Assembly (NCBI RefSeq): GCF_025149785.1
Contig: NZ_CP102277.1
Coordinates: 620,001-684,000, forward strand
Direction of reading: 5' to 3'
Length of the DNA: 64,000 nucleotides
Source of the DNA: Coprococcus comes ATCC 27758
Lineage (GTDB): Bacteria > Bacillota > Clostridia > Lachnospirales > Lachnospiraceae
Part shown: positions 1 to 64,000 of the stretch, piece by piece
Layout: each line of letters begins with the position of its first letter
Numbering within the stretch: the stretch's first letter is position 1
Notes under the pieces: generated by a model
Database searches by the model: none
What the model was told of the DNA's origin: nothing
The model's input: only the letters and a program-made list of their open reading frames with translations
Made by a program: the position numbers and the translations under genes

Positions 1-63
1 TTCATTATATAGTGGGTCAAGCCCGGTTGTTTCCAGGTCAAAACAGACATAGGATTTTAGCAT
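1..63 (-). CDS. DnaQ-like 3'-5' exonuclease, N-terminal fragment (cut by window edge)
   Basis: Read on the minus strand, an ATG at 61-63 opens a frame that runs off the left edge of the window and gives 21 residues. They contain FDLETTGLDP, the Exo I motif of DEDD-family exonucleases (DnaQ/epsilon, and the N-terminus of some DinG helicases); its Asp and Glu bind a catalytic metal. A CCTCC at 71-75 is the complement of a GGAGG ribosome site, 7 bases from the ATG, which supports this start. Only the first motif is visible, so I cannot say whether this is a free-standing exonuclease, a PolC-type or a DinG fusion. It diverges from the XRE gene at 277. Confidence 0.75.
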   Translation of the reverse strand, partial: MLKSYVCFDLETTGLDPLYNE

Positions 64-184
64 TTCAAAACCTCCGTTTCTGAAATCCTATTTTAACAGA
101 TGCGAGGAGAAAGTGCCATAGTTTTCTTGATACAAATCTCTCCGGATGGTAAGATACAGGTATATTTGCCGGTGTAAAAGAATT

Positions 185-213
185 TTGACAGGCAAAAATG
201 CCATTTGTAAAAG
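185..213 (+). promoter_or_regulatory. Possible sigma-A promoter for the XRE/membrane pair
   Basis: TTGACA at 185-190, a 17-base spacer and TAAAAG at 208-213. The -35 is perfect and the -10 is weak. It lies 64 bases upstream of the XRE start at 277. The rest of 64-276 shows nothing else that I can support. Confidence 0.45.
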
Positions 214-276
214 ATGTTTGATAGACTTTTGGTGTTCTATATGGAATGATGTTCGTGAAAGGAAGAAACAGGAATT

Positions 277-684
277 ATGGAAATAGGGAAGAAACTAAAA
301 AATGCACGGATAGAAGCCGGGCTTACCCAGGAGAAGGCTGCAGAGAAAATCGATGTTTCCCGCCAGACTATTTCCAATTGGGAAAATGAAAAATCGTATC
401 CAGATATTATCAGTGTCATTGCACTTAGTGATCTATATTCCGTAAGTCTTGATGAACTGTTGAAAGGAGATCAGAAGATGGCAGAACATCTGGAAGAGAG
501 TACAAATGTTGTAAAAAGCAACAAAAAACTGACTGGAGCAATTCTTTTAAATATTATACTGATGATACTGTTGATTGCGCTGAACATGCTGTTGCCGGAA
601 GGAACCTATTATCTGGTAATTGTATTTTGTGTGGTAATCATGAGTTCATCGGCATTGCTTTATCAGATTATCAAACGGATTTAG
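277..684 (+). CDS. XRE-family transcriptional regulator with two membrane segments
   Basis: This 135-residue protein has a Cro/C1-type helix-turn-helix at about residues 5-60; LTQEKAAEKIDVSRQTISNW is the recognition region and NEKSYPD follows, as in the SinR-like regulators of Firmicutes. After a short polar linker it has two hydrophobic segments, about residues 86-104 and 109-131, so the regulator is probably membrane-anchored. Its ATG follows GGAAG and AGGA sequences. The next gene (698) starts 14 bases downstream with its ribosome site overlapping this stop codon, so the two are probably co-transcribed. What it senses is not visible. HTH-plus-membrane proteins of this kind often control adjacent membrane proteins, which is inference here. 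Confidence 0.85.
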   Translation: MEIGKKLKNARIEAGLTQEKAAEKIDVSRQTISNWENEKSYPDIISVIALSDLYSVSLDELLKGDQKMAEHLEESTNVVKSNKKLTGAILLNIILMILLIALNMLLPEGTYYLVIVFCVVIMSSSALLYQIIKRI

Positions 685-697
685 GAGGCAGATTATT

Positions 698-1033
698 ATG
701 GGATGGAATCAAATAGCAGCAGTAGCAAGCGGAGCGATTGCGTTGGTAGGAGCAATCTGCACCGCATGGCAGATTTATCAGATGACGGTATCAGATGCAA
801 AAGCAAGAGGCTTAAAGCACCCGAAATTCTGGGGATTTTGGGCGATGAATGGAAATAATTCAAGTGGACTGATTCTTTATCTGATCGGTAGAAGAAAATA
901 TCCGGTCCAGAATATGAGCATCGAAGATCAGGAAAAGATTGAAACAAGAAAAAAGGCAGCAGGAGCTGCGCTTGTGTTTATGACACTTGGGGCGATTGGA
1001 TTTGTGATCAGTATCATGCGGATTTATATTTAA
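698..1033 (+). CDS. Small membrane protein, unknown function
   Basis: A 111-residue protein with hydrophobic segments at about residues 6-27 and 88-108, separated by a charged loop containing KHPKFWGFWAMNGNNSSG. I do not recognise a family. AGGAGG overlaps the end of the upstream regulator gene and fixes the ATG at 698. It sits as the second gene of a two-gene unit with a membrane-anchored XRE regulator and ends at a bidirectional terminator (1054-1088). Being the regulator's partner or target is inference from position only. Confidence 0.7.
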   Translation: MGWNQIAAVASGAIALVGAICTAWQIYQMTVSDAKARGLKHPKFWGFWAMNGNNSSGLILYLIGRRKYPVQNMSIEDQEKIETRKKAAGAALVFMTLGAIGFVISIMRIYI

Positions 1034-1053
1034 TGAAGAATACGAATACGAAG

Positions 1054-1088
1054 AGCGGTATAGACGTTAAAAATCTATACCGCTTTTT
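1054..1088. terminator. Bidirectional intrinsic terminator
   Basis: An 11-bp perfect stem (AGCGGTATAGA at 1054-1064, partner 1074-1084) with a T-run after it. It ends the plus-strand unit finishing at 1033. On the minus strand the stop codon of the GDSL gene (1075-1077) lies inside the stem, so one hairpin serves both convergent units. Confidence 0.85.
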
Positions 1089-1716
1089 CCAGTTCTTTTT
1101 GCATATCGATAACTTTTTCATAGATTGCATTAGCAAGTGCAGCGTGACCGGCTACATCCAGATGCTCGCGATCTGTGGTGCTTGGAGATGCAAATGCGGA
1201 GGCATCCAGAAATGCTGCATGATGCAGAAGTGCCACTTTGTGATATTCTTCAGCAAGCTTTTTTGAAACTTCTACGGATTTTTCATCAAATTCCGGATCA
1301 AAGCCAGGATCGCCAACACCTTCACCCAGATGAATCGGTGAAATGACGAGGAGATCGAAAGGCTGAGAAGCGTTTTTTCGAGCTTTTTGGATGACTTGAG
1401 CCAATCCTTTGGCAATGGTTCCTGCGGACGCATTGTATCTTGTTTTGCAGTCGTTGGTTCCGAGCATAACGATAAGGAGATCGATGGGGTTATGCATTTC
1501 CATCGTGACACCGATCAGATCAAGTCCACGGCGTCCCTCACGAAGATCATCCTGAAATACAGTGGTTCTTCCACAAAGACCTTCTTCGATCACGCGGTGG
1601 TCAGCACCCAGCTTCTTCTGAAGCAGACTGGTCCAGCGTGTGTTGGTGTCAAATCTGCCGGTGCCGTCCGGTTTGTAACCATATGTGTTTGAGTCGCCAA
1701 AGCATAAGATGTTCAT
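1075..1716 (-). CDS. SGNH/GDSL-family hydrolase (arylesterase-like)
   Basis: A 213-residue cytoplasmic esterase-type hydrolase. Block I is FGDSNTYG at residues 6-13 with the nucleophilic Ser, block II a Gly in EEGLCGRTT near 47, block III LGTNDCK near 85-91 with the oxyanion Asn, and block V DREHLD near 184-189 with the Asp-His pair. All four SGNH blocks are present, so the enzyme should be active. There is no signal peptide. Its ATG is preceded by AAAGGAG. The substrate is not evident; relatives act on short acyl or aryl esters and on carbohydrate acetyl groups. It is transcribed alone, convergent with the unit to its left. Confidence 0.88.
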   Translation of the reverse strand: MNILCFGDSNTYGYKPDGTGRFDTNTRWTSLLQKKLGADHRVIEEGLCGRTTVFQDDLREGRRGLDLIGVTMEMHNPIDLLIVMLGTNDCKTRYNASAGTIAKGLAQVIQKARKNASQPFDLLVISPIHLGEGVGDPGFDPEFDEKSVEVSKKLAEEYHKVALLHHAAFLDASAFASPSTTDREHLDVAGHAALANAIYEKVIDMQKELEKAV

Positions 1717-1886
1717 TCTGTGTCACTCCTTTATAAACCTACTAAATTGATATGTTATATATGATAAATGAGATTGTTGGAAAAGTCAAGAGGTAAAATT
1801 GTATTGGAAAGGTTTTGAAATTTACCTGGATTTTAATTTACATCTGTATAAAGCAAAGATATACTAATGGGTGGAGGATAAAAATT

Positions 1887-2453
1887 ATGAAGAATAAAAG
1901 AGAAGTGTTGGTTAAACTTTTTCTATCTACATTATATCTAAGTGCATTTACATTTGGCGGCGGTTATGTGATCGTCACGCTGATGAAGAAAAAGTTTGTG
2001 GATGATTATCATTGGATTGAAGAAAATGAAATGCTGGATCTAGTGGCAATCGCGCAGTCAGCACCGGGACCGATTGCGGTAAATGGGGCAATCGTGGTTG
2101 GGTATAAGCTTGCCGGCCTTGCAGGAACACTGGTTGCAATTATTGGAACGATTATTCCACCGTTTGTGATCATTTCTTTGATCTCTGCTTTTTATCATGC
2201 ATTTCGGGATAATTATCTGGTGAGTCAGATGCTGGAAGGGATGCAGGCAGGTGTCGGAGCTGTGATTGCCTCGGTCACTTATGAAATGGGATGTGGAATT
2301 ATAAAAAAGAAAGATAATGTGGCAACGATTGTTATGATTGCAGCCTTTATAGCAGCCTGTGTATTGGGAATCAATGTGATTTATATTGTGATTGCAAGTG
2401 GAGTTTTTGGTGTAATCCGGACAATCTGGAACAGACAGAGGAAAAGAGTATGA
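1887..2453 (+). CDS. Chromate transporter family protein, first half-size subunit
   Basis: A 188-residue membrane protein of the ChrA family in its half-length form. The hallmark FTFGGGYVIV sits near the N-terminus and SAPGPIAVNGA follows near residue 55, both typical of the family, with about five to six hydrophobic segments. An upstream in-frame ATG (1815) exists, but the GGAGG at 1873-1877 is correctly spaced for the ATG at 1887, so I use the latter. It overlaps the second half gene by four bases. Half-size ChrA proteins usually work in pairs as antiparallel partners. Chromate efflux is proven for only some members, so the natural substrate here is uncertain. Confidence 0.88.
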   Translation: MKNKREVLVKLFLSTLYLSAFTFGGGYVIVTLMKKKFVDDYHWIEENEMLDLVAIAQSAPGPIAVNGAIVVGYKLAGLAGTLVAIIGTIIPPFVIISLISAFYHAFRDNYLVSQMLEGMQAGVGAVIASVTYEMGCGIIKKKDNVATIVMIAAFIAACVLGINVIYIVIASGVFGVIRTIWNRQRKRV

Positions 2454-3016
2454 TGTATATACAATTATTTTTAAGCTTTTTTCAGATCAGCTTGTTCAGC
2501 TTTGGAGGTGGATATGCGGCACTTCCACTGATCCAGGGGCAGGTCGTAAATGTGCATCACTGGCTCAGCATGACGGAATTTACGGATCTGATCACCATTT
2601 CCCAGATGACTCCGGGACCGATTGCGATCAATGCAGCAACCTTCGTTGGGATGAAACTGACCGGAATGCCGGGAGCGGTTGTGGCTACACTTGGATATAT
2701 CACACCATCTTGCATTATCGTGACGATCATTGCAAAATTGTACTTAAAATACCGGGAAATGGACATGCTGCAGGGAATACTTGGAGGGATCAGACCGGCG
2801 GTGGTCGCACTGATCGGATCGGCGGGAATTTCCATTTTGCAGACAGCATTCTGGGGAGTTTCCGGGAAAATGGTGATATCTGATACCAGTTGGCTGATGG
2901 TTGGAATATTTGTGGTATGTGTGATCTTGCTCAGGAAGGTGAAGATGAATCCAATCTGGGTGATGGTGCTTGCCGGGGTGATGAAAGTGCTTGTTGCGAT
3001 AGCAGGAAAGATATAA
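2450..3016 (+). CDS. Chromate transporter family protein, second half-size subunit
   Basis: A 188-residue partner of the gene before it, with the same family hallmarks (FSFGGGYAALPLI near residue 16 and MTPGPIAINAATFVG near 53) and similar hydropathy. Its ATG overlaps the upstream stop codon as ATGATG, so either codon at 2450 or 2453 could start it. Translational coupling fits an obligate two-subunit transporter. The half-size pair with tight coupling is the usual arrangement in Firmicutes. Function as an anion efflux system is known for the family; the actual ion here is inference. Confidence 0.88.
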   Translation: MMYIQLFLSFFQISLFSFGGGYAALPLIQGQVVNVHHWLSMTEFTDLITISQMTPGPIAINAATFVGMKLTGMPGAVVATLGYITPSCIIVTIIAKLYLKYREMDMLQGILGGIRPAVVALIGSAGISILQTAFWGVSGKMVISDTSWLMVGIFVVCVILLRKVKMNPIWVMVLAGVMKVLVAIAGKI

Positions 3017-3054
3017 ATCTGGTATGATTGTAGTGAAAGGTTGAGTGAAGAGTG

Positions 3055-3267
3055 ATGGAGATTATTTGTTTTCATAATCCAGATGAAGAAAATGGATATT
3101 TAGGAAATTGATATTTATCAGAATGTGCGGTAAAAGATCAGATATGGGGAATCGGGTTATCCATGAAAGACGAGAACAGATTTGATCTGGATAAGTGGAA
3201 AGGTCAGAACTTACTTGGATATGCTTTGATGATGGTGAGAGAACAATTTAGTTATGGAGGAAGATGA
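3055..3267 (+). pseudogene. NADAR (YbiA-like) N-glycosidase gene remnant
   Basis: One reading frame holds both ends of a NADAR/YbiA domain with the middle missing. The N-terminal piece reads MEIICFHNPDEENGYLGN, then TGA at 3109-3111 sits where family members have a Trp (NGYLSNWYLS), followed by YLS. It then jumps straight into the C-terminal signature ECAVKDQIWGIGLSM and later KWKGQNLLGYALMMVRE. Family members are roughly 150-180 residues; about 100 codons are gone here, yet the frame is kept. NADAR proteins hydrolyse ADP-ribosylated or riboflavin-pathway N-glycosides. This copy cannot be functional. Assignment is from recognised motifs, not a database search. Confidence 0.8.
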
Positions 3268-3398
3268 AAACGAAGAATGTTTTAACGGACTTTTCTTACC
3301 CAAATCATTGCAGGTTAGTCAAAGATATGGTATATTTAAAGTATATTTTTGTCAAAATGTACAAAAATAAGAACAAATTATAGTAGGGAGTGGTCAAG

Positions 3399-5081
3399 AT
3401 GTATCAGGAAGAGTACAAACGTTGGCTGGAAGCAGATCTGGAAGATGCCGATCTGAGTCCGGAATTAGCGAGAATTGAAGGAAATGACGAAGAGATAAAA
3501 GATCGTTTCGCTGTAGCTCTGAAGTTTGGAACAGCAGGACTTCGTGGAGTTCTCGGAGCAGGAACGAATCGTATGAATATTTATGTAGTACGTCAGGCAA
3601 CACAGGGACTGGCGAACTGGGTTAAGACACAGGGTGGCACACAGACTGTGGCAATCAGCTACGACAGCCGTCTGAAGAGTGATGTATTTGCAAAGACAGC
3701 AGCAGGTGTTCTGGCAGCAAACGGAATCAATGTCAGAATCTATGACGCGCTGATGCCGGTGCCGGCACTTTCATTTGCGACACGTTATTATAACTGCAAT
3801 GCAGGTGTTATGGTAACTGCATCCCACAACCCGGCAAAATACAATGGTTATAAAGCATATGGACCGGACGGATGCCAGATGACAGATGATGCAGCAGCAA
3901 TCGTATATGCTGAGATCCAGAAGACAGATGTCCTCACAGGTGCAAAATACATATCCTTCGCAGAAGGTGTAGAAAAAGGGCTGATTCGTTTTGTAGGAGA
4001 TGACTGCAAGAAGGCACTTTATGAAGCAATCGAATCACGTCAGGTAAGACCGGGACTTTGCAAGACAGCAGGACTGAAGCTGGTATACAGCCCGCTCAAT
4101 GGTTCAGGACTTGTTCCGGTAACACAGGTATTAAAAGACATCGGAATCACAGATATCACAATCGTTCCGGAACAGGAATATCCAAACGGATACTTCACGA
4201 CCTGCAGTTATCCGAACCCGGAAATTTTTGCAGCTCTGGAGCTTGGACTTAACCTTGCAAAAGAGACAGATGCAGATCTGATGCTTGCAACAGACCCGGA
4301 TGCAGACCGTGTAGGTATTGCAATGAAGTGCCCGGATGGTTCTTACGAACTGGTAAGTGGTAACGAAGTCGGTGTTCTGCTTCTCGATTACATCTGCGCA
4401 GGACGTATTGAAAAAGGAACCATGCCTGAGAAAGCAGTTGCTGTAAAATCAATCGTATCTACTCCGCTTGCAGATGCAGTTGCAGAGCATTACGGTGTAG
4501 AACTCAGAAGCGTACTTACCGGATTCAAGTGGATCGGTGACCAGATCGCACAGCTTGAAGAAGCCGGAGAAGTAGACCGTTTCATCTTTGGATTTGAAGA
4601 GAGCTACGGATACCTTGCAGGACCATATGTACGTGACAAAGATGCTGTAATCGGATCTATGCTGATCTGTGAAATGGCAGCTTACTACAGAAGCATAGGA
4701 AGCTCACTGAAGCAGAGACTGGAAGAAATCTACGCGCAGTACGGACGTTATCTGAACAAAGTAGACAGCTTTGAATTCCCGGGACTTAGCGGAATGGACA
4801 AGATGGCAGGTATCATGGAAAATCTTCGTAAGAATCCACTCACAGAAGTAGCCGGAATCAAAGTTGCATCTGTTACAGATTACACCAAACCGGAAGAAAC
4901 CGGACTTCCTTCTGCGAATGTACTGATCTACAAACTGGAAGATGGCGAGACTGTTATTGTTCGTCCTTCAGGAACAGAGCCGAAGATTAAGATCTATTAC
5001 ACAACACTTGGAAAAGATCTGGAAGAAGCACAGGCAAAGAAAGACAAATTCGCAGAAGCATTAAAGCCGATCATGGTGTAG
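3399..5081 (+). CDS. pgcA: Phosphoglucomutase/phosphomannomutase (alpha-D-phosphohexomutase)
   Basis: A 560-residue cytoplasmic enzyme interconverting glucose-1-phosphate and glucose-6-phosphate (or the mannose forms), feeding UDP-glucose, glycolipid and wall polymer synthesis. The phosphoserine loop TASHNPAKYNG lies near residue 140, the metal loop DPDADRVGIA near 298, the sugar loop FEESYGYLAG near 397, and the phosphate-binding RPSGTEPKIKIYY near 521; all four active-site loops are intact. A GTG nine bases upstream is possible, but the AGGGAG at 3384-3389 is spaced properly only for the ATG at 3399. It is monocistronic; 3268-3398 holds only the AT-rich promoter area. The symbol follows the Bacillus subtilis homologue. 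Confidence 0.93.
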   Translation: MYQEEYKRWLEADLEDADLSPELARIEGNDEEIKDRFAVALKFGTAGLRGVLGAGTNRMNIYVVRQATQGLANWVKTQGGTQTVAISYDSRLKSDVFAKTAAGVLAANGINVRIYDALMPVPALSFATRYYNCNAGVMVTASHNPAKYNGYKAYGPDGCQMTDDAAAIVYAEIQKTDVLTGAKYISFAEGVEKGLIRFVGDDCKKALYEAIESRQVRPGLCKTAGLKLVYSPLNGSGLVPVTQVLKDIGITDITIVPEQEYPNGYFTTCSYPNPEIFAALELGLNLAKETDADLMLATDPDADRVGIAMKCPDGSYELVSGNEVGVLLLDYICAGRIEKGTMPEKAVAVKSIVSTPLADAVAEHYGVELRSVLTGFKWIGDQIAQLEEAGEVDRFIFGFEESYGYLAGPYVRDKDAVIGSMLICEMAAYYRSIGSSLKQRLEEIYAQYGRYLNKVDSFEFPGLSGMDKMAGIMENLRKNPLTEVAGIKVASVTDYTKPEETGLPSANVLIYKLEDGETVIVRPSGTEPKIKIYYTTLGKDLEEAQAKKDKFAEALKPIMV

Positions 5082-5137
5082 CAGTCAAAAGCTGATTTTG
5101 GAGAATGAGTCTGATCTGAATTTGCAGAGAATCAGGC

Positions 5138-5166
5138 TTGACAGAAAAGAACCTGCCCGATATAAT
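5138..5166 (+). promoter_or_regulatory. Consensus sigma-A promoter for the manganese riboswitch-mntP transcript
   Basis: TTGACA at 5138-5143, exactly 17 bases, TATAAT at 5161-5166. Both hexamers are perfect. Transcription would start about ten bases before the riboswitch core, which fits a riboswitch-led mRNA. Confidence 0.85.
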
Positions 5167-5175
5167 AATTTTTAT

Positions 5176-5258
5176 CGATAAGGGAGTAGTTGGCGCGATG
5201 ACGTAGCTTTGTCAACATACTGACAGCAATGGCTGTCTGGCATAGCTTTAAATAATGA
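5176..5258 (+). promoter_or_regulatory. yybP-ykoY (manganese) riboswitch aptamer
   Basis: The conserved pieces appear in order: AGGGAGTAG (5180-5188), a P2 helix arm, GTCAACATACT (5211-5221), a small P3 hairpin (GACAGCaatGGCTGTC), GGCATAGC, and GAGAC leading into the terminator. These match the Mn2+-sensing riboswitch family, whose two loops dock around a Mn2+ ion. The next gene is mntP, a classic member of this regulon. It is expected to turn expression on when Mn2+ is high, by preventing formation of the terminator at 5259-5300. Confidence 0.9.
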
Positions 5259-5300
5259 GACTTATTCGTAGTATTTTATGCTACGAATAAGTCTTTTTTT
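5259..5300 (+). terminator. Riboswitch expression-platform terminator
   Basis: A 13-bp perfect stem (GACTTATTCGTAG at 5259-5271, partner 5281-5293) followed by seven T. Its 5' arm begins with the GAGAC end of the aptamer, so aptamer closure and terminator formation compete, as in other transcriptionally controlled yybP-ykoY switches. Confidence 0.9.
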
Positions 5301-5522
5301 GTGCATACGATGAGCCAAGTGCAGATTTGTGCTTGCACAAGTATCTGCATTTGGCGAATGTACATCATCAAGCTGTTAAGCGAGATGGTGTACAAAGTAT
5401 ACAAATCGAGTAGGAGTCAGCCTGCTCGATTATATACGATGAGCCAAGTGCAGGCAAAGCATTGCCGCAGACAATTATTTTCACATTGGATAAGATGATT
5501 AGCTTTAAAAAGGAGAAAAATT
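5301..5522 (+). repeat. Structured leader with 19-bp direct repeat between riboswitch and mntP
   Basis: The 220 bases between the terminator and mntP hold the direct repeat TACGATGAGCCAAGTGCAG at 5306-5324 and 5435-5453, and three successive hairpins: 5314-5326 with 5342-5354, 5360-5369 with 5384-5393, and 5404-5414 with 5421-5431. Each long arm pair has a single mismatch that is a G-T wobble. No convincing coding frame is present. Ribosome site AAGGAG precedes mntP. This is much longer than a normal leader; its role is unknown. Confidence 0.6.
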
Positions 5523-6086
5523 ATGGGTTTAATTGAATTGTTTTTGATTGCAGTAGGGCTGTCCATGGATGCATTTGCAGTTTCTGTCTGTAAAGGACTT
5601 GCTATGCCGAAGTGCACTTTCAAAAAGGCGGCTATTGTTGGCTTATGGTTTGGCGGATTTCAGGCATTGATGCCGGCAATTGGTTATATTTTAGGAGCGC
5701 AGTTCCAGGAAGCCATTGCTTCTATAGATCACTGGATCGCATTTGTATTACTTGCGCTGATTGGTGGAAATATGATTCACGAAGCATTGGACAATGACGA
5801 AGAGGAAGCCGATGCAAGCCTGGATGTGAAGACCATGTTCCTTCTCGCAGTAGCAACCAGCATTGATGCACTCGCTATAGGAATTACCTTTGCATTTCTT
5901 AAGGTAAATATTATTCCGGCGGTCTGTTTTATCGGAATCGTGACCTTCATCATTTCCTTTGCCGGAGTAAAGATTGGTAATGTCTTTGGAGCCCGCTATA
6001 AGAACAAAGCCGAAATTGTCGGTGGGATCATCCTTATTCTGCTTGGTCTGAAGATTTTGTTAGAGCATCTTGGCTTTTTAGAATAA
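5523..6086 (+). CDS. mntP: Manganese efflux pump MntP
   Basis: A 187-residue integral membrane protein with six predicted helices in two homologous halves. The half-site motifs [13 protein letters not shown] (residues 13-25) and TSIDALAIG (about 115-123) carry the membrane-embedded Asp residues of the family, and [12 protein letters not shown] is another signature. Members export Mn2+ and protect against manganese overload. The upstream manganese riboswitch, promoter and terminator agree with this job and predict induction by Mn2+. AAGGAGAAAAATT fixes the ATG. Length is normal for the family. It is followed by a separate two-component operon. Confidence 0.96.
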
Positions 6087-6199
6087 AAATAAATACGAAA
6101 CTACGATCCTGTTGTTCTTCTTTCACATAAAGAACACAATTATCTGCTATTCTGGTGTATAATTAGAAATAAAGTGATAAAAAGGAGCCCGTGAGAGTT

Positions 6200-6880
6200 A
6201 TGGATAAACTGAAAATTCTTGTAGTAGATGATGAAAGCCGTATGCGCAAATTGGTGCGCGATTTCCTGGAAAGAGAAGGATATGCTGTACTCGAAGCCGG
6301 AGACGGTATGGAAGCAATGGACATTTTTTATGAAGAAAAAGATATTGCACTGATCATTCTGGATGTCATGATGCCGCATATGGATGGCTGGCAGACCTGC
6401 CGTGAGATCCGTAAAGAATCAAAGGTTCCGATCATTATGCTGACCGCAAGAAGTGAAGAGAGGGACGAGCTTCAGGGGTTTGAACTCGGTGTGGATGAGT
6501 ACATTTCCAAACCGTTCAGCCCGAAGATCCTGGTTGCAAGAGTTACTGCGATTCTGCGCAGAACCAATGCGCTTGCTTCGGATGATCTGCTTCATGCGGA
6601 CGGGATCGAGATTGATAAAGCAGCACATATGGTGAAGATCGATGGAAAACCGATCGAACTCAGTTACAAAGAGTTTGAACTTCTGACTTATTTTGTGGAG
6701 AATCAGGGGATTGCTTTATCGAGAGAGAAGATTCTTAACAATGTATGGAATTACGATTATTTCGGGGATGCCAGAACCATTGATACCCATGTAAAGAAGC
6801 TGAGAAGTAAACTTGGTGATAAAGGAGATTATATTAAGACTATCTGGGGTATGGGGTATAAATTCGAGGTACAGTCATGA
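6200..6880 (+). CDS. OmpR/PhoB-family response regulator
   Basis: A 226-residue DNA-binding response regulator. The receiver domain (1-118) has the acidic pair VVDDE near residues 8-12, the phospho-acceptor Asp in LIILDVMMP near 53, the Thr/Ser in MLTARS near 82, and the Lys in YISKPFSP near 103. The winged-helix output domain covers about 128-226 (SYKEFELLTYFVENQG, then WNYDYFGDARTIDTHVKKLR). A GTG at 6191 is in frame, but is only three bases from the AAAGGAG; the ATG at 6200 is somewhat far (12 bases). I prefer 6200 without certainty. It overlaps the sensor kinase by four bases. Stimulus unknown. Confidence 0.92.
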   Translation: MDKLKILVVDDESRMRKLVRDFLEREGYAVLEAGDGMEAMDIFYEEKDIALIILDVMMPHMDGWQTCREIRKESKVPIIMLTARSEERDELQGFELGVDEYISKPFSPKILVARVTAILRRTNALASDDLLHADGIEIDKAAHMVKIDGKPIELSYKEFELLTYFVENQGIALSREKILNNVWNYDYFGDARTIDTHVKKLRSKLGDKGDYIKTIWGMGYKFEVQS

Positions 6881-8337
6881 AATATTCAATAAAAAGACAG
6901 ATGATGACTGTTTTTGTAGGTCTGATTCTGTTTATGATCGTTGTATTTATGATCGTCAACGGAAGCTTTCTGGAGAAATATTATATTTCTAATAAGAAAT
7001 CAGAATTTATAAAGGCTTATACAATGGTGCAGGAAGGTGTGGAGAACGGGACAATCAATTCTGAGACACCGGAAAAAGACCTGGGAAGATTTACAGAGAA
7101 AAATAATATTTCCATTGCAGTCATCGATTCAGAATACAATGTGGTTTATACTAATGTAAGAGAAAAACAGATGATGGTCGTACAGCTTTTCGGATATCTG
7201 TACGATAAGAATCATCAGGAGGTTCTGGAAAAAACGGACAGTTATGATATCTGCAAGTCGGTTGATCCGCAAAATAATACAGAGTACCTGACTATGTGGG
7301 GAAACTTTGACAATGGTGATATCTTTATCATGCGAAGCCCGTTGGAGAGTATTCGTTCGGCAGTCACGATTTTTAACAGATTTATCGGAGTCGTCGGCGG
7401 ATGTGTGATTCTTGTGAGTGTATTGCTTGCGTGGTATTTCTCAAAAAGGATCACGGAGCCGATCATGGAGCTCGCAACACTTTCACAGAAGATGGCCGAT
7501 CTGGATTTTGATGCAAAATATACCAGCGGCGGAAGCAACGAAATCGGTGTACTGGGAGAGAACTTTAACCGGATGTCAGAAAGACTTGAGAAGACGATTT
7601 CCAATCTGAAAGAAGCCAACTATAAATTGCAGAAAGACATTGAGCAGAAAGAAAAACGAGAAAATATGCGAAGTGAATTCCTGGGGAATGTTTCCCATGA
7701 ACTGAAGACGCCGATTGCCCTGATCCAGGGATATGCAGAAGGCCTGAAAGAAGGAGTCAATGATGATCCGGAGAGCCGGGAGTTCTACTGTGAAGTCATT
7801 ATGGACGAGGCAGGAAAGATGAACCGGATGGTGAAGAATCTACTTGCCCTGAACCAGCTGGAATTTGGTGAGGATGATGTACAGTTTGAACGGTTTGATA
7901 TTACTTCATTGATTTCGGGTGTCCTGCAGAGTCTGGATATTCTGATCGAGCAGAAAGAAGCACAAGTGATTTTCCGCCACAAGAACCCTGTTTATGTCTG
8001 GGCAGATGAGTTTAAGGTTGAGCAGGTTGTCCGGAACTATGTCAACAATGCACTGAACCATATCGATGGTGAGAAAGTGATCGAGATCAAGATCACCCAG
8101 GAAAATGATATGGCAAAAATTACCGTATTCAATACCGGAACGCCGATTCCGGAGGAAGATCTGCCACATATCTGGGAGAAATTCTATAAGGTTGATAAGG
8201 CAAGGACCAGAGAATACGGGGGAAATGGTATCGGGCTTTCCATTGTGAAGGCGATCATGGACTCCTTTGGAAAAGGATACGGTGCGATCAATCATACCAA
8301 TGGTGTTGAGTTCTGGTTTGAACTGGACATGAAATAA
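6877..8337 (+). CDS. Membrane sensor histidine kinase (HAMP, HisKA, HATPase)
   Basis: A 486-residue kinase that phosphorylates the regulator encoded just before it. It has a transmembrane segment at about 9-29, an extracytoplasmic sensor region of about 130 residues, a second segment near 168-188, HAMP at about 190-242, HisKA with the phospho-His in NVSHELKTPIALIQGYAEG near 272, and HATPase_c with the N box NNALNH near 390, the G1 box VFNTGTPI and the G2 box GNGIGLSIVK near 450. All catalytic boxes are intact. The start overlaps the regulator stop (ATGA). The extracellular region gave me no recognisable ligand fold. The HELKTPIALIQGYAEGLKEGV segment is typical of Lachnospiraceae vancomycin- or phosphate-type kinases, but function remains open. 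Confidence 0.93.
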   Translation: MKYSIKRQMMTVFVGLILFMIVVFMIVNGSFLEKYYISNKKSEFIKAYTMVQEGVENGTINSETPEKDLGRFTEKNNISIAVIDSEYNVVYTNVREKQMMVVQLFGYLYDKNHQEVLEKTDSYDICKSVDPQNNTEYLTMWGNFDNGDIFIMRSPLESIRSAVTIFNRFIGVVGGCVILVSVLLAWYFSKRITEPIMELATLSQKMADLDFDAKYTSGGSNEIGVLGENFNRMSERLEKTISNLKEANYKLQKDIEQKEKRENMRSEFLGNVSHELKTPIALIQGYAEGLKEGVNDDPESREFYCEVIMDEAGKMNRMVKNLLALNQLEFGEDDVQFERFDITSLISGVLQSLDILIEQKEAQVIFRHKNPVYVWADEFKVEQVVRNYVNNALNHIDGEKVIEIKITQENDMAKITVFNTGTPIPEEDLPHIWEKFYKVDKARTREYGGNGIGLSIVKAIMDSFGKGYGAINHTNGVEFWFELDMK

Positions 8338-8480
8338 ATGCGAATCTTGCAATTCACACTGTAACGTGGTACATTATAAAAGAGCTTATTACTGATTGAC
8401 ACAGGGAAGAAGATTGTGACATGAGCGGAAAAAGCTCTTTTGAATAACTACAAGAATATAAAAATCGTGAGGATATGCGG

Positions 8481-9086
8481 ATGATAGCGATTATTGATTA
8501 TGATGCAGGAAACATTAAAAGTGTAGAAAAAGCGTTAAAATATCTTGGTGAGGATGCGGTTATCACAAGAGACAGAGAAGAGATACTTTCTGCCGATAAA
8601 GTGATCCTTCCGGGAGTCGGTGCATTTGGCAATGCCATGTACAATCTGAAAAAATATGGATTGGATGAAGTGCTTCGTGAAGTAGCAGAGAGACAAATCC
8701 CGCTTCTTGGAATCTGTCTTGGGCTCCAGCTTTTGTTTGAAAGAAGTGACGAGACGCCAGGTGTGGAGGGACTTGGTATTCTAAAAGGAGAGATCCTTAG
8801 AATTCCGGACTGTCCGGGACTTAAGATCCCGCATATGGGATGGAACTCTCTGAAGCTTCAGAATGACGGCAGATTGTTTAAAGATTTACCTGAAGAGCCG
8901 TATGTATATTTTGTTCATTCCTACTATTTGAAAGCAACAGATGAAAATATTGTAAAAGCGACAACCGAGTACAGCACGCATATTCATGCTTCGGTTGAAC
9001 AGGGAAATGTATTTGCCTGCCAGTTCCATCCGGAAAAGAGCAGTGATACAGGACTTCAGATACTGAAAAATTTTGTAGAATTGTAG
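8481..9086 (+). CDS. hisH: Imidazole glycerol phosphate synthase glutaminase subunit HisH
   Basis: A 201-residue class I glutamine amidotransferase that supplies ammonia to HisF in histidine synthesis. The oxyanion and nucleophile elbow [13 protein letters not shown] places the catalytic Cys near residue 78; the His-Glu pair is in CQFHPEKSS near 182-184; PGVGAFG is also conserved. An ATG two codons upstream (8475) is too close to the GAGG site, so [14 protein letters not shown] at 8481 is the better start and matches the usual family N-terminus. hisF follows after 11 bases. No other his genes are in the window, so the pair sits apart from or at the end of a larger set. Confidence 0.95.
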
Positions 9087-9097
9087 GAGGGCAGACA

Positions 9098-9862
9098 GTG
9101 TTTACAAAGAGAATTATCCCATGTCTTGATGTGAAGAACGGACGGGTTGTAAAAGGTGTGAATTTTGTGGATCTCAAAGATGCAGGAGATCCGGTTGAGA
9201 TTGCGAAGGCTTATGATAAGGCAGGTGCGGATGAACTGGTATTTCTGGATATCACGGCATCTTCGGACGACAGAAGCACGGTGGTTGACATGGTGCGTAA
9301 AGTTGCTGAGTGTGTGTTTATTCCATTTACGGTAGGTGGTGGAATCCGGACCGTTGACGATTTTAAGGCATTGCTTCGTGAAGGTGCGGACAAGATTTCC
9401 ATCAATTCTTCTGCAATCAATCGACCGGAACTGATCCGGGAAGCAGCGGAGAAGTTTGGAAGCCAGTGCGTGGTTGTCGCGATTGATGCGAAAAGAAGAG
9501 AAGACGGCAGTGGGTGGAATATCTATAAAAATGGCGGACGCATTGATATGGGAATTGATGCGGTCGAGTGGGCGAAGAAAGTAGAAGCACTTGGCGCAGG
9601 AGAGATTCTTTTGACCAGTATGGACTGTGACGGCACGAAGGCCGGATACGATCTGGAGCTGACAAGGACGATCGCGGAAAATGTATCAATTCCAGTAATC
9701 GCATCTGGAGGAGCAGGTAATCTGGAGCATTTCTACGAAGCACTCGGTGAAGAGGGGAAGGCAGACGCGGCACTTGCGGCATCCCTGTTCCACTATAAAG
9801 AGCTGGAAATCAGAGAAGTAAAAGAATATTTGAGAGAAAAAGGCGTATCGGTACGTCTGTAG
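9098..9862 (+). CDS. hisF: Imidazole glycerol phosphate synthase cyclase subunit HisF
   Basis: A 254-residue (beta/alpha)8 enzyme turning PRFAR plus ammonia from HisH into imidazole glycerol phosphate and AICAR. The first catalytic Asp is in [15 protein letters not shown] near residue 11 and the second in VVAIDAKR near 130; phosphate-binding VGGGIR and ASGGAG are intact. It starts with GTG at 9098, 7 bases after GGAGG. The AICAR product enters purine synthesis. It is part of the hisH-hisF unit and is followed seven bases later by ung, a common loose operon neighbour. Confidence 0.96.
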
Positions 9863-9878
9863 AGAAAAGGTGGGGAAT

Positions 9879-10553
9879 ATGGCAGCAATTAACAATGACT
9901 GGCTGGATGCACTGAAAGGTGAATTTTCCAAGCCATACTATAAGAAACTGTTTGAAACAGTGAATCAGGAATACCGGACACACCGGGTATATCCTCCGGC
10001 AGATGACATCTTTAATGCATTTCATCTGACACCGCTTAAGGATGTCAAGGTTGTGATCCTTGGTCAGGATCCATATCATGGAGATGGACAGGCAGAGGGT
10101 TTAAGCTTTTCTGTGAAACCAGGGGTTGATATTCCACCGTCACTGGTGAATATTTATCAGGAACTGCATGATGATTTGGGATGTACGATCCCAAGCCACG
10201 GCAATCTGGTGAAATGGGCGGAGCAGGGAGTACTTCTTCTCAACACGGTTCTTACGGTAAGAGCACATCAGGCTAATTCACATCGTGGAATTGGCTGGGA
10301 AGAATTTACAGATGCAGCAATCCGTGTACTCAATACCCAGGACAGGCCGATTGTATTTATTCTGTGGGGAAGACCGGCACAGATGAAAAAGAGAATGCTG
10401 ACCAATCCGAACCATTTGATCCTGGAAGCACCGCATCCGAGTCCGCTTTCTGCGTATCGTGGATTTTTCGGAAGCAAACCGTTCAGCCAGACAAATAAAT
10501 TCCTTGAGGCGCATGGTGTAGAGCCAATCGACTGGCAGATTGATGAATTGTAA
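9879..10553 (+). CDS. ung: Uracil-DNA glycosylase (family 1)
   Basis: A 224-residue base-excision repair enzyme that removes uracil from DNA. The catalytic water-activating motif GQDPYHGDGQAEGLSFSV lies near residues 60-77 and the minor-groove intercalation loop HPSPLSAYRGF near 184-194; both are complete. A GTG at 9870 is in frame, but AAAGGTGGGG fits the ATG at 9879, giving the typical family start. It follows hisF after 16 bases and ends in an intrinsic terminator at 10578-10620. Length is normal. Confidence 0.96.
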   Translation: MAAINNDWLDALKGEFSKPYYKKLFETVNQEYRTHRVYPPADDIFNAFHLTPLKDVKVVILGQDPYHGDGQAEGLSFSVKPGVDIPPSLVNIYQELHDDLGCTIPSHGNLVKWAEQGVLLLNTVLTVRAHQANSHRGIGWEEFTDAAIRVLNTQDRPIVFILWGRPAQMKKRMLTNPNHLILEAPHPSPLSAYRGFFGSKPFSQTNKFLEAHGVEPIDWQIDEL

Positions 10554-10577
10554 AGAATAAAAAATAGAGATTTCGGG

Positions 10578-10620
10578 CAGACTGTGAAGATTTATTTGCA
10601 GTCTGTTTTTCCTTTTTTAT
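10578..10620 (+). terminator. Intrinsic terminator after ung
   Basis: CAGACTG (10578-10584) pairs with CAGTCTG (10599-10605), followed by TTTTTCCTTTTTT. It closes the hisH-hisF-ung unit. Confidence 0.8.
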
Positions 10621-10680
10621 TTCATAGGAACTTCCTATGAAACAAAAGGCACTACGTGTCGGAGATGCACATTCTTTTTG
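10618..10680. repeat. Dispersed structured intergenic repeat, copy A
   Basis: About 55 bases nearly match 62816-62886 (copy B). A palindromic hairpin TTCATAGGAAcTTCCTATGAA (read as two arms) is followed by AAACAAAAGGCACTACGTGT, a small GTGT/GCAC hairpin and TTCTTTTT. Arms in the two copies differ by compensatory changes (C-G here, T-A there). Both copies lie directly after the terminator of an upstream gene. Confidence 0.65.
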
Positions 10681-10696
10681 TTACTGTTCACAGTAC

Positions 10697-12005
10697 AATG
10701 TCATTTAGTTAACGTTTAATCAGGAAGTGAATTCTTACAGAACAAATTACAGATGAGCCTTAGTGGAACCGTTTTACAGATATGTTTACGATTTACTCAT
10801 AAAGGAAAGCATGACAAGAAGACAGATTGCAAATCTGCCTCAAAACGGATTATAATGATGCAAGTAGCCTTGCCCATATTTCCTGTTTCACGTATTCGGG
10901 TTTATACGCATGGAAATTACTCAACCCAATGGTATATTTCAGTTTCCTAAATGAGGATTCAATAGACCATCTGGCATTGTACAAGGTTTTGATACGTTCC
11001 ACAGGGAATTCATCACGTGGCAGATTGGTCACGATGCACTCGTATGTAGAAGTGCTGATAGGGAAGCGTAGAATACGGAAGGACAGCTCATATGTATCAT
11101 AACTTCCATATTCAATGTAATCGAAAGCAGCTGACTGATCAACAAAGCGTATGTAACCTTCTGTGTGGATGTCTGCCAAAATTTTTTTCGAATGGCTCCG
11201 GACCAGTATGACGCTGACATTAATATCGAAGGATTCCGCATCTGGAAAATTAAAATTGCCGACCAGTCCTTTGGAATGGATATCCTTGGTACGGAACAGG
11301 AAATACTGTCTCTGTTCCACAACATGTGCCATGTTATTATAAGAGCAATAGCCGCGGTCACCGATATAGACATTTTTTATTCCATCCAAAACATCGTGCC
11401 GGGCAACAGTAGTAGTCTGGTGATGAGAAAGCCGGAGTGCTGAAAAAAGTGCAGGTAGAGCCATCGGCAGCCAGGAAACGGTAATGCGAATCCATAAAGG
11501 AAGCGGGCGGCAATTCCATGGAAGTGGAATTAAAGTGCCGGAATACAGCTTCCAGCGCATCAGGTTTAAGCTTTGCGCGCTGCTGGCTGAGAGCAGAAGC
11601 GGTTGGTATGGAAGAATCCAGTCCCCAGAAATCAAGCATTTCAACCCTGGTGGAAGATGAGCCTTGTGAAACGAGAAAGGAAATAAGTTTCTGGGCAGGG
11701 ATTTTTTTGCTTCTCTTGAAATCGGAATCGGGATGGACAGCATACTGTGAAATATCAGAAACAATGTGTTCCACAGAAGAAAAAAACAGTTCTTTGATTT
11801 GTTGATGGATCATGATCATGTGCCTCCTTGAGAAAGTGATATACCACTAATTCAAGGGCCGCTCTCGCTGCCTCAACAAATTTATCAGTAGCGAGAGCGG
11901 CCGCACATTTTGCACCCTATGTCAACCCTTTGGGTAGCTTTTTTGAAAAAATTTGGGTTAGACCCACAATTAGGGGCTAACCCTGTAACTTAACTAAATG
12001 ACATT
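10697..12005 (-). mobile_element. IS4-type insertion sequence, copy 1, transposase-defective
   Basis: A 1.3 kb element ending in inverted repeats AATGTCATTTAGTTAA (10697-10712) and its complement (11990-12005). It contains a minus-strand DDE transposase broken into two frames, and at its upstream end a strong hairpin (11861-11900, GCCGCTCTCGCT arms) that could block read-through transcription from outside. A second copy, 98% alike by eye, spans 13243-14183 plus 24962-25328. Outside both ends of this copy lies TGAACAGTAAC or TGAACAGTTAC, exactly six bases from the end of the inverted repeat. Confidence 0.88.
10850..11819 (-). pseudogene. IS4-family transposase, frameshifted (copy 1)
   Basis: The N-terminal frame (11358-11819, 153 residues) starts at an ATG after AAGGAGG and reaches the first catalytic Asp in LAADGSTCTFF. 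The frame then breaks near 11420, and the rest continues in another frame down to 10850, carrying the second Asp in YIGDRGYCSYN and the IS4 signature Y-(2)-R-(3)-E-(6)-K as YNARWSIESSFRKLK. The spacing between the two Asp is shorter than in IS4 relatives I know, so a deletion rather than programmed frameshifting is likely. The C-terminus beyond ARLLASL also ends early. It should encode no active enzyme. Confidence 0.85.
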
Positions 12006-12035
12006 GGGTACTGAACAGTTACGGATAAAAATGGG

Positions 12036-12065
12036 GGGCTGTCGCATTAGCTAATGCGACAGCCC
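12036..12065 (-). terminator. Terminator of the D-amino acid transaminase gene
   Basis: A 30-base perfect palindrome (GGGCTGTCGCATTAG and its complement). On the minus strand it is followed by CCCATTTTTAT, so it best serves the minus-strand gene ending at 12076. On the plus strand the T content after it is poor. Confidence 0.8.
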
Positions 12066-12075
12066 TTCTGATCAT

Positions 12076-12918
12076 TTACATGGTCTCATTTTCAAATTTT
12101 TCTGTATACTTTTTCTGGATCAAATCCACTAACTCCGGTGCCTTTCCTCCGATCGGGGTGCCGTTCATCTCGCAGACCGGGGAGCAGAATTTTGTGGAGC
12201 TGGAGACGATGATCTCGTCGGCATCCATCAGCTCTGCCATGGTAAAAGGTGTCTCGTCGACGATGATCCCGTTATCCTTGCAGATCTGGATGATGTGCAT
12301 TCTTGTGATTCCCGGTAAAATATAGTGGTCTGCCGGGTGGGTCTTAAATACGCCGTCCTTGATGATGGAAACGTTGCTGTGGGCACACTCGGTGACGATA
12401 TCACCGCGGTGGAAGACGCACTCGCCGCATCCGAGAGACTCCGCTTTCTCTGCCGCCATGACGTTGACGAGAAGGTTTAATGTCTTGATATTGCAGTGGA
12501 GGAAACGGGTGTCTTCCATGTCTGTAAGTTTCAGACGTTTGCTGGAGTCAGCCGATTTCCCAGGCTTCATGAAAATCCAGAGATTCGGCTTTGTGCCTGC
12601 AGCTGGGAACTGGTGCTGACGGATGCCGGTTCCCCGGGTCATCTGCCAGTAGATGAAGATATCCTTATCGTCCATTTTTGCCAGCATATCGTAGAGGATC
12701 GCCGCAAGCTCGTCCTTTGTGTAAGGGATATCGATCTTAATGAGTCCGGCGCTGTTGAAGAAACGGTCCAGGTGCTCTTTTAAAGCGAAGATCTTTCCGT
12801 TTCTCGCCAGTGTCGCCTCGTACACACCATCACCGAAATAACATGCGCGGTCGTTCATCGGAACGGTCATCTCTTCCAGAGGTCCGAATTTACCGTTGTA
12901 GTAGCCAAGTGTTTTCAT
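12076..12918 (-). CDS. dat: D-amino acid (D-alanine) aminotransferase, PLP class IV
   Basis: A 280-residue fold-type IV transaminase interconverting D-alanine plus 2-oxoglutarate with pyruvate plus D-glutamate, supplying D-amino acids for peptidoglycan. The PLP Lys is in CNIKTLNLL at residue 145; RGTGIRQHQFP near 95-105 closely matches the carboxylate-binding RGTSPRAHQFP of Bacillus D-amino acid transaminase and separates it from branched-chain IlvE; NDRACYFGDGVYE and ITRMHII also fit. A clear AGGAGG precedes the ATG. A 16-base palindrome CGAAAAAATTTTTTCG lies in its leader (12940-12955). The gene sits between two copies of the same IS in the same orientation. Confidence 0.88.
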   Translation of the reverse strand: MKTLGYYNGKFGPLEEMTVPMNDRACYFGDGVYEATLARNGKIFALKEHLDRFFNSAGLIKIDIPYTKDELAAILYDMLAKMDDKDIFIYWQMTRGTGIRQHQFPAAGTKPNLWIFMKPGKSADSSKRLKLTDMEDTRFLHCNIKTLNLLVNVMAAEKAESLGCGECVFHRGDIVTECAHSNVSIIKDGVFKTHPADHYILPGITRMHIIQICKDNGIIVDETPFTMAELMDADEIIVSSSTKFCSPVCEMNGTPIGGKAPELVDLIQKKYTEKFENETM

Positions 12919-12939
12919 TTACATTTCCTCCTGAATTTA

Positions 12940-12955
12940 CGAAAAAATTTTTTCG
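12940..12955 (-). promoter_or_regulatory. AT-rich palindrome in the dat leader
   Basis: CGAAAAAATTTTTTCG is a perfect 16-base palindrome about 10 bases upstream of the dat ribosome site. It may be an operator or a leader hairpin. No protein can be assigned. Confidence 0.35.
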
Positions 12956-13116
12956 GATATAACTGAAATATTCTATCGCTATCATAGCATGGAACAGGAG
13001 GAAAGTAAAGGAAATAGGAAGGATTTTAGCTAATGTTTTTGGACATATTGTATAAAAGGTCCTATATTTTCCCATTGTCATATGTAAAAATTTTCTGTAT
13101 AATATAGAATAATTAT

Positions 13117-13241
13117 AACTGTTCAGTAGGTCTGCGCATTTACTGCGCTGACCGTAAGAAAAATTAGGCTGGAAGGCAAAAATCCTATCGGAGCAGCTGA
13201 TTTGGAATGGATTTTTGCGCGTAATTGTGAGGGTACTGAAC
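13117..13241. repeat. Small palindromic repeat-like element next to IS copy 2
   Basis: A 125-base stretch opening with AACTGTTCAGTA and closing with GGGTACTGAAC, an inverted pair. Inside, GCAAAAATCC (13176-13185) and GGATTTTTGC form a perfect 10-bp inverted repeat. It is non-coding. IS copy 2 begins two bases after its right end. The same TGTTCA/TGAACA motif borders the other IS ends, so this looks like a member of a dispersed palindromic family used as an IS target. Confidence 0.5.
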
Positions 13242-13399
13242 CAATGTCATTTAGTTAACGTTTAATAGGGAGCGAATTCTTACAGAACAAATTACAGATG
13301 GGCCTTAGTGGAACAGTTTTACAGATATGTTTACGATTTACTCATGAAGGAAAGCACGACAAAAAGACAGATTGCAAATCTGCCTCAAAACGGATTATA

Positions 13400-14183
13400 A
13401 TGATGCAAGTAGCCTTGCCCATATTTCCTGTTTCACGTATTCGGGTTTATATGCATGGAAATTACTCAGCCCAATGGTATATTTCAGTTTCCTGAATGAG
13501 GATTCAATGTTTCATCTGGCATTGTACAAGGTTTTGATACGTTCCACAGGGAATTCATCACGTGGCAGATTGGTCACGATGCACTCGTATGTAGAAGTGC
13601 TGATAGGGAAGCGTAGAATACGGAAGGACAGCTCATATGTATCATAACTTCCATATTCAATGTAATCGAAAGCAGCTGACTGATCAACAAAGCGTATGTA
13701 ACCTTCTGTGTGGATGTCTGCCAAAATTTTTTTCGAATGGCTCCGGACCAGTATGACGCTGACATTAATATCGAAGGATTCCGCATCTGGAAAATTAAAA
13801 TTGCCGACCAGTCCTTTGGAATGGATATCCTTGGTACGGAACAGGAAATACTGTCCCTGTTCCACAACATGTGCCATGTTATTATAAGAGCAATAGCCGC
13901 GGTCACCGATATAGACATTTTTTATTCCATCCAAAACATCGTGCCGGGCAACAGTAGTAGTCTGGTGATGAGAAAGCCGGAGTGCTGAAAAAAGTGCAGG
14001 TAGAGCCATCGGCAGCCAGGAAACGGTAATGCGAATCCATAAAGGAAGCGGGCGGCAATTCCATGGAAGTGGAATTAAAGTGCCGGAATACAGCTTCCAG
14101 CGCATCAGGTTTAAGCTTTGCGCGCTGCTGGCTGAGAGCAGAAGCGGTTGGTATGGAAGAATCCAGTCCCCAGAAATCAAGCA
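13400..14183 (-). pseudogene. IS4-family transposase, copy 2, C-terminal part
   Basis: Same frameshifted reading as copy 1, including the internal break near 13965 and GDRGYCSYN. It has one extra lesion: where copy 1 reads YNARWSIESSF, copy 2 has TGA in place of the Trp codon, in the middle of the IS4 Y-R-E-K signature. The N-terminal quarter lies beyond the inserted element at 24962-25142. It is inactive on three counts. Confidence 0.87.
14182..14183. other. attL core dinucleotide of the mobilizable element
   Basis: CA shared between IS sequence on the left and element sequence (GTTCATGGCTAATT) on the right. Large serine recombinases exchange strands at a central dinucleotide, which becomes duplicated at both ends; the CA at 24960-24961 is the partner. 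Confidence 0.8.
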
Positions 14184-14262
14184 GTTCATGGCTAATTAAA
14201 GGGAACAAAAAGAAAGGGAATGCACAATCCAGACGGTATCAGCGGCAGGCTACAAGAATAAA

Positions 14263-14291
14263 TTGTGATTTCACAAGATTGGTGTTATAAT
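14263..14291 (+). promoter_or_regulatory. Left-end promoter with overlapping palindromic operator
   Basis: TTGTGA (14263-14268), 17 bases, TATAAT (14286-14291). The palindrome TTGTGATTTCACAA (14263-14276) covers the -35. A GC-rich hairpin CCGGGGC/GCCCCGG at 14308-14325 follows in the leader. It should drive the XRE-tnpV pair, and the palindrome suggests autorepression. Confidence 0.65.
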
Positions 14292-14354
14292 AAGAGAAAA
14301 GTTCCTGCCGGGGCAACCGCCCCGGTGGTATGGATAGAAAGGCAGGAAAACAAT

Positions 14355-14627
14355 ATGCACATCAGCTATAAACCACTCTGGCACACACTGTTAGAGCGTG
14401 ATATGAGAAAAGAGGATTTAAGGCTTGCTGCTGGTATGACAACAAATATGATTGCCAACATGAGCAAAGAGGGAAAGCACATCAGCATGGATACATTAGC
14501 CCGTATCTGTGAAACTCTGAATTGTGAGATTACTGATGTGATTGAGTTAGTACCAGACGAGCCTGCTTCCACAGGAGGTAAGGAACATGAGCGAATTGAA
14601 ACCAAGAATAACGGAAAACGGAATTGA
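14355..14627 (+). CDS. Cro/C1-type HTH regulator of the mobile element
   Basis: A 90-residue regulator with a helix-turn-helix at about residues 8-62 (LLERDMRKEDLRLAAGMTTN, later MDTLARICETLNCEITDVIEL), resembling the YozG-like group carried on many Firmicutes integrative elements. Upstream in-frame ATG codons exist (14265), but the first residues from there are not family-like, and the ATG at 14355 after GGCAGGAAAA gives the proper N-terminus MHISYKPLW. It overlaps tnpV by 41 bases and lies behind a promoter with a palindrome over the -35. Confidence 0.85.
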   Translation: MHISYKPLWHTLLERDMRKEDLRLAAGMTTNMIANMSKEGKHISMDTLARICETLNCEITDVIELVPDEPASTGGKEHERIETKNNGKRN

Positions 14628-14964
14628 TTATATCCTTGTCGGAGATTACTACATTCCAGGCTTGAAACTGCCGGAGGAACACCGCCCTATCGGAAAGTAC
14701 GGACGAATGCACCGGGAATATTTAAGAGAAGTCCACCCAGCCAGATTGAATACATTGATACTGACCGGAGAATTGTTGACATATCTTGCAGACCTGAATG
14801 AACAGGCACAAAAACGGTTAGACACTATCATGGAGCAGATGAAAGCTACCGAGGGCGTGACAGAGGAATTGAAGTGTACCCGACAAATGGAATGGGTGCA
14901 GCGTTGCAATAACATTCACAACAGGGCAGAAGAAATTGTTTTGTATGAGATGATTTATTCATAA
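14587..14964 (+). CDS. tnpV: TnpV family transposon-encoded protein
   Basis: A 125-residue protein of the TnpV family, first named on clostridial Tn4451-type elements. Conserved features visible are the N-terminal YILVGDYYIPGLKLPEE, the IGKYGRMHREYLREVHP block and the C-terminal acidic helix. Biochemical function is unknown for the family; it is a dependable marker of serine-recombinase mobilizable elements. GGAGG seven bases upstream fixes the ATG, which lies inside the previous gene. Confidence 0.88.
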   Translation: MSELKPRITENGIDYILVGDYYIPGLKLPEEHRPIGKYGRMHREYLREVHPARLNTLILTGELLTYLADLNEQAQKRLDTIMEQMKATEGVTEELKCTRQMEWVQRCNNIHNRAEEIVLYEMIYS

Positions 14965-14993
14965 CGGGAGCAATTAAATCGGAGGTATATAAG

Positions 14994-15956
14994 ATGATTG
15001 AAATTGTATTTGGTGAAAGTGCCTGTGGAAGTTTGAAAATTGCCCAAACTTACGGCAAGGGAAAGTATAGAGGAAGTGCTGTTTCAATATTTATGAGGCA
15101 CGAAGACGGGAGTGTTCCATCTTCAGATGAAATGAAAAAGGCACAGCTTCAAGCACAGGAACAAGAACGCATTGCTTGGGAGAATGCTATTCCATTGGGA
15201 GGCAAGAGCAGTGATGTTTATTGTTTTGATATGGCTCTTAGTGTGGGAGATATTTCTGATAATGGAATTGGCGAACAGCGGAAAAATATTTTCAAGAAAA
15301 TGCTGTCTGTCTGCTTTGTAGAGGATTTAGATTATCAGGTTGAAGAAAAAATACAGAAAATTAAAACTACATTGACCTCAGTGATTGAACGATATGTAGC
15401 TGGGGAAGAAATTCGCATTTGGTATAGCTATAATCCAGATGAGCTTTGTGGTATGTATTGGCTTATGAAACAACTTCAACCATTAAACTGCCAGACAACA
15501 ATTTATTTGGTTAAGTTACCTACATGGGAATATGGAAAAGAAAATACTATGACATCCAAAATAGCATGGGGCGAGGTCTCTCCTGGCGAATGGGGAAACT
15601 ATATAACTCTACAAGAGAAAGCTAATCCTGTATTTCTTTCAGCTTGTACTATGAAATGGAATCAACTTCAAAATGAAAATGCACCTTTGCGTGCAATGTT
15701 AAATGGTAAATTGCAAAGCGTTTCAGAAGATATATATGATAGTTTCATTCTTCGTGAAATTGCGGAACAGCCAGAGCAATTCAAAATGGCTATTGTCATA
15801 GGTAATGTTTTAGGAAAATATCAACTTGGAATTAGTGATGTATGGATTTCCAATCGCATTGATAAAATGCTTGAAGATGGTGTGTTGGAAATTATACAGG
15901 ACGCACCAAAGGGAGAAACAAATTATCGCCGAATATTAAGAAAACGAATGAAATAA
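14994..15956 (+). CDS. DUF1835/DUF3658 domain protein (probable cargo)
   Basis: A 320-residue soluble protein. The N-terminus MIEIVFGESACGSLKIAQ and the later CFDMALSVGDISDNGIGEQR near 76-95 match the DUF1835 pattern; the C-terminal ISDVWISNRIDKMLEDGVLE near 281-301 followed by YRRILRKR matches DUF3658. The function of these domains is not established. Its codon use is AT-richer than the backbone genes of the element, and it lies between the regulator/tnpV pair and a terminator, the usual place for cargo. GGAGG at 14981-14985 supports the ATG. Family assignment is from memory of motifs. Confidence 0.7.
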   Translation: MIEIVFGESACGSLKIAQTYGKGKYRGSAVSIFMRHEDGSVPSSDEMKKAQLQAQEQERIAWENAIPLGGKSSDVYCFDMALSVGDISDNGIGEQRKNIFKKMLSVCFVEDLDYQVEEKIQKIKTTLTSVIERYVAGEEIRIWYSYNPDELCGMYWLMKQLQPLNCQTTIYLVKLPTWEYGKENTMTSKIAWGEVSPGEWGNYITLQEKANPVFLSACTMKWNQLQNENAPLRAMLNGKLQSVSEDIYDSFILREIAEQPEQFKMAIVIGNVLGKYQLGISDVWISNRIDKMLEDGVLEIIQDAPKGETNYRRILRKRMK

Positions 15957-15968
15957 TAACCACAGCAC

Positions 15969-16014
15969 AAACCGCTGCTACATGGAATCCAACAAACCAT
16001 GCAACAGCGGTTTT
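15969..16014. terminator. Bidirectional terminator between cargo gene and XRE gene
   Basis: AAACCGCTG (15969-15977) pairs with CAGCGGTTT (16005-16013), extended by CATGG/CCATG inside, followed by TTTT. The converging genes end at 15956 and 16018. Confidence 0.75.
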
Positions 16015-16017
16015 CCT

Positions 16018-16824
16018 TTACCGTTTTTTCCTCTGGCTGATAGGCGTTCCCATTTTCTTTGATTTTTTGAGAATACGAATGAACCAGCGAAATTCTTCTT
16101 CTGACAGGTTTTTATAGTTGATACCAAGCTGCTTGCAGTAAAGGATAACCAGTTTTTCATCTCGACTGCCCTTGAAATTTTCGACCGCTTCCAGATTTTC
16201 TTTCAGTTCATCGGCAACGGTAGTTTGGGGCGCACTCTCGCTGTCCTTTTTGTGGAATTCCCGAATATCCCGGATAATCAGGTTGAGGTCATCCAGAACC
16301 ATGTGACTGAAATACTCATCATCACTGATATGTGCGGCTTGCAGCACCTTCAAATGCGGGTCATCTTCGCCGGGGCGATACCGTTCAATAATTTCATGCC
16401 GGACGGTATCAACAAGGGAGTTGAGATTTTGGATTTGCATGGTGGCAATCCCGTCCACATAAATCTCAATGTCCGCAAGAAACTTGATAAAGTCCTTATG
16501 GGTGGCAAGTTCGCAGAGCAGACGGTTGTTAATCCGACCGCTTTTCAGCAGTGCCACCATCTCATCGTTCAAATGCAGCTCCGTCAGTGGCGTGTTGATC
16601 TGCTCCCTGTTCTCTGTCCGGCACAGCAGATAATCGACGGAAACCCCATAGAAGTCTGCCAGCGTGATAAGGTTGCCATGATTGATTTCCTTATAATCCT
16701 CTTTTTCATAACTGCCAAGGGCTGATTTAGAAATGCCCGTCAGCTTTGATAGTTCTTCCAGATTTAAGCCTTTGTCTTTGCGGAGTTCCCAAAGGCGTTC
16801 CTGTATGCTTGTTGCAACTTTCAT
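16018..16824 (-). CDS. XRE-family regulator with long C-terminal domain
   Basis: A 268-residue protein. The HTH lies at about residues 6-62 (LWELRKDKGLNLEELSKLTG, then SKSALGSYEKEDYKEINHGN). The C-terminal 200 residues are charged and helical and not recognised by me; such large XRE proteins are commonly the master repressors of Tn916- and CTn-like elements. The open frame extends upstream to 17181 but that part is low quality; AAAGGAGCG lies 9 bases before the ATG at 16824. The promoter has an inverted repeat over its spacer, so it is probably self-controlled. It runs opposite to all other genes of the element. Confidence 0.85.
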   Translation of the reverse strand: MKVATSIQERLWELRKDKGLNLEELSKLTGISKSALGSYEKEDYKEINHGNLITLADFYGVSVDYLLCRTENREQINTPLTELHLNDEMVALLKSGRINNRLLCELATHKDFIKFLADIEIYVDGIATMQIQNLNSLVDTVRHEIIERYRPGEDDPHLKVLQAAHISDDEYFSHMVLDDLNLIIRDIREFHKKDSESAPQTTVADELKENLEAVENFKGSRDEKLVILYCKQLGINYKNLSEEEFRWFIRILKKSKKMGTPISQRKKR

Positions 16825-16870
16825 GGGCGCACGCTCCTTTCCGGTGGTTTTATTTCTGCCGTTTAACTGG

Positions 16871-16900
16871 ATTATATCACACTTTCCGCAATCGTGGAAA
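16871..16900 (-). promoter_or_regulatory. Promoter and inverted repeat of the minus-strand XRE gene
   Basis: On the minus strand TTTCCA (16895-16900), an 18-base spacer and TATAAT (16871-16876). The inverted repeat TTTCC-N8-GGAAA (16883-16900) overlaps it and may be an operator. Confidence 0.55.
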
Positions 16901-17306
16901 TTTCTGATTTTCCCCCTGATTCCTACTTTGTGGATATACGGCACAGGGCACAAAAATGTTCTATGATACAGGTAGTTCATCGATGGATTATTCCAATCGA
17001 ATGACCAGCCTGTGTGGGATATGCTTCCCCGGCGATGTAGCGCCATGACTTTTGGCAGGGATATGGAGGAACCCTGACCGAAACGAGCGTACCAAAGGGA
17101 GCGATACGCCGCTGTGAGATTCAGGGGAGGAACGACACCGGGGAGAACTGGCGAACTGACACCGAAATGATACCGAAACACGACAATTTGATAGGGAGAT
17201 AGTCTACCCTATCGCTGAGACTTCGGGAGATTTTAAGCGGCTCTATGGCTGTAATTTTGCCGAAAATCGCCCCGAAACCATACACGAAAACGGGAGGAAA
17301 CGTAAC
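16901..17306. other. Regulatory intergenic region of the element, no gene seen
   Basis: About 400 bases between divergent genes. It holds the hairpin GATAGGG (17190-17196) with CCCTATC (17207-17213), and GGGAGGAAACG just before 17307. No credible coding frame. It probably contains the rightward promoter of the replication/mobilization genes, but I cannot point to clear -35 and -10 boxes. Confidence 0.5.
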
Positions 17307-17495
17307 ATGCCGAGAATGAGCAAAAAGCGGAAGCATGAGCTTTCCTTTTACCTCAATGACCGGGGGCGTGTCACTTACAACGAATTATGCCGGAAATGCC
17401 AGCATGGGTGCAAGCAGAGCTTCCGGGCGGTTGTGATTGACTGCCCCCGTTATTTATCCAAACGAGCAAAGAAAAAGGAGGAACACACCGAATGA
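17307..17495 (+). CDS. Small cysteine-rich protein of the mobile element
   Basis: A 62-residue basic protein. NELCRKCQHGCKQSFRAVVI contains C-x2-C-x3-C and a further Cys lies in VIDCPRYLSKR, which could bind a metal. It is found on many Lachnospiraceae elements ahead of replication genes, but has no known function that I can name. GGGAGGAAACGTAAC precedes the ATG, and its end overlaps the next start by four bases (ATGA), showing translational coupling to the RepA-like gene. Confidence 0.75.
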   Translation: MPRMSKKRKHELSFYLNDRGRVTYNELCRKCQHGCKQSFRAVVIDCPRYLSKRAKKKEEHTE

Positions 17496-17833
17496 ATTTT
17501 GAATTTATGACGATAGACACACCATTGCCGCCCTGTATGCCATTTCCCAGAGCGTTGACAGGATTTCCAGTCAGCAGCACCGCAAAGGTCATGTACTGCC
17601 GGATGTTGGACGCTATGCTTTTCAGAGGGCAGGCGGACGAGAACGGGATTCTTTTTGTCTGCTTCCCTATCACAGCCATTGCCGCAGTCCTGTCCCGCAG
17701 CCTCATGACGGTCAAGCGTTCTTTGAATGAACTGGAAACCGCCGGACTTATCATGCGGGTGCGTCAGGGCGTGGGAGAACCGAACAGGATTTATGTGCTG
17801 ATACCGGGAAAGGAGGGCGCTACCCTTGCCTGA
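17492..17833 (+). CDS. RepA N-terminal-like replication initiator, short form
   Basis: A 113-residue protein resembling the winged-helix N-terminal domain of RepA_N initiators: FPRALTGFPVSSTAKVMYC near 18-36, then FPITAIAAVLSRSLMTVKRS, the recognition helix, and GLIMRVRQGVGEPNRIYVL, the wing. Full RepA_N proteins are about 250-350 residues, so this is the DNA-binding domain alone, as common on integrative elements. It probably binds the element origin or acts as a regulator. It overlaps both neighbours. Confidence 0.75.
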   Translation: MNFEFMTIDTPLPPCMPFPRALTGFPVSSTAKVMYCRMLDAMLFRGQADENGILFVCFPITAIAAVLSRSLMTVKRSLNELETAGLIMRVRQGVGEPNRIYVLIPGKEGATLA

Positions 17834-18122
17834 TACCTCAAAGCTGGGAAAGCTCAACCGGGAGTTGGAGAAAAGCGAAAAGAAACTGCGGAAAGCCATC
17901 AATGATGAAAAGGCATTGCAGCACCAGTTGAAGCAGCTTACCCGAAAGGAACGGACGCACCGGCTCTGTACTCGTGGCGGTATGCTGGAAAGTTTTCTGC
18001 AAGAGCCGGAACGCCTGACGGACGATGATGTCATGCTGTTGCTGAAACTCATTTTTCACAGGCAGGACACGCAAGATATATTGAAAAAACTGCTGGAACG
18101 GGAGAAGCCGGAAACCCCTTAG
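17826..18122 (+). CDS. DUF3847 family protein
   Basis: A 98-residue hydrophilic protein with a strongly predicted coiled coil at about residues 5-47 (KLNRELEKSEKKLRKAINDE onward) and the THRLCTRGGMLESFL motif typical of DUF3847 proteins on mobilizable elements. The start is TTG at 17826, 8 bases after AAAGGAGGG and overlapping the previous gene. The candidate oriT lies immediately after its stop codon, so a role as mobilization accessory protein is plausible but unproven. Confidence 0.78.
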   Translation: MPDTSKLGKLNRELEKSEKKLRKAINDEKALQHQLKQLTRKERTHRLCTRGGMLESFLQEPERLTDDDVMLLLKLIFHRQDTQDILKKLLEREKPETP

Positions 18123-18165
18123 TTTACTAAGGGCGCAATTATACACCACCCAGAGGTTGGTGCAT
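18121..18165 (-). other. Candidate oriT (MOBQ type) of the mobilizable element
   Basis: On the minus strand the order is CACCAACC, a three-base loop, GGGTGGTG (arms 18144-18151 and 18155-18162), then TATAATTGCGCCCTTA. The last part matches the RSF1010/MOBQ nick region TAAGTGCGCCCT, and the placement of an inverted repeat a few bases 5' of it is the same as in RSF1010. A MobA/MobL relaxase gene lies about 1 kb downstream. The nick would be expected within TTGCGC/CCT. Confidence 0.65.
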
Positions 18166-18369
18166 TGCGTTCTCCGAAGGCTCCTTGCAGGAGGGCTGTG
18201 ATTTTCCGCAGCCACGGTCTGCTCCAAATCAAACAGGGGACGCTACACTTCCCCTGCGCTGGCTGCCGCCAGCTACCCTTTTGTGGACTTGCCATCTGGG
18301 GACACCTTGCGTTGCAAGCTGTTCCCAGCCGATAAGTTTCATAAAATATAATGCAAATGGAAAGCTAAC
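18166..18369. other. Non-coding GC-rich region between oriT and regulator
   Basis: Some 200 bases without a believable gene. It contains several short inverted repeats (for example CTCCTTGCAGGAG at 18180-18192). It may belong to the oriT region. Confidence 0.4.
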
Positions 18370-18422
18370 TTGACATAAAAGAACTATGTGATATAATGGA
18401 AGCATGGAAAGTTAACTTTCCA
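18358..18422 (+). promoter_or_regulatory. Promoter with two repressor-like operators
   Basis: TTGACA (18370-18375), 16 bases, TATAAT (18392-18397). Directly downstream is the perfect 18-base palindrome TGGAAAGTTAACTTTCCA (18405-18422), and TGGAAAGCTAACTT (18358-18371), a near copy of one side, overlaps the -35. The small XRE protein made from this promoter is the obvious repressor. Confidence 0.8.
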
Positions 18423-18439
18423 TAAGAGAGGAGGATGAC

Positions 18440-18637
18440 ATGAAAAATCGCCTGGAAGAATTACGAAAGCAACGAGGCATAAAGCAAGAAGATTTAGCAA
18501 ATGCATTGGAAGTATCACGACAGACCATCGGCTCTTTGGAAAACGGACGCTATAACCCATCTATTCAGTTGGCATTTAAGATTGCCAGATATTTCAACAT
18601 GAGTATTGAAGAAATTTTTATTTACGAGGAGGATTGA
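18440..18637 (+). CDS. Small XRE repressor (YgzD-like)
   Basis: A 65-residue protein consisting only of a helix-turn-helix domain (LEELRKQRGIKQEDLANALE, then SRQTIGSLENGRYNPS and IARYFNMSIEEIF). This compact form is the usual partner of small DUF2178-like membrane proteins. GAGAGGAGG precedes the ATG. Two operator-like palindromes flank its promoter, so autorepression is likely. The next gene begins two bases after its stop codon. Confidence 0.88.
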   Translation: MKNRLEELRKQRGIKQEDLANALEVSRQTIGSLENGRYNPSIQLAFKIARYFNMSIEEIFIYEED

Positions 18638-18639
18638 TT

Positions 18640-19056
18640 ATGAAAAAAAGGTTGTTGATTTTAATGACAGTTACAGGAATGATTATTCTACTGGGAGGAT
18701 TGCTAACATACGGTTTGGGAGTACATGAAATAATACCTGTGCCACGTCCCGACTTAATAGTAGTAGGTACATCTCTCATTGGAATTTTGCTGATTGTATC
18801 TGGTGTGTGCGACTTGTTCGTTAAGAAAACCAAAGAAATGGAAATAGAGGAAAATGACGAGAGAAATATTTCGCTTAGTAATGCTGCTATGGCAAGTGGC
18901 TTCAAGGTAATGAATGTTACGATTGCTGTTTCTATTTTTGCTTTGATTTTCACCGGATATATGACAGTAGTCCCATGTTTCACTATTATTGGGGCTTATG
19001 CTATTGGACAAATTGTATTTATTGTGCGACTTTGGTACTTGCACAAAACTATGTAA
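18640..19056 (+). CDS. DUF2178-like membrane protein
   Basis: A 138-residue protein with four hydrophobic segments, at about 4-24, 36-57, 88-107 and 112-131. The cytoplasmic loop carries EIEENDERNISLSNAAMASG, the NDER motif typical of this small family. It is coupled to the XRE repressor before it (ATG eight bases after GAGGAGG that overlaps that gene's end). The function is unknown; XRE/DUF2178 pairs recur as small cargo or regulatory cassettes in Firmicutes. Confidence 0.75.
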   Translation: MKKRLLILMTVTGMIILLGGLLTYGLGVHEIIPVPRPDLIVVGTSLIGILLIVSGVCDLFVKKTKEMEIEENDERNISLSNAAMASGFKVMNVTIAVSIFALIFTGYMTVVPCFTIIGAYAIGQIVFIVRLWYLHKTM

Positions 19057-19159
19057 ATGTATTACTAAATACCCGCCGCCCCCAGCGGCACAACAAGCAG
19101 GAAATCTGAAAAGGTATCCTGCTTTTTCTATGTCCAAAAACGGAAAGGAGGAACACAAA

Positions 19160-20734
19160 ATGCCCTGTCCACACAACGAAATCTCTATTGTGCAGCGCAG
19201 CCACCGCCAGTCTGCGGTTGCCGCCGCTGCTTACCAGAGCGGCGAAAAGCTGTTCTGTGAATATGACCAGGAAGTAAAACACTACCCGGAAAAGCGTGGT
19301 ATCGTCCACAATGAAATCCTGCTCCCGGCAAACGCTCCCCTGGAGTACACAGACCGCAACACCCTCTGGAACGCTGCCGAAGCTGTTGAGAAGCAATGGA
19401 ACTCCCAGCTTGCAAGGCGGTGGGTGCTTTCCATTCCCAGAGAGATACCGCCCGACCAGTACGCCGCCCTTGTACGGGATTTCTGCCGCCAGCAGTTTGT
19501 TTCCAAAGGAATGTGCGTGGATTTTGCCATCCATGACAAAGGGGACGGAAACCCACACGCCCATGTCATGCTGACCATGCGGGCAATGGATGAGCGTGGG
19601 AAATGGCTTCCCAAGAGCCGCAAGGTCTATGAACTTGATAAGAACGGGGAACGAATCAAGCTCCCGTCCGGCAGGTGGAAAAGCCACAAGGAAGATACGG
19701 TTGACTGGAACGACCGCAAATATGGCGAAATCTGGCGGCATGAATGGGAGGTCATCCAAAACCGCTATCTGGAAGCCAACAACCGCCCGGAACGAGTAGA
19801 TCTCCGTTCTTACGAAAGACAGGGGCTTGATATTATCCCTACCGTCCATGAAGGGGCTGCTGTCCGGCAGATGGAAAAGCGTGGGATTCAGACGAACATC
19901 GGCAACCTGAACCGAGAAATCAAAGCCGCCAATAGTTTGATGAAGTCCATCCGGCAGCTTATTAAAAATCTCAAAGGCTGGATTGCGGAGCTTAGCGAAA
20001 AGCGGAATGAACTGCTTGCCCAAAAAGCTGCGGAGGAAGCGGTCTTTCTTCCCAATCTGCTGATGAAGTATATGGAGATACGAAAGGCAGAACGGAGCAG
20101 CTGGACACGGGCGGGACAAAGCCGGGGGACTTCCAAAGACTTAAAGGCAGTCAGCGAAGCCCTGTCCTATCTCCAGAGAAAGGGACTTTCCACCGTGGAG
20201 GATTTGGAAAACTTTATAGAAACGTCCGGGAAATCTGCCGCCGACTACCGAAAGCAGATGAAGCCAAAGGAAACCCGCAGCAACGTGATTGACGCTATCC
20301 TTGCCGCCCGGACGGACTGTAAGGAATGTAAGCCCGTTTATGAGAAATACCAGAAGATATTTTTCAAGAAAACTAAGGAAAAATTCAAGCTGGAACACCC
20401 GGAGGTTGCCCGGTTTGAGAAAGCCAGTGCCTACCTTGCCAAGCACCCGGACGATAAGGACAGCACGAAAAAGGAGCTTTTGCAGGAACAGGCGAAGCTT
20501 GTGGACGAAATCGCAGACTTGAAAGTACCGTTGACCGAGGTGCAGGAAGATTTGAAGAAGCTGTGGGACATCCGCTACTGGGTACGGAAAGCCACACCCG
20601 GCACAGAGGAAAGCAAAGAGCCGCCCAAGAAGCAGCCCCTCAAAGAAGTCTTGCAGGATAAGGCTGACGAGAAGAGAGCACAGAAAAACGCCCCGGCGCA
20701 GACGAAACACAAACAACAGGATATGGAACTTTAA
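19160..20734 (+). CDS. mobA: MobA/MobL family relaxase (MOBQ)
   Basis: A 524-residue relaxase that would nick oriT and lead DNA transfer. The N-terminus has SIVQRSHRQSAVAAAAYQSG with the catalytic Tyr region, and the three-His metal motif is HDKGDGNPHAHVMLTMR near residues 127-143, as in MOBQ proteins. The second half is coiled coil and charged, ending in a Lys-rich tail; no helicase or primase domain is fused. The open frame extends upstream to 18989, but AAAGGAGGAACACAAA before the ATG at 19160 and family starts (MPCPHNEISIVQRS) decide it. It probably acts at the oriT candidate near 18.14 kb. Confidence 0.92.
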   Translation: MPCPHNEISIVQRSHRQSAVAAAAYQSGEKLFCEYDQEVKHYPEKRGIVHNEILLPANAPLEYTDRNTLWNAAEAVEKQWNSQLARRWVLSIPREIPPDQYAALVRDFCRQQFVSKGMCVDFAIHDKGDGNPHAHVMLTMRAMDERGKWLPKSRKVYELDKNGERIKLPSGRWKSHKEDTVDWNDRKYGEIWRHEWEVIQNRYLEANNRPERVDLRSYERQGLDIIPTVHEGAAVRQMEKRGIQTNIGNLNREIKAANSLMKSIRQLIKNLKGWIAELSEKRNELLAQKAAEEAVFLPNLLMKYMEIRKAERSSWTRAGQSRGTSKDLKAVSEALSYLQRKGLSTVEDLENFIETSGKSAADYRKQMKPKETRSNVIDAILAARTDCKECKPVYEKYQKIFFKKTKEKFKLEHPEVARFEKASAYLAKHPDDKDSTKKELLQEQAKLVDEIADLKVPLTEVQEDLKKLWDIRYWVRKATPGTEESKEPPKKQPLKEVLQDKADEKRAQKNAPAQTKHKQQDMEL

Positions 20735-20800
20735 CAGGCACTTGCCATTTTCAGATTGAGAATGATAAGTGCCTTTTCTTTTTTACAAGGAGGAATTGAT

Positions 20801-21445
20801 TTGAATGTATTTGAAGCTGTGAAGCAGTCCGTTACGACAAGACAGGCTGCGGAGCATTACGGAATCCGGGTAAACAGAAACGGGATGGCTTGCTGCCCGT
20901 TCCACAACGATAAGACCCCCAGCATGAAGCTGGACAAGCGTTTCCACTGCTTCGGATGTGGTGCAGATGGGGATGTGATTGATTTTGTAGCTGCCCTGTA
21001 CGGGCTGGGGAAAAAGGAAGCCGCCGCACAGTTGGCGAGTGACTTCGGGCTTGCCTATGAGGACTGGAAGCCACCGGGCAGGGCAAGGAAGCCCAAGCCC
21101 CGGCAGAAATCCCCGGAAGAACAGTTCCGGGAAGCAAAGGCACATTGCTTCCGTGTCCTTGCCGATTATCTACACCTCTTACGGGTATGGAAAACCGACT
21201 ATGCCCCGCACTCCCCGGAGGAAGCGTTTCATCCCCGGTTCGTGGAAGCCTTGCAGAAGCAAGCCCATGTGGAATATCTGCTGGATGTGCTGCTGTTTGG
21301 GGATACGGAGGAAATCGCTTCACTGATTACGGAACATGGAAAGGATGTGATACAGCTTGAACAGCGAATGGCAGAGCTTGCCGCCGCAGACGCAGCAAGA
21401 ACTAAAAAACACCATGAACGCCATGCAGCCGCCCCAGAGCGTTGA
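20801..21445 (+). CDS. CHC2 zinc-finger primase-like protein
   Basis: A 214-residue protein whose N-terminal 85 residues form a DnaG-type zinc-binding domain: CCPFHNDKTPSMK near 28-40 and FHCFGCGADGDVIDF near 47-61 give the Cys-His-Cys-Cys ligands. There is no TOPRIM catalytic domain, so alone it cannot prime; it may recruit or work with the VapE-type protein that follows. The frame opens earlier (20756), but TTG at 20801 with AAGGAGG seven bases before is the only start with a good ribosome site. The C-terminus is basic and His-rich and overlaps the next gene by 89 bases. Confidence 0.85.
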   Translation: MNVFEAVKQSVTTRQAAEHYGIRVNRNGMACCPFHNDKTPSMKLDKRFHCFGCGADGDVIDFVAALYGLGKKEAAAQLASDFGLAYEDWKPPGRARKPKPRQKSPEEQFREAKAHCFRVLADYLHLLRVWKTDYAPHSPEEAFHPRFVEALQKQAHVEYLLDVLLFGDTEEIASLITEHGKDVIQLEQRMAELAAADAARTKKHHERHAAAPER

Positions 21446-22751
21446 GGAAGTAAAGGCAACTCTGGAAACCACCGAGAAAGGCGGTGTCCGCCAGAGCATA
21501 CGGAACTGCCTGACCGTATTCCAGCGTGACCCGGTGCTTGCCGGGGCAATCGCCTATAACATCCTGACCGACCGAAAGGACATCATAAAGCCCATCGGTT
21601 TTCACAGAGAAAGCACAGCCCTGACCGATACAGACATGAAGTATCTGCTTCTCTATCTGGAGGAAACCTACGGGCTGACCAGTGAGAAAAAGATTGAAAC
21701 CGCCATCGGGATTGTGGCGAATGAGAATAAGTACCACCCCATCCGGGATTTTCTGAACAGCCTTGCATGGGACGGGACGGAGCGCATCCGCTTCTGTCTG
21801 CGGCACTTTCTGGGGGCGGATGTGGACGATTACACCTATGAAGCCCTAAAGCTGTTTCTTTTGGGGGCGATTACAAGGGCATTTAAGCCCGGAAGCAAGT
21901 TTGAAATCATGCTGTGTCTGGTAGGCGGTCAGGGGGCTGGCAAGTCCACCTTCTTCCGTCTGCTGGCAGTCCGGGACGAGTGGTTTTCCGATGATTTGCG
22001 GAAGCTGGACGATGATAACGTGTACCGCAAGCTGCAAGGTCACTGGATAATTGAAATGTCGGAAATGATGGCAACCGCCAATGCCAAGAGCATTGAGGAA
22101 ATCAAGTCTTTTCTAAGCCGACAGAAAGAGGTTTATAAGATACCCTATGAAACCCACCCGGCAGACCGTCCCCGTCAGTGCGTGTTCGGCGGTACTTCCA
22201 ACGCCCTTGACTTTCTCCCCCTTGACCGTTCCGGCAACCGCCGATTTATCCCGGTCATGGTGTACCCGGAGCAAGCCGAGGTTCACATTTTGGAGGACGA
22301 AGCCGCTTCCAGAGCCTATATCAGCCAGATGTGGGCGGAAGCAATGGAGATTTACCGAAGCGGCAGGTACAAGCTGTCATTCAGCCCAGCCATGCAGCGG
22401 TATCTCAAAGAACACCAGCGGGATTTTATGCCGGAGGACACCAAAGCCGGGATGATACAGGCTTACCTTGATAAGTACACCGGGGAAACGGTCTGTTCCA
22501 AGCAGCTCTACAAGGAAGCCTTAAATCACACCTTTGACGAGCCGAAGCAATGGGAAATCCGGGAAATCAACGAGATAATGAACCAGTGCATTACCGGGTG
22601 GAACTACTTTTCCAATCCAAGAATGTTTGCGGAATATGGCAGACAAAAGGGCTGGGAGCGTGAAATCCCGGCAACGGACACCGACAACCCGCCCGAAAAA
22701 TCTATGGACGGTTTTGTGGAGGTCACGGAGCAGATGGAGCTTCCATTCTGA
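21357..22751 (+). CDS. VapE/VirE-family replication ATPase
   Basis: A 464-residue protein of the virulence-associated E family, a superfamily 3-like helicase/ATPase used for replication by phage satellites and integrative elements. Walker A is LVGGQGAGKSTFFRLL near 188-203, Walker B-like WIIEMSEMMA near 230, and the sensor region GGTSNALDFLPLDRSGNRRF near 279-298. The TTG at 21357 gives the longest frame and a large overlap with the CHC2 gene; the ATG at 21414 is an alternative. Together with the CHC2 and RepA-like proteins it forms an autonomous replication module. Confidence 0.88.
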   Translation: MNSEWQSLPPQTQQELKNTMNAMQPPQSVEEVKATLETTEKGGVRQSIRNCLTVFQRDPVLAGAIAYNILTDRKDIIKPIGFHRESTALTDTDMKYLLLYLEETYGLTSEKKIETAIGIVANENKYHPIRDFLNSLAWDGTERIRFCLRHFLGADVDDYTYEALKLFLLGAITRAFKPGSKFEIMLCLVGGQGAGKSTFFRLLAVRDEWFSDDLRKLDDDNVYRKLQGHWIIEMSEMMATANAKSIEEIKSFLSRQKEVYKIPYETHPADRPRQCVFGGTSNALDFLPLDRSGNRRFIPVMVYPEQAEVHILEDEAASRAYISQMWAEAMEIYRSGRYKLSFSPAMQRYLKEHQRDFMPEDTKAGMIQAYLDKYTGETVCSKQLYKEALNHTFDEPKQWEIREINEIMNQCITGWNYFSNPRMFAEYGRQKGWEREIPATDTDNPPEKSMDGFVEVTEQMELPF

Positions 22752-22992
22752 AAATGACAGCCCGTTGCCGACTTCGTTGCTATCCCGTTGCCGAGCCGGT
22801 TGCCGGGGAAAAACCCATAACTGCGGGCTTTTCTCCCCTATGACAACCAAAACAACAGAAAAATAAAAGAAAAGTATAAATAGTAACCACCGCCAGATTG
22901 AGATTGTTTGCAAGGTCTTTTGAAGCCCGTTGCCGGACTTCGTTGCCGACACCCTCTGTCTGGCTATTTTCATGTATGGAGGATAACTGCCT
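22752..22992. repeat. CCCGTTGCC-rich direct repeats after vapE
   Basis: GCCCGTTGCCGACTTCGTTGC at 22760-22780 recurs at 22925-22946 with one extra G, and CCCGTTGCCGA occurs again at 22784-22794 and a variant at 22796-22806. A partly paired GGGGAAAA-CCC/GGG-TTTTCTCC hairpin (22806-22841) could terminate vapE transcription. No gene is seen. The spaced short repeats resemble iterons of a replication origin. Confidence 0.5.
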
Positions 22993-23190
22993 ATGGCAAA
23001 AAACAAAACAGAGATTCATGTGACCACTGTATTTGACGGGGAGCTGGACGCCACCGATGTGTTCGTCAGCCTGATTTCCCAGAAATACGGCAAGACAAAT
23101 ACAAAAGAATATCTTGCTAAAAAGAAAGAATTGAAGTATAATGAAGATGAGGTTCAAAAGAGCCGGATACCGTCTGGATTGTGTGGGTAA
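22993..23190 (+). CDS. Small conserved protein preceding the recombinase
   Basis: A 65-residue hydrophilic protein (MAKNKTEIHVTTVFDGELDA..., with VFVSLISQKYG). I recognise the pattern as a short gene often next to serine recombinases in Lachnospiraceae elements, in the place where Tn4451-like elements carry tnpW, but I cannot claim homology. Ribosome site GGAGGATAAC lies upstream. The recombinase ATG follows its stop codon directly, so the two are co-translated. Confidence 0.65.
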   Translation: MAKNKTEIHVTTVFDGELDATDVFVSLISQKYGKTNTKEYLAKKKELKYNEDEVQKSRIPSGLCG

Positions 23191-24861
23191 ATGGCTATGA
23201 TGAACGAAATGGAATACAGAACAATCGGTTCGGCACTTGCCGGGGGCTATCGTGCAGCGGTCTATTGCAGACTGTCAAAGGACGATGACCTGCAAGGCGA
23301 AAGTGCCAGTATCGCAAACCAGCGTGATATGCTGGAAAAATACTGCGAAAAGCAGGGATGGGAGGTTGTGGCAGTCTATCAGGACGATGGCTTCACAGGT
23401 CTTAATATGGAGCGTCCTGATTTACAGAGAATGTTGAGATCCATTGAGCGCAGGCAAATCAACCTTGTTATCACGAAAGACCTCAGCCGACTGGGGCGTA
23501 ACTATCTGCAAACCGGGCATTTGATTGAGGACTTTTTCCCAAGAAACGGGGTGCGCTATATCGCCATGAATGACGGTATCGACACCTTACGGGATAACAA
23601 CGACATTGCCCCGTTCAAGAATATCCTGAACGAGATGTACAGCAAGGATATTTCCAAGAAAGTCCATTCCTCTTATCTTCTGAAAGCGCAGAAAGGACAG
23701 TTTACCGGGTGTCTTGCCCCGTTTGGGTATCGGAAAGACCCGGAGGACAAAAACCATCTGCTCATTGACGAGGAAACCGCCCCGATTGTGCGGCTGATTT
23801 TCGGATATGCCCTAAACGGTCATGGTCCGAACTATATCCGCAGACGGCTGGAGGAAGAAAAAATCCCCTGCCCCACATGGTGGAACCGGGAACGGGGGCT
23901 TCGCAATACCCGCACCAAATGGGAAAAGAAAGACCCGGAAAACGGGCGGTATATGTGGGACTTCTCCGTTATCAAAGACCTTTTGATGAATCCCGTCTAC
24001 ACCGGGGCGATTGCTTCCCAGAAAAAAGACTACCGCTTCAAAATCGGCACGATTGGGGAAAAGAAACCGGAGGACTGGGTTGTGGTTGAGGGACAGCACG
24101 AACCGCTGATTGACCGCATGAGCTTTGATATTGTGCAGAACAAGCTGAAATCCCGCCAGCGTCCGGGGCAGACCAATGAAATCAGCCTGTTTGCCGGACT
24201 GATAAAATGCGGCGAGTGTGGGAAGTCGCTGACGATACGCTACACAAACGCAAAACATCCCCAGCGGATTTACTCCTGCAAGACCTACAATGCCTTTGGA
24301 AAGAACCACTGCACCCAGCACCGGATTGATTATGACACCCTTTACAGTCATGTGCTGCGGAAAATCCGGGAATGTGCCAGAGCTGCCCTGATGGACGGAG
24401 AAGCGGTTGCCGACCGCCTGACCAATACCTGTGAAGCCGAGCAGCGGGAACAGCGGGAAGCAATGGAACGCTCCCTTACAAGGGACGAGGAACGGATTGA
24501 GGTTCTGGACAAAATGGTAATGCGGCTTTATGAGGATATGATTGCAGGGCGTATCAGTGAGCAGAACTTCAACACCATGCTGGAAAAGACGCAGACCGAG
24601 CAGACGGAGCTTAAAACAAAAGTGTCCGAGGGCAGAAAGCGGCTGTCCGATGAAGTCCAGCTTGCCAATGATGCAAAACAATGGGTGGAAGCCATTCAGG
24701 AATACGCCAACATCACAGAGCTGGATGCAGCCACCCTTAACCGCTTAATCAAAGAAATCGTCGTGCATGAGCGCATTGACGAAGATAAAACAAGACACAT
24801 TTCTATCGAAATTCATTTTAATCTCAAACCCATCCCGGAGGTGGAACAGGTCACTGCCTGA
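23191..24861 (+). CDS. Large serine recombinase (TnpX/TndX-like integrase)
   Basis: A 556-residue site-specific recombinase that excises and integrates the element. The catalytic N-terminal domain (about 15-165) has AAVYCRLSKDDD with the nucleophilic Ser near 29, then SASIANQRDML and TKDLSRLGRNY. The recombinase domain follows (YGLxPFGYRKDP-type region near 180, here LAPFGYRKDPED), then a zinc ribbon with C-x2-C in KCGECGKSL and two later Cys near 345-385, a coiled-coil stretch near 400-490, and a DUF4368-like tail. All hallmark residues are present. It sits 100 bases from the right end of the element, as usual. The inferred exchange dinucleotide is CA/TG. Confidence 0.94.
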   Translation: MAMMNEMEYRTIGSALAGGYRAAVYCRLSKDDDLQGESASIANQRDMLEKYCEKQGWEVVAVYQDDGFTGLNMERPDLQRMLRSIERRQINLVITKDLSRLGRNYLQTGHLIEDFFPRNGVRYIAMNDGIDTLRDNNDIAPFKNILNEMYSKDISKKVHSSYLLKAQKGQFTGCLAPFGYRKDPEDKNHLLIDEETAPIVRLIFGYALNGHGPNYIRRRLEEEKIPCPTWWNRERGLRNTRTKWEKKDPENGRYMWDFSVIKDLLMNPVYTGAIASQKKDYRFKIGTIGEKKPEDWVVVEGQHEPLIDRMSFDIVQNKLKSRQRPGQTNEISLFAGLIKCGECGKSLTIRYTNAKHPQRIYSCKTYNAFGKNHCTQHRIDYDTLYSHVLRKIRECARAALMDGEAVADRLTNTCEAEQREQREAMERSLTRDEERIEVLDKMVMRLYEDMIAGRISEQNFNTMLEKTQTEQTELKTKVSEGRKRLSDEVQLANDAKQWVEAIQEYANITELDAATLNRLIKEIVVHERIDEDKTRHISIEIHFNLKPIPEVEQVTA

Positions 24862-24959
24862 CCTGTCCCGCCTGGATGGTTCTCTTAAAAACACCATATA
24901 GATTTTTGTACGCCGCCGCCCGCCATCGAGCAGAATTTTACACCTAATTGGGGATAAAA

Positions 24960-24961
24960 CA
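24960..24961. other. attR core dinucleotide of the mobilizable element
   Basis: CA between element sequence (GGGGATAAAA) and IS sequence (TTTCAACCCTGG). With attL it allows reconstruction of attB (AAGCATTTC) and attP (AAACAGTTC). Confidence 0.8.
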
Positions 24962-25142
24962 TTTCAACCCTGGTGGAAGATGAGCCTTGTGAAACGAGAA
25001 AGGAAATAAGTTTCTGGGCAGGGATTTTTTTGCTTCTCTTGAAATCGGAATCGGGATGGACAGCATACTGTGAAATATCAGAAACAATGTGTTCCACAGA
25101 AGAAAAAAACAGTTCTTTGATTTGTTGATGAATCATGATCAT
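24962..25142 (-). pseudogene. IS4-family transposase, copy 2, N-terminal part
   Basis: An ATG after AAGGAGG starts MIMIHQQIKELFFSSVEHIV, identical to copy 1, through STRVEM, where the inserted element interrupts it. Translation would run on into element DNA for 24 more codons (to 24885) and stop. It belongs with the piece at 13400-14183. Confidence 0.88.
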
Positions 25143-25328
25143 GTGCCTCCTTGAGAAAGTGATATACCACTAATTCAAGGGCCGCTCTCGCTACCTCAAC
25201 AAATTTATCAGTAGCGAGAGCGGCCGCACATTTTGCACCCTATGTCAACCCTTTGGGTAGCTTTTTTGAAAAAATTTGGGTTAGACCCACAATTAGGGGC
25301 TAACCCTGTAACTTAACTAAATGACATT
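24962..25328 (-). mobile_element. IS4-type insertion sequence, copy 2, right part
   Basis: The upstream end of the second IS copy: the first 61 codons of the transposase, the GCCGCTCTCGCT hairpin (25183-25226), and the terminal inverted repeat ending ATGACATT at 25328. It continues copy 1 sequence base for base from the point where 14183 stopped. TGAACAGTAAC lies six bases outside the end, as at copy 1. Confidence 0.93.
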
Positions 25329-25383
25329 GGGGAGTGAACAGTAACTTCTTTTTTACTTTGCATGCCGGAATCAATGGAAACAG

Positions 25384-25436
25384 TTGACCGTAAAGAGATC
25401 ATTTGGCATAATAGATATATGAATACTTGTTCATAT
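25384..25436 (+). promoter_or_regulatory. Promoter and ArsR/SmtB operator
   Basis: TTGACC (25384-25389), 17 bases, CATAAT (25407-25412). The imperfect palindrome ATATGAATACTTGTTCATAT (25417-25436) lies over the start region. It has the form of SmtB/CzrA/CadC operators, and the adjacent gene encodes such a regulator. Confidence 0.8.
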
Positions 25437-25449
25437 GAAAGGGGTAACT

Positions 25450-25809
25450 ATGAAAAAGATAGAAGTAGAATGTTGTGATACATTTTGTATACACGAAGAA
25501 CTTGTACATAAGGCAGAGGGGCATATACCGGATGAAGAGGTTTTGAAGGATCTTGCTGATTTTTTCAAGGTATTTGCAGATACCACGCGGATCCGGATTT
25601 TATGTGTTCTTTTTCAGTCTGAGATGTGTGTTTGTGATCTGGCGGAAGTTCTTGGAATGACGCAGTCCGCGATTTCCCATCAGCTCCGGATGCTCAAGCA
25701 GATGAAGCTTGTGAAGAACAGACGGGAAGGAAAAACGGTGTTCTATTCCCTTGCTGATGATCATATCCAGACCATCATGAACCAGGGAATGGAGCATATT
25801 CTGGAATAA
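25450..25809 (+). CDS. ArsR/SmtB-family metal-sensing repressor (CadC-like)
   Basis: A 119-residue winged-helix repressor that releases DNA on binding metal. The recognition region is EMCVCDLAEVLGMTQSAISHQLRML near 57-81; the ELCVCDL-type motif with two Cys marks the alpha-3 metal site, and CCDTFC near 8-13 gives an N-terminal Cys cluster as in Cd/Pb sensors. DDHIQTIMNQGMEH near 101-114 has the Asp/His pattern of the alpha-5 zinc site. An ATG at 25435 lies within the operator; AAAGGGG fits the ATG at 25450. Unusually, no metal ATPase or efflux gene follows. It starts 120 bases from the IS end. Confidence 0.88.
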   Translation: MKKIEVECCDTFCIHEELVHKAEGHIPDEEVLKDLADFFKVFADTTRIRILCVLFQSEMCVCDLAEVLGMTQSAISHQLRMLKQMKLVKNRREGKTVFYSLADDHIQTIMNQGMEHILE

Positions 25810-25848
25810 CAGATGATATATCAATATCGAAGGAAGGAAACGATAACA

Positions 25849-26403
25849 GTGACAGCAGGAAGAAAGAAAAAGGTAATCATAGGGATCCTTGTAGCACTTT
25901 GTATGACAGTAACGGGATGTGCTGGTTCTGTAAAAAAAGGAACGAAGTATCTGGAAGAAAAAGACTATAAAAATGCAGAGGTGGAATTCCAGGATGCGGT
26001 AGACAAAAAGAAGAATCTGGGAGAGGCTTATCGCGGACTCGGACTCTGCTACTGGGAACAGAAAAAGTATGAAAAGGCAGAGAAGGCGTTGGAAAAAGCA
26101 TTGAAGAATGGAACGGAAGAGACAGCAACTCTTTATAATATTCTGGGAATCTGCGATCTGGAACTGGATAAACCGGAAAAGGCAGTGTATTATTTCGAAA
26201 ATGGGCAGGAGCTTTCAGGCGCAGGAAAAGAGCTGCTAAAAGAAATGGCATATAATCTGGTAGTTGCCTATGAAAAAGCAGGGGATTACCAGTCTGCAAA
26301 AGAGAAGCTGGACAGTTATCTGAAAGCAAATCCAGATGACAAAAAAGCGCTGAAAGAGCAGGAATTTTTAAATACACAGATTTCGGAAGGAGATCAGCAG
26401 TAG
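25849..26403 (+). CDS. TPR-repeat lipoprotein
   Basis: A 184-residue secreted lipoprotein. A signal peptide (GRKKKVIIGILVALCMTVTG) ends in the lipobox TVTG-C, with the lipidated Cys near residue 24. Residues 35-170 hold about four tetratricopeptide-like helical pairs (for example AEVEFQDAVDKKKNLGEAYR and LGLCYWEQKKYEKAEKALEK). TPR proteins are protein-binding scaffolds; the partner is unknown. A longer frame opens at ATG 25813, but GGAAGGAAAC precedes GTG 25849 and gives a normal signal peptide. It may be transcribed with the ArsR gene 39 bases upstream. Confidence 0.8.
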   Translation: MTAGRKKKVIIGILVALCMTVTGCAGSVKKGTKYLEEKDYKNAEVEFQDAVDKKKNLGEAYRGLGLCYWEQKKYEKAEKALEKALKNGTEETATLYNILGICDLELDKPEKAVYYFENGQELSGAGKELLKEMAYNLVVAYEKAGDYQSAKEKLDSYLKANPDDKKALKEQEFLNTQISEGDQQ

Positions 26404-26404
26404 A

Positions 26405-26431
26405 GCGGATCGGATGAGCAGATCTGATCCG
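26405..26431 (+). other. Intergenic hairpin upstream of hflX
   Basis: CGGATC-g-GAT pairs with ATC-t-GATCCG, without a T-run. It lies between the lipoprotein and hflX genes; possibly an mRNA-stabilising or processing structure. Confidence 0.35.
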
Positions 26432-26463
26432 GGACGGAAAGAAATCTGGCAGGGGAGAATAAT

Positions 26464-27705
26464 ATGGCACTTTATGAAATAAAAGAAGAAAAGGAAAGGG
26501 TAATTCTGGTCGGTGTCAGTACAAGGGAGAACGATGACACGGAAGATTCTCTGGATGAGTTAAAGGATCTGGTGAAGACCGCAGGTGCGGAAGCGGTCGG
26601 ACGGGTAATCCAGAAAAGAGAGCTTGTCCATCCGGGAACTTATGTCGGAAAAGGCAAGATTGAGGAAATCCGGGAGCTTTTGTGGGAGCTTGACGCAACC
26701 GGGATCGTCTGTGATGATGAGCTGTCTCCGGCACAGATGAACAATCTGACGGATATTCTGGATGTGAAGGTAATGGACCGGACGATGGTCATTCTGGATA
26801 TTTTTGCAGGACGGGCTTCTACAAGTGAAGGAAAGATCCAGGTAGAACTGGCACAGCTTAAGTACCGGCAGTCACAGCTTACTGGGGCAGGAAGGGCGAT
26901 GTCACGTCTGGGAGGTGGAATCGGAACCAGAGGACCGGGAGAAAAGAAGCTGGAGATGGACCGGAGACTCATCAAGAACCGGATCGCACAGCTGAACCGT
27001 GAACTCAGGGAGGTGAAGAGACACCGGGAACTGACACGCGAACAGCGGACGAAGAACCGGATCCCGGTCGTGGCAATTGTCGGTTATACCAATGCCGGAA
27101 AGTCCACGCTTCTCAACACACTGACCGGAGCCGGTGTGCTGCAGGAGGATCAGCTTTTTGCAACTCTTGATCCGACGACAAGAAGCCGGAAGCTGCCAAG
27201 TGGGCAGGAGATTCTTCTGACAGATACGGTAGGCTTTATCCGGAAGCTGCCTCATCATCTGATTGATGCATTTAAAAGTACGCTGGAAGAAGCGAAGTAT
27301 GCGGATCTGATCCTGCATGTAGTCGATGCATCCAATCCACAGATGGATGAGCAGATGTATGTGGTGTATGAGACACTGCAGCGTCTGGAGGCAATGGACA
27401 AACCGGTGGTCACGGCATTTAACAAGATGGACAGGATCGGGGAAAGCCTGACGGTACGTGACTTTAAGGCAGACCGGATCGTACAGGTGTCTGCAAAGAC
27501 CGGAGAAGGTCTGGAGGCGCTTCTTCAGGCAATAGAAGAGATCCTGCGGGAGCAGAAAATTTATATCGAACGAGTTTATTCCTATCAGGAATCCGGGAAA
27601 ATCCAGCTCATCCGGAAGTATGGAGAACTGCTGGAGGAAGAATACAAAGAAGATGGAATCCATGTATCTGCATACGTGCCGAAAGAGCTTGACGGGAGGG
27701 TATAA
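26464..27705 (+). CDS. hflX: Ribosome-associated GTPase HflX
   Basis: A 413-residue GTPase that splits stalled or hibernating ribosomes. The N-terminal HflX domain (about 20-190) includes RELVHPGTYVGKGKIEE and DRTMVILDIFAGRASTSEGK; the glycine-rich SRLGGGIGTRGPGEKKLE linker is complete. The GTPase domain starts near 200: G1 GYTNAGKSTLLN, G3 DTVGF, G4 NKMD and G5 SAKTG. A short C-terminal domain follows. Length is normal. ATG at 26464 follows GGGGAGAAT. addB begins four bases after its stop, so it heads or joins the addBA operon. Confidence 0.95.
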   Translation: MALYEIKEEKERVILVGVSTRENDDTEDSLDELKDLVKTAGAEAVGRVIQKRELVHPGTYVGKGKIEEIRELLWELDATGIVCDDELSPAQMNNLTDILDVKVMDRTMVILDIFAGRASTSEGKIQVELAQLKYRQSQLTGAGRAMSRLGGGIGTRGPGEKKLEMDRRLIKNRIAQLNRELREVKRHRELTREQRTKNRIPVVAIVGYTNAGKSTLLNTLTGAGVLQEDQLFATLDPTTRSRKLPSGQEILLTDTVGFIRKLPHHLIDAFKSTLEEAKYADLILHVVDASNPQMDEQMYVVYETLQRLEAMDKPVVTAFNKMDRIGESLTVRDFKADRIVQVSAKTGEGLEALLQAIEEILREQKIYIERVYSYQESGKIQLIRKYGELLEEEYKEDGIHVSAYVPKELDGRV

Positions 27706-27708
27706 CAG

Positions 27709-30700
27709 ATGGCTTTACAGTTTATTTTTGGAAATCCGGGTTCGGGCAAGTCACATTATCTATATGAACATATCATTCGGGAATCAATGAAACATCCTGA
27801 TATTAATTATATTATTCTGGTGCCGGAACAGTTCACGATGCAGACGCAGAAGGAACTGGTCCTGCGGCATCCGAGACATGGAATTATGAACATAGACGTG
27901 CTGAGTTTTGCACGTCTTGCTTTTCGTGTTCTGGAAGAAACAGGGAATGGAAGCAGGGAGATTCTGGATGATGAAGGAAAGAATCTGATCCTCAGGCGAC
28001 TCGCGGGGAAAAAAGAAGATTCGCTAAAGGTTTTAAAAGGAAATATCAAAAAGCCAGGTTACATCAGTGAGGTGAAATCCGTTATTTCCGAGCTGACGCA
28101 GTACAACATTTCCCCGGATGGCATGGATGATATGATCACGGAGGCAGATGAGTCTTCGTATCTTGCCTGGAAATTGAAGGATATCCAGGTGATGTATCAG
28201 GCATTTGAAGAATATCTTGCAGATAAATATATTACAAAAGAAGAAATTCTGGACATTCTCTGCAATGTGATGGACAAATCGAGAATGCTGAAGGACAGTG
28301 TGATCGTACTGGATGGGTTTACCGGATTTACGCCGCTTCAGAACAAGGTGCTGGGGGAAATGCTGCATCATTGTCAGAAGGTGATGATTACTGTCACGAT
28401 GGATAAGAGGGAAGATCCTTACGTGATGAAAGACAAGTATCAGCTGTTTGCGCTGAGTAAGCAGATGGTGACGTCTCTTGTGAAGATTGCAGGGGAGGAA
28501 AAGGTGCTGGTCGAAGAGCCGGTCTGTCTGTACCAGGAGCCGGTCTGGCGTTTTAAAAATGCGCCGGCACTTGCATTTCTGGAGAAGGAACTGTTCCGTT
28601 ACAGTGGCAGGACTTACAGGGAAAAGCAGTCAAATGTGCGGGTTTATGCAGCGGCAAATCCTAGGATGGAAGTAGAATGCGCTGCCCAGAGGATACGTTT
28701 TTTAATTCGCAAGAAAGAATATCGTTACCGGGAGATCGCGGTGATCGCAAGTGACATGAATCTCTATGCGGATGAGATCGAGAAGATTTTCCGGGAGTAT
28801 GAGATTCCGGTTTTCATGGATTATAAGCGGAATGTACTTTTAAATTCTTTTGTGGAGTATATCCGGAGTCTTCTTGCGATGGCAGAACAGAATTTTTCTG
28901 CAGAAAGTGTGTTCCGTTTCTTAAGAACGGATCTGGTCGGATTTACCGGTGAGGAATTGGATCTTCTGGAAAATTATGTACTTGCGCTTGGCATCCGTGG
29001 TTACAAAAAATGGCAGGAAAAATGGATCCGCAGAGCGAAGGATACGACAGAGGAAGAGTTGGAGGTACTGAATCATCTCCGGGTATGCTTTGTGGAAAAA
29101 ACAGAAGATCTGGTGTTTGTCTTAAAGCAGCGTCAGAAGACAGTGCGGGATGTGACGCTTGCAATCTGTGAATTTCTGGAAAAAGAAGAAATCCAGAAGC
29201 AGGTAAAAGTATTGGAGAATCAATTTACAGAAGCAGGAGAGCTTGCACTTGCAAAAGAATATGCACAGATCTATCGTGTGGTGATGGAGCTGTTTGACAA
29301 GTTTGTAAGTCTTCTTGGAGATGAGCGGATTGCGCTCAAAGAGTACAGGGAGCTTCTGGATGCCGGAATGGAAGAGGCAAGGATCGGTGTAATTCCGCCA
29401 AGTCTGGATGAAGTGATGGCAGGAGATATTGAGCGAACGAGACTGAAAGATATCCGGGCGCTGATCCTTCTGGGAGTCAATGATTCTCTGATTCCGGGAA
29501 ATGCATCCGCAGGTGGACTGATTTCAGACAGAGACCGGGAGCGTTTTGAAGAAAGAGGAATTGCGCTTGCACCGGGAACAAGAGAAAAAAGTTACATCCA
29601 GAAATTTTATCTGTATCTGCACATGACAAAGCCGACGGAAGAATTGATGCTGACCTACAGTAAAGTATCGGCCGATGGAAAGAGCAGGAGGGCGGCATAT
29701 CTGATCGGGGATCTGAAGCGGATGTATACAAAGCTTTCTGTATTTAATATGGATCAGTATGGGATGGAGACAAAAGAAATGCTTCCACAGACCGGGATCG
29801 GGTCATTGATCGAAGGATTACAGAACCCGAAAAAGATGGAGGAAGGCAGCTGGCAGGAGCTGTACCGTTGGTATTGTGCGCAGGAGGACTGGAACGAAAA
29901 GGTGCACGATCTGGCAAGGATCAACAGATACCGCAGGCCGGAGGACAATCTGACTTTGCAGACCGCACGGAAGCTTTATGGAGACTGGGCACCAAGCATT
30001 TCAAGACTGGAGAAATTTGCTGCCTGTGCCTGTGCGCATTTTCTGACCTATGGACTTCGCCTTAAGGAGAGAGAGGTCTATGAATTTGCTGCTCTTGATT
30101 TTGGAAATATTTTTCATAAAGCACTGGAAAAATATGCCCGACGGGTAGAACGGGAAGGCCTGGAATGGACTGAGGTTACAAAGGAGCAGCAGGAACAGTT
30201 TGCGTCGGAAAGCGTGGATGAGAGTATCGTAGATTACAGCAATACCGTAATCTACAGCAGTGCGCGGAACGCGTATATCGTGCCACGTATGAAACGTATG
30301 ATGAACCGGACGGTCTGGGCGATGACAAAGCAGCTTCGGAAGGGAAGCTTTAAACCGGAGGGCTATGAGGTAAGCTTTGGAAGCGGAAAGATTGACAGGA
30401 TCGATACATGTGAGACGGAAGATCAGGTCTATGTGAAGATCCTGGATTATAAAACCGGGGCAAAGAGTTTTGATATGGCAGCTTTTTATCATGGTCTGCA
30501 GATGCAGCTGGTGGTGTATATGGAAGAAGCAGTCCGGCTGGAGGAAAGAAAACATCCGGGTAAAAAGATTGTGCCGGCAGGCATTTTCTACTATCGGATG
30601 AAGGATCCGATCGTCGGGAAAGAGCTGGATGAAGAAAAACTGGAAGAGGCAATTTTAAAGGAGCTTCGGCTGGATGGAATCATCCGTCAGGAGGATGCCG

Positions 30701-31062
30701 TGATTCAGAGACTGGATGCGGATTTTTCGGGGAATTCGCTTGTGATTCCGGCAGGAAAGACGAAAAGCGGCTATTCCAAAGCATCCAAAATGCTCCTGCC
30801 GGAAGAGTTTGATGCAGTGCTGACTTATGCACAGAAAAGACGGACTGATCTTCAGGGAGCAATGTACCGCGGAAAGGCGGAGGCACTGCCGTATGAGATG
30901 GGTACACAAAATGGCTGTACGTATTGCCCATACCGGGATATCTGCGGATTTGATGAGCAGATCGAAGGATATGAATACCGGAAGCTTGAGAAGCTTCCGA
31001 AGGAAATTGTAATGGAGAAAATTATGGCGAAGCTGGAAGAGGAGAAGCAGACATGGGAGTAA
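27709..31062 (+). CDS. addB: ATP-dependent helicase/nuclease subunit AddB
   Basis: A 1117-residue subunit of the AddAB complex that resects double-strand breaks and loads RecA. The N-terminus has Walker A GNPGSGKSHYLYEH near residue 8. The C-terminal third carries the RecB-type nuclease: GNIFHKALEKY near 796, then ILDYKTGAKSF near 905. The 4Fe-4S ligands are a Cys in AACACAHF near 771 and three in GCTYCPYRDICGF near 1070. All are intact. It overlaps addA by ten bases. Confidence 0.96.
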   Translation: MALQFIFGNPGSGKSHYLYEHIIRESMKHPDINYIILVPEQFTMQTQKELVLRHPRHGIMNIDVLSFARLAFRVLEETGNGSREILDDEGKNLILRRLAGKKEDSLKVLKGNIKKPGYISEVKSVISELTQYNISPDGMDDMITEADESSYLAWKLKDIQVMYQAFEEYLADKYITKEEILDILCNVMDKSRMLKDSVIVLDGFTGFTPLQNKVLGEMLHHCQKVMITVTMDKREDPYVMKDKYQLFALSKQMVTSLVKIAGEEKVLVEEPVCLYQEPVWRFKNAPALAFLEKELFRYSGRTYREKQSNVRVYAAANPRMEVECAAQRIRFLIRKKEYRYREIAVIASDMNLYADEIEKIFREYEIPVFMDYKRNVLLNSFVEYIRSLLAMAEQNFSAESVFRFLRTDLVGFTGEELDLLENYVLALGIRGYKKWQEKWIRRAKDTTEEELEVLNHLRVCFVEKTEDLVFVLKQRQKTVRDVTLAICEFLEKEEIQKQVKVLENQFTEAGELALAKEYAQIYRVVMELFDKFVSLLGDERIALKEYRELLDAGMEEARIGVIPPSLDEVMAGDIERTRLKDIRALILLGVNDSLIPGNASAGGLISDRDRERFEERGIALAPGTREKSYIQKFYLYLHMTKPTEELMLTYSKVSADGKSRRAAYLIGDLKRMYTKLSVFNMDQYGMETKEMLPQTGIGSLIEGLQNPKKMEEGSWQELYRWYCAQEDWNEKVHDLARINRYRRPEDNLTLQTARKLYGDWAPSISRLEKFAACACAHFLTYGLRLKEREVYEFAALDFGNIFHKALEKYARRVEREGLEWTEVTKEQQEQFASESVDESIVDYSNTVIYSSARNAYIVPRMKRMMNRTVWAMTKQLRKGSFKPEGYEVSFGSGKIDRIDTCETEDQVYVKILDYKTGAKSFDMAAFYHGLQMQLVVYMEEAVRLEERKHPGKKIVPAGIFYYRMKDPIVGKELDEEKLEEAILKELRLDGIIRQEDAVIQRLDADFSGNSLVIPAGKTKSGYSKASKMLLPEEFDAVLTYAQKRRTDLQGAMYRGKAEALPYEMGTQNGCTYCPYRDICGFDEQIEGYEYRKLEKLPKEIVMEKIMAKLEEEKQTWE

Positions 31063-34000
31063 AATGGACCGAAGAACAGCAGCAGGTGATCGACCTGCGC
31101 GATCATAATATTCTGGTGTCAGCAGCCGCTGGCTCCGGGAAAACTGCTGTTCTGGTGGAGCGGATTATTGCGAGGCTGACAAGGGATGCAAATCCGGTGG
31201 ATGTCGACCATATGCTGATCGTGACCTACACTGAGGCGGCGGCTGCTGAGATGAAAGAAAGGATCGGTGCTGCGATTGAGAAGGAGCTGGAGGAGGATCC
31301 GTCAAGTGAACATCTGAAGCGGCAGTCTGCCCTGATCCATACAGCAAAGATTACAACGATCCACAGCTTCTGCCTGTCTGTGATCCGGGAGTATTTTCAC
31401 ACGATCGATCTGGATCCTGGATTCCGTATTGCGGAAGAAGGAGAATTAAAGCTTTTGAAGCAGGACGTGATGAAAGAGCTTCTGGAAGCAAAATATGAAG
31501 AAGGAAACGAGGATTTCCTGCGTTTTGTGGAGACTTTTGCAACCGGAAGGGAAGATCTGCAGGTGGAAGAAATCATCAGCAGACTGTATGAATTTGCCGG
31601 AAGTTATCCGGATCCGGAGGAGTGGCTGGATGACTGTGCAAGGATGTACGAAGAGAGCGGGGAAAAAGCCATTTATATTGAAAAGGTGATGGAGTATATC
31701 CGGAGAACAGTTGCGGATATGCAGATGCTGATGGAAAAAGCGGACCAGATCTGCATGGAACCGGACGGACCGTATATGTATGGAGAAATGCTGGAAGCGG
31801 ATCAGAAAGTTCTGAGAAAGCTTTTTGCGGCAAAGAGCTATGAAGAAATGTATGAGGCACTGAAAGAAAAGCCGGCATGGAAAACTCTGTCCAGAAAGAA
31901 AGATGACGCAGTAGATCCGACAAAAAGAGAGCAGGTAAGAGCCTATCGGGATACCTGGAAGAAACTTATCGATGACATTCGAAACAATTATTTTTTCCAG
32001 CCGCCATCTGAGATGGAAGCAGACCGGAAAATCTGCATTCCGGTGATGCATGAGCTGGTCAGTCTGGTAAAAGAATACCAGAGGGTACTTGCAGCTAAGA
32101 AGGCAGAAAAAAATCTGATCGATTTCCGGGATATGGAACAGTTTGCCTTGCAGATCCTGACAAGAAAAGAAAACGGAAAAAGAGTGCCTTCTGAGGTGGC
32201 CAAGGAGTATCAGAATACATTTGAGGAAGTAATGATCGATGAATATCAGGACAGTAACCTGATCCAGGAGGCGATCCTGACCAGTGTGTCCCGGATCAGC
32301 AGAGGGGAAAATAATCTCTTCATGGTAGGAGATGTGAAGCAGAGTATTTACCGTTTCCGCTTGTCAAGGCCGGAGCTTTTCATGGAAAAATTCAATACCT
32401 ACAGTCTGACGTACGGAGGAAACAGGCGAATCGATCTGCACAAAAATTTCCGAAGCCGGGCAGAAGTGCTGGATGCGGTAAACTTCATTTTCCGACAGAT
32501 CATGACCGAAGAGCTTGGAAGGATCACATACGATGAGAATGCTGCACTTTATGTGGGAGCTTCTTACCCGGAATCCGAAAAGAATGAGACAGAAATCCTT
32601 CTTCTGGATACAAAAAGTGAGGAAGAGGATACCGGGCTTTCTGTGCGAAGCGGAAGCCAGACGGCAAAAGAGCTGGAAGTCCGTCTGATCGCACAAAGAA
32701 TCGGAGAGCTGATGGAAAATCAGCAGATTGTAGATAAAGAAACGGGAATGTTGCGACCGATACGCTATCAGGATATTGTAATCCTGACAAGAAGCCCTGC
32801 AGGGTGGACCGATACTGTTACACGAATTTTGCAGGATGAGGGAATACCGGTTCTGGCTGAATCGGCAGATGGGTATTTTGAAACTCTGGAAATTGGATGG
32901 ATGATGGACTATCTGCGTGTACTTGACAATTTTCGTCAGGACATTCCACTCGTTGCAGTGCTGAAATCCCCGTTTGGAAGAATGACAAATGAAGAACTGG
33001 CACAGATCAGAGAATTGAATGCAGAAGTACCATTTTATCAGAATGTGCTGGAAACAGCGGATCCGGAAAAAAAGACAGATCTTCCGGCGGGCATTCTGAA
33101 AAAAGTGCGCGATGTATTTGGATGGCTCTTTTATTTCCGGGAGAGGATACCGTACACGGCAATCCATGATCTCCTGTGGGAGATCATGAAAAAGACAGGA
33201 TACCGGGATTATATCGCGGCAATGCCAGGAGGAAAAGGAAGGCGCGCGAATCTTGATATGCTGATCACCAGGGCAAAGGCATTTGAGGCAACCAGTTATA
33301 AGGGACTGTATCATTTTGTCCGTTATATTGATCAGCTCAAGAAATATAATGTAGACTTTGGGGAAGCCGGGCTTTACGATGAGCAGACGGATGCAGTTCG
33401 TCTGATGAGTATCCATAAGAGTAAAGGATTGGAATTCCCGGTTGTGATTGTGACCGGAATGGGAAAGAGGTTCAACATTCAGGATACCACGGCAAGCGTT
33501 GTGATCCATCCGGATCTGGGGTTTGGAATCGATGCGATCGATCTGGAGCGGCGAACCAAATCTCCGACACTATTAAAGAAAGTTATTCAAAATGAAATCG
33601 GTCTGGAAAATCTTGGTGAGGAGCTTCGTGTGCTTTATGTAGCACTTACACGTGCAAAGGAAAAGCTGATTCTTACCGGAACGGTTCCACATGCGGCAGA
33701 CAAACTGGAAGCCTGTCAGCTGGAACAGGAAAATAGTCAGAAAGAAACACTGGACTTTACAAAACTTGCACGTGCAACGTCTTATTATGACTGGATCCTT
33801 CCGGCGGCAGTGCGTAAAACAGAAGAAGTTCCAATCGAATTAAAAGTGATTGGTGTTGATACGCTTGTAGAAGGTGAAGTGGATAAGGAAGCAGCAGATT
33901 ATCTGGAAAAAGAGGTGTTCCTTGAAAAAATAGAAGCAGAAGAACATCCGATGTCTGTGACAGATGAACGTTTTCGGGCAAAAATCGAGGAAGCATTTTC

Positions 34001-34697
34001 CTACAGATATCCGTATCAGGGTGAAGATCAGCTGAAAATGAAGTACACCGTGTCAGAGCTGAAAAAATATGCGGCAGCTTCGGAAGAAGAAGATGGAGAA
34101 ATACTGATTCCGGAAGAGGAGATTGTTCCAATCCTTCCGAATTTTATGAAAGAGGAAGAAGAGGTAAAAGGAGCAACAAAAGGAACAGCTTATCATAAAG
34201 TAATGGAGCTTCTCGATTTTTCGAAAATATATACGATGGATTTACTGCGGGAAAACATAGAGAATCTGAAAAACGAAGGATACCTGGATGCGGGAACAGC
34301 CGGGTGTATTCAAAAAAAAGAAATTATGGAGTTTCTTAATACGAATGTGGGAAAAAGAATGCAAAATGCAGCCAGGGCAAAAACACTTTACCGCGAGCAG
34401 CCGTTTGTTCTCGGTGTAGATGCAAAAGAATTTTATCCGGATCAGAAAAAGGGTGAAATGGTACTGATCCAGGGAATTATTGATGCTTACTTTGAAGAAG
34501 ACGGAGAAATCATCGTACTCGATTATAAAACCGACCGTGTACAAACCGAAGCCGAACTAAAAGACCGCTACCGGGAACAGCTCCGCCTTTACACCAAAGC
34601 CCTTGAACAGATCATTCGGAAAAAAGTAAAAGAACAGATCATCTACTCCTTCACCCTTCGCAAAGAAATCCACCTGGAGGACTACAAAAATGATTAA
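31053..34697 (+). CDS. addA: ATP-dependent helicase/nuclease subunit AddA
   Basis: A 1214-residue UvrD-like helicase with a C-terminal nuclease, the motor partner of AddB. Walker A is VSAAAGSGKTAVLVERI near 19-35; further helicase motifs are TYTEAAAAEM, VMIDEYQDSN near 393, VGDVKQSIYRFR, MSIHKSKGLEFPVV near 785 and LYVALTRAKEKL near 862. The nuclease site is QGIIDAYFEEDGEIIVLDYK near 1137-1156. The helicase and nuclease sites are complete. Codon use changes in the last 60 codons, which become C-rich like the following gene. The start ATG lies inside the end of addB. Confidence 0.96.
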   Translation: MGVKWTEEQQQVIDLRDHNILVSAAAGSGKTAVLVERIIARLTRDANPVDVDHMLIVTYTEAAAAEMKERIGAAIEKELEEDPSSEHLKRQSALIHTAKITTIHSFCLSVIREYFHTIDLDPGFRIAEEGELKLLKQDVMKELLEAKYEEGNEDFLRFVETFATGREDLQVEEIISRLYEFAGSYPDPEEWLDDCARMYEESGEKAIYIEKVMEYIRRTVADMQMLMEKADQICMEPDGPYMYGEMLEADQKVLRKLFAAKSYEEMYEALKEKPAWKTLSRKKDDAVDPTKREQVRAYRDTWKKLIDDIRNNYFFQPPSEMEADRKICIPVMHELVSLVKEYQRVLAAKKAEKNLIDFRDMEQFALQILTRKENGKRVPSEVAKEYQNTFEEVMIDEYQDSNLIQEAILTSVSRISRGENNLFMVGDVKQSIYRFRLSRPELFMEKFNTYSLTYGGNRRIDLHKNFRSRAEVLDAVNFIFRQIMTEELGRITYDENAALYVGASYPESEKNETEILLLDTKSEEEDTGLSVRSGSQTAKELEVRLIAQRIGELMENQQIVDKETGMLRPIRYQDIVILTRSPAGWTDTVTRILQDEGIPVLAESADGYFETLEIGWMMDYLRVLDNFRQDIPLVAVLKSPFGRMTNEELAQIRELNAEVPFYQNVLETADPEKKTDLPAGILKKVRDVFGWLFYFRERIPYTAIHDLLWEIMKKTGYRDYIAAMPGGKGRRANLDMLITRAKAFEATSYKGLYHFVRYIDQLKKYNVDFGEAGLYDEQTDAVRLMSIHKSKGLEFPVVIVTGMGKRFNIQDTTASVVIHPDLGFGIDAIDLERRTKSPTLLKKVIQNEIGLENLGEELRVLYVALTRAKEKLILTGTVPHAADKLEACQLEQENSQKETLDFTKLARATSYYDWILPAAVRKTEEVPIELKVIGVDTLVEGEVDKEAADYLEKEVFLEKIEAEEHPMSVTDERFRAKIEEAFSYRYPYQGEDQLKMKYTVSELKKYAAASEEEDGEILIPEEEIVPILPNFMKEEEEVKGATKGTAYHKVMELLDFSKIYTMDLLRENIENLKNEGYLDAGTAGCIQKKEIMEFLNTNVGKRMQNAARAKTLYREQPFVLGVDAKEFYPDQKKGEMVLIQGIIDAYFEEDGEIIVLDYKTDRVQTEAELKDRYREQLRLYTKALEQIIRKKVKEQIIYSFTLRKEIHLEDYKND

Positions 34698-34938
34698 AAT
34701 AATACTCCTTGTATACCTGCTATTGATCAACATCATCACCTACTTCACCTACGCCGCCGATAAAACCAAAGCCCGCCAAAACAAATGGCGAATCCCCGAA
34801 CGCACCCTCATCCTCCTGGCCCTCCTCGCCATGAAACACTACCACCACAAAACCCGCCACCTGAAATTCAAATTAGGAATCCCTATTATTCTAATCATTC
34901 AAATAGTAATTACATATTTTCTTTACCCCCATATTTAA
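34690..34938 (+). CDS. DUF1294 membrane protein with internal deletion
   Basis: An 82-residue protein overlapping addA by eight bases. It starts like DUF1294 proteins (two hydrophobic segments around YLLLINIITYFTYAADKTKA and RIPERTLILLALLA) and ends like them (HHKTRHLKFKLGIPIILIIQ). Family members carry a glycine-rich stretch, roughly GGxxGAxxGM, between these parts; here LLALLA joins MKHYHHKT directly, about nine residues short and in frame. Whether the product is still functional is doubtful. Third codon positions are unusually C-rich. Confidence 0.75.
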   Translation: MIKIILLVYLLLINIITYFTYAADKTKARQNKWRIPERTLILLALLAMKHYHHKTRHLKFKLGIPIILIIQIVITYFLYPHI

Positions 34939-34955
34939 AATATTTGATCCCCCAG

Positions 34956-34990
34956 CACAGTCGCCTTACAGGCGCTGTGTGTCCCCTTTT
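34956..34990 (+). terminator. Terminator of the hflX-addBA-DUF1294 unit
   Basis: CACAG-t-CGCC (34956-34965) pairs with GGCG-CTGTG (34971-34979), followed by TGTCCCCTTTTC. The T-run is imperfect. Confidence 0.6.
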
Positions 34991-35040
34991 CACAATCCTT
35001 CAAATTTCGCCCCAGCATCAGCCCTGGCAGCCCGCCCAAG

Positions 35041-35258
35041 CGGATGGTTGGTCATTCGATAACCTTGAGCGGCTTGCAGATAGAAATAAAGTCCACCACT
35101 TCCCTTGAGGGGCAATGGAGATGAGACTCAAACATTGTGGAAGCCATTGCTGACACAATGTTCGCATTCAGAGGCTCATCGGAATGCCTTCGCCCCGTGG
35201 GAAGAGGGGGACTTTATTTCTATCCGCAAGCTGTCACAACCTCCCTCCCACCCATCCG
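35041..35258. repeat. 220-nt near-palindrome, possible structured RNA or MITE
   Basis: Nested arms: CGGATGG (35041) with CCATCCG (35252); a 33-base arm at 35072-35104 with 35199-35231, 30 of 33 paired; GGGGC (35109) with GCCCC (35192); GATGAG (35120) with CTCATC (35175); AACATTGTG (35131) with CACAATGTT (35154-35162). It thus folds as one long hairpin. No believable gene is in it. It lies between the addA operon terminator and the padR promoter. Confidence 0.75.
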
Positions 35259-35310
35259 TCCCCCACCCATTTCTTTAGGAAATCTTCAGAAAGTCTTATA
35301 CAATATTATA

Positions 35311-35341
35311 TTGACTCACTATATTATATAACGTATAATAT
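35311..35341 (+). promoter_or_regulatory. padR promoter with palindromic operator
   Basis: TTGACT (35311-35316), 17 bases, TATAAT (35334-35339). ATATTATA (35321-35328) and TATAATAT (35334-35341) form a perfect palindrome around TAACG and cover the -10. PadR-type repressors bind such AT-rich palindromes in their own promoters. Confidence 0.8.
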
Positions 35342-35385
35342 GCTTAACAAAACAATATAACAAACAATAAAAGGATGTGAATCAT

Positions 35386-35709
35386 ATGGTATTTAACACC
35401 GGAGCTGCCCTCCTTGATGCAATCGTGCTTGCCGTTGTATCACGGGAACAGGAAGGAACCTATGGATATAAGATCACACAGGATGTCCGGAGAGTTCTGG
35501 ATGTATCGGAATCAACGATGTACCCGGTACTCAGAAGACTTCAGAAAGATGAATGCCTGGAAGTCTACGATATGCAGTTTGACGGAAGAAACCGCAGATA
35601 CTATAAAGTTACAGAAAAAGGAATGGCACAGCTTAATTTGTATAAAGTCGAATGGAAGAACTACACAAGGAAGATTACAGAGATGTTCGAGGGAGGTGCA
35701 GCCGAATGA
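35386..35709 (+). CDS. PadR-family transcriptional regulator
   Basis: A 107-residue winged-helix regulator. The sequence AIVLAVVSREQEGTYGYKIT near 11-30, SESTMYPVLRRLQKDECLEV near 46-65 and RRYYKVTEKG near 74-83 is the classic PadR fold; a short C-terminal helix would serve dimerization. A GTG at 35377 is too close to AAAAGG, so I use ATG 35386. Its own promoter holds a palindrome over the -10. It overlaps the DUF1700 gene by four bases, and padR-DUF1700-DUF4097 is a recurring Firmicutes module linked to envelope stress. Confidence 0.92.
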   Translation: MVFNTGAALLDAIVLAVVSREQEGTYGYKITQDVRRVLDVSESTMYPVLRRLQKDECLEVYDMQFDGRNRRYYKVTEKGMAQLNLYKVEWKNYTRKITEMFEGGAAE

Positions 35710-36545
35710 ACCGTACAGAGTATATGAGGGAATTAGATGCACTGCTTCATGGAATTTCGAAAGAAGAAAGAGAAGAAGCAATGCAGTATTACAATGATTA
35801 TTTTGATGACGCCGGAAGCGAGAATGAAGAAAAAGTAATCGAAGAGCTGGGAAGTCCTGCAAAGCTTGCCGAAACGATCCGTGCCGGGATAAATGGTAAT
35901 ACCGATGATGCGGAAAGTTATGGAGAGTACGGAGAGCGAGGATATCAGGACAGGCGTTTTGACAGCAGTGAGTACCCGGCAGGAAGAGATGACTATTATA
36001 AAGACAGCTATTCGGAGACATATGGAGAAAGCCAGTCACAGAATGACAGGAATCCATTTTCGGAAAGACAGTATTCTTATACAGCTAATTCTAATCAGGG
36101 ATATACATATGCGGGAAATCAGGGATATGGTGCGGGTCAGACGACAGAAATGCCACGGAAGAAATCCAGTGCCGGCAAGATCATTCTGATCATCTGTATC
36201 CTTGTGATTGGGCTTCCAATTGTAGTTCCGACAGCACTTGGTCTTCTTTTGGCGGCATTTGGAGTTCTGGTCGTACTTGCAATATCAGCAATAGCGATCT
36301 GGGTGGCAGCAGTTGCAACCGCAGCCGTAGGGATTCTGTTGGGGATTCACGGATTTGGTCAGCTGTTTTATTCCCCGGTTCTTGGAATCGGAATGCTTGG
36401 TGTCGGCTGCCTGCTGCTGGCACTTGGGGCAGTATTTACAGTATTGATCGGATGGGGATGTATCAAACTGATTCCAATGATGTTCCGTGGGCTTGTAAAT
36501 CTTTGTCGCAGACCATTTCAGAAAAAGAGAGGTGAATGCAGATGA
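35706..36545 (+). CDS. DUF1700 (HAAS-domain) membrane protein
   Basis: A 279-residue protein. The N-terminal 65 residues (MNRTEYMRELDALLHGISKE, then YYNDYFDDAGSENEEKVIEE and LGSPAKLAETIRAG) form the helical HAAS/DUF1700 domain, a partner of PadR-type regulators. A long polar Tyr/Ser/Gly-rich region (about 70-150) follows, then three hydrophobic segments near 158-262. The start ATG overlaps the padR stop. It probably passes a membrane signal to the regulator; that is inference from the known co-occurrence of these families. Confidence 0.88.
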   Translation: MNRTEYMRELDALLHGISKEEREEAMQYYNDYFDDAGSENEEKVIEELGSPAKLAETIRAGINGNTDDAESYGEYGERGYQDRRFDSSEYPAGRDDYYKDSYSETYGESQSQNDRNPFSERQYSYTANSNQGYTYAGNQGYGAGQTTEMPRKKSSAGKIILIICILVIGLPIVVPTALGLLLAAFGVLVVLAISAIAIWVAAVATAAVGILLGIHGFGQLFYSPVLGIGMLGVGCLLLALGAVFTVLIGWGCIKLIPMMFRGLVNLCRRPFQKKRGECR

Positions 36546-37402
36546 AAAAAGGATGGAAGATTTTCTGGACAGTTATTATAAGCCTGACAGGGGCAGGAGT
36601 TGTATTTTGTATCATTGCATTATGTCTTGGAGTCACATTTTCACAGTTTGAAAAAGCATATCCGAATGGAATTGGTATTATGAGAAAGAATTATGTTTCT
36701 TTCGATGACGATTGGGATGATGATGAGCTGGATGATACAGAAAATGTTGTATCGGAAGAGGCATTTTCCGGTGTGGAGAATCTGAAGCTTGATATCGGTG
36801 CAAGTGAGGTGCGGATCAAGACGGGGACAGATGACAAGATCCATGTGGATGATTCCGGAATGAAAACGGAAAACGCAGTGCAGAAAACGTTGTCCCATGA
36901 CGGAAAAACTCTGGAAATAACAACGAAAATGCGCAGCAGTTTCAGTTTCAAAAATGTGAGAAACGCAAAGGGAACACTTGTGATCTATCTTCCAAGAGAT
37001 TACAAGTTCGATCAGGTGGACATGGAATATGGTGCAGTAACAGCAGAGATCGATGGACTAAATGCGAAAAGCCTTAAGATTGAAAGCGGGGCATCAGGCT
37101 GTACAATAAAAAATGCAGATATAGAGGAGTTAGATGTAGAAACAGGTGCCGGAAGTCTGGATTTTTATGGAACAGTGGAAAAAGAAGTGGACATTGACTG
37201 TGGTGCTGGAAGCGTCACACTGAATCTGGAAGGAAAAGTGGAGGATTATAATTATGAACTGGATAGCAGTGCCGGTTCGGTAGAAATTGGAGAAGATATA
37301 GATCTTGGCGGCTTAAGCACAGAGAAGTCAATCGATAATGGCAGTAAACGCACGATTGAGATATCGAACGGAGCAGGCAGCGTGGAGATCCGTTTCCATT
37401 AG
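36542..37402 (+). CDS. DUF4097 beta-strand repeat protein, membrane anchored
   Basis: A 286-residue protein with an N-terminal anchor (WKIFWTVIISLTGAGVVFCI) and an extracytoplasmic right-handed beta repeat region of DUF4097 type: LKLDIGASEVRIKTG, LKIESGASGCTIKNA, LDVETGAGSLDFYG and VDIDCGAGSVTLNLEG show the roughly 20-residue period with a GA(S/G) turn. The ATG at 36542 is nine bases from GAGAGG and overlaps the previous stop; the ATG at 36536 is too near. It is the third gene of the padR module. Ligand unknown. Confidence 0.9.
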   Translation: MKKGWKIFWTVIISLTGAGVVFCIIALCLGVTFSQFEKAYPNGIGIMRKNYVSFDDDWDDDELDDTENVVSEEAFSGVENLKLDIGASEVRIKTGTDDKIHVDDSGMKTENAVQKTLSHDGKTLEITTKMRSSFSFKNVRNAKGTLVIYLPRDYKFDQVDMEYGAVTAEIDGLNAKSLKIESGASGCTIKNADIEELDVETGAGSLDFYGTVEKEVDIDCGAGSVTLNLEGKVEDYNYELDSSAGSVEIGEDIDLGGLSTEKSIDNGSKRTIEISNGAGSVEIRFH

Positions 37403-37491
37403 AATTAACATAGACAGAAAAATGTATCAGATGAAACACATATATAATAGAAGAAACACAAAAATAGGAGAAACTTTTAGGAGGAATTTTT

Positions 37492-37683
37492 ATGGAACAG
37501 AAAAGATTATACAGATCCGTAACAAACCGTAAGATCTGCGGTGTATGTGGAGGCCTTGGAGAATATTTTAATATCGATCCTACATTGATCCGGCTTGGAG
37601 GTGTTTTGCTGGCTTGCGTAAGTTGTGGGACTGCCGTGGTTGCCTATTTTGTTGCAGCAGTTATCATTCCGGATCCAGAATAA
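37492..37683 (+). CDS. PspC-domain membrane protein
   Basis: A 63-residue PspC protein: KRLYRSVTNRKICGVCGGLG followed by EYFNIDPTLIRL and one hydrophobic helix ending IIPDPE, all hallmarks of the domain. PspC proteins belong to envelope-stress systems (Psp, LiaF-like). AGGAGGAATTTTT precedes the ATG. It lies 89 bases behind the DUF4097 gene and probably belongs to the same module. Confidence 0.93.
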   Translation: MEQKRLYRSVTNRKICGVCGGLGEYFNIDPTLIRLGGVLLACVSCGTAVVAYFVAAVIIPDPE

Positions 37684-37724
37684 AAAATAAGAGAGCTTTG
37701 CCGATAAAGAAAAGGCAGAAGGAG

Positions 37725-37758
37725 AAGAAGTCGGAAGTAATGTTTTCGGCTTCTTTTA
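37725..37758 (+). terminator. Terminator after the PspC gene
   Basis: AAGAAGTCGGA (37725-37735) pairs with TTCGGCTTCTT (37745-37755) with wobble pairs, followed by TTTATAAT. Confidence 0.55.
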
Positions 37759-37825
37759 TAATAATCAAGTATAAATGTATAAAATCCGTAATTGGGGAAA
37801 CACTCTGAAAAAGGAGTTGAAAGGT

Positions 37826-38038
37826 ATGAAAAGCACAAAGACAAAGAAAATCAGACGCGAAGATATCCCCAATCTGGAAACAAGTGAGCGGGTAAAATAC
37901 GAGATTGCGGAGGAGCTTGGACTTCTCGATAAGGTTCTGGAAGATGGCTGGAAGAGTCTGTCATCAAAAGAAACCGGGCGGATCGGAGGAATCATTTCAA
38001 AAAAATCCAGGACGAATGAGACTGGGAATTTACAATAA
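37826..38038 (+). CDS. Alpha/beta-type small acid-soluble spore protein
   Basis: A 70-residue DNA-binding spore protein. KYEIAEELGLLDKVLEDGWK and SLSSKETGRIGGIISKK match the two conserved SASP segments, including the spore-protease cleavage region near the first. SASPs coat spore DNA and protect it from UV and heat. The frame opens upstream at 37775, but AAGGAGTTGAAAGG fixes the ATG at 37826. The protein sequence diverges from the major SASPs, so it may be a minor type (SspF-like). It confirms a spore-forming host. Confidence 0.85.
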   Translation: MKSTKTKKIRREDIPNLETSERVKYEIAEELGLLDKVLEDGWKSLSSKETGRIGGIISKKSRTNETGNLQ

Positions 38039-38150
38039 TATTACAAATTTTAAAAAATGTGAATATTTTGCAACGTTTGTTGAAAAAGCACTGTATGTTT
38101 GATATAATCGCTTGACCGCAAAAACCGAGAAAATGGAACGGGTGAGGCAA

Positions 38151-38831
38151 ATGAATGAAAAAATGAACGTACTGGACGTACAGCTTGATAACTGTACGGC
38201 AAAAGATGCGATGAAGATCATTGCAGAATATATGCAGACAGAAGAACTTAACACAGTAGATATTGTTACGGTGGATACCTTGATGAGAGCGACACAGCTT
38301 GACGGTATGAAAGAAGAGCTGGAGAAACTGGATCTTCTGCTTCCGGGAGATATGGCGATTCTTGAAGCTGCAAAGATCACAGATAGAAAGCGGATCCAGG
38401 AGATGGAGGATCAGACGATGCTGAAGATGGTATTCCATTATTTTCATAAGAACCGCTGTAAGATATTTATACTGGCAGGATCTGAGGAAGAAGGAGACAG
38501 ACTGCAGGGCTATCTGCATGAGGCATACAGTGGGATTCAGGTTGTCGGTATGAAAGCAGTACCGGCAGACGAAAGTGAGGATGACAGGATCACCAATCTG
38601 GTCAACGGCGGAGAAGTAGACTGTGTGATTGCCAGCATGGATTTCCCTTGGCAGGAACAGTTTGTTTACCGGTGCAAAGAGCAGCTGAATACCAGAATGT
38701 GGTTTGGAACAGGACATAGTATTGCTTCCTTTGCAAATGGTGAGAACTGGGCAGATCACCTGAAAAATTTTATCGGTAAAAGGATTTTAAAACGGGAGAT
38801 CAAAAAAGAGCAAAAAAGAAAAGAAGTATAA
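38151..38831 (+). CDS. Divergent WecG/TagA/CpsF-like glycosyltransferase family protein
   Basis: A 226-residue protein. The start NVLDVQLDNCTAKDAMKIIA, the middle FILAGSEEEGDRLQGYLHEA (the FLLGG-type segment) and the end WFGTGHSIASFANGE follow the order of WecG/TagA/CpsF GT26 enzymes, which add N-acetylmannosamine or other sugars to lipid-linked precursors. Key segments differ: the usual NPDG region is LLLPGDMAILEAA and the PxQE motif is FPWQEQFV. Activity is therefore uncertain. An upstream GTGAGG supports ATG 38151. It stands alone, with a terminator at 38913-38950. Confidence 0.7.
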   Translation: MNEKMNVLDVQLDNCTAKDAMKIIAEYMQTEELNTVDIVTVDTLMRATQLDGMKEELEKLDLLLPGDMAILEAAKITDRKRIQEMEDQTMLKMVFHYFHKNRCKIFILAGSEEEGDRLQGYLHEAYSGIQVVGMKAVPADESEDDRITNLVNGGEVDCVIASMDFPWQEQFVYRCKEQLNTRMWFGTGHSIASFANGENWADHLKNFIGKRILKREIKKEQKRKEV

Positions 38832-38912
38832 TTGAAGCGACAAAAGACTGAAAATAATAAAAAAAATCAAAAAATCTTTTTTGATAGAATAAATTTTATA
38901 ATAAACTCAATT

Positions 38913-38952
38913 GAGGAAATGCATAAAAAAATGTGATTTCCTCTTTATTTTT
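38913..38952 (+). terminator. Terminator after the WecG/TagA-like gene
   Basis: GAGGAAAT (38913-38920) pairs with ATTTCCTC (38936-38943), then TTTATTTTTTT. Confidence 0.75.
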
Positions 38953-39059
38953 TTGGTAATATGTATTAAAGTATTATATGTATATGGCTAAGTCCACAGT
39001 TGCGGGGGATGAAGATTGTACAAAGTGTATAGAACCACGGAGGATGGAGGAGAGAGAAT

Positions 39060-40148
39060 ATGATATCAAATCAGATACTGCAGAATACGATTGAAGGGTT
39101 GAAATCAATTACAAGGATTGATCTTGGAGTGATGGATACAGATGGAAAGACTTTGGCGACAACATTTCCGGAGCCTGGAGATTATGAGAATGCCGTTCTT
39201 TCGTTTGTAGAATCTCCGGCAGAAAGTCAGGTGATTCAGGGGTATCAGTTTTTCAAAATTTATGATGAACACCAGCTGGAGTACATTCTGATCGCCAATG
39301 GCGGCAGTGAAGATGTTTATATGGTTGGCAAGATTGCAGCCTTCCAGATCCAGAATCTTCTGGTAGCATATAAGGAGCGTTTTGACAAGGATAATTTCAT
39401 CAAAAACCTCCTTCTTGACAACCTTCTTCTGGTGGATATTTATAATCGCGCCAAAAAATTACATATTGACACAGAGGTAAAACGTGATATCTTTATAGTT
39501 GAGACTTCTCGGGAGAGAGATGTCAGTGCGCTTGACAGTCTCCGTTCTGTTCTGGGTGGAAAGGGCAAGGACTTTATTACAGCTGTTGATGAGAAGAACA
39601 TCATCGTAGTAAAAGAATTAGGTCCTGGCGATGGATATCCGGAGATGGACAAGACTGCGCATGAGATTCTTGATCTTCTGAAAGCAGAAGGAGAAGAGAA
39701 TATCCGTATCGCATATGGTACGATCGTCAATGACATCAAAGAAGTATCCAAGTCTTACAAAGAAGCGAAGCTTGCGCTCGATGTAGGAAAGATCTTCTTC
39801 GACGAGAAGGAAGTTATTGCATATAGTGCGCTTGGAATCGGACGACTGATCTATCAGCTTCCAATTCCGCTCTGCAAGATGTTTATCCGCGAAATTTTTG
39901 AGGGGAAATCTCCGGACGAATTTGATGAAGAGACGCTCACGACCATCAATAAGTTCTTTGAGAACAGCCTGAATGTTTCCGAGACATCAAGACAGCTGTA
40001 TATTCACAGAAATACACTGGTGTACCGTCTTGACAAACTGCAGAAGAGCACAGGACTGGATCTGCGCGTATTTGAGGACGCAATCACATTTAAGATCGCG
40101 CTGATGGTAGTCAAATATATGAAATACATGGAAACACTGGAGTATTAA
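39060..40148 (+). CDS. PucR/CdaR-type helix-turn-helix regulator
   Basis: A 362-residue regulator. The N-terminal 120 residues resemble a sugar-diacid-binding or PAS-like sensor (LGVMDTDGKTLATTFPEPGD). A middle GGDEF-like region of the CdaR type carries RIAYGTIVNDIKEVSKSYKE. The C-terminal HTH_30 domain near 300-355 has SLNVSETSRQLYIHRNTLVY followed by RLDKLQKSTGLDLR. GGATGGAGGAGAGAA precedes the ATG. The ligand is unknown. Its place 34 bases before ftsE suggests that it is co-transcribed with, or controls, the division/wall operon. Confidence 0.88.
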   Translation: MISNQILQNTIEGLKSITRIDLGVMDTDGKTLATTFPEPGDYENAVLSFVESPAESQVIQGYQFFKIYDEHQLEYILIANGGSEDVYMVGKIAAFQIQNLLVAYKERFDKDNFIKNLLLDNLLLVDIYNRAKKLHIDTEVKRDIFIVETSRERDVSALDSLRSVLGGKGKDFITAVDEKNIIVVKELGPGDGYPEMDKTAHEILDLLKAEGEENIRIAYGTIVNDIKEVSKSYKEAKLALDVGKIFFDEKEVIAYSALGIGRLIYQLPIPLCKMFIREIFEGKSPDEFDEETLTTINKFFENSLNVSETSRQLYIHRNTLVYRLDKLQKSTGLDLRVFEDAITFKIALMVVKYMKYMETLEY

Positions 40149-40182
40149 GTTATATCGGAGTATGGATAATTAGGAGGAGCAT

Positions 40183-40869
40183 ATGATAGAACTTAAAGAA
40201 GTTACCAAGGAATACTCGAAGGGTATTGCTGCACTCAATGGTATCAACCTTCGGATCGAACAGGGAGAGTTCGTATTCGTAGTTGGAGACAGCGGTTCCG
40301 GAAAGTCTACGTTGATACGTCTTCTGATGAAGGAGATCGAACCAACGTCAGGTACGATTATTGTCAACGGTCAGAATCTGAATCGTATGAAACATCGCCA
40401 GATTCCGCAGTACAGAAGAGGAATCGGCGTTGTATTCCAGGATTTCAGACTTCTGAAAGACCGCAATATTTATGAGAATATTGCATTTGCACAGCGGGTT
40501 ACAGAAAAATCAACCCGTGTCATCAAAAAGAAAGTGCCGGCGGCTCTGTCACTTGTCGGACTGGCACAGAAGTACAAAGCGTTCCCGAAGGAATTGTCTG
40601 GTGGGGAACAGCAGAGAGTTGCAATTGCCAGAGCAGTTGTCAATGAGCCTGCTATTTTGCTGGCTGATGAGCCGACAGGAAACCTGGATCCAACCAACTC
40701 ATGGGAAATCATGAAACTTCTTGAAGAAGCGAACGAGAGAGGAACTACAGTTCTGGTAGTTACTCACAACCAGGAAATTGTAAACGAGATGAAAAAGCGC
40801 GTTATTACGATGAAGAAGGGTGTCATTGTCAGCGACGAACAAGAAGGTGGGTATAAGCATGAGGATTAG
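40183..40869 (+). CDS. ftsE: Cell-division ABC transporter ATPase FtsE
   Basis: A 228-residue ABC ATPase forming the FtsEX complex, which activates peptidoglycan hydrolases at the septum or sidewall. Walker A is GDSGSGKSTLIR near residue 37, the Q-loop is in FQDFRLL, the signature is LSGGEQQRVAIARA near 139, and Walker B is ILLADEPTGN near 160. All are intact. GGAGGAGCAT precedes the ATG. It overlaps ftsX by 11 bases. The downstream coiled-coil M23 peptidase is the expected FtsEX-controlled hydrolase. Confidence 0.96.
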   Translation: MIELKEVTKEYSKGIAALNGINLRIEQGEFVFVVGDSGSGKSTLIRLLMKEIEPTSGTIIVNGQNLNRMKHRQIPQYRRGIGVVFQDFRLLKDRNIYENIAFAQRVTEKSTRVIKKKVPAALSLVGLAQKYKAFPKELSGGEQQRVAIARAVVNEPAILLADEPTGNLDPTNSWEIMKLLEEANERGTTVLVVTHNQEIVNEMKKRVITMKKGVIVSDEQEGGYKHED

Positions 40870-41767
40870 TACAGTTGGATACTCCGCGAAACAGGGAGTT
40901 AAGAATATTGGAAGAAATAAGATGTTTTCACTGGCATCTGTTGCAACTATGGCTGCATGTATCTTTGTGTTCGGACTGTTTTTCTCAATTATTATGAACT
41001 TTCAGTATATTGTACACAAAGCAGAAGAAGGTGTGGCAATCACTGTATTTTTTAATGATGATGCAACGCAGGAGCAGATTGATAATATTGGCGCACAGCT
41101 TAAAAAGCAGGATGGTGTAAAAGAGATCAAGTATGTGTCTGCGGACGAAGCATGGGAGACATTTAAAGATCAGTATTTTGGCGAATCAAGTGACCTTGCA
41201 GAAGGATTTAAAAATGATAACCCTCTGGCAGGATCTGACAACTATGAAGTATATATGACAGATGTGGCTTCACAGAAGAAGCTGGTTTCCTTTGCGGAAA
41301 GCCTTGACGGGGTTCGCAAGGTTAACAAATCAGATACCGTAGCCAATACACTGAACAGTGTGAACAAGCTGGTATGGTATGTATCGGTTGTTATCATCGC
41401 GATTCTTCTGGCAGTATCCATTTTCCTGATCAGCAATACGGTCACAATGGGTATTACTGTCCGAAGGGAAGAGATTGCAATCATGAAATATATCGGTGCG
41501 AAGGATGGTTTTGTACGGGCACCGTTTATCATTGAAGGTATCCTGATCGGTCTTGTCGGTGCGGCGATTCCGCTTGGTATCCTTTATGTACTTTATAATA
41601 GAGCAATTACTTATATTCTTACAAAATTCAGTCTGCTGAATAATATTCTGGATTTCCTTCCGGTGGGGCAGGTATACAAGACACTGCTTCCGGTCGGACT
41701 TTTACTGGGAATCGGAATTGGTTTTGTGGGAAGTTTCTTTACGATTAGAAAGCACTTAAGAGTCTAG
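40859..41767 (+). CDS. ftsX: Cell-division membrane protein FtsX
   Basis: A 302-residue membrane partner of FtsE. Four transmembrane segments lie near 23-48, 175-200, 225-248 and 272-295; a large extracellular loop of about 120 residues between the first two (from AITVFFNDDATQEQIDNIGA onward) is where FtsX binds the hydrolase. The ATG at 40859 overlaps the end of ftsE; the frame opens earlier at 40820 within ftsE. Length is normal for Gram-positive FtsX. Confidence 0.95.
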   Translation: MRISTVGYSAKQGVKNIGRNKMFSLASVATMAACIFVFGLFFSIIMNFQYIVHKAEEGVAITVFFNDDATQEQIDNIGAQLKKQDGVKEIKYVSADEAWETFKDQYFGESSDLAEGFKNDNPLAGSDNYEVYMTDVASQKKLVSFAESLDGVRKVNKSDTVANTLNSVNKLVWYVSVVIIAILLAVSIFLISNTVTMGITVRREEIAIMKYIGAKDGFVRAPFIIEGILIGLVGAAIPLGILYVLYNRAITYILTKFSLLNNILDFLPVGQVYKTLLPVGLLLGIGIGFVGSFFTIRKHLRV

Positions 41768-41793
41768 TCGCATAATATTTAAGGGAGACGAAT

Positions 41794-42966
41794 ATGATAA
41801 GAGGGAAAAAGATACTTGGGGCGTTACTGGCGTTTACGCTTTGCTTCGGTATGGTAATTCCGGCACAGGCTGATGATATTTCGGATGCGAAAAAGAAGCA
41901 GCAGGAGCTGGAACAGCAGAAAAATACGGCTGAGGCGGAGAAGTCGGAACTTTCTTCTGAACTGGATTCCATTGTATCAAAGATGGAGAAGACACAGTCA
42001 GATCTGACTGCAAAAGAGACTGAGATCAATGATGCAGAGACAGAGCTGGTAACTGCGAAAGCCAACGAAGATGACCAGTACCAGACGATGAAGCTGCGTA
42101 TCAAGTATATGTATGAGAACGGGAGCAATGAATTCCTGGAGATCCTGATGGAAGCTAACAGTATTGCAGATCTGCTGAACAAAGCAGAATACATCAATAA
42201 GATTTCCAAATGCGACCGTGAACTTCTTGTAGAATACGAAGATACAAGAAAAGATGTCGAGAACAGAGAAAGTGCACTTAAAAAAGAGTATGCAGAGCTG
42301 GAAAACCTGCAGGATGAACTTGCGGGAGAACAGGCAAATGTAGAAAAGCTTCTTGCTGATAAGAACATTCAGATCAATAACCTGACATCTGAGATCAGCA
42401 GTAACGCTGACAAGCTGAAGCAACTGATTGCAGAAGCAGAGGCGGCAGAAGCCCGCAGAAAAGAAGCAGAAGCGACGGCAGCCGCTCAGGCTGCACAGGC
42501 AGCGGCGGCAGCTCAGGCATCAGCTTCGTCAGGCACAAGCAGTTCAGGCAATACAAGCAGCAATGCAAGTGCAACGGGAACCGGATCACTTACACATCCG
42601 GTACCGGGAGCAGCGATTACCAGTGGCTTTGGCGGACGTGTGGCACCGACTGCAGGTGCAACAACCGGTCATGACGGAATCGATTATGGTGCAGGATACG
42701 GAGCAGCAGTTTATGCGGCTGATTCTGGAACTGTTATTACCGCACAGTACAATAGTGCACGTGGAAATTACATCGTAGTCAATCACGGTAATGGAATGCA
42801 GACATGGTATCAGCATCTGAGTTCGATGAATGTTACCGTGGGACAGACGGTGGCAAGAGGTCAGGTGATCGGAAATGTCGGTACGACCGGAATTTCCACA
42901 GGACCACATCTTCACTTTGAAGTTCATGTAGGTGGTGTACCGGTCAATCCACTGAACTATCTGTAA
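41794..42966 (+). CDS. Coiled-coil M23 peptidase (PcsB/EnvC-like)
   Basis: A 390-residue secreted protein: signal peptide about 1-26 (cleaved after PAQA), long coiled coil about 28-225, an Ala/Ser/Thr-rich linker near 226-266, and a LytM/M23 domain to the end. The metal site residues are in TTGHDGIDYG near 290-299 and GPHLHFEVH near 369-377, both complete, so this should be an active endopeptidase rather than a degenerate activator like EnvC. It lies 26 bases behind ftsX. By analogy with PcsB and EnvC, FtsEX would control it through the coiled coil. Confidence 0.93.
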   Translation: MIRGKKILGALLAFTLCFGMVIPAQADDISDAKKKQQELEQQKNTAEAEKSELSSELDSIVSKMEKTQSDLTAKETEINDAETELVTAKANEDDQYQTMKLRIKYMYENGSNEFLEILMEANSIADLLNKAEYINKISKCDRELLVEYEDTRKDVENRESALKKEYAELENLQDELAGEQANVEKLLADKNIQINNLTSEISSNADKLKQLIAEAEAAEARRKEAEATAAAQAAQAAAAAQASASSGTSSSGNTSSNASATGTGSLTHPVPGAAITSGFGGRVAPTAGATTGHDGIDYGAGYGAAVYAADSGTVITAQYNSARGNYIVVNHGNGMQTWYQHLSSMNVTVGQTVARGQVIGNVGTTGISTGPHLHFEVHVGGVPVNPLNYL

Positions 42967-42995
42967 GATAATACATAACAGGTATGAAAGAGTAA

Positions 42996-44204
42996 ATGAT
43001 GGAAAATAATAAAAAGAATTTTTGGAAGGGGGCGCTTGCAGGCGCCCTCGCCATGTTTATGGTAGGTGCTGCGGCACTTGGAATTATGAATGTCGCAGGT
43101 GTAGACCTTGGGACCAGTCAGGAAAAGGTTGTAAATGCGCAGGAAGAGAAAAAACTGAATAAACTGAAAAAGCTGATTGATGAAAATTATCTTTATACAG
43201 ATGATTTGAAAGAAGAAGATCTGGAGAACGGACTTTACAGTGGATACATTAATGCACTGGGAGATCCATATTCCGTATACTATGATGAAGAACAGACTAA
43301 ATCCCTGCAGGAATCAACTTCGGGAGAGTATTCGGGAATCGGAGTTGTTTTTTCACAGAATCAGGAAACTAAGGTGATCACTGCAGTTCAGGTTTATGAG
43401 AACAGCCCGGCGAATGAAGCAGGTATCCAGGTAAATGATATTCTGTATAAGGTTGGAGATAAGGACGTAAGTGGAACGGATCTTTCCGATGTTGTACAGC
43501 TGATCCGCGGTGTAGAGAATACGACTGTTGATATCACAGTCCTGCGTGGGGATGATGCGAAGGAAGTGACAATGACGGTTACCCGGAGAAAAATCCAGGT
43601 GGAGACAGTCAAGTCTGAAATGAAGGATGACCAGATCGGTTATATCCGGGTTACGGAATTTGACAGTGTGACCTACGACCAGTTCAAGAGTGCACTTGAC
43701 AGTCTGGAGGATCAGGGGATGAAAGGACTTGTGGTTGACCTTCGGGCAAATCCGGGAGGCAATCTTGCGACAGTCACACAGATGCTGGATCTGCTGTTGC
43801 CAAAAGGTACGATCGTGTCAACAAAAGACAAAAGTGGTCACGAAGAGGTGATCTCATCGGATGATGAACACCAGTTTACGAAGCCGATGTCGGTTGTTGT
43901 TGACGGCAACAGTGCAAGTGCTTCCGAGATTTTTGCCGGAGCGATCCAGGACTACGGACTTGGATCGATCGTCGGAACAACAACTTACGGAAAAGGAATC
44001 GTTCAGCAGATTTTTGATCTTGGAGACGGAACCTGTGTGAAGCTGACAATGGCTGAGTACTATACTCCGAATGGAAGAAATATTCACAAAAAAGGAATTA
44101 CGCCGGACGTAGAAGTTGAATATCAGCAGGATGAGAATAATCCGAATGCAGATAATCAGCTTGATGCAGCATTGGAACAGGTGAGAAATAAAATCAATCA
44201 ATAA
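42996..44204 (+). CDS. S41-family carboxy-terminal processing protease (CtpA-like)
   Basis: A 402-residue membrane-anchored serine protease. Signal/anchor helix about 10-30; PDZ domain about 100-180 (SGIGVVFSQNQE, NSPANEAGIQVNDILYKVGD); the S41 core has the catalytic Ser in GNSASASEIFAGAI near 304 and the Lys in GTTTYGKGIVQ near 330. Two adjacent ATG codons (42996 and 42999) could start it. It lies 29 bases after the M23 gene, so it may tune levels of wall hydrolases, as Prc/NlpI does in enteric bacteria; that link is inference. A terminator follows at 44217. Confidence 0.93.
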   Translation: MMENNKKNFWKGALAGALAMFMVGAAALGIMNVAGVDLGTSQEKVVNAQEEKKLNKLKKLIDENYLYTDDLKEEDLENGLYSGYINALGDPYSVYYDEEQTKSLQESTSGEYSGIGVVFSQNQETKVITAVQVYENSPANEAGIQVNDILYKVGDKDVSGTDLSDVVQLIRGVENTTVDITVLRGDDAKEVTMTVTRRKIQVETVKSEMKDDQIGYIRVTEFDSVTYDQFKSALDSLEDQGMKGLVVDLRANPGGNLATVTQMLDLLLPKGTIVSTKDKSGHEEVISSDDEHQFTKPMSVVVDGNSASASEIFAGAIQDYGLGSIVGTTTYGKGIVQQIFDLGDGTCVKLTMAEYYTPNGRNIHKKGITPDVEVEYQQDENNPNADNQLDAALEQVRNKINQ

Positions 44205-44216
44205 CAGAAATCCGGA

Positions 44217-44250
44217 GGGAATGCCGAAAACGGCATTCCCTTTTAGTTTT
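44217..44250 (+). terminator. Terminator after the S41 protease gene
   Basis: GGGAATGCCG (44217-44226) and CGGCATTCCC (44231-44240) with a four-A loop, then TTTTAGTTTTT. It separates the ftsEX unit from the pyr operon. Confidence 0.9.
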
Positions 44251-44350
44251 TAATATGATATCATAAGTAAAGAATATTTTTTTTCAGGTAACAAAAGGAC
44301 AATACTTTCTGTTACAGCAAAAATATAAATAGAAAACTGGAGGGAATAAG

Positions 44351-45277
44351 ATGATTAACAAATTAGTCGCTAACATTAAAAAAACAGGAGCACCTATCGT
44401 TGTCGGACTGGATCCGATGCTTTCCTATGTACCAGAGCAGGTACAGAAAAAGGCATTTGCAGAGTATGGCGAGACTTTGGAAGGAGCAGCAGAAGCTATC
44501 TGGCAGTTCAACAAAGAGATCGTGGATAAGACTTATGATCTGATCCCGGCAGTTAAACCGCAGATCGCTATGTACGAACAGTTTGGAATTCCGGGACTTC
44601 AGGCATTCAAGAAGACGGTAGACTACTGTAAAGAAAAAGGACTTGTTGTCATCGGAGATATCAAGAGAGGTGATATCGGTTCTACTTCAGCAGCATATGC
44701 TGTTGGACATCTTGGAAGGGTTCAGGTAGGAAGCAAATCCTATGTACCGTTCGATGAAGATTTCGCTACTGTGAATCCGTATCTTGGATCTGACGGAGTA
44801 AAGCCATTTATTGAAGTATGTAAAGAAGAGAAGAAAGGTCTTTTTATCCTTGTTAAGACATCCAATCCATCCAGTGGAGAATTCCAGGATCGGCTGATCG
44901 ATGGTCGTCCGCTTTACGAACTGGTCGGAGAAAAGGTTGCCGAGTGGGGAGCAGACTGCATGGGTGATGATTATAGCTACATCGGAGCAGTTGTGGGAGC
45001 TACTTATCCGGAGATGGGAAAAGTCCTTCGTAAAGTAATGCCGAAATCCTACATTCTGGTTCCGGGATACGGTGCACAAGGTGGAAAAGGAAAAGATCTG
45101 GTTCATTTCTTTAATGAAGATGGACTTGGAGCAATCGTAAACTCATCCAGAGGAATCATTGCAGCATATAAGCAGGAAGCTTATGCAAAATACGGTGCAG
45201 AGAACTTTGGAGATGCATCCCGTGCAGCAGTAGAAGCCATGGTAGCAGATATCAAAGGCGCGCTTGAGAACAGATAA
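44351..45277 (+). CDS. pyrF: Orotidine 5'-phosphate decarboxylase
   Basis: A 308-residue enzyme that makes UMP from OMP, the last step of UMP synthesis. The catalytic Asp-Lys-Asp set is in VVIGDIKRGDIGSTSAAYA near 101-119. Length and the VGLDPMLSYVPEQV start place it in the long PyrF subgroup (about 270-310 residues) rather than the short Bacillus type. GGAGGG precedes the ATG. It heads the operon pyrF-pyrK-pyrD-pyrE. The leader 44251-44350 has the inverted repeat GTAAC/GTTAC near 44289-44314, but I see no clear PyrR site. Confidence 0.96.
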   Translation: MINKLVANIKKTGAPIVVGLDPMLSYVPEQVQKKAFAEYGETLEGAAEAIWQFNKEIVDKTYDLIPAVKPQIAMYEQFGIPGLQAFKKTVDYCKEKGLVVIGDIKRGDIGSTSAAYAVGHLGRVQVGSKSYVPFDEDFATVNPYLGSDGVKPFIEVCKEEKKGLFILVKTSNPSSGEFQDRLIDGRPLYELVGEKVAEWGADCMGDDYSYIGAVVGATYPEMGKVLRKVMPKSYILVPGYGAQGGKGKDLVHFFNEDGLGAIVNSSRGIIAAYKQEAYAKYGAENFGDASRAAVEAMVADIKGALENR

Positions 45278-45348
45278 GAGAAAAGAATGAGCCGGTGTGA
45301 CAGAAGCTTCTGACATACCGGCAAATCCGGATTATAGGAGAATAGAAG

Positions 45349-46134
45349 ATGACTACAAAGAAAAAAGAACAGGCAAAGGTTGTATCGCAGGAGCAGCTTG
45401 CTGATGGAATCTTCAGTATGTGGATCCAGACAGAAGCAGCAGGGAGTGCAAGACCGGGGCAGTTTATTTCCATGTATACCAATGATGGAAGCAAGCTTCT
45501 TCCACGCCCGATCAGTATCTGTGAGATTGATAAAGAAGGTGGAAAACTTCGTGTGGTTTACCGTGTAACAGGGGAAAAAACCGGAACAGAAGAATTTTCA
45601 CAGATGAAGGCAGGAGATACCATTCCGGTGATCGGACCACTTGGTAATGGATTCCCATTTGAGAAGGCCGAAGGAAAGAAGGTATTTCTGATGGGAGGAG
45701 GAATCGGTGTGCCGCCGATCCTGGAGCTTGCAAAACAGATGAAATGTGAGAAAAAGCAGATTGTGGTTGGATACCGTGATGCACATACCTTCCTGAAAGA
45801 AGAATTTGAACAGGCAGGAGAGCTTTATATTTCAACCGAAGATGGCAGTGTCGGAACAAAAGGAAATGTCATGGATGCAATCCGTGAGAATGCGCTGGAA
45901 GCAGATATGATCTATGCCTGTGGACCAACTCCGATGCTCCGTGCGATCAAACAGTATGCAGAAACAAACGGAATCGAATGCTATATTTCTCTGGAAGAGA
46001 GAATGGCATGTGGAATCGGTGCCTGTCTTGCGTGCGTGTGCAAGTCAAAGGAAAAGGATGCGCACAGCAATGTGCACAACAAACGTATCTGTAAAGACGG
46101 ACCGGTATTTCTTTCTACGGAGGTGGAAATTTAA
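45349..46134 (+). CDS. pyrK: Dihydroorotate dehydrogenase B, electron-transfer subunit
   Basis: A 261-residue flavin/iron-sulfur protein that passes electrons from dihydroorotate oxidation to NAD+. FAD-binding motif RPISICEID near 50; NAD-binding GGGIGVPPILELAK near 120; 2Fe-2S cluster Cys ligands in MACGIGACLACVC near 219-231 and a fourth in KRICKDGP near 245. All are present. It overlaps pyrD by one base, as expected for a two-subunit enzyme. Confidence 0.95.
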   Translation: MTTKKKEQAKVVSQEQLADGIFSMWIQTEAAGSARPGQFISMYTNDGSKLLPRPISICEIDKEGGKLRVVYRVTGEKTGTEEFSQMKAGDTIPVIGPLGNGFPFEKAEGKKVFLMGGGIGVPPILELAKQMKCEKKQIVVGYRDAHTFLKEEFEQAGELYISTEDGSVGTKGNVMDAIRENALEADMIYACGPTPMLRAIKQYAETNGIECYISLEERMACGIGACLACVCKSKEKDAHSNVHNKRICKDGPVFLSTEVEI

Positions 46135-47036
46135 TGGATATGCGTGTAAATATTGCCGGAGTAGAATGGAAGAATCCGGTAACAGTGGCATCAGGAACCT
46201 TCGGATCAGGAGAAGAGTTTTCTGAATTTGTAGATCTGAACAAGCTTGGAGCTGTGACAACAAAAGGTGTGGCAAATGTACCGTGGCCGGGCAATCCGAC
46301 TCCGCGTGTAGCCGAGGTTTACGGCGGAATGATGAACGCCATAGGACTTCAGAATCCGGGAATCGATCTGTTCTGTAAAAGAGATATTCCGTATCTGAAA
46401 AACTATGATACCAAGATCATTGTGAATGTCTGCGGACATGCACCGGAAGAGTATCTTGAAGTGGTAGAACGCCTTGCGGATGAACCGATCGATATGATGG
46501 AAATCAACATTTCCTGCCCGAATGTCAATGCAGGATTCCTTGCTTTCGGACAGGATGCAAAGCATGTAGAAGAGCTGACCGGACAGATCAAGAAGATCGC
46601 AAAGCAGCCGATCATCATGAAGTTGACACCGAATGTAACCGATATTACTGAGATAGCAAAAGCGGCAGAAGCAGGCGGTGCGGACGCAGTTTCCCTGATC
46701 AATACCCTGACCGGTATGAAGATTGATATCAATCGTAAGACATTTGCGGTGGCAAATAAGACCGGAGGTGTATCAGGACCGATCGTCAAACCGATCGCTG
46801 TTCGCATGGTATATCAGGTAGCACAGGCAGTGAACATCCCAATCATTGGGATGGGCGGTATTTCCTGCGCAGAAGATGCGATCGAATTCCTTCTTGCAGG
46901 AGCAAGTGCCGTATCCGTAGGAACAGCCAACTTTCACAATCCGGCAGTGACGATGGAAGTGATCGATGGAATTGAAGCCTACATGAAGAAGAATGGCTTT
47001 GAGTCTGTGAAAGATATGGTTGGAATTGTAAAATAA
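46134..47036 (+). CDS. pyrD: Dihydroorotate dehydrogenase B, catalytic subunit
   Basis: A 300-residue FMN enzyme oxidising dihydroorotate to orotate. The active-site Cys of class 1B is in MEINISCPNVNAG near 122-134; the Lys in IMKLTPNVTDI near 160 and phosphate loop GMGGISCAEDAIEFLLAGA near 238 are conserved. It works with PyrK just upstream. GGAGGTGGAAATTTA precedes the ATG. Length is normal. Confidence 0.96.
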   Translation: MDMRVNIAGVEWKNPVTVASGTFGSGEEFSEFVDLNKLGAVTTKGVANVPWPGNPTPRVAEVYGGMMNAIGLQNPGIDLFCKRDIPYLKNYDTKIIVNVCGHAPEEYLEVVERLADEPIDMMEINISCPNVNAGFLAFGQDAKHVEELTGQIKKIAKQPIIMKLTPNVTDITEIAKAAEAGGADAVSLINTLTGMKIDINRKTFAVANKTGGVSGPIVKPIAVRMVYQVAQAVNIPIIGMGGISCAEDAIEFLLAGASAVSVGTANFHNPAVTMEVIDGIEAYMKKNGFESVKDMVGIVK

Positions 47037-47066
47037 AGAACAGATAAGAGATGGAGGATAAATAAA

Positions 47067-47747
47067 ATGGAAAGCTACAAACAGGAATTTATTGATTTTA
47101 TGGTAGAAAGCCACGTGCTTAAATTTGGAGAATTTACACTGAAAAGCGGAAGAAAGTCCCCTTTCTTCATGAATGCAGGAGCTTATGTGACAGGATCACA
47201 GCTCAAAAGACTCGGTGAATATTACGCAAAAGCAATCCATGACAAATACGGGGATGATTTTGATGTATTATTCGGACCTGCTTACAAAGGAATCCCGCTT
47301 GGAGTTGTAACCGCGATCGCTTACAGTGAATTATACGGAAAAGAGATCCGTTACTGCTCAGACCGTAAAGAAGAAAAAGATCACGGAGCAGATAAGGGAA
47401 GCTTCCTCGGAAGCAAGCTTCAGGACGGAGACCGCGTGGTTATGATCGAAGATGTTACCACATCCGGCAAATCCATGGAAGAGACTGTACCGAAGGTAAG
47501 AGGAGCCGCTGATGTAACAATTGTTGGACTGATGGTATCCCTTGACCGTATGGAAGTAGGAAAAGGCGGTGTGAAATGCGCACTCGATGAAGTAAAGGAT
47601 CTTTACGGATTTGAAACTAATGCAATCGTAACCATGAAGGATGTAGTAGAGCATCTGTACAACAAACCATGCAATGGTGAAATTGTTATCGATGACAAGA
47701 TCAAGGCTGCAATCGACGCATACTATGAGCAGTATGGTGCAAAATAA
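47067..47747 (+). CDS. pyrE: Orotate phosphoribosyltransferase
   Basis: A 226-residue enzyme joining orotate to PRPP. The PRPP-binding motif VVMIEDVTTSGKSMEETV lies near 126-143, LFGPAYKGIPLGV near 70-82 is the other conserved loop, and RKEEKDHGADKG near 104-115 is the flexible catalytic loop with its Lys and His. GGAGGATAAATAAA precedes the ATG. It closes the pyrimidine genes of this operon; the 50-residue membrane protein at 47760 starts 12 bases later. Confidence 0.96.
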   Translation: MESYKQEFIDFMVESHVLKFGEFTLKSGRKSPFFMNAGAYVTGSQLKRLGEYYAKAIHDKYGDDFDVLFGPAYKGIPLGVVTAIAYSELYGKEIRYCSDRKEEKDHGADKGSFLGSKLQDGDRVVMIEDVTTSGKSMEETVPKVRGAADVTIVGLMVSLDRMEVGKGGVKCALDEVKDLYGFETNAIVTMKDVVEHLYNKPCNGEIVIDDKIKAAIDAYYEQYGAK

Positions 47748-47759
47748 GGAGGAGTTACA

Positions 47760-47912
47760 GTGACAGAAAAGACATATAAGGTGATGGGACTTGCCGGCGG
47801 TGCCAATATTGCGATCGGAATTATTTCTATTGTTGTTGGTGTGACAACCGGGATCATTTTGCTTGTCAGCGGTGGAAAGCTGCTTGGTGCGAAAAAGGGA
47901 CTGACATTTTAG
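47760..47912 (+). CDS. 50-residue small membrane protein
   Basis: A GTG at 47760 following AAGGAGGAGTTACA opens a 50-residue frame ending TAG at 47910-47912: MTEKTYKVMGLAGGANIAIG and then a strongly hydrophobic stretch (IISIVVGVTTGIILLVSGG) and a basic end. Strong ribosome site, tight spacing after pyrE (12 bases) and before the VanZ gene (15 bases), and a one-helix membrane profile make it a real gene. No family known to me. Confidence 0.75.
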   Translation: MTEKTYKVMGLAGGANIAIGIISIVVGVTTGIILLVSGGKLLGAKKGLTF

Positions 47913-47927
47913 GAAGGGCGCTTTAAG

Positions 47928-48392
47928 TTGAAAGCAAAGAACAGAAAAAGACTTCGGGTTCTTGGGAAGATTTTATTTGTCCTGTATATTGGATTTTTAT
48001 TTTACTTTCTGATTTTTTCTGACTGGTATGGACGGGAAGGAACCGGGGAATATCATTATAACCTGGTTCTTTTCTGTGAAATAAAAAGATTTTGGCTGTA
48101 TCGAGATGTTTTGGGATGGGTATCTTATGCAAATCTGTTCGGAAATGTCCTGATTTTCATACCATTTGGATTTTTTATGCCGATGGCAAGCCGGTATCGT
48201 AGCTTTTTTCTTACCCTTTTCTACAGTTTTGGAGTGAGCTTCTTTGTGGAGTGCTTTCAGCTGGTAACAAGAGTGGGGAGTTTTGATGTGGATGATATGC
48301 TGCTCAACACCCTTGGCGGTGTGATCGGGTATATCGTCTTCGCGATTTGTAATATGATAAGGAGATGGCACGATGCGAAGCAGGAGAGATAA
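47928..48392 (+). CDS. VanZ-family membrane protein
   Basis: A 154-residue protein with four to five hydrophobic segments and the VanZ pattern: NLVLFCEIKRFW, NLFGNVLIFIPFGFFMP near 80-96, FFVECFQLVTRVGSFDVDDM near 115-134 and LLNTLGGVIGY. VanZ proteins give low-level teicoplanin or cationic-peptide resistance in some hosts; most, as here without van genes nearby, have unknown roles. It starts with TTG at 47928 after GGAAGGGCG. It overlaps the next gene by 20 bases. Confidence 0.88.
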   Translation: MKAKNRKRLRVLGKILFVLYIGFLFYFLIFSDWYGREGTGEYHYNLVLFCEIKRFWLYRDVLGWVSYANLFGNVLIFIPFGFFMPMASRYRSFFLTLFYSFGVSFFVECFQLVTRVGSFDVDDMLLNTLGGVIGYIVFAICNMIRRWHDAKQER

Positions 48393-48735
48393 AAAAAGAG
48401 CACGCGAAAGAGATCGAAATAAAAGAAGCCGGAAGTATGGTCAGATAAAAAGAAAACATTCCCGCAAGGGAATCTGGTCCTGTGTGATGGCAGTACTTGT
48501 TACGGCAGTGATAGCGGGATTGATTGTAATGGCATTTATGAATAAAGGGAAATCAGCAGCAATGGTAGGAAGCTTTGGGGTTTTCGATATGATTCTTGCC
48601 TGCATCGGTATTGTAACGGGTGTAAAAGGATTTAAAGAAAGAGATAAAAATTATCTGACCTGCAAGATCGGAATTGTTGTAAACGGACTTATTTTACTTG
48701 CCCTGATCTTAGTATTTATAAGAGGATGTGTATAA
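48373..48735 (+). CDS. DUF6142-like membrane protein
   Basis: A 120-residue protein with a very basic first 35 residues (MRSRRDKKRARERDRNKRSR...) and three hydrophobic segments near 36-56, 62-80 and 96-116. It fits the small DUF6142 family of Lachnospiraceae. The start lies inside the VanZ gene after AAGGAGATGGCACG, and its stop is followed directly by the M29 gene, so it is translationally coupled on both sides. Function unknown. Confidence 0.7.
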   Translation: MRSRRDKKRARERDRNKRSRKYGQIKRKHSRKGIWSCVMAVLVTAVIAGLIVMAFMNKGKSAAMVGSFGVFDMILACIGIVTGVKGFKERDKNYLTCKIGIVVNGLILLALILVFIRGCV

Positions 48736-50772
48736 ATGGAAGAAAGATATAATCTGGCAATTGACAGAATGAAAGCAATAATAGAAGAAAAAACAGTAGC
48801 AGAGCCATATCGGGAATATTTCCAGCATGTGGCTCGGTTTATTTTAAAGCTTGATGAGCTGAAACGGAATGTGGAAAGCGGAAAGCAGAAAGAGATGTCA
48901 GAAGAAGAGCTGCAGGAAGAGATGAAGGATCTTTATGCAGACGAACTGGAAGCAAACTATGAGAAATCTTATGCAAATCCGGCTTATGCGGTTTTGGTGC
49001 TGGGAGGAGAACTGGGAAGCTTTTTGTCTGCGGTTTACACCGAGATCCGCGGAGGCATTTCTTATGTTCAGGAACAGCGTATGGAGTATGTTGTGATCGG
49101 AGCAGAGCTTTTGATTGAAATCTACAACAAATTTGAAGAAGAAAAGCAGCCGCAGCTGGAAAGCCTGAAGGAAATCTTTTACTGGTATGCAAGTGATTAC
49201 TGCGATGTATTTGCGGCAGACCGCATCAAAGACCAGATCGATCCGGAAAGAGGATGCTTCATTGTGAATATGATCATGAATGAAGATCTTTCCGATCTGC
49301 GTTATCTCTACCGTATGGGAGAATATGTGGGGGTAAATGAAAGAGAGACAGCCGCATACTTAAATTCACTTCCACAGGAGAAGATTGATAAGATGGCAGA
49401 TACCTTCAGTGAAGGATACAGGATTGGTTTTGTAAATACCGGAAAAGACCTGTCAAAAAAATCTGTAGTCAACATTTACTATGCAATGGGATTTGAACGG
49501 ATCGTAAAAAAAGCCATTGAGAATTTTGCCAAAATGGGATTAAAGCCGAGTATTTTCCGGACAAGTCACAGCGTGATCACAAGAGGACGTAACAGCCAGA
49601 TCGGATTTTTCAATATTTCCGGCAACAAGCAGTATGTCTATGACCACAGAGATGATATCGGGCTTGTGATGGATAAACAGTATGTAGAGCGAAAGCTGGA
49701 AGTGATGCGTACCACTTACGAGCAGAATAAAGAGATTGCAGCAGGCTATGCAGGACCGGCAGTGATCGACATTTTCGGAGAAAAGACTTTTGTTCCGCAG
49801 GCTAAACCAGAGGCAGTTAAATTAAGCGAAAAGCAGGAAGAGCTTCTGGTTGCGATGAATGGAAGGGCCGGACGTCTGACCAATGAATATCTTCCGGGAG
49901 ATGAGAGAAGCTTTACGATCATTTCCTGGCCGGTTCCGGAAATCGGAGAGCAGTATCATGAGATCTTTGATGAAACGATCAAGATCAATACTCTGGATTA
50001 CAAGCTTTACCAGAAGGTGCAGCAGACAATGATCGATGCACTGGATAAAGGAGAGTATGTAAAAGTAACAGGCTCAGGCGAAAACCAGACGGATCTGAAA
50101 GTGATGCTTCATCCGCTTGCCGATCCGACAAAAGAGACGATCTTTGAAAACTGTGTTGCCGATGTCAATATCCCGGTAGGTGAGGTGTTCACTTCCCCGG
50201 TACTGGAAGGAACAGAAGGTACCCTTTTTGTGAGCAAGGTATTCCTTCACGGACTTCCGTATTACAATCTGAAGATCAGTTTTAAAGAAGGAAAGATCAC
50301 AGAGTATACCTGCACCAATTTTGATTCAGAAGAAGAAAATAAAAAATATATTTTCGATAATATTCTGCACAATCATCAGACACTTCCGATCGGCGAGTTT
50401 GCGATCGGAACCAATACCACAGCTTATGCGGTTGCGAAGAAATATGATATTGCAGATAAATATACGATTCTGATCGCTGAAAAGACGGGACCGCATTTTG
50501 CAGTAGGGGATACCTGCTACAGCTGGGCAGAGGATGTAAAGGTTTACAATCCGGATGGAAAAGAGATTATTGCAAGAGACAACAGCATATCGATCTTGAG
50601 AAAAGAGGATCCGTCGAAAGCATATTTCCAGTGCCATACCGATATCACCATCCCTTATGATGAGCTGGGAAGCATTGTTGTAGTGGCGAAAGACGGAACA
50701 GAGACAGAAATTATCCGTGATGGACGGTTTGTTCTTCCGGGAACAGAGATCCTCAATGAACCTCTGAATTAG
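48736..50772 (+). CDS. M29-family aminopeptidase (PepS/AmpS-like)
   Basis: A 678-residue protein whose C-terminal 400 residues are an M29 metallo-aminopeptidase: NIPVGEVFTSPVLEGTEGTL near 477-496, LPIGEFAIGTNTTAYAVAKK near 549-568, and EKTGPHFAVGDTCYSW near 580-595 hold the conserved Glu, His and Asp metal ligands. The N-terminal 250 residues are an extra helical region not found in the 370-410-residue Bacillus enzymes, a form common in Clostridia. It probably recycles peptides in the cytoplasm. ATG directly follows the previous stop. Confidence 0.88.
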   Translation: MEERYNLAIDRMKAIIEEKTVAEPYREYFQHVARFILKLDELKRNVESGKQKEMSEEELQEEMKDLYADELEANYEKSYANPAYAVLVLGGELGSFLSAVYTEIRGGISYVQEQRMEYVVIGAELLIEIYNKFEEEKQPQLESLKEIFYWYASDYCDVFAADRIKDQIDPERGCFIVNMIMNEDLSDLRYLYRMGEYVGVNERETAAYLNSLPQEKIDKMADTFSEGYRIGFVNTGKDLSKKSVVNIYYAMGFERIVKKAIENFAKMGLKPSIFRTSHSVITRGRNSQIGFFNISGNKQYVYDHRDDIGLVMDKQYVERKLEVMRTTYEQNKEIAAGYAGPAVIDIFGEKTFVPQAKPEAVKLSEKQEELLVAMNGRAGRLTNEYLPGDERSFTIISWPVPEIGEQYHEIFDETIKINTLDYKLYQKVQQTMIDALDKGEYVKVTGSGENQTDLKVMLHPLADPTKETIFENCVADVNIPVGEVFTSPVLEGTEGTLFVSKVFLHGLPYYNLKISFKEGKITEYTCTNFDSEEENKKYIFDNILHNHQTLPIGEFAIGTNTTAYAVAKKYDIADKYTILIAEKTGPHFAVGDTCYSWAEDVKVYNPDGKEIIARDNSISILRKEDPSKAYFQCHTDITIPYDELGSIVVVAKDGTETEIIRDGRFVLPGTEILNEPLN

Positions 50773-50836
50773 TATTAGTTATGGATTTTCAATAATACCA
50801 ATAAGTAAAATTAAATAATGGTCAGATAAGTAACGG

Positions 50837-50865
50837 TTGACATACCGCAACAGACTTAGTAAAAT
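50837..50865 (+). promoter_or_regulatory. Sigma-A promoter of the pur operon
   Basis: TTGACA (50837-50842), 17 bases, TAAAAT (50860-50865), 61 bases before purE. Several AT-rich inverted stretches (AACTTATAAGT at 50866) lie in the leader; I do not see a purine riboswitch. Confidence 0.75.
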
Positions 50866-50925
50866 AACTTATAAGTGGTTAGCTATTTATTAAAATACTT
50901 ATAGATAAAAGAAAAGGAGATCATT

Positions 50926-51438
50926 ATGCCAAAAGTTGGAATCGTAATGGGCAGCGACTCAGATATGAAAGTAATGGGAAAAGCTGCCGACATGCTGGAA
51001 AAGTTTGGAATCGATTATGAGATGACGATCATCTCGGCACACCGTGAGCCTGATGTATTCTATGAATATGCGAAGTCTGCAGAAGCAAAAGACTTCAAAG
51101 TAATTATTGCAGGTGCAGGTATGGCAGCACATCTTCCAGGAATGTGTGCAGCAATTTTCCCGATGCCGGTTATCGGAATCCCAATGTCAGGGAAGAATCT
51201 GGAGGGTGTCGACGCACTCTATTCAATCGTTCAGATGCCGCCTGGAATCCCGGTTGCCACAGTTGCGATCGATGGCGGAGCAAACGCAGCTATTCTGGCT
51301 GCAAAGATTCTTGCAACCTCAGATCCTGAGCTTCTTCAGAAATTGAAGGATTACACTGCAGAAATGAAAGAAACCGTCCAGAAAAAAGCAGAAAAGCTTG
51401 AAAAAATCGGACACAAAGAATATATCAAGCAGATGTAG
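50926..51438 (+). CDS. purE: N5-carboxyaminoimidazole ribonucleotide mutase
   Basis: A 170-residue class I PurE that turns N5-CAIR into CAIR in purine synthesis. GIVMGSDSDMKVM at 5-17 and TIISAHREPDVFYEYA at about 34-49 form the active site with the catalytic His; GAGMAAHLPGMCA and PMSGKNLEGVDALYSIVQMP are conserved too. PurK, which would supply N5-CAIR, is not in this window. AAAGGAGATCATT precedes the ATG. First gene of purE-purM-purN-purD. Confidence 0.96.
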   Translation: MPKVGIVMGSDSDMKVMGKAADMLEKFGIDYEMTIISAHREPDVFYEYAKSAEAKDFKVIIAGAGMAAHLPGMCAAIFPMPVIGIPMSGKNLEGVDALYSIVQMPPGIPVATVAIDGGANAAILAAKILATSDPELLQKLKDYTAEMKETVQKKAEKLEKIGHKEYIKQM

Positions 51439-51478
51439 GCATACAGATGTCAGTGAAAATACCAGGAGGATATAGAAA

Positions 51479-52507
51479 ATGTTGGATTATAAGACAGCCG
51501 GCGTAGATATCGAGGCAGGATATAAATCAGTAGAACTTATGAAAAAGCATGTAAAAGAAACCATGAGACCGGAAGTGTTAGGAGGGCTTGGCGGTTTTGC
51601 AGGTGCATTTGATTTAAGTGGAATTAAGAATATGGAAGAACCAGTACTTCTTTCCGGAACAGATGGATGTGGAACAAAGGTGAAGCTTGCATTTGTAATG
51701 GACAAGCATGATACAATCGGTATTGATGCCGTTGCCATGTGTGTGAATGATATCGCATGCTCTGGTGGAGAACCGTTATTCTTCCTGGATTATATTGCCT
51801 GTGGCAAGAATTACCCGGAAAAGATCGCTACGATCGTAAGCGGTGTGGCAGAGGGCTGCAAGCAGTCAGGATGTGCACTTGTAGGTGGAGAGACAGCAGA
51901 ACATCCGGGACTGATGCCGGAGAATGATTACGACCTTGCAGGTTTTGCAGTCGGAGTTGTAGATAAGAAAGACATTATCGACGGTTCTAATATTAAGCCA
52001 GGTGATGTACTTGTTGCAATGCCGTCTACAGGGGTTCACAGCAATGGATTTTCACTGGTTCGTAAGGTATTCGACATTACAGAAGAATCTTTAAATACAT
52101 ACTATGATGAATTAGGAAAGACACTTGGCGAAGCACTTCTTGCTCCGACCAGAATTTATGTAAAAGCACTGAAGAACGTAAAAGAAGCCGGTGTAAGAGT
52201 CAAAGGATGCAGCCATATCACAGGCGGTGGATTCTATGAAAATATTCCGAGAATGCTTCCGGAAGGAATCCGTGCAGTGGTAAAGAAGGACAGCTATGAA
52301 ATCCCTGCAATCTTTAACCTGATCGCAAAGACTGGCAACATTGCAGAAGAGATGATGTACAATACCTTCAATATGGGTATCGGTATGGTTGTCGCTGTCG
52401 ATGAAAAGGATGTAGATGCTACAATTAAGGCAATGAAAGAAGCTGGAGATGAAGCATTTGTGGTTGGTTATGTAGAAGCAGGAGAAAAAGGAGTTACTTT
52501 ATGTTAA
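51479..52507 (+). CDS. purM: Phosphoribosylformylglycinamidine cyclo-ligase (AIR synthetase)
   Basis: A 342-residue ATP-dependent cyclase producing AIR. LSGTDGCGTKVKLAFVMDKH near 59-78 and DAVAMCVNDIACSGGEPLFF near 83-102 bind metal and nucleotide; SNGFSLVRKVF near 186 and HITGGGFYENIPRMLPEG near 241-258 are further signatures. AGGAGGATATAGAAA precedes the ATG. It overlaps purN by seven bases. Confidence 0.96.
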   Translation: MLDYKTAGVDIEAGYKSVELMKKHVKETMRPEVLGGLGGFAGAFDLSGIKNMEEPVLLSGTDGCGTKVKLAFVMDKHDTIGIDAVAMCVNDIACSGGEPLFFLDYIACGKNYPEKIATIVSGVAEGCKQSGCALVGGETAEHPGLMPENDYDLAGFAVGVVDKKDIIDGSNIKPGDVLVAMPSTGVHSNGFSLVRKVFDITEESLNTYYDELGKTLGEALLAPTRIYVKALKNVKEAGVRVKGCSHITGGGFYENIPRMLPEGIRAVVKKDSYEIPAIFNLIAKTGNIAEEMMYNTFNMGIGMVVAVDEKDVDATIKAMKEAGDEAFVVGYVEAGEKGVTLC

Positions 52508-53127
52508 GAGTTGCTGTACTTGTATCCGGAGGCGGAACCAATCTGCAGGCAATCATTGATGCAGTGGAAAATGGCACGATCACCAATACAGAGTTGGTCG
52601 GTGTCATCAGCAATAATAAGAACGCATATGCACTCAAAAGAGCCGGGAATCATCAGATCCCGGCACAGTGCGTTTCGCCGAAGGATTTTGAGACAAGAGA
52701 AGAGTTTAACAAAGTTTTTCTTGAAAAGGTAGACGAACTGAAACCGGATCTGATCGTTCTGGCGGGATTTTTGGTTGTGATCCCGGAAGAAATGATCAGC
52801 AGATACCGGAATAAGATCATCAATATCCATCCATCTCTGATTCCGTCGTTCTGCGGAACGGGATATTATGGACTGAAGGTTCATGAGGCAGCACTTGCCA
52901 GAGGGGTAAAGGTGGTTGGAGCAACCGTACATTTTGTAGACGAAGGAACGGATACCGGTCCGATCATTCTCCAGAAGGCTGTTGAAGTAGAAGAAGGCGA
53001 TACACCGGAGGTTCTGCAGAGACGTGTGATGGAGCAGGCGGAGTGGAAGATCCTTCCACATGCGATCGACCTGATCGCAAATGGAAAAGTAACAGTAAAA
53101 GATGGCAGAGTGTCAATTGCCCGTTAG
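52501..53127 (+). CDS. purN: Phosphoribosylglycinamide formyltransferase
   Basis: A 208-residue formyl-tetrahydrofolate enzyme converting GAR to FGAR. The N-terminal loop VSGGGTNLQAIIDA at 8-21 binds phosphate; the catalytic Asn-His-Asp set lies in NIHPSLIPSF near 106-115 and HFVDEGTDTGPII near 140-152. The start ATG lies in the end of purM. The purD ribosome site overlaps its end. Confidence 0.96.
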   Translation: MLRVAVLVSGGGTNLQAIIDAVENGTITNTELVGVISNNKNAYALKRAGNHQIPAQCVSPKDFETREEFNKVFLEKVDELKPDLIVLAGFLVVIPEEMISRYRNKIINIHPSLIPSFCGTGYYGLKVHEAALARGVKVVGATVHFVDEGTDTGPIILQKAVEVEEGDTPEVLQRRVMEQAEWKILPHAIDLIANGKVTVKDGRVSIAR

Positions 53128-53143
53128 AGAAGGAGGAGCACCA

Positions 53144-54415
53144 ATGAAAGTATTGATCGTAGGCGGTGGCGGAAGAGAACACGCAATTGCATATTGTGTA
53201 GCAAAGAGCAGCAAGGTAGAGAAGATGTACTGTGCACCGGGAAATGCCGGGATTGCAGAGCTTGCAGAATGCGTACCGATTGGTGCGATGGAATTTGACA
53301 AGCTGGTTACATTTGCAAAGGAAAAAGCGATCGATCTGGCAATCGTAGGAATGGATGATCCGCTGGTTGGCGGCCTTATAGATGAATTTGAAAAAGCCGG
53401 GATCCGCGCATTCGGACCAAGAAAAAATGCAGCAATCCTGGAGGGAAGCAAGGCATTTTCAAAAGATCTGATGAAAAAATATGACATCCCGACCGCAGCA
53501 TATGAGAACTTTGACAATGCAGACGAAGCGCTGGCTTATCTGGAGACAGCCAAATTTCCGATCGTTCTGAAGGCAGATGGTCTGGCACTTGGAAAAGGTG
53601 TACTGATCTGTAATACGTTGGAAGAAGCAAAAGCCGGCGTGAAAGAGATTATGCTGGACAAGAAATTCGGTGCATCCGGTAATACCATGGTTGTAGAAGA
53701 ATTCATGACAGGACGTGAGGTTTCTGTTCTTTCCTTTGTGGATGGAAAGACCATCAAGACTATGACAAGCGCGCAGGATCACAAGAGAGCCAAAGACGGA
53801 GACCAGGGATTGAATACCGGTGGTATGGGAACTTTCTCACCGAGTCCTTTCTATACAAAAGAAGTTGACGAATTCTGCCGAAAATATGTGTACCAGAAGA
53901 CGGTAGATGCAATGGCAGCAGAGGGAAGAGAGTTCAAGGGGATCATCTTCTTCGGACTGATGCTTACCGAAGACGGACCGAAGGTTCTGGAATACAATGC
54001 CAGATTCGGAGATCCTGAGGCACAGGTTGTTCTTCCGCGTATGAAGAATGATCTGATCGATGTGATCGAAGCCTGTATCGACGGAACACTGGATCAGGTA
54101 GATCTTCAGTTTGAAGACAATGCAGCAGTTTGTGTGGTACTTGCATCTGACGGTTATCCGGTCGCTTATGAAAAAGGACTTCCGATCACAGGTCTTGACG
54201 AGTTCAAGAAGCATGAAGGATACTATTGCTTCCATGCCGGAACCAAATTCGACGGAGACCAGATCGTGACAAACGGAGGACGTGTCCTCGGCGTGACAGC
54301 CAAAGGAGCAACGCTCAAAGAGGCCCGTGCCAATGCTTACAAAGCAACCGAATGGGTTAAATTTGATAACAAATATATGCGCCACGATATCGGAAAAGCG
54401 ATTGACGAGGCTTAG
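53144..54415 (+). CDS. purD: Phosphoribosylamine-glycine ligase
   Basis: A 423-residue ATP-grasp enzyme joining glycine to phosphoribosylamine. VLIVGGGGREHAIAY at 3-17 is the nucleotide-fold start, FPIVLKADGLALGKGVLI near 138-155 the ATP-grasp lid, and GIIFFGLMLTEDGPKVLEYN plus ARFGDPEAQVVLPR near 269-302 the catalytic core. The frame opens at 53102, but AAGGAGGAGCACC before ATG 53144 is clear. It is the last gene of the operon, with a terminator at 54424-54462. Confidence 0.96.
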   Translation: MKVLIVGGGGREHAIAYCVAKSSKVEKMYCAPGNAGIAELAECVPIGAMEFDKLVTFAKEKAIDLAIVGMDDPLVGGLIDEFEKAGIRAFGPRKNAAILEGSKAFSKDLMKKYDIPTAAYENFDNADEALAYLETAKFPIVLKADGLALGKGVLICNTLEEAKAGVKEIMLDKKFGASGNTMVVEEFMTGREVSVLSFVDGKTIKTMTSAQDHKRAKDGDQGLNTGGMGTFSPSPFYTKEVDEFCRKYVYQKTVDAMAAEGREFKGIIFFGLMLTEDGPKVLEYNARFGDPEAQVVLPRMKNDLIDVIEACIDGTLDQVDLQFEDNAAVCVVLASDGYPVAYEKGLPITGLDEFKKHEGYYCFHAGTKFDGDQIVTNGGRVLGVTAKGATLKEARANAYKATEWVKFDNKYMRHDIGKAIDEA

Positions 54416-54423
54416 GAATTTAG

Positions 54424-54462
54424 GGCGGGATCTTTCTTATTCAGAGGGATTTCGCCTTTTTT
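54424..54462 (+). terminator. Terminator of the pur operon
   Basis: GGCGGGATC (54424-54432) pairs with GATTTCGCC (54448-54456) including two G-T pairs, followed by six T. Confidence 0.75.
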
Positions 54463-54515
54463 GAGTTAAGTGAAAAATTTAATCTTTAAGAAGTTCTAAA
54501 GATTTCATGAACTTC

Positions 54516-54544
54516 TTGACAAATCGGACTTTGAATACTATGAT
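54516..54544 (+). promoter_or_regulatory. Promoter of the T-box-valS transcript
   Basis: TTGACA (54516-54521), 17 bases, TATGAT (54539-54544). It lies right upstream of the T-box leader. Confidence 0.75.
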
Positions 54545-54550
54545 TATCAA

Positions 54551-54812
54551 TAGTTATGGGAAAAGGCAATGAGAAAGAGGAGTATGCAGACTGGTCCGAA
54601 GAAGAGAGAACCGTTCACAGGCTGAGAGACGGTTTACGGGAAGTGGTTGCAGAAGGTAGCTTTGGAGCCGGGTATCTGAAAAAGGGCGAGTAGGATATCA
54701 CGGGGTGGTTTCCGTTATAGAACTGTGAGAGATACGAGATGGATTTATTTCGTGGAACAAAGGTGGTACCGCGTTTATACACGCCCTTTACATATTGTAA
54801 AGGGCTTTTTTT
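54551..54812 (+). promoter_or_regulatory. T-box leader upstream of valS
   Basis: The T-box sequence AAAGGTGGTACCGCG is at 54759-54773. It is followed by the terminator GCCCTTTACA (54783-54792), loop TAT, TGTAAAGGGC (54796-54805) and seven T. Upstream lies a stem I-like structure with an AGTA motif (54582) and GAGAGA (54603). T-box leaders sense uncharged tRNA and let transcription continue when it binds. The gene downstream predicts tRNA-Val; a GTA between CCGG and TCTG (54676-54678) is a plausible Val specifier, but the fold was not computed. Confidence 0.93.
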
Positions 54813-54865
54813 ATTCTTTATAGAGAGAGCAAAAGTGCGCGGTGGACTTATAAGAGGAGGAAACA

Positions 54866-57520
54866 ATGAGTAAGAATCTTGAAAAGACCTACAATCCGAA
54901 AGAGATTGAAGCGAAACTTTATGAAAAATGGTGTGAAGAAAAGTATTTTCACGCTGAAGTTGACAGGAGTAAGAAACCATTTACAACGGTAATGCCGCCA
55001 CCGAATATCACCGGTAAGCTGCATATGGGACATGCTCTCGATAATACACTTCAGGATATCCTGATCCGTTACAAGAGAATGCAGGGATATAATGCACTGT
55101 GGATCCCGGGAACAGACCACGCTGCAATTTCAACAGAAGTAAAGGTTACAAACCAGTTAAAGGCAGAGGGAATTGATAAGAAAGAACTCGGAAGAGAAGG
55201 ATTCCTTAAGAGAACCTGGCAGTGGAAAGAAGAGTACGCAGGAACCATCGAAGGTCAGCTGAAAAAGCTTGGTGTATCCTGTGACTGGGACAGAGAACGT
55301 TTCACCATGGATGAAGGATGCTCGAATGCGGTCAAAGAAGTATTCCTTCGTCTTCACGAAAAAGGATTTATCTACAAAGGTTCCAGAATCATCAACTGGT
55401 GTCCGGTATGTAAGACTTCCCTTTCTGACGCAGAAGTTGAGCATGAGGAACAGGCAGGACATTTCTGGCACATCAAGTACCCGATCGTAGGAACAGAACG
55501 TTTCCTTGAGATCGCAACTACACGTCCGGAAACTCTGCTTGGAGATACAGCAATCGCCGTACACCCGGACGATGACAGGTACAAAGATATCGTAGGAAAG
55601 AATGTCATCCTTCCGTTAGTTGGAAGAGAAATCCCGATCGTGGCAGACGCTTACGTTGATAAAGAATTCGGAACAGGTGCGGTTAAGATCACACCGGCAC
55701 ATGACCCGAATGACTTTGAAGTAGGAAAGAGACATAATCTTCCGGAAATCAATATCCTGAATGATGATGCTACCATCGTAGAAGGATACGGAAGATATTC
55801 CGGAATGGATCGCTACGAAGCAAGAAAAGCAATCGTAGAAGATCTGGAAAAAGAAGGATACCTTGTAAGCATCGAAGAACATGTACACAACGTTGGAACA
55901 CATGACAGATGTAAGACAACCGTTGAACCGATGATTAAACCACAGTGGTTTGTTAAGATGGATGAGCTTGCCAAACCGGCGATCAATGCGATCAAGACCG
56001 GCGAATTAAAATTCGTACCGGAACGTTTTGGTAAGATCTACCTGAACTGGCTGGAAAATATCCGTGACTGGTGTATTTCACGTCAGATCTGGTGGGGACA
56101 CAGAATTCCGGCCTACTATTGTGATGAATGTGGAGAAGTGGTTGTTGCACGTGAGATGCCGGAAAAATGCCCGCATTGCGGATGCACACATCTGACACAG
56201 GATGAAGATACACTGGATACCTGGTTCAGTTCAGCACTGTGGCCGTTCTCAACACTTGGATGGCCGGAAGAGACAGAGGACTTCAAGTATTTCTATCCGA
56301 CAGATGTACTGGTAACCGGTTATGATATTATTTTCTTCTGGGTAATCCGTATGGTATTCTCCGGATATGCACATACTGGAAAAGCACCGTTCCATACTGT
56401 TCTGATCCATGGACTGGTAAGGGATTCCCAGGGACGTAAGATGAGTAAATCTCTTGGAAATGGTATCGATCCGCTGGAGGTCATTGATGAGTACGGTGCA
56501 GATGCACTCCGTCTGACTCTGATCACAGGAAATGCACCAGGAAATGATATGCGTTTCTACAACGAACGTGTAGAATCCAGCCGTAACTTTGCCAATAAGG
56601 TATGGAATGCATCCAGATTTATCATGATGAACATGGAAGATAAGGTAATTTCCAAACCGGATGAGGCAGACTTTGAAGTAACCGATAAATGGATTTTATC
56701 CAAGGTAAATACACTTGCAAAAGATGTAACTGAGAACATGGATAAATTTGAACTGGGTATTGCAGTACAGAAAGTATATGACTTTATCTGGGATGAATTC
56801 TGTGACTGGTACATTGAGCTTGTAAAATACAGGATCTACCATTCTGATGAAAATTATAAGAGCGCCAATGCAGCACTTTGGACACTGAAGACGGTTCTTG
56901 GTAATGCACTGAAGATGTTACATCCATTTATGCCATTTGTAACAGAAGAAATCTACAGCGCACTGGTACCGGAGGAAAAATCTCTGATGATGTCAGACTG
57001 GCCGCAGTTTAGCGAAGACTGGTGCTATGCAGACGCTGAAAATATAACAGATCATATGAAAGAAGTTATCCGTGGTGTCAGAAATGCGCGGGCAGAAATG
57101 AATGTACCGCCGAGCCGTAAAGCAAAGGTTTATGTAGTATGCGAAGATGAGAAGCTCTGTGAAGGATTCGAAGAGCTGACAACATGCGCATGCCCGCTTA
57201 TGAGTGCTTCTGAACTTGCTGTCCAGGCTGATAAGGCAGGTATTGCGGATGATGCCGTATCGATCGTAGTACCGGATGCTTCTGTATATGTACCACTGGA
57301 AGAGCTGATTGACTTCGAACAGGAAATCGAGCGTCTGACAAAAGAAGAAGAAAAGCTTACAAAAGAAATCAACCGTGCAAAGGGAATGCTTTCAAATGAA
57401 AAATTCGTCAGCAAAGCACCACAGGCAAAGGTTGATGAAGAAAAAGCAAAGCTTGAAAAGTATACACAGATGATGGAACAGGTGAAAGAACGTCTGGAGG
57501 CTTTAAAGGCAGGAAGATAA
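54866..57520 (+). CDS. valS: Valyl-tRNA synthetase
   Basis: An 884-residue class Ia synthetase. The HIGH motif is [10 protein letters not shown] near 51-60 and the KMSKS motif is [11 protein letters not shown] near 523-533. The CP1 editing domain lies near 190-340 ([19 protein letters not shown]), and a zinc-ribbon CDECGEVVV...CPHCGC near 418-443 is present. A C-terminal coiled coil (about 815-884) is the ValRS tRNA-binding arm. AGGAGGAAACA precedes the ATG. Its T-box leader makes expression respond to valine-tRNA charging. Confidence 0.97.
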
Positions 57521-57564
57521 TCACTGCAGGAAAGTACTAAGGCATATTCTTTTTTAGCCGGATA

Positions 57565-57600
57565 TACCGTCAGGCGCAGCATAAACTGCGCCTGACGGTA
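57565..57600. other. Strong hairpin between valS and the sulfatase gene
   Basis: TACCGTCAGGCGCAG (57565-57579) pairs perfectly with CTGCGCCTGACGGTA (57586-57600) around a six-base loop. There is no T-run on either side, so it is not a standard terminator. It starts 45 bases after valS. Confidence 0.6.
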
Positions 57601-57627
57601 CAGAAACACGTAAGGGGTTAAAAGACG

Positions 57628-59910
57628 ATGAAGGAAATTCATTTTAAAAAGATTCAGTGGAAAAAACCGGATCTGAAAGGAAAATGGCAGAAGCTGAAGA
57701 ATATGAAGCCAGGAGATATAAAGGCGCATTTAAAAAAGCAGCATGAGCGAAGACAGCAGATTCTTGAAAAGCGGCGAAACAGCAAATTCGCAAAAAAGAT
57801 GGCACCGTACTATAAGATAATGAACCGGTTCTCTTTGCCGCTTCAGGCACTGTGGGCTTGTATCATTAACTTTATCATTGAAGCACTGTCCAGACATTCT
57901 GCAATTGCAGCTTGGCAGTATATGACAGGAACACCGCTGGTATTTTTGTACAATGCCGGAATGATTTTCGTTACACTTTTAATCGCTTATCTGGTGCGGC
58001 GCCGGGTGTTTACACGACTGATCATCAGTGCATTGTGGCTCTTTCTGGGTGTTGTCAACGGAGTGATGCTGGCAAAGCGTGTTACGCCGTTTAATGCACA
58101 GGATCTAAAGACATTTACAGAAGGACTGTCACTGTTTACAAACTATTTCTCGGTGGCAGAGCTTGTGATGATGGGAATTGGTGTTCCGGCACTGCTCATC
58201 TGGCTGGTTGCCATGTGGAGACGTGCCGGACAGTATGAAGGAAAGATGCACAGGATCCCGATGCTGATTATTGTTGTTGCAGCGTTTTTTGGATATTCTG
58301 TACTGACAAATGTTGCTGTAGATAAGAGGATTATTTCTACTTACTTTGGAAATATCGCATTTGCTTATCAGGATTACGGACTTCCGTATTGTTTCTCGGC
58401 CAGCCTTTTTAATACAGGTATTTCAGAACCGAATGATTATAACAAAGACACGATCGAGAAGATCACGGATAATAGAGAGATGACAGAGAGCACATCCGAC
58501 AATGGTGTGAGACCGAATGTCTTGTTTGTACAGCTGGAATCTTTCTTTGATCCTATTGAATATGAGGATCTGCAGATGTCAGAGGATCCGATTCCGAATC
58601 TGCGCAAGATGTTTGAAAATTATTCTTCCGGATATTTTAAGGTTCCTTCGGTAGGGGCCGGAACAGCCAATACAGAATTTGAAGTGCTGACAGGTATGAA
58701 CCTGCGTTATTTCGGACCGGGCGAGTATCCTTATAAGACAAAGCTTAAGAATCAGGTATGTGAAAGTGCAGCAACTGCATTTTCTGCATTCGGTTACGGA
58801 ACCCATGCGATTCACAACAACGGTGGTAATTTCTACAGCCGTGCGAAGGTATTTAACAATATTGGTTTTGACAGCTTTACAAGTAAAGAGTTTATGAATA
58901 TTCTCCAGACAACAGAGAATGGATGGTCGAAGGATGATATTCTTCTGACGCACATCAAAGACGCTCTGGACTCTACCGAGCAGGAGGATTTTGTATTTAC
59001 AGTCAGTGTACAGGGACATGGAAATTATCCGACAGAAAAGGTGATTGAGAACCCGAAGATCACCGTAACAGGAGCACCGACAGAAGAGAAGAACAATGCC
59101 TGGGAATACTATGTGAACCAGGTATATGAGATGGATCAGTTTGCCGGTAATCTGGTAAAAATGATGGAAGAACGCGGTGAGCCGACTGTGGTTGTATTCT
59201 ATGGTGACCATCTGCCGACAATGGGACTGGAAGCAAAGGATATGAAGAACCGTTATCTGTACAATACAAATTATGTGATCTGGGACAATCTTGGACTTCA
59301 GAAAGAGGACCGGAACATTCCGTCCTACCAGATCATGGCGGATGTGATGGACCGCCTGGGATTACATTCCGGTACGGTATTCAACTATCACCAGCAGAGA
59401 CGCCAGACAAAGGATTATCTGAAGGATCTGGAGCTGTTACAGTATGATATTCTGTATGGAGACCAGTATGTATACAATGGTAAGCCGCCGATCACAGAAG
59501 GCCATATGCAGATGGGGATCAAGGAGGTTACGCTCACGGATCTTGTAGAAAATCTGGATGAGACCTATAGCCTCTACGGAACAAACTTTACTAAATGGAG
59601 CAAGGTTTACATCAATGATGAAAAGCAGGAATCTACTTTCCTCAATAATACAAGGATCGAACTTCCGGACAGTAAGCTGAAGGATGGAGACATCATTACG
59701 GTCAGCCAGGTCGGATCAAGCAATACCATCTTCAGGACTTCAAGAGAATATATTTACATGGATGGAAAAATCCTGGAATATACAGATGAAGTAAAAGAAC
59801 AGAAGAATTCTGCAAAGACGGACGGCGATCAGCAGAAGACAGAAAATGCCGGACAGTCCGGAGAACAGCAGGATCAGAATAATAAAGAAGAAAAGAGCGG
59901 GCAGCAGTAG
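57628..59910 (+). CDS. LTA synthase family sulfatase (phosphoglycerol transferase-like)
   Basis: A 760-residue membrane enzyme. After a basic N-terminus of about 65 residues come five transmembrane segments (about 70-235), then an extracellular sulfatase-fold domain: VLFVQLESFFDP near 293, GAGTANTEFEVLTGMN near 344-359 with the catalytic Thr, GTHAIHNNGGNFYSRAK near 391, SVQGHGNYPTEK near 455 and VVFYGDHLPTMG near 525. The order and metal residues match LtaS-like enzymes that polymerise or transfer glycerol phosphate from phosphatidylglycerol. The tail after 670 is a predicted beta domain followed by a Gln/Lys/Glu-rich disordered end. Whether it makes lipoteichoic acid is not provable here. 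Confidence 0.88.
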   Translation: MKEIHFKKIQWKKPDLKGKWQKLKNMKPGDIKAHLKKQHERRQQILEKRRNSKFAKKMAPYYKIMNRFSLPLQALWACIINFIIEALSRHSAIAAWQYMTGTPLVFLYNAGMIFVTLLIAYLVRRRVFTRLIISALWLFLGVVNGVMLAKRVTPFNAQDLKTFTEGLSLFTNYFSVAELVMMGIGVPALLIWLVAMWRRAGQYEGKMHRIPMLIIVVAAFFGYSVLTNVAVDKRIISTYFGNIAFAYQDYGLPYCFSASLFNTGISEPNDYNKDTIEKITDNREMTESTSDNGVRPNVLFVQLESFFDPIEYEDLQMSEDPIPNLRKMFENYSSGYFKVPSVGAGTANTEFEVLTGMNLRYFGPGEYPYKTKLKNQVCESAATAFSAFGYGTHAIHNNGGNFYSRAKVFNNIGFDSFTSKEFMNILQTTENGWSKDDILLTHIKDALDSTEQEDFVFTVSVQGHGNYPTEKVIENPKITVTGAPTEEKNNAWEYYVNQVYEMDQFAGNLVKMMEERGEPTVVVFYGDHLPTMGLEAKDMKNRYLYNTNYVIWDNLGLQKEDRNIPSYQIMADVMDRLGLHSGTVFNYHQQRRQTKDYLKDLELLQYDILYGDQYVYNGKPPITEGHMQMGIKEVTLTDLVENLDETYSLYGTNFTKWSKVYINDEKQESTFLNNTRIELPDSKLKDGDIITVSQVGSSNTIFRTSREYIYMDGKILEYTDEVKEQKNSAKTDGDQQKTENAGQSGEQQDQNNKEEKSGQQ

Positions 59911-59939
59911 AGTTCCGCTTAAGAAAGACGGGAAAGATT

Positions 59940-61247
59940 GTGAAGTATGAAGAAGTAGTCCGATATATAGAGGACATACCAAAATTTACAAAGAAGCATA
60001 CGCTTTTGCATACCCGTGAATTTATGAGAAGATTGGGGAATCCCTGCCAGGGAAGAAAGGTTCTTCATGTGGCAGGGACGAACGGAAAGGGAAGCGTCTG
60101 CGCATATATGCAGGCGATTCTTCTTTTTGAGGGAAAGCGTGTCGGATTTTTTACATCACCACATCTGGTGAAGCTCAACGAGCGGATCCGGATCAATGGA
60201 AAAGATATTGACGATGATACCTTCTGCCGGATTTTTGCAAAGGTGCGGCAGGTGGCAGAAGAACTGGAAAAGGAAGGGCTGGAACATCCTTCTTATTTTG
60301 AATTCCTGTATGGAATGGGTATGCTTGCATTTGAAGAGAATGATGCAGAGTATATTGTACTGGAGACAGGACTTGGAGGAAGGCTGGATGCGACTAATTC
60401 CTTCGAGCATCCGTTCCTGAGCGTGATCACATCGATCGGACTGGATCACACAGAGATCCTTGGAGATACGATTGAAAAGATTGCGGGAGAAAAAGCCGGA
60501 ATCATCAAAAAAGGCGTACCGGTATTTTTTGACGGCTCTGATGAAAGAAGTAGTCGGGTTATAGAAGAAACTGCCGAAAATGTAGAAGCACCGTGGTATA
60601 AAATGGAAAAAGATGCGTTGAAAATTCAAGAAATTACAGACAAACATATTGCTTTTTCTATTTTGGATGAGTATGATAATAATACCGTATGGCAGGTGGC
60701 CAGCACCGGAATCTATCAGGTGATGAACGCAGCACTTGCAATCCGGGCGATGAGATATACATTTGGCGACAAGGCAGAAATCTGCAAATGGCAGAAGGTA
60801 GTTGCATCTGTTAAATGGCAGGGAAGAATGGAAGAGGTTCTTCCCGGAGTTATCTTTGACGGGGCGCATAATCTTGCGGCAATCCGTGAATTTACAAAGA
60901 GTATCCGGCTGCAAAGAGAGGCGGAAGGGGAAATCCATCCACTGATAATCCTTTTTTCAGCCGTTGCAGATAAGGATTACAGTCATATGATCGAGCTTTT
61001 ATGCAAAGAATCGAAAGCAGATGCTTATGTCATTGCCAAAGTAGACAATAAAAGGGGAGCGCAGGCAGATACACTTGCCGCGTTGTTCCGGAAGTATACA
61101 GACAGACCGGTCTATCGGGAGGACACGCTTGCTGATGCATTTACACGTGCATTGAATGAAAAGGGCAGCGAAGGGAAACTTTACTGTCTGGGGTCGCTCT
61201 ATCTGGTAGGGGAGTTAAAAGAACTGATAGGAGGAGAAGATGCTTAA
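59940..61247 (+). CDS. folC: Folylpolyglutamate synthase/dihydrofolate synthase
   Basis: A 435-residue Mur-ligase-type enzyme adding glutamate to folates. The P-loop is HVAGTNGKGSVCAYMQ near 38-53, followed by FFTSPHLVKLNERIRING near 63-80, ETGLGGRLDATN near 143-154, TSIGLDHTEILGDT near 165-178 and FDGAHN near 309. All are intact. It starts with GTG at 59940, about nine bases after GGGAAAG, and the resulting MKYEEVVRYIE matches the family. It overlaps the following 44-residue gene by eight bases. Confidence 0.94.
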   Translation: MKYEEVVRYIEDIPKFTKKHTLLHTREFMRRLGNPCQGRKVLHVAGTNGKGSVCAYMQAILLFEGKRVGFFTSPHLVKLNERIRINGKDIDDDTFCRIFAKVRQVAEELEKEGLEHPSYFEFLYGMGMLAFEENDAEYIVLETGLGGRLDATNSFEHPFLSVITSIGLDHTEILGDTIEKIAGEKAGIIKKGVPVFFDGSDERSSRVIEETAENVEAPWYKMEKDALKIQEITDKHIAFSILDEYDNNTVWQVASTGIYQVMNAALAIRAMRYTFGDKAEICKWQKVVASVKWQGRMEEVLPGVIFDGAHNLAAIREFTKSIRLQREAEGEIHPLIILFSAVADKDYSHMIELLCKESKADAYVIAKVDNKRGAQADTLAALFRKYTDRPVYREDTLADAFTRALNEKGSEGKLYCLGSLYLVGELKELIGGEDA

Positions 61248-61374
61248 TTTTGAAGAAGAACTTAAGAAGTTCAAACCAAGTCTGGAAGTAGAAGATATCG
61301 AGAATGCAGTATATCAGGAGGATCTGTCTGATATGACAGATATCTTAAGAGAGATGATGGATCAGAAAAAATAG
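61240..61374 (+). CDS. 44-residue acidic small protein
   Basis: ATG at 61240, 5 bases after AGGAGGAG and overlapping the end of folC, opens a 44-residue frame: MLNFEEELKKFKPSLEVEDI, ending DILREMMDQKK. It is acidic and helical. The strong ribosome site, the overlap with folC and the short gap to the TPR gene (11 bases) argue that it is real. I recognise the pattern as a recurrent small gene between folC and the TPR gene in Lachnospiraceae; function unknown. Confidence 0.75.
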   Translation: MLNFEEELKKFKPSLEVEDIENAVYQEDLSDMTDILREMMDQKK

Positions 61375-61385
61375 GGGAGATTTTG

Positions 61386-62756
61386 ATGGACTATAAGCAG
61401 AAACTCGAGTACCAGTCGAACTACTGGTACAATGATGGACTGAAGAAAGCGCAGATCCGGGATCTGTCCGGGGCAATTGTGTCGTTAAAAAGAAGTTTGC
61501 AGTTTAACAGAGAAAATATCACAGCGAGGAATCTTCTCGGACTTGTCTATTATGGACGTGGAGAAGTAGCGGAGGCTCTTGTAGAGTGGATCATCAGTAA
61601 AAACTTCAGGGCTTCAGAGAATATTGCCAGCTACTATATCAGTAAGGTTCAGGATAATCCAAGTGAGCTGGAGAAAGTGAATCAGGCAGTTCACAAATAC
61701 AACCAGTGTCTTGGATACTGCAGACAGAATGGAGAAGATCTTGCGATCATCCAGCTGAAAAAGGTGGTTGTGGCACATCCGTCTTTCCTGAAGGCATATC
61801 AGCTTCTGGCACTTCTTTATATGCATTCCGGACAGTATTCCAAAGCAAGACAGAGCCTGAAGACGGCACTCAAGCTGGATGTGACGAATGATATTACGCT
61901 CCGGTATATGCATGAGCTGAACCGTCAGCGGAATCGGCAGGTTGCACATATTAAAGAGGAAAAGCATGGCAGACAGTCGGTTGTCACATACAATCTGGGA
62001 AATGAGACGATCATCCAGCCTGCAGCAACACTGCGAGACAATGCGGCAGTGATGACAGTTGTCAATATTCTGATCGGTATGGTGGTTGGAGCGGCAGTGG
62101 TGTGGTTCCTGATCGCTCCGGCGGTAAACCAGACAAAGTCGTCTACAAAAAACCGGAATGTCATTGCACTAAGCGAGCAGATAGCTTCACAGAAGACACA
62201 GATCCAGACGCTTAAGGATGAACTGGAGGGATACCGTAACAGCAGTGATGAGGTAGAATCGGCAAAGCAGACCGCCGCATCCACACAGGACAGCTATGAT
62301 GCCCTGATCAAGGTATATCAGCAGTATTATGGCGGAACAACGAGCAATGCGGATATGGCAGATACGTTGCTTGGACTGAACAGGGATTCGTTGGGAGAAG
62401 AGGGACAGAAAATCTACGATTCGATCTCCGGTTCCGTCTTCCCGCGAGTATGTGTGAGCCTGTATTCGACCGCGCAGTATGAAGTGCAGAGTGGAAATTA
62501 TGATGATGCCATTTCGGATCTTGAAAAGATCCAGAAGATGGATGACTCTTATAGTGATGGTGGTGTGTACAAGCTTCTTGGAGACGCGTATGCCGGTAAA
62601 GGTGATAAGGACAATGCAAAGAGCAATTACGAAAAAGCAGCGACCGATTATCCGGGAACACAGGCAGCATATTCGGCACAGAGCGCACTGGATGCAATGG
62701 GATCAGATGGAACTTCGGAGAATACTTCCGGTGGAACAGGCACCCAGGGACAATAA
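61386..62756 (+). CDS. TPR membrane protein linked to the spoIIA operon
   Basis: A 456-residue protein. The first 190 residues form tetratricopeptide repeats (GLKKAQIRDLSGAIVSLKRS, LLALLYMHSGQYSKARQSLK), a single transmembrane helix follows near 221-245 (MTVVNILIGMVVGAAVVWFL), then a coiled coil near 255-300 and a second TPR pair near 345-440 (YEVQSGNYDDAISDLEKIQK, LLGDAYAGKGDKDNAKSNYE), ending in a Gly/Ser/Thr tail. So it has repeats on both sides of the membrane. TTG 61383 is just before the ATG used. Role unknown; position suggests wall or sporulation. Confidence 0.85.
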   Translation: MDYKQKLEYQSNYWYNDGLKKAQIRDLSGAIVSLKRSLQFNRENITARNLLGLVYYGRGEVAEALVEWIISKNFRASENIASYYISKVQDNPSELEKVNQAVHKYNQCLGYCRQNGEDLAIIQLKKVVVAHPSFLKAYQLLALLYMHSGQYSKARQSLKTALKLDVTNDITLRYMHELNRQRNRQVAHIKEEKHGRQSVVTYNLGNETIIQPAATLRDNAAVMTVVNILIGMVVGAAVVWFLIAPAVNQTKSSTKNRNVIALSEQIASQKTQIQTLKDELEGYRNSSDEVESAKQTAASTQDSYDALIKVYQQYYGGTTSNADMADTLLGLNRDSLGEEGQKIYDSISGSVFPRVCVSLYSTAQYEVQSGNYDDAISDLEKIQKMDDSYSDGGVYKLLGDAYAGKGDKDNAKSNYEKAATDYPGTQAAYSAQSALDAMGSDGTSENTSGGTGTQGQ

Positions 62757-62774
62757 AATATAAAAGGCACAAAA

Positions 62775-62815
62775 GAGAAAGTAGCGAAAAAAGGCGTTAC
62801 TTTCTCTTTTGTTTT
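62775..62815 (+). terminator. Terminator after the TPR gene
   Basis: GAGAAAGTAGCG (62775-62786) pairs with CGTTACTTTCTC (62795-62806) with one wobble pair, then TTTTGTTTT. Confidence 0.85.
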
Positions 62816-62886
62816 ATAGGAAATTCCGAAGGAACTTCCTATAAAACAAAAGGCACTATGTGCCGTAAATGCGCACTCTTTTTATA
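62811..62886. repeat. Dispersed structured intergenic repeat, copy B
   Basis: Partner of 10618-10680. GTTTTATAGGAA (62811-62822) pairs with TTCCTATAAAAC (62836-62847) around a longer loop than copy A. The shared tail AAACAAAAGGCACTA-GTG and the GTGC/GCAC hairpin with TTCTTTTT follow. It lies between the TPR gene terminator and spoIIAA. Confidence 0.65.
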
Positions 62887-62949
62887 AATCCATCAAGGCT
62901 ATTGGCGTATTTGTATAAATAAAAAAGACAGAAAGGGGTTTAAGCAAAA

Positions 62950-63264
62950 ATGCAGTATCAGATCAAAGAAAATTGTCTTACGATTTTTCTTCCGGCGGAG
63001 GTGGATCATCACAATGCGGAGGAGATCAAACGGGAGGCGGATAAGGTGATCGAGGAGCAACATATCAAATATGTGATCTTTGATTTTGGAAGAACGAATT
63101 TTATGGACAGTTCCGGGATTGGAGTGATCATGGGACGGTACCGGCATATCTTTCTTCTTGGCGGGGAAGTATGGGCGATACATACAAGTGAACGGATGCG
63201 GCAGATTCTGAATATGTCCGGCGTGACGAAGATCATACAGATTTATGAGGAGGGAATGATGTAA
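62950..63264 (+). CDS. spoIIAA: Anti-sigma F factor antagonist SpoIIAA
   Basis: A 104-residue STAS protein. FDFGRTNFMDSSGIGVIMGR near 45-64 includes the Ser phosphorylated by SpoIIAB; dephosphorylation by SpoIIE lets it bind SpoIIAB and free sigma F in the forespore. AAGGGGTTTAAGC precedes the ATG. Its stop overlaps the start of spoIIAB by one base. Length is a little below Bacillus (117). First gene of the tricistronic spoIIA operon, normally driven by sigma H; I could not identify that promoter with confidence. Confidence 0.95.
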   Translation: MQYQIKENCLTIFLPAEVDHHNAEEIKREADKVIEEQHIKYVIFDFGRTNFMDSSGIGVIMGRYRHIFLLGGEVWAIHTSERMRQILNMSGVTKIIQIYEEGMM

Positions 63265-63734
63265 TGGAATATTTTAACGAGATGGAAGTAGTTTTTGACA
63301 GCAGATCGGAGAATGAGGGATTTGCAAGGGTGGCAGTGGCTGCGTTTATGACGCAGATGGATCCGGTTCTGGAGGAAGTGGCAGACGTGAAGACAGCGGT
63401 TTCCGAAGCAGTGACAAACAGTATTATTCATGGATATGAGGGACGGACGTCCGGAAAGATCACGGTCTGGTGCGGGATTGAAAAAGATAAGAAGACCATT
63501 CTAGTCACAGTGAAGGATCAGGGCATCGGTATCGAAAACGTGGAGCAGGCGATGGAGCCACTCTATACGACCAGGCCGGATATGGATCGGTCCGGGATGG
63601 GATTTGCATTTATGGAAGCATTTATGGATGAAGTACAGGTGGAATCTGTGCCTGGAAAAGGGACTACGGTTTGGATGAAGAAAACGACAGGAGGGGAAAA
63701 GAAGGAAGCTGTATGGACCACACAATCGCATTGA
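63264..63734 (+). CDS. spoIIAB: Anti-sigma F factor/kinase SpoIIAB
   Basis: A 156-residue GHKL-fold protein kinase. It holds sigma F inactive and phosphorylates SpoIIAA. N box AVSEAVTNSIIHGYEG near 46-61, G1 box VKDQGIGIENV near 85-95 and G2 box RSGMGFAFMEAFMDEV near 110-125 are complete. The C-terminal tail after residue 142 is Lys/Glu-rich. It overlaps sigF by 22 bases. Confidence 0.95.
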   Translation: MEYFNEMEVVFDSRSENEGFARVAVAAFMTQMDPVLEEVADVKTAVSEAVTNSIIHGYEGRTSGKITVWCGIEKDKKTILVTVKDQGIGIENVEQAMEPLYTTRPDMDRSGMGFAFMEAFMDEVQVESVPGKGTTVWMKKTTGGEKKEAVWTTQSH

Positions 63735-64000
63735 TCAGACGGGCTCACGAAGGGGATGAAAATGCGAGGGCACAGCTTGTGGAGGAAAACACCGGTCTGA
63801 TCTGGTGTGTGGTGAAAAGATTTTACGGACGGGGCACAGAGGCAGAGGATTTATTTCAGATCGGAAGCATCGGGCTTTTAAAAGCGATCGATAAGTTTGA
63901 TCTGGGCTATGATGTGAAATTTTCAACCTATGCAGTTCCGATGATCACGGGAGAAATAAAGCGTTTCCTGCGTGATGACGGGATGTTGAAGGTCAGCCGT
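63713..64000 (+). CDS. sigF: RNA polymerase sigma-F factor, N-terminal part (cut by window edge)
   Basis: The ATG at 63713 follows GAAGGAAGC and opens 96 residues to the end of the window without a stop. Region 2 is visible: NTGLIWCVVKRFYGRGTEAE, DLFQIGSIGLLKAIDKFDLG and DVKFSTYAVPMITGEIKRFL, the core-binding and -10 recognition part of sporulation sigma factors, then RDDGMLKVSR. With spoIIAA and spoIIAB before it, this is sigma F, the first forespore sigma factor. It overlaps spoIIAB by 22 bases. Confidence 0.95.
   Translation, partial: MDHTIALIRRAHEGDENARAQLVEENTGLIWCVVKRFYGRGTEAEDLFQIGSIGLLKAIDKFDLGYDVKFSTYAVPMITGEIKRFLRDDGMLKVSR

Follow-up and report, generated by a model that had tools for sequence, protein, structure and literature searches.

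A maff2-targeting mobilizable element of gut Clostridia in a probable pseudo-attB site within a dead IS4-type transposase gene

The streptococcal elements IME_ScoC232_maff2_site1 and IMESp2907 reside in maff2 of Tn5252-superfamily ICEs, and the descriptions of this group record two integrase families that use two positions within maff2, and also IMEs at secondary sites (PMC5357655, PMC5704250). IME_Rho_tet of R. hominis (10,695 bp) carries a tetracycline ribosomal-protection gene and ends 81-90 bp past its recombinase stop, with 116 of 256 matched integration sites being located in MAFF2 genes (PMC12904643). For the DUF4368 clade of recombinases a relaxed choice of targets ('multi-targeting') has been reported, the worked example having a TT core (PMC10083194).

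In the window, by which we mean the whole 64-kb stretch of DNA analysed, a 10,778-bp mobilizable element (14184..24961, (+) strand, one CA counted) splits the second of two degenerate IS copies. Comparison of the window with itself places the left junction, AAATCAAGCA/GTTCATGGC, after 14183 and the right junction, GATAAAACA/TTTCAACCC, after 24961, giving attL AAGCAGTTC (14179..14187, (+), CA at 14182-14183) and attR AAACATTTC (24957..24965, (+), CA at 24960-24961). The interrupted IS copy 2 is on the (-) strand, with its left piece at 13243..14183 (13243-14188 by blastn) and its right piece at 24962..25328. IS copy 1 (10697..12005, (-)), a degenerate IS4-family-like sequence matched by DDE_Tnp_1 and, below cut-off, by an IS4 model, has the same site unoccupied: AAGCATTTCAACC is present in it at 11634, and the attB equivalent AAGCATTTC (11634..11642, (+), CA at 11637-11638) reads AAG-CA-TTTC. 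When copy 2 is reassembled from its halves with a single CA at the joint, it lines up with copy 1 and no other base is gained or lost there; in the right arm 368 of 370 bases agree with copy 1, and the blastn identities are 98.2% over 947 bases (one gap) for the left half and 98.9% over 375 bases for the right. The first-pass annotation had proposed a mobilizable element resolved to the base inside an IS copy, and this comparison reproduces both junctions and the empty site; attB, attL, attR and the inferred attP, which would read AAACAGTTC, are identical to those it gave. As target and element differ both to the left of the CA (G/A) and to its right (T/G), crossover must fall within the CA.

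Measured against a 447-aa relative, the transposase gene lacks residues 141-182 and has a frame change in both IS copies, which agrees with the earlier view that the gene is dead. The two copies form direct repeats, and the empty site of copy 1 lies ~2.5 kb from the insertion. Across the whole genome we found these two copies and five short matches of ~46-72 bases, and no others.

The element classifies as an IME by its own integrase and defined ends and by a MobQ relaxase above cut-off, in line with the initial description, which had it as mobilizable and equipped with a large serine recombinase. From left to right, and on the (+) strand unless stated, it encodes an HTH_26 regulator that also matches the VanU model below cut-off (14265..14627), TnpV (PF14198, 140.4 bits; 14587..14964), a DUF1835/DUF3658 cargo gene (14994..15956), an HTH_3 regulator on the (-) strand whose listed GTG is probably upstream of the true start (16018..17181), an HTH protein matching HTH_DeoR and, below cut-off, RepA_N (17492..17833), a DUF3847 protein (17826..18122), a small HTH_3 regulator (18440..18637) and a 140-aa ORF to which the profile searches assigned no family (18634..19056). 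These are followed by the MobA/MobL-type MobQ relaxase (18989..20734; NF041496, 239 bits against a cut-off of 200), whose listed TTG is likewise probably upstream of the true start, a CHC2 zinc-finger primase-like protein (20756..21445), a VapE-like protein (21357..22751), a second ORF (65 aa, 22993..23190) with no family match in the profile searches, and, immediately 3′ of it, the 556-aa large serine recombinase (23191..24861) with resolvase, Recombinase, Zn ribbon and DUF4368 domains. Of the solved sequences, the TnpX chain 2mhc (111 residues, catalytic domain only) matches this recombinase best. Mating-pore families (VirB4 etc.) were matched by none of the 13 element ORFs searched.

The habitual target of the element emerges from the junctions of its relatives. 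We collected 92 nonredundant right junctions, counting each distinct 120-base junction once; the genome collection supplied 64 of them, whole genomes 24 and plasmid or viral records 4. Since the best 80 of 338 relatives were kept, the sample is weighted to close relatives, and being conditioned on a match to the element's right end the count favours similar ends. The count omits the 56%-identical recombinases L117, L122 and L124, whose right ends were unmatched, and L088, L093 and L112, which have short flanks. At 87 of the 92 the sequence reads into Maff2 (9 or more of 18 residues agreeing with LMAGGGVALIGTTLIPLL). An identical element (10,778/10,778, 100.000%) occupies maff2 in genome G319 (L130), and the one in maff2 of G191 (L128) is 99.991% identical; the unjoined left fragments of these two genes match Pfam Maff2 with 106.2 and 107.7 bits, respectively. 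Conjugation genes surround one maff2-inserted copy. In the genome of the window the only Maff2 match is intact, its site ATCAAACAGCTGATGG uninterrupted, and it adjoins TrbL_2, PrgI and CD1115-type VirD4 genes; because this one detected maff2 stands empty among conjugation genes, the window copy is off target. Location in maff2 is thus a property of the element family and not of the copy in the window.

At 16 of 47 loci the same maff2 also houses, ~18-21 bp upstream, another element with a different recombinase, 31% identical over 373 aa; this element ends ~90 bp past its recombinase stop (L060) and may be a member of the IME_Rho_tet family. According to record titles, relatives of the window recombinase are spread over many gut Firmicutes genera. 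Three plasmid records had a match (two were fetched), phage records had none, and a protein scan of viral contigs gave eight loci, three of which (L143, L144, L145) have a matching right end. The exact right end occurs in 2 of 391 class genomes, this one and G544, the latter being the only one of 38 genomes of its own family to carry the recombinase.

The wider set of junctions also bears out the CA core. The element side is CA at 92 of 92 right junctions and the target side is CA at 46 of the 47 left junctions, these being the ones among the 92 with a left-end motif in the fetched DNA (the window's own is not included). G occupies +1 at 87 of the 92 junctions, so that CAG is common to target and element, and most maff2 insertions leave the crossover ambiguous; the stray insertion in the window resolves it. 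L052 and L063, with target AAGCA/ACTT, bracket the CA independently on both sides, as the window does. In L041 (Evtepia) the target side of the left junction is CT; a search for relatives of its target gene or an empty site returned 0 of 291 genomes, an empty answer that is uninformative for this search. L056, with a rearranged, inverted piece of maff2 and an altered left end, is not simply explained by a CA core. For a recombinase that occurs across many genera of gut Firmicutes, the stray insertion defines attB and attP with CA as the core.

Together these data make it very probable that the element is an IME whose large serine recombinase normally targets maff2 of conjugative elements and here sits at a weak pseudo-attB in a dead IS4-type transposase gene. 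The recombinase would normally insert the element within the maff2 codons K-Q (AAR-CA/G), leaving a 2-bp CA overlap, and in this genome would have integrated into the IS gene instead. By analogy with what is known of recombinases of this class, the same enzyme would excise the element, and transfer would combine the MobQ relaxase with the conjugation machinery of another element. The circle joint predicted on the same grounds is GGGGATAAAACAGTTCATGG. The 9-base circle test suggested earlier, AAACAGTTC, turned out not to be diagnostic, since the same 9-mer arises at maff2 left junctions with the Lys codon AAA, and in 13 of the 47 left junctions the bases before the element are AAACA. A circle would be revealed only by the longer joint GGGGATAAAACAGTTCATGGCTAATTA. 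A 21-base joint-like pattern is present in 4 of 394 genomes, as maff2 left junctions in L169, L170 and L172 and as the end of another element in L171. No circle joint was recognised among the matches in these 394 genomes, and neither the joint nor the exact right end was found in the viral contigs.

A recombinase of low, transposase-like specificity, for which the IS is one of many random sites and the excess of maff2 merely reflects hitch-hiking on conjugative elements, is an unlikely alternative that nevertheless accounts for some of the data. Four of the 92 junctions have non-maff2 contexts (window, L041, L092, L144), spread over recombinases ~84-100% identical and with unclustered targets (the empty site is verified for the window only), the recombinase belongs to the DUF4368 clade, and the IS site resembles maff2 only weakly. 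However, 87 of 92 junctions fall at one and the same base position of maff2, in divergent alleles and many genera, and all three copies in the tandem maff2 genes of G341 occupy that position, whereas hitch-hiking without target choice would yield varied positions within the conjugative element. It is very improbable that homologous recombination or another rearrangement brought the element into the IS without action of the recombinase. The two copies of the IS form direct repeats, and in G232, a genome of the same genus, this locus lacks the block of IS copy 1, aminotransferase gene and IS copy 2, indicating that the region has been rearranged; yet the element stops on both sides exactly where it does in maff2 (..AAAACA and GTTCATGGC..), there is no scar apart from one CA, and IS homology breaks off a few bases at most from either end of the element. 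Least credible of all is the first-pass suggestion that dead IS copies serve as a favoured, harmless site where the element lands repeatedly. Insertion into a dead gene is plausibly harmless, and copy 1 retains the same empty sequence nearby, but that copy is unoccupied, IS-like DNA of at least 100 bases flanks 1 of the 92 junction loci (the window's alone), maff2 is the habitual target, and of 150 family genomes 5 have matches to the IS, namely this one and four others at 68-80% identity.

Similarity to maff2 alone was dropped as an explanation of the IS site because its weight-matrix match is weak: the site scores -7.1 and its right half -19, as against 49.7 for the genome's own maff2, two positions in the window outscore it, and 57 positions that are neither att nor maff2 score at least as high in 3.09 million (80 fetched loci, both strands). 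All four off-target right halves keep C+9, G+11 and G+12 of the maff2 consensus (~1e-4 for uniform bases), and in the left halves of the window, L041 and L092 four consensus positions beyond the core are conserved (~9e-5). In the window's genome a degenerate maff2 pattern matches the IS site with three mismatches, six other places, and the vacant maff2 with none, but it allowed T at +1 in knowledge of the window site and is therefore no independent evidence; a 25-base half-site pattern, designed after the stray sites were known, has 13 matches in the genome including the IS site and does not match the genome's own maff2. The stray site may be recognised through two inverted half-sites (G-9, A-3, A-2 / CA / C+9, G+11, G+12). 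We put forward tentatively, as possible rather than probable, that this small code and not the whole coding sequence guides the maff2-specialist recombinase, and that the element could thereby leave its conjugative carrier for chromosomal pseudo-sites such as dead IS genes, perhaps even with a mismatched core (CT, L041). The window copy shows that an IME, although bound up with conjugative elements, is able to reside elsewhere.

Published work already describes IMEs in maff2, and the window element is not a new kind of system, though we found no description of this particular element. A tetracycline ribosomal-protection gene has ~640 codons; the longest ORF of the window element, the relaxase, has 581 aa, no resistance gene was found among the element ORFs searched, and the element ends 100 bp past the recombinase stop, which sets it apart from IME_Rho_tet as described. 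TnpX has GA as its crossover dinucleotide. With IME_Rho_tet the element shares a serine recombinase near the 3′ end, a relaxase and gut Firmicutes hosts (PMC12904643). With the streptococcal maff2 IMEs, compared here by description, it has in common a serine integrase, the disruption of maff2 by insertion and the habit of a relaxase-carrying hitch-hiker, and differs in its origin in gut Clostridia, its MobQ relaxase and its off-target copy. Tn4451/Tn4453 (TnpX), Tn6104 and Tn5397 (TndX) likewise combine a large serine recombinase with a 2-bp crossover (PMC3158075, PMC4430133); the TnpX-like recombinase (compared in the catalytic domain only), TnpV and MobA/MobL recall Tn4451-type elements, and insertion within a larger conjugative element recalls Tn6104 in Tn6103. 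The window element differs from all of these in having maff2 as habitual target and in showing no resistance gene among the ORFs searched. The first-pass annotation had also set its CA core against GA for TnpX and TndX, which holds for TndX, whose Tn5397 targets in B. subtilis have GA as the central dinucleotide (PMC4430133), while the source passage on TnpX states only a '2-bp target site' (PMC3158075). Finally, like the 'multi-targeting' recombinases (PMC10083194), the window recombinase has DUF4368 on its C-terminal side and its family enters several target contexts, but unlike them this family strongly prefers one gene family.

The two halves of the degenerate IS copy 2 (13243–14183 and 24962–25328), which are split by the 10,778-bp element (14184–24961), meet at a single CA, and self-comparison of the window shows the joint to be otherwise colinear with the direct copy 1 (10697–12005), with no bases gained or lost. 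The attL, attR, attB and inferred attP sequences of the first-pass annotation are thus all correct as given. A search of the 3.37-Mb genome found this IS in the window copies only, plus five short matches of ∼46–72 bases. While the transposase frame of a relative in another genome (G067) is open over 471 codons, both window copies lack approximately amino acids 141–182 of that protein and change frame there, which bears out the earlier description of the gene as dead. The proposal that the dead IS is a repeated landing site is not supported, as among 92 junction loci the window alone has IS-like DNA of at least 100 bases.

IS copy 1, a class IV aminotransferase gene (12076–12918) and IS copy 2 with the inserted element make up a block (10609–25333) whose layout resembles a composite transposon. 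The block is missing at the corresponding locus of a same-genus genome (G232), which carries the aminotransferase gene and an IS piece on a different contig, and a short dispersed repeat at 10604–10679 has ∼30 matches in that genome. The sequence TAACTGTTCAGTA lies in opposite orientations on either side of the aminotransferase gene (12009–12021 and 13116–13128; 2 matches observed versus 0.08 expected with one mismatch allowed).

Family profile searches identified the recombinase of the element as a 556-aa large serine type with resolvase, Recombinase, zinc ribbon and DUF4368 domains, its closest match among solved sequences being TnpX chain 2mhc. The element also encodes several HTH regulators, TnpV, proteins of the CHC2 primase-like and VapE types, and a MobQ relaxase whose score exceeds NCBI's cut-off. 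No match to a mating-pore family was obtained with the 13 ORFs searched, and this predicted anatomy corresponds to that of an IME. Matches to the recombinase at 25–100% identity lie at 19 places in the genome, which is accordingly rich in serine recombinases.

Relatives of the recombinase came from a genome collection (best 80 of 338 loci), family genomes (matches in 22 of 397), 8 viral-contig loci and plasmid records (2 of the 3 with a match), and loci with a window-like right end and a flank of sufficient length gave 92 distinct right junctions. At 87 of these the flank encodes the Maff2 continuation (K)Q-LMAGGG.... The five exceptions comprise the window (L133), L041, L092, L144 and also L056, where a maff2 piece is present but rearranged and inverted. 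An element identical to that of the window at 10,778/10,778 bases (G319) and one 99.991% identical (G191) are both located in maff2, and the natural left fragments in these genomes match Pfam Maff2 at >106 bits. One annotated copy is flanked by a VirD4-like conjugation gene on one side and a VirB6-like one on the other. A further genome (G341, L126/L127) has three tandem maff2 genes with one element copy in each, and the middle unit, made of the left side of one maff2 and the right side of another, fits recombination between element copies, as we infer from its sequence. The single Maff2 gene detected in the C. comes genome (73 aa) neighbors TrbL_2, PrgI and CD1115-type VirD4 genes. Since it is intact, its insertion site is uninterrupted and most of the relatives' copies lie in maff2, the window copy is off target and the genome's own maff2 is vacant.

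The CA core named in the first-pass annotation holds at the element side of all 92 right junctions and at the target side of 46 of 47 left junctions (CT in L041), and the window left junction, outside the set of 47, likewise has CA. Most maff2 targets cannot fix the crossover point because they share CAG with the element. In L052 and L063 the codon is CAA, so CA is followed by A rather than G. These two targets, like the IS site in the window, are unlike the element at both sides, and just CA remains in each.

Scored with a weight matrix of maff2 sites, the IS site matches weakly, with +11.8 for the left half, –19 for the right and –7.1 in total, versus 49.7 for the genome's own maff2. It ranks third in the window, and 173 of 3.09 million positions (both strands of 80 fetched loci) score at least as high, 116 being att or maff2 sites and 57 other. 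With numbering from the core, C+9, G+11 and G+12 are present in all four stray right halves, and all three stray left halves share A-3, A-2, G-9 and C-14 with the maff2 consensus. In the stray sites C9 and G11 are mirrored between halves, the left G11 mirror being absent from maff2 itself. This post hoc pattern, from four sites with the L041 core aligned despite its CT, would fit a dimer reading inverted half-sites; a related half-site pattern has 13 matches in the genome and misses maff2. Contacts at +9 to +12 would be compatible with a published model in which the zinc ribbon of serine integrases touches attB at positions closer to the core than those it touches in attP (PMC3783163).

The first-pass annotation had offered AAACAGTTC as a signature of the circle joint, but an AAA codon at an ordinary left junction in maff2 produces the same bases (AAACA directly precedes the element at 13/47 left junctions), so a longer joint is needed to recognize a circle. 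A 21-base version was found in 4 of 394 family genomes, three times at a left junction in maff2 (L169, L170, L172) and once (L171, G222) where a 56%-identical element ends against a window-type element. In that genome (L131:7440) an element with a 56%-identical recombinase and the end sequence ..ATAAAACA directly abuts the left end of the window-type element. At 16/47 left junctions (L060:1-1213 and 15 further loci) the same maff2 also holds another element, with a DUF4368 large serine recombinase 31% identical over 373 aa, which ends ∼18–21 bp upstream of the window-type element and is possibly IME_Rho_tet-like.

The literature searched, supplements aside, did not describe the window element itself, although FirmiData (PMC9092696) might contain it. 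IMEs in maff2 are already described, and the window element adds to that known class. According to the respective reports, 116 of 256 matched sites of IME_Rho_tet in gut Firmicutes are in MAFF2 (PMC12904643), many-target DUF4368 recombinases are known (PMC10083194), and streptococci carry IMEs with serine integrases at two positions inside maff2, from two integrase families (PMC5357655, PMC5704250). The family of the window element resembles these streptococcal IMEs in integrase type and in its location inside maff2. The TnpX target is described as 2 bp (PMC3158075), and the CA core of the window element differs from the GA reported for Tn5397/TndX targets in B. subtilis (PMC4430133).
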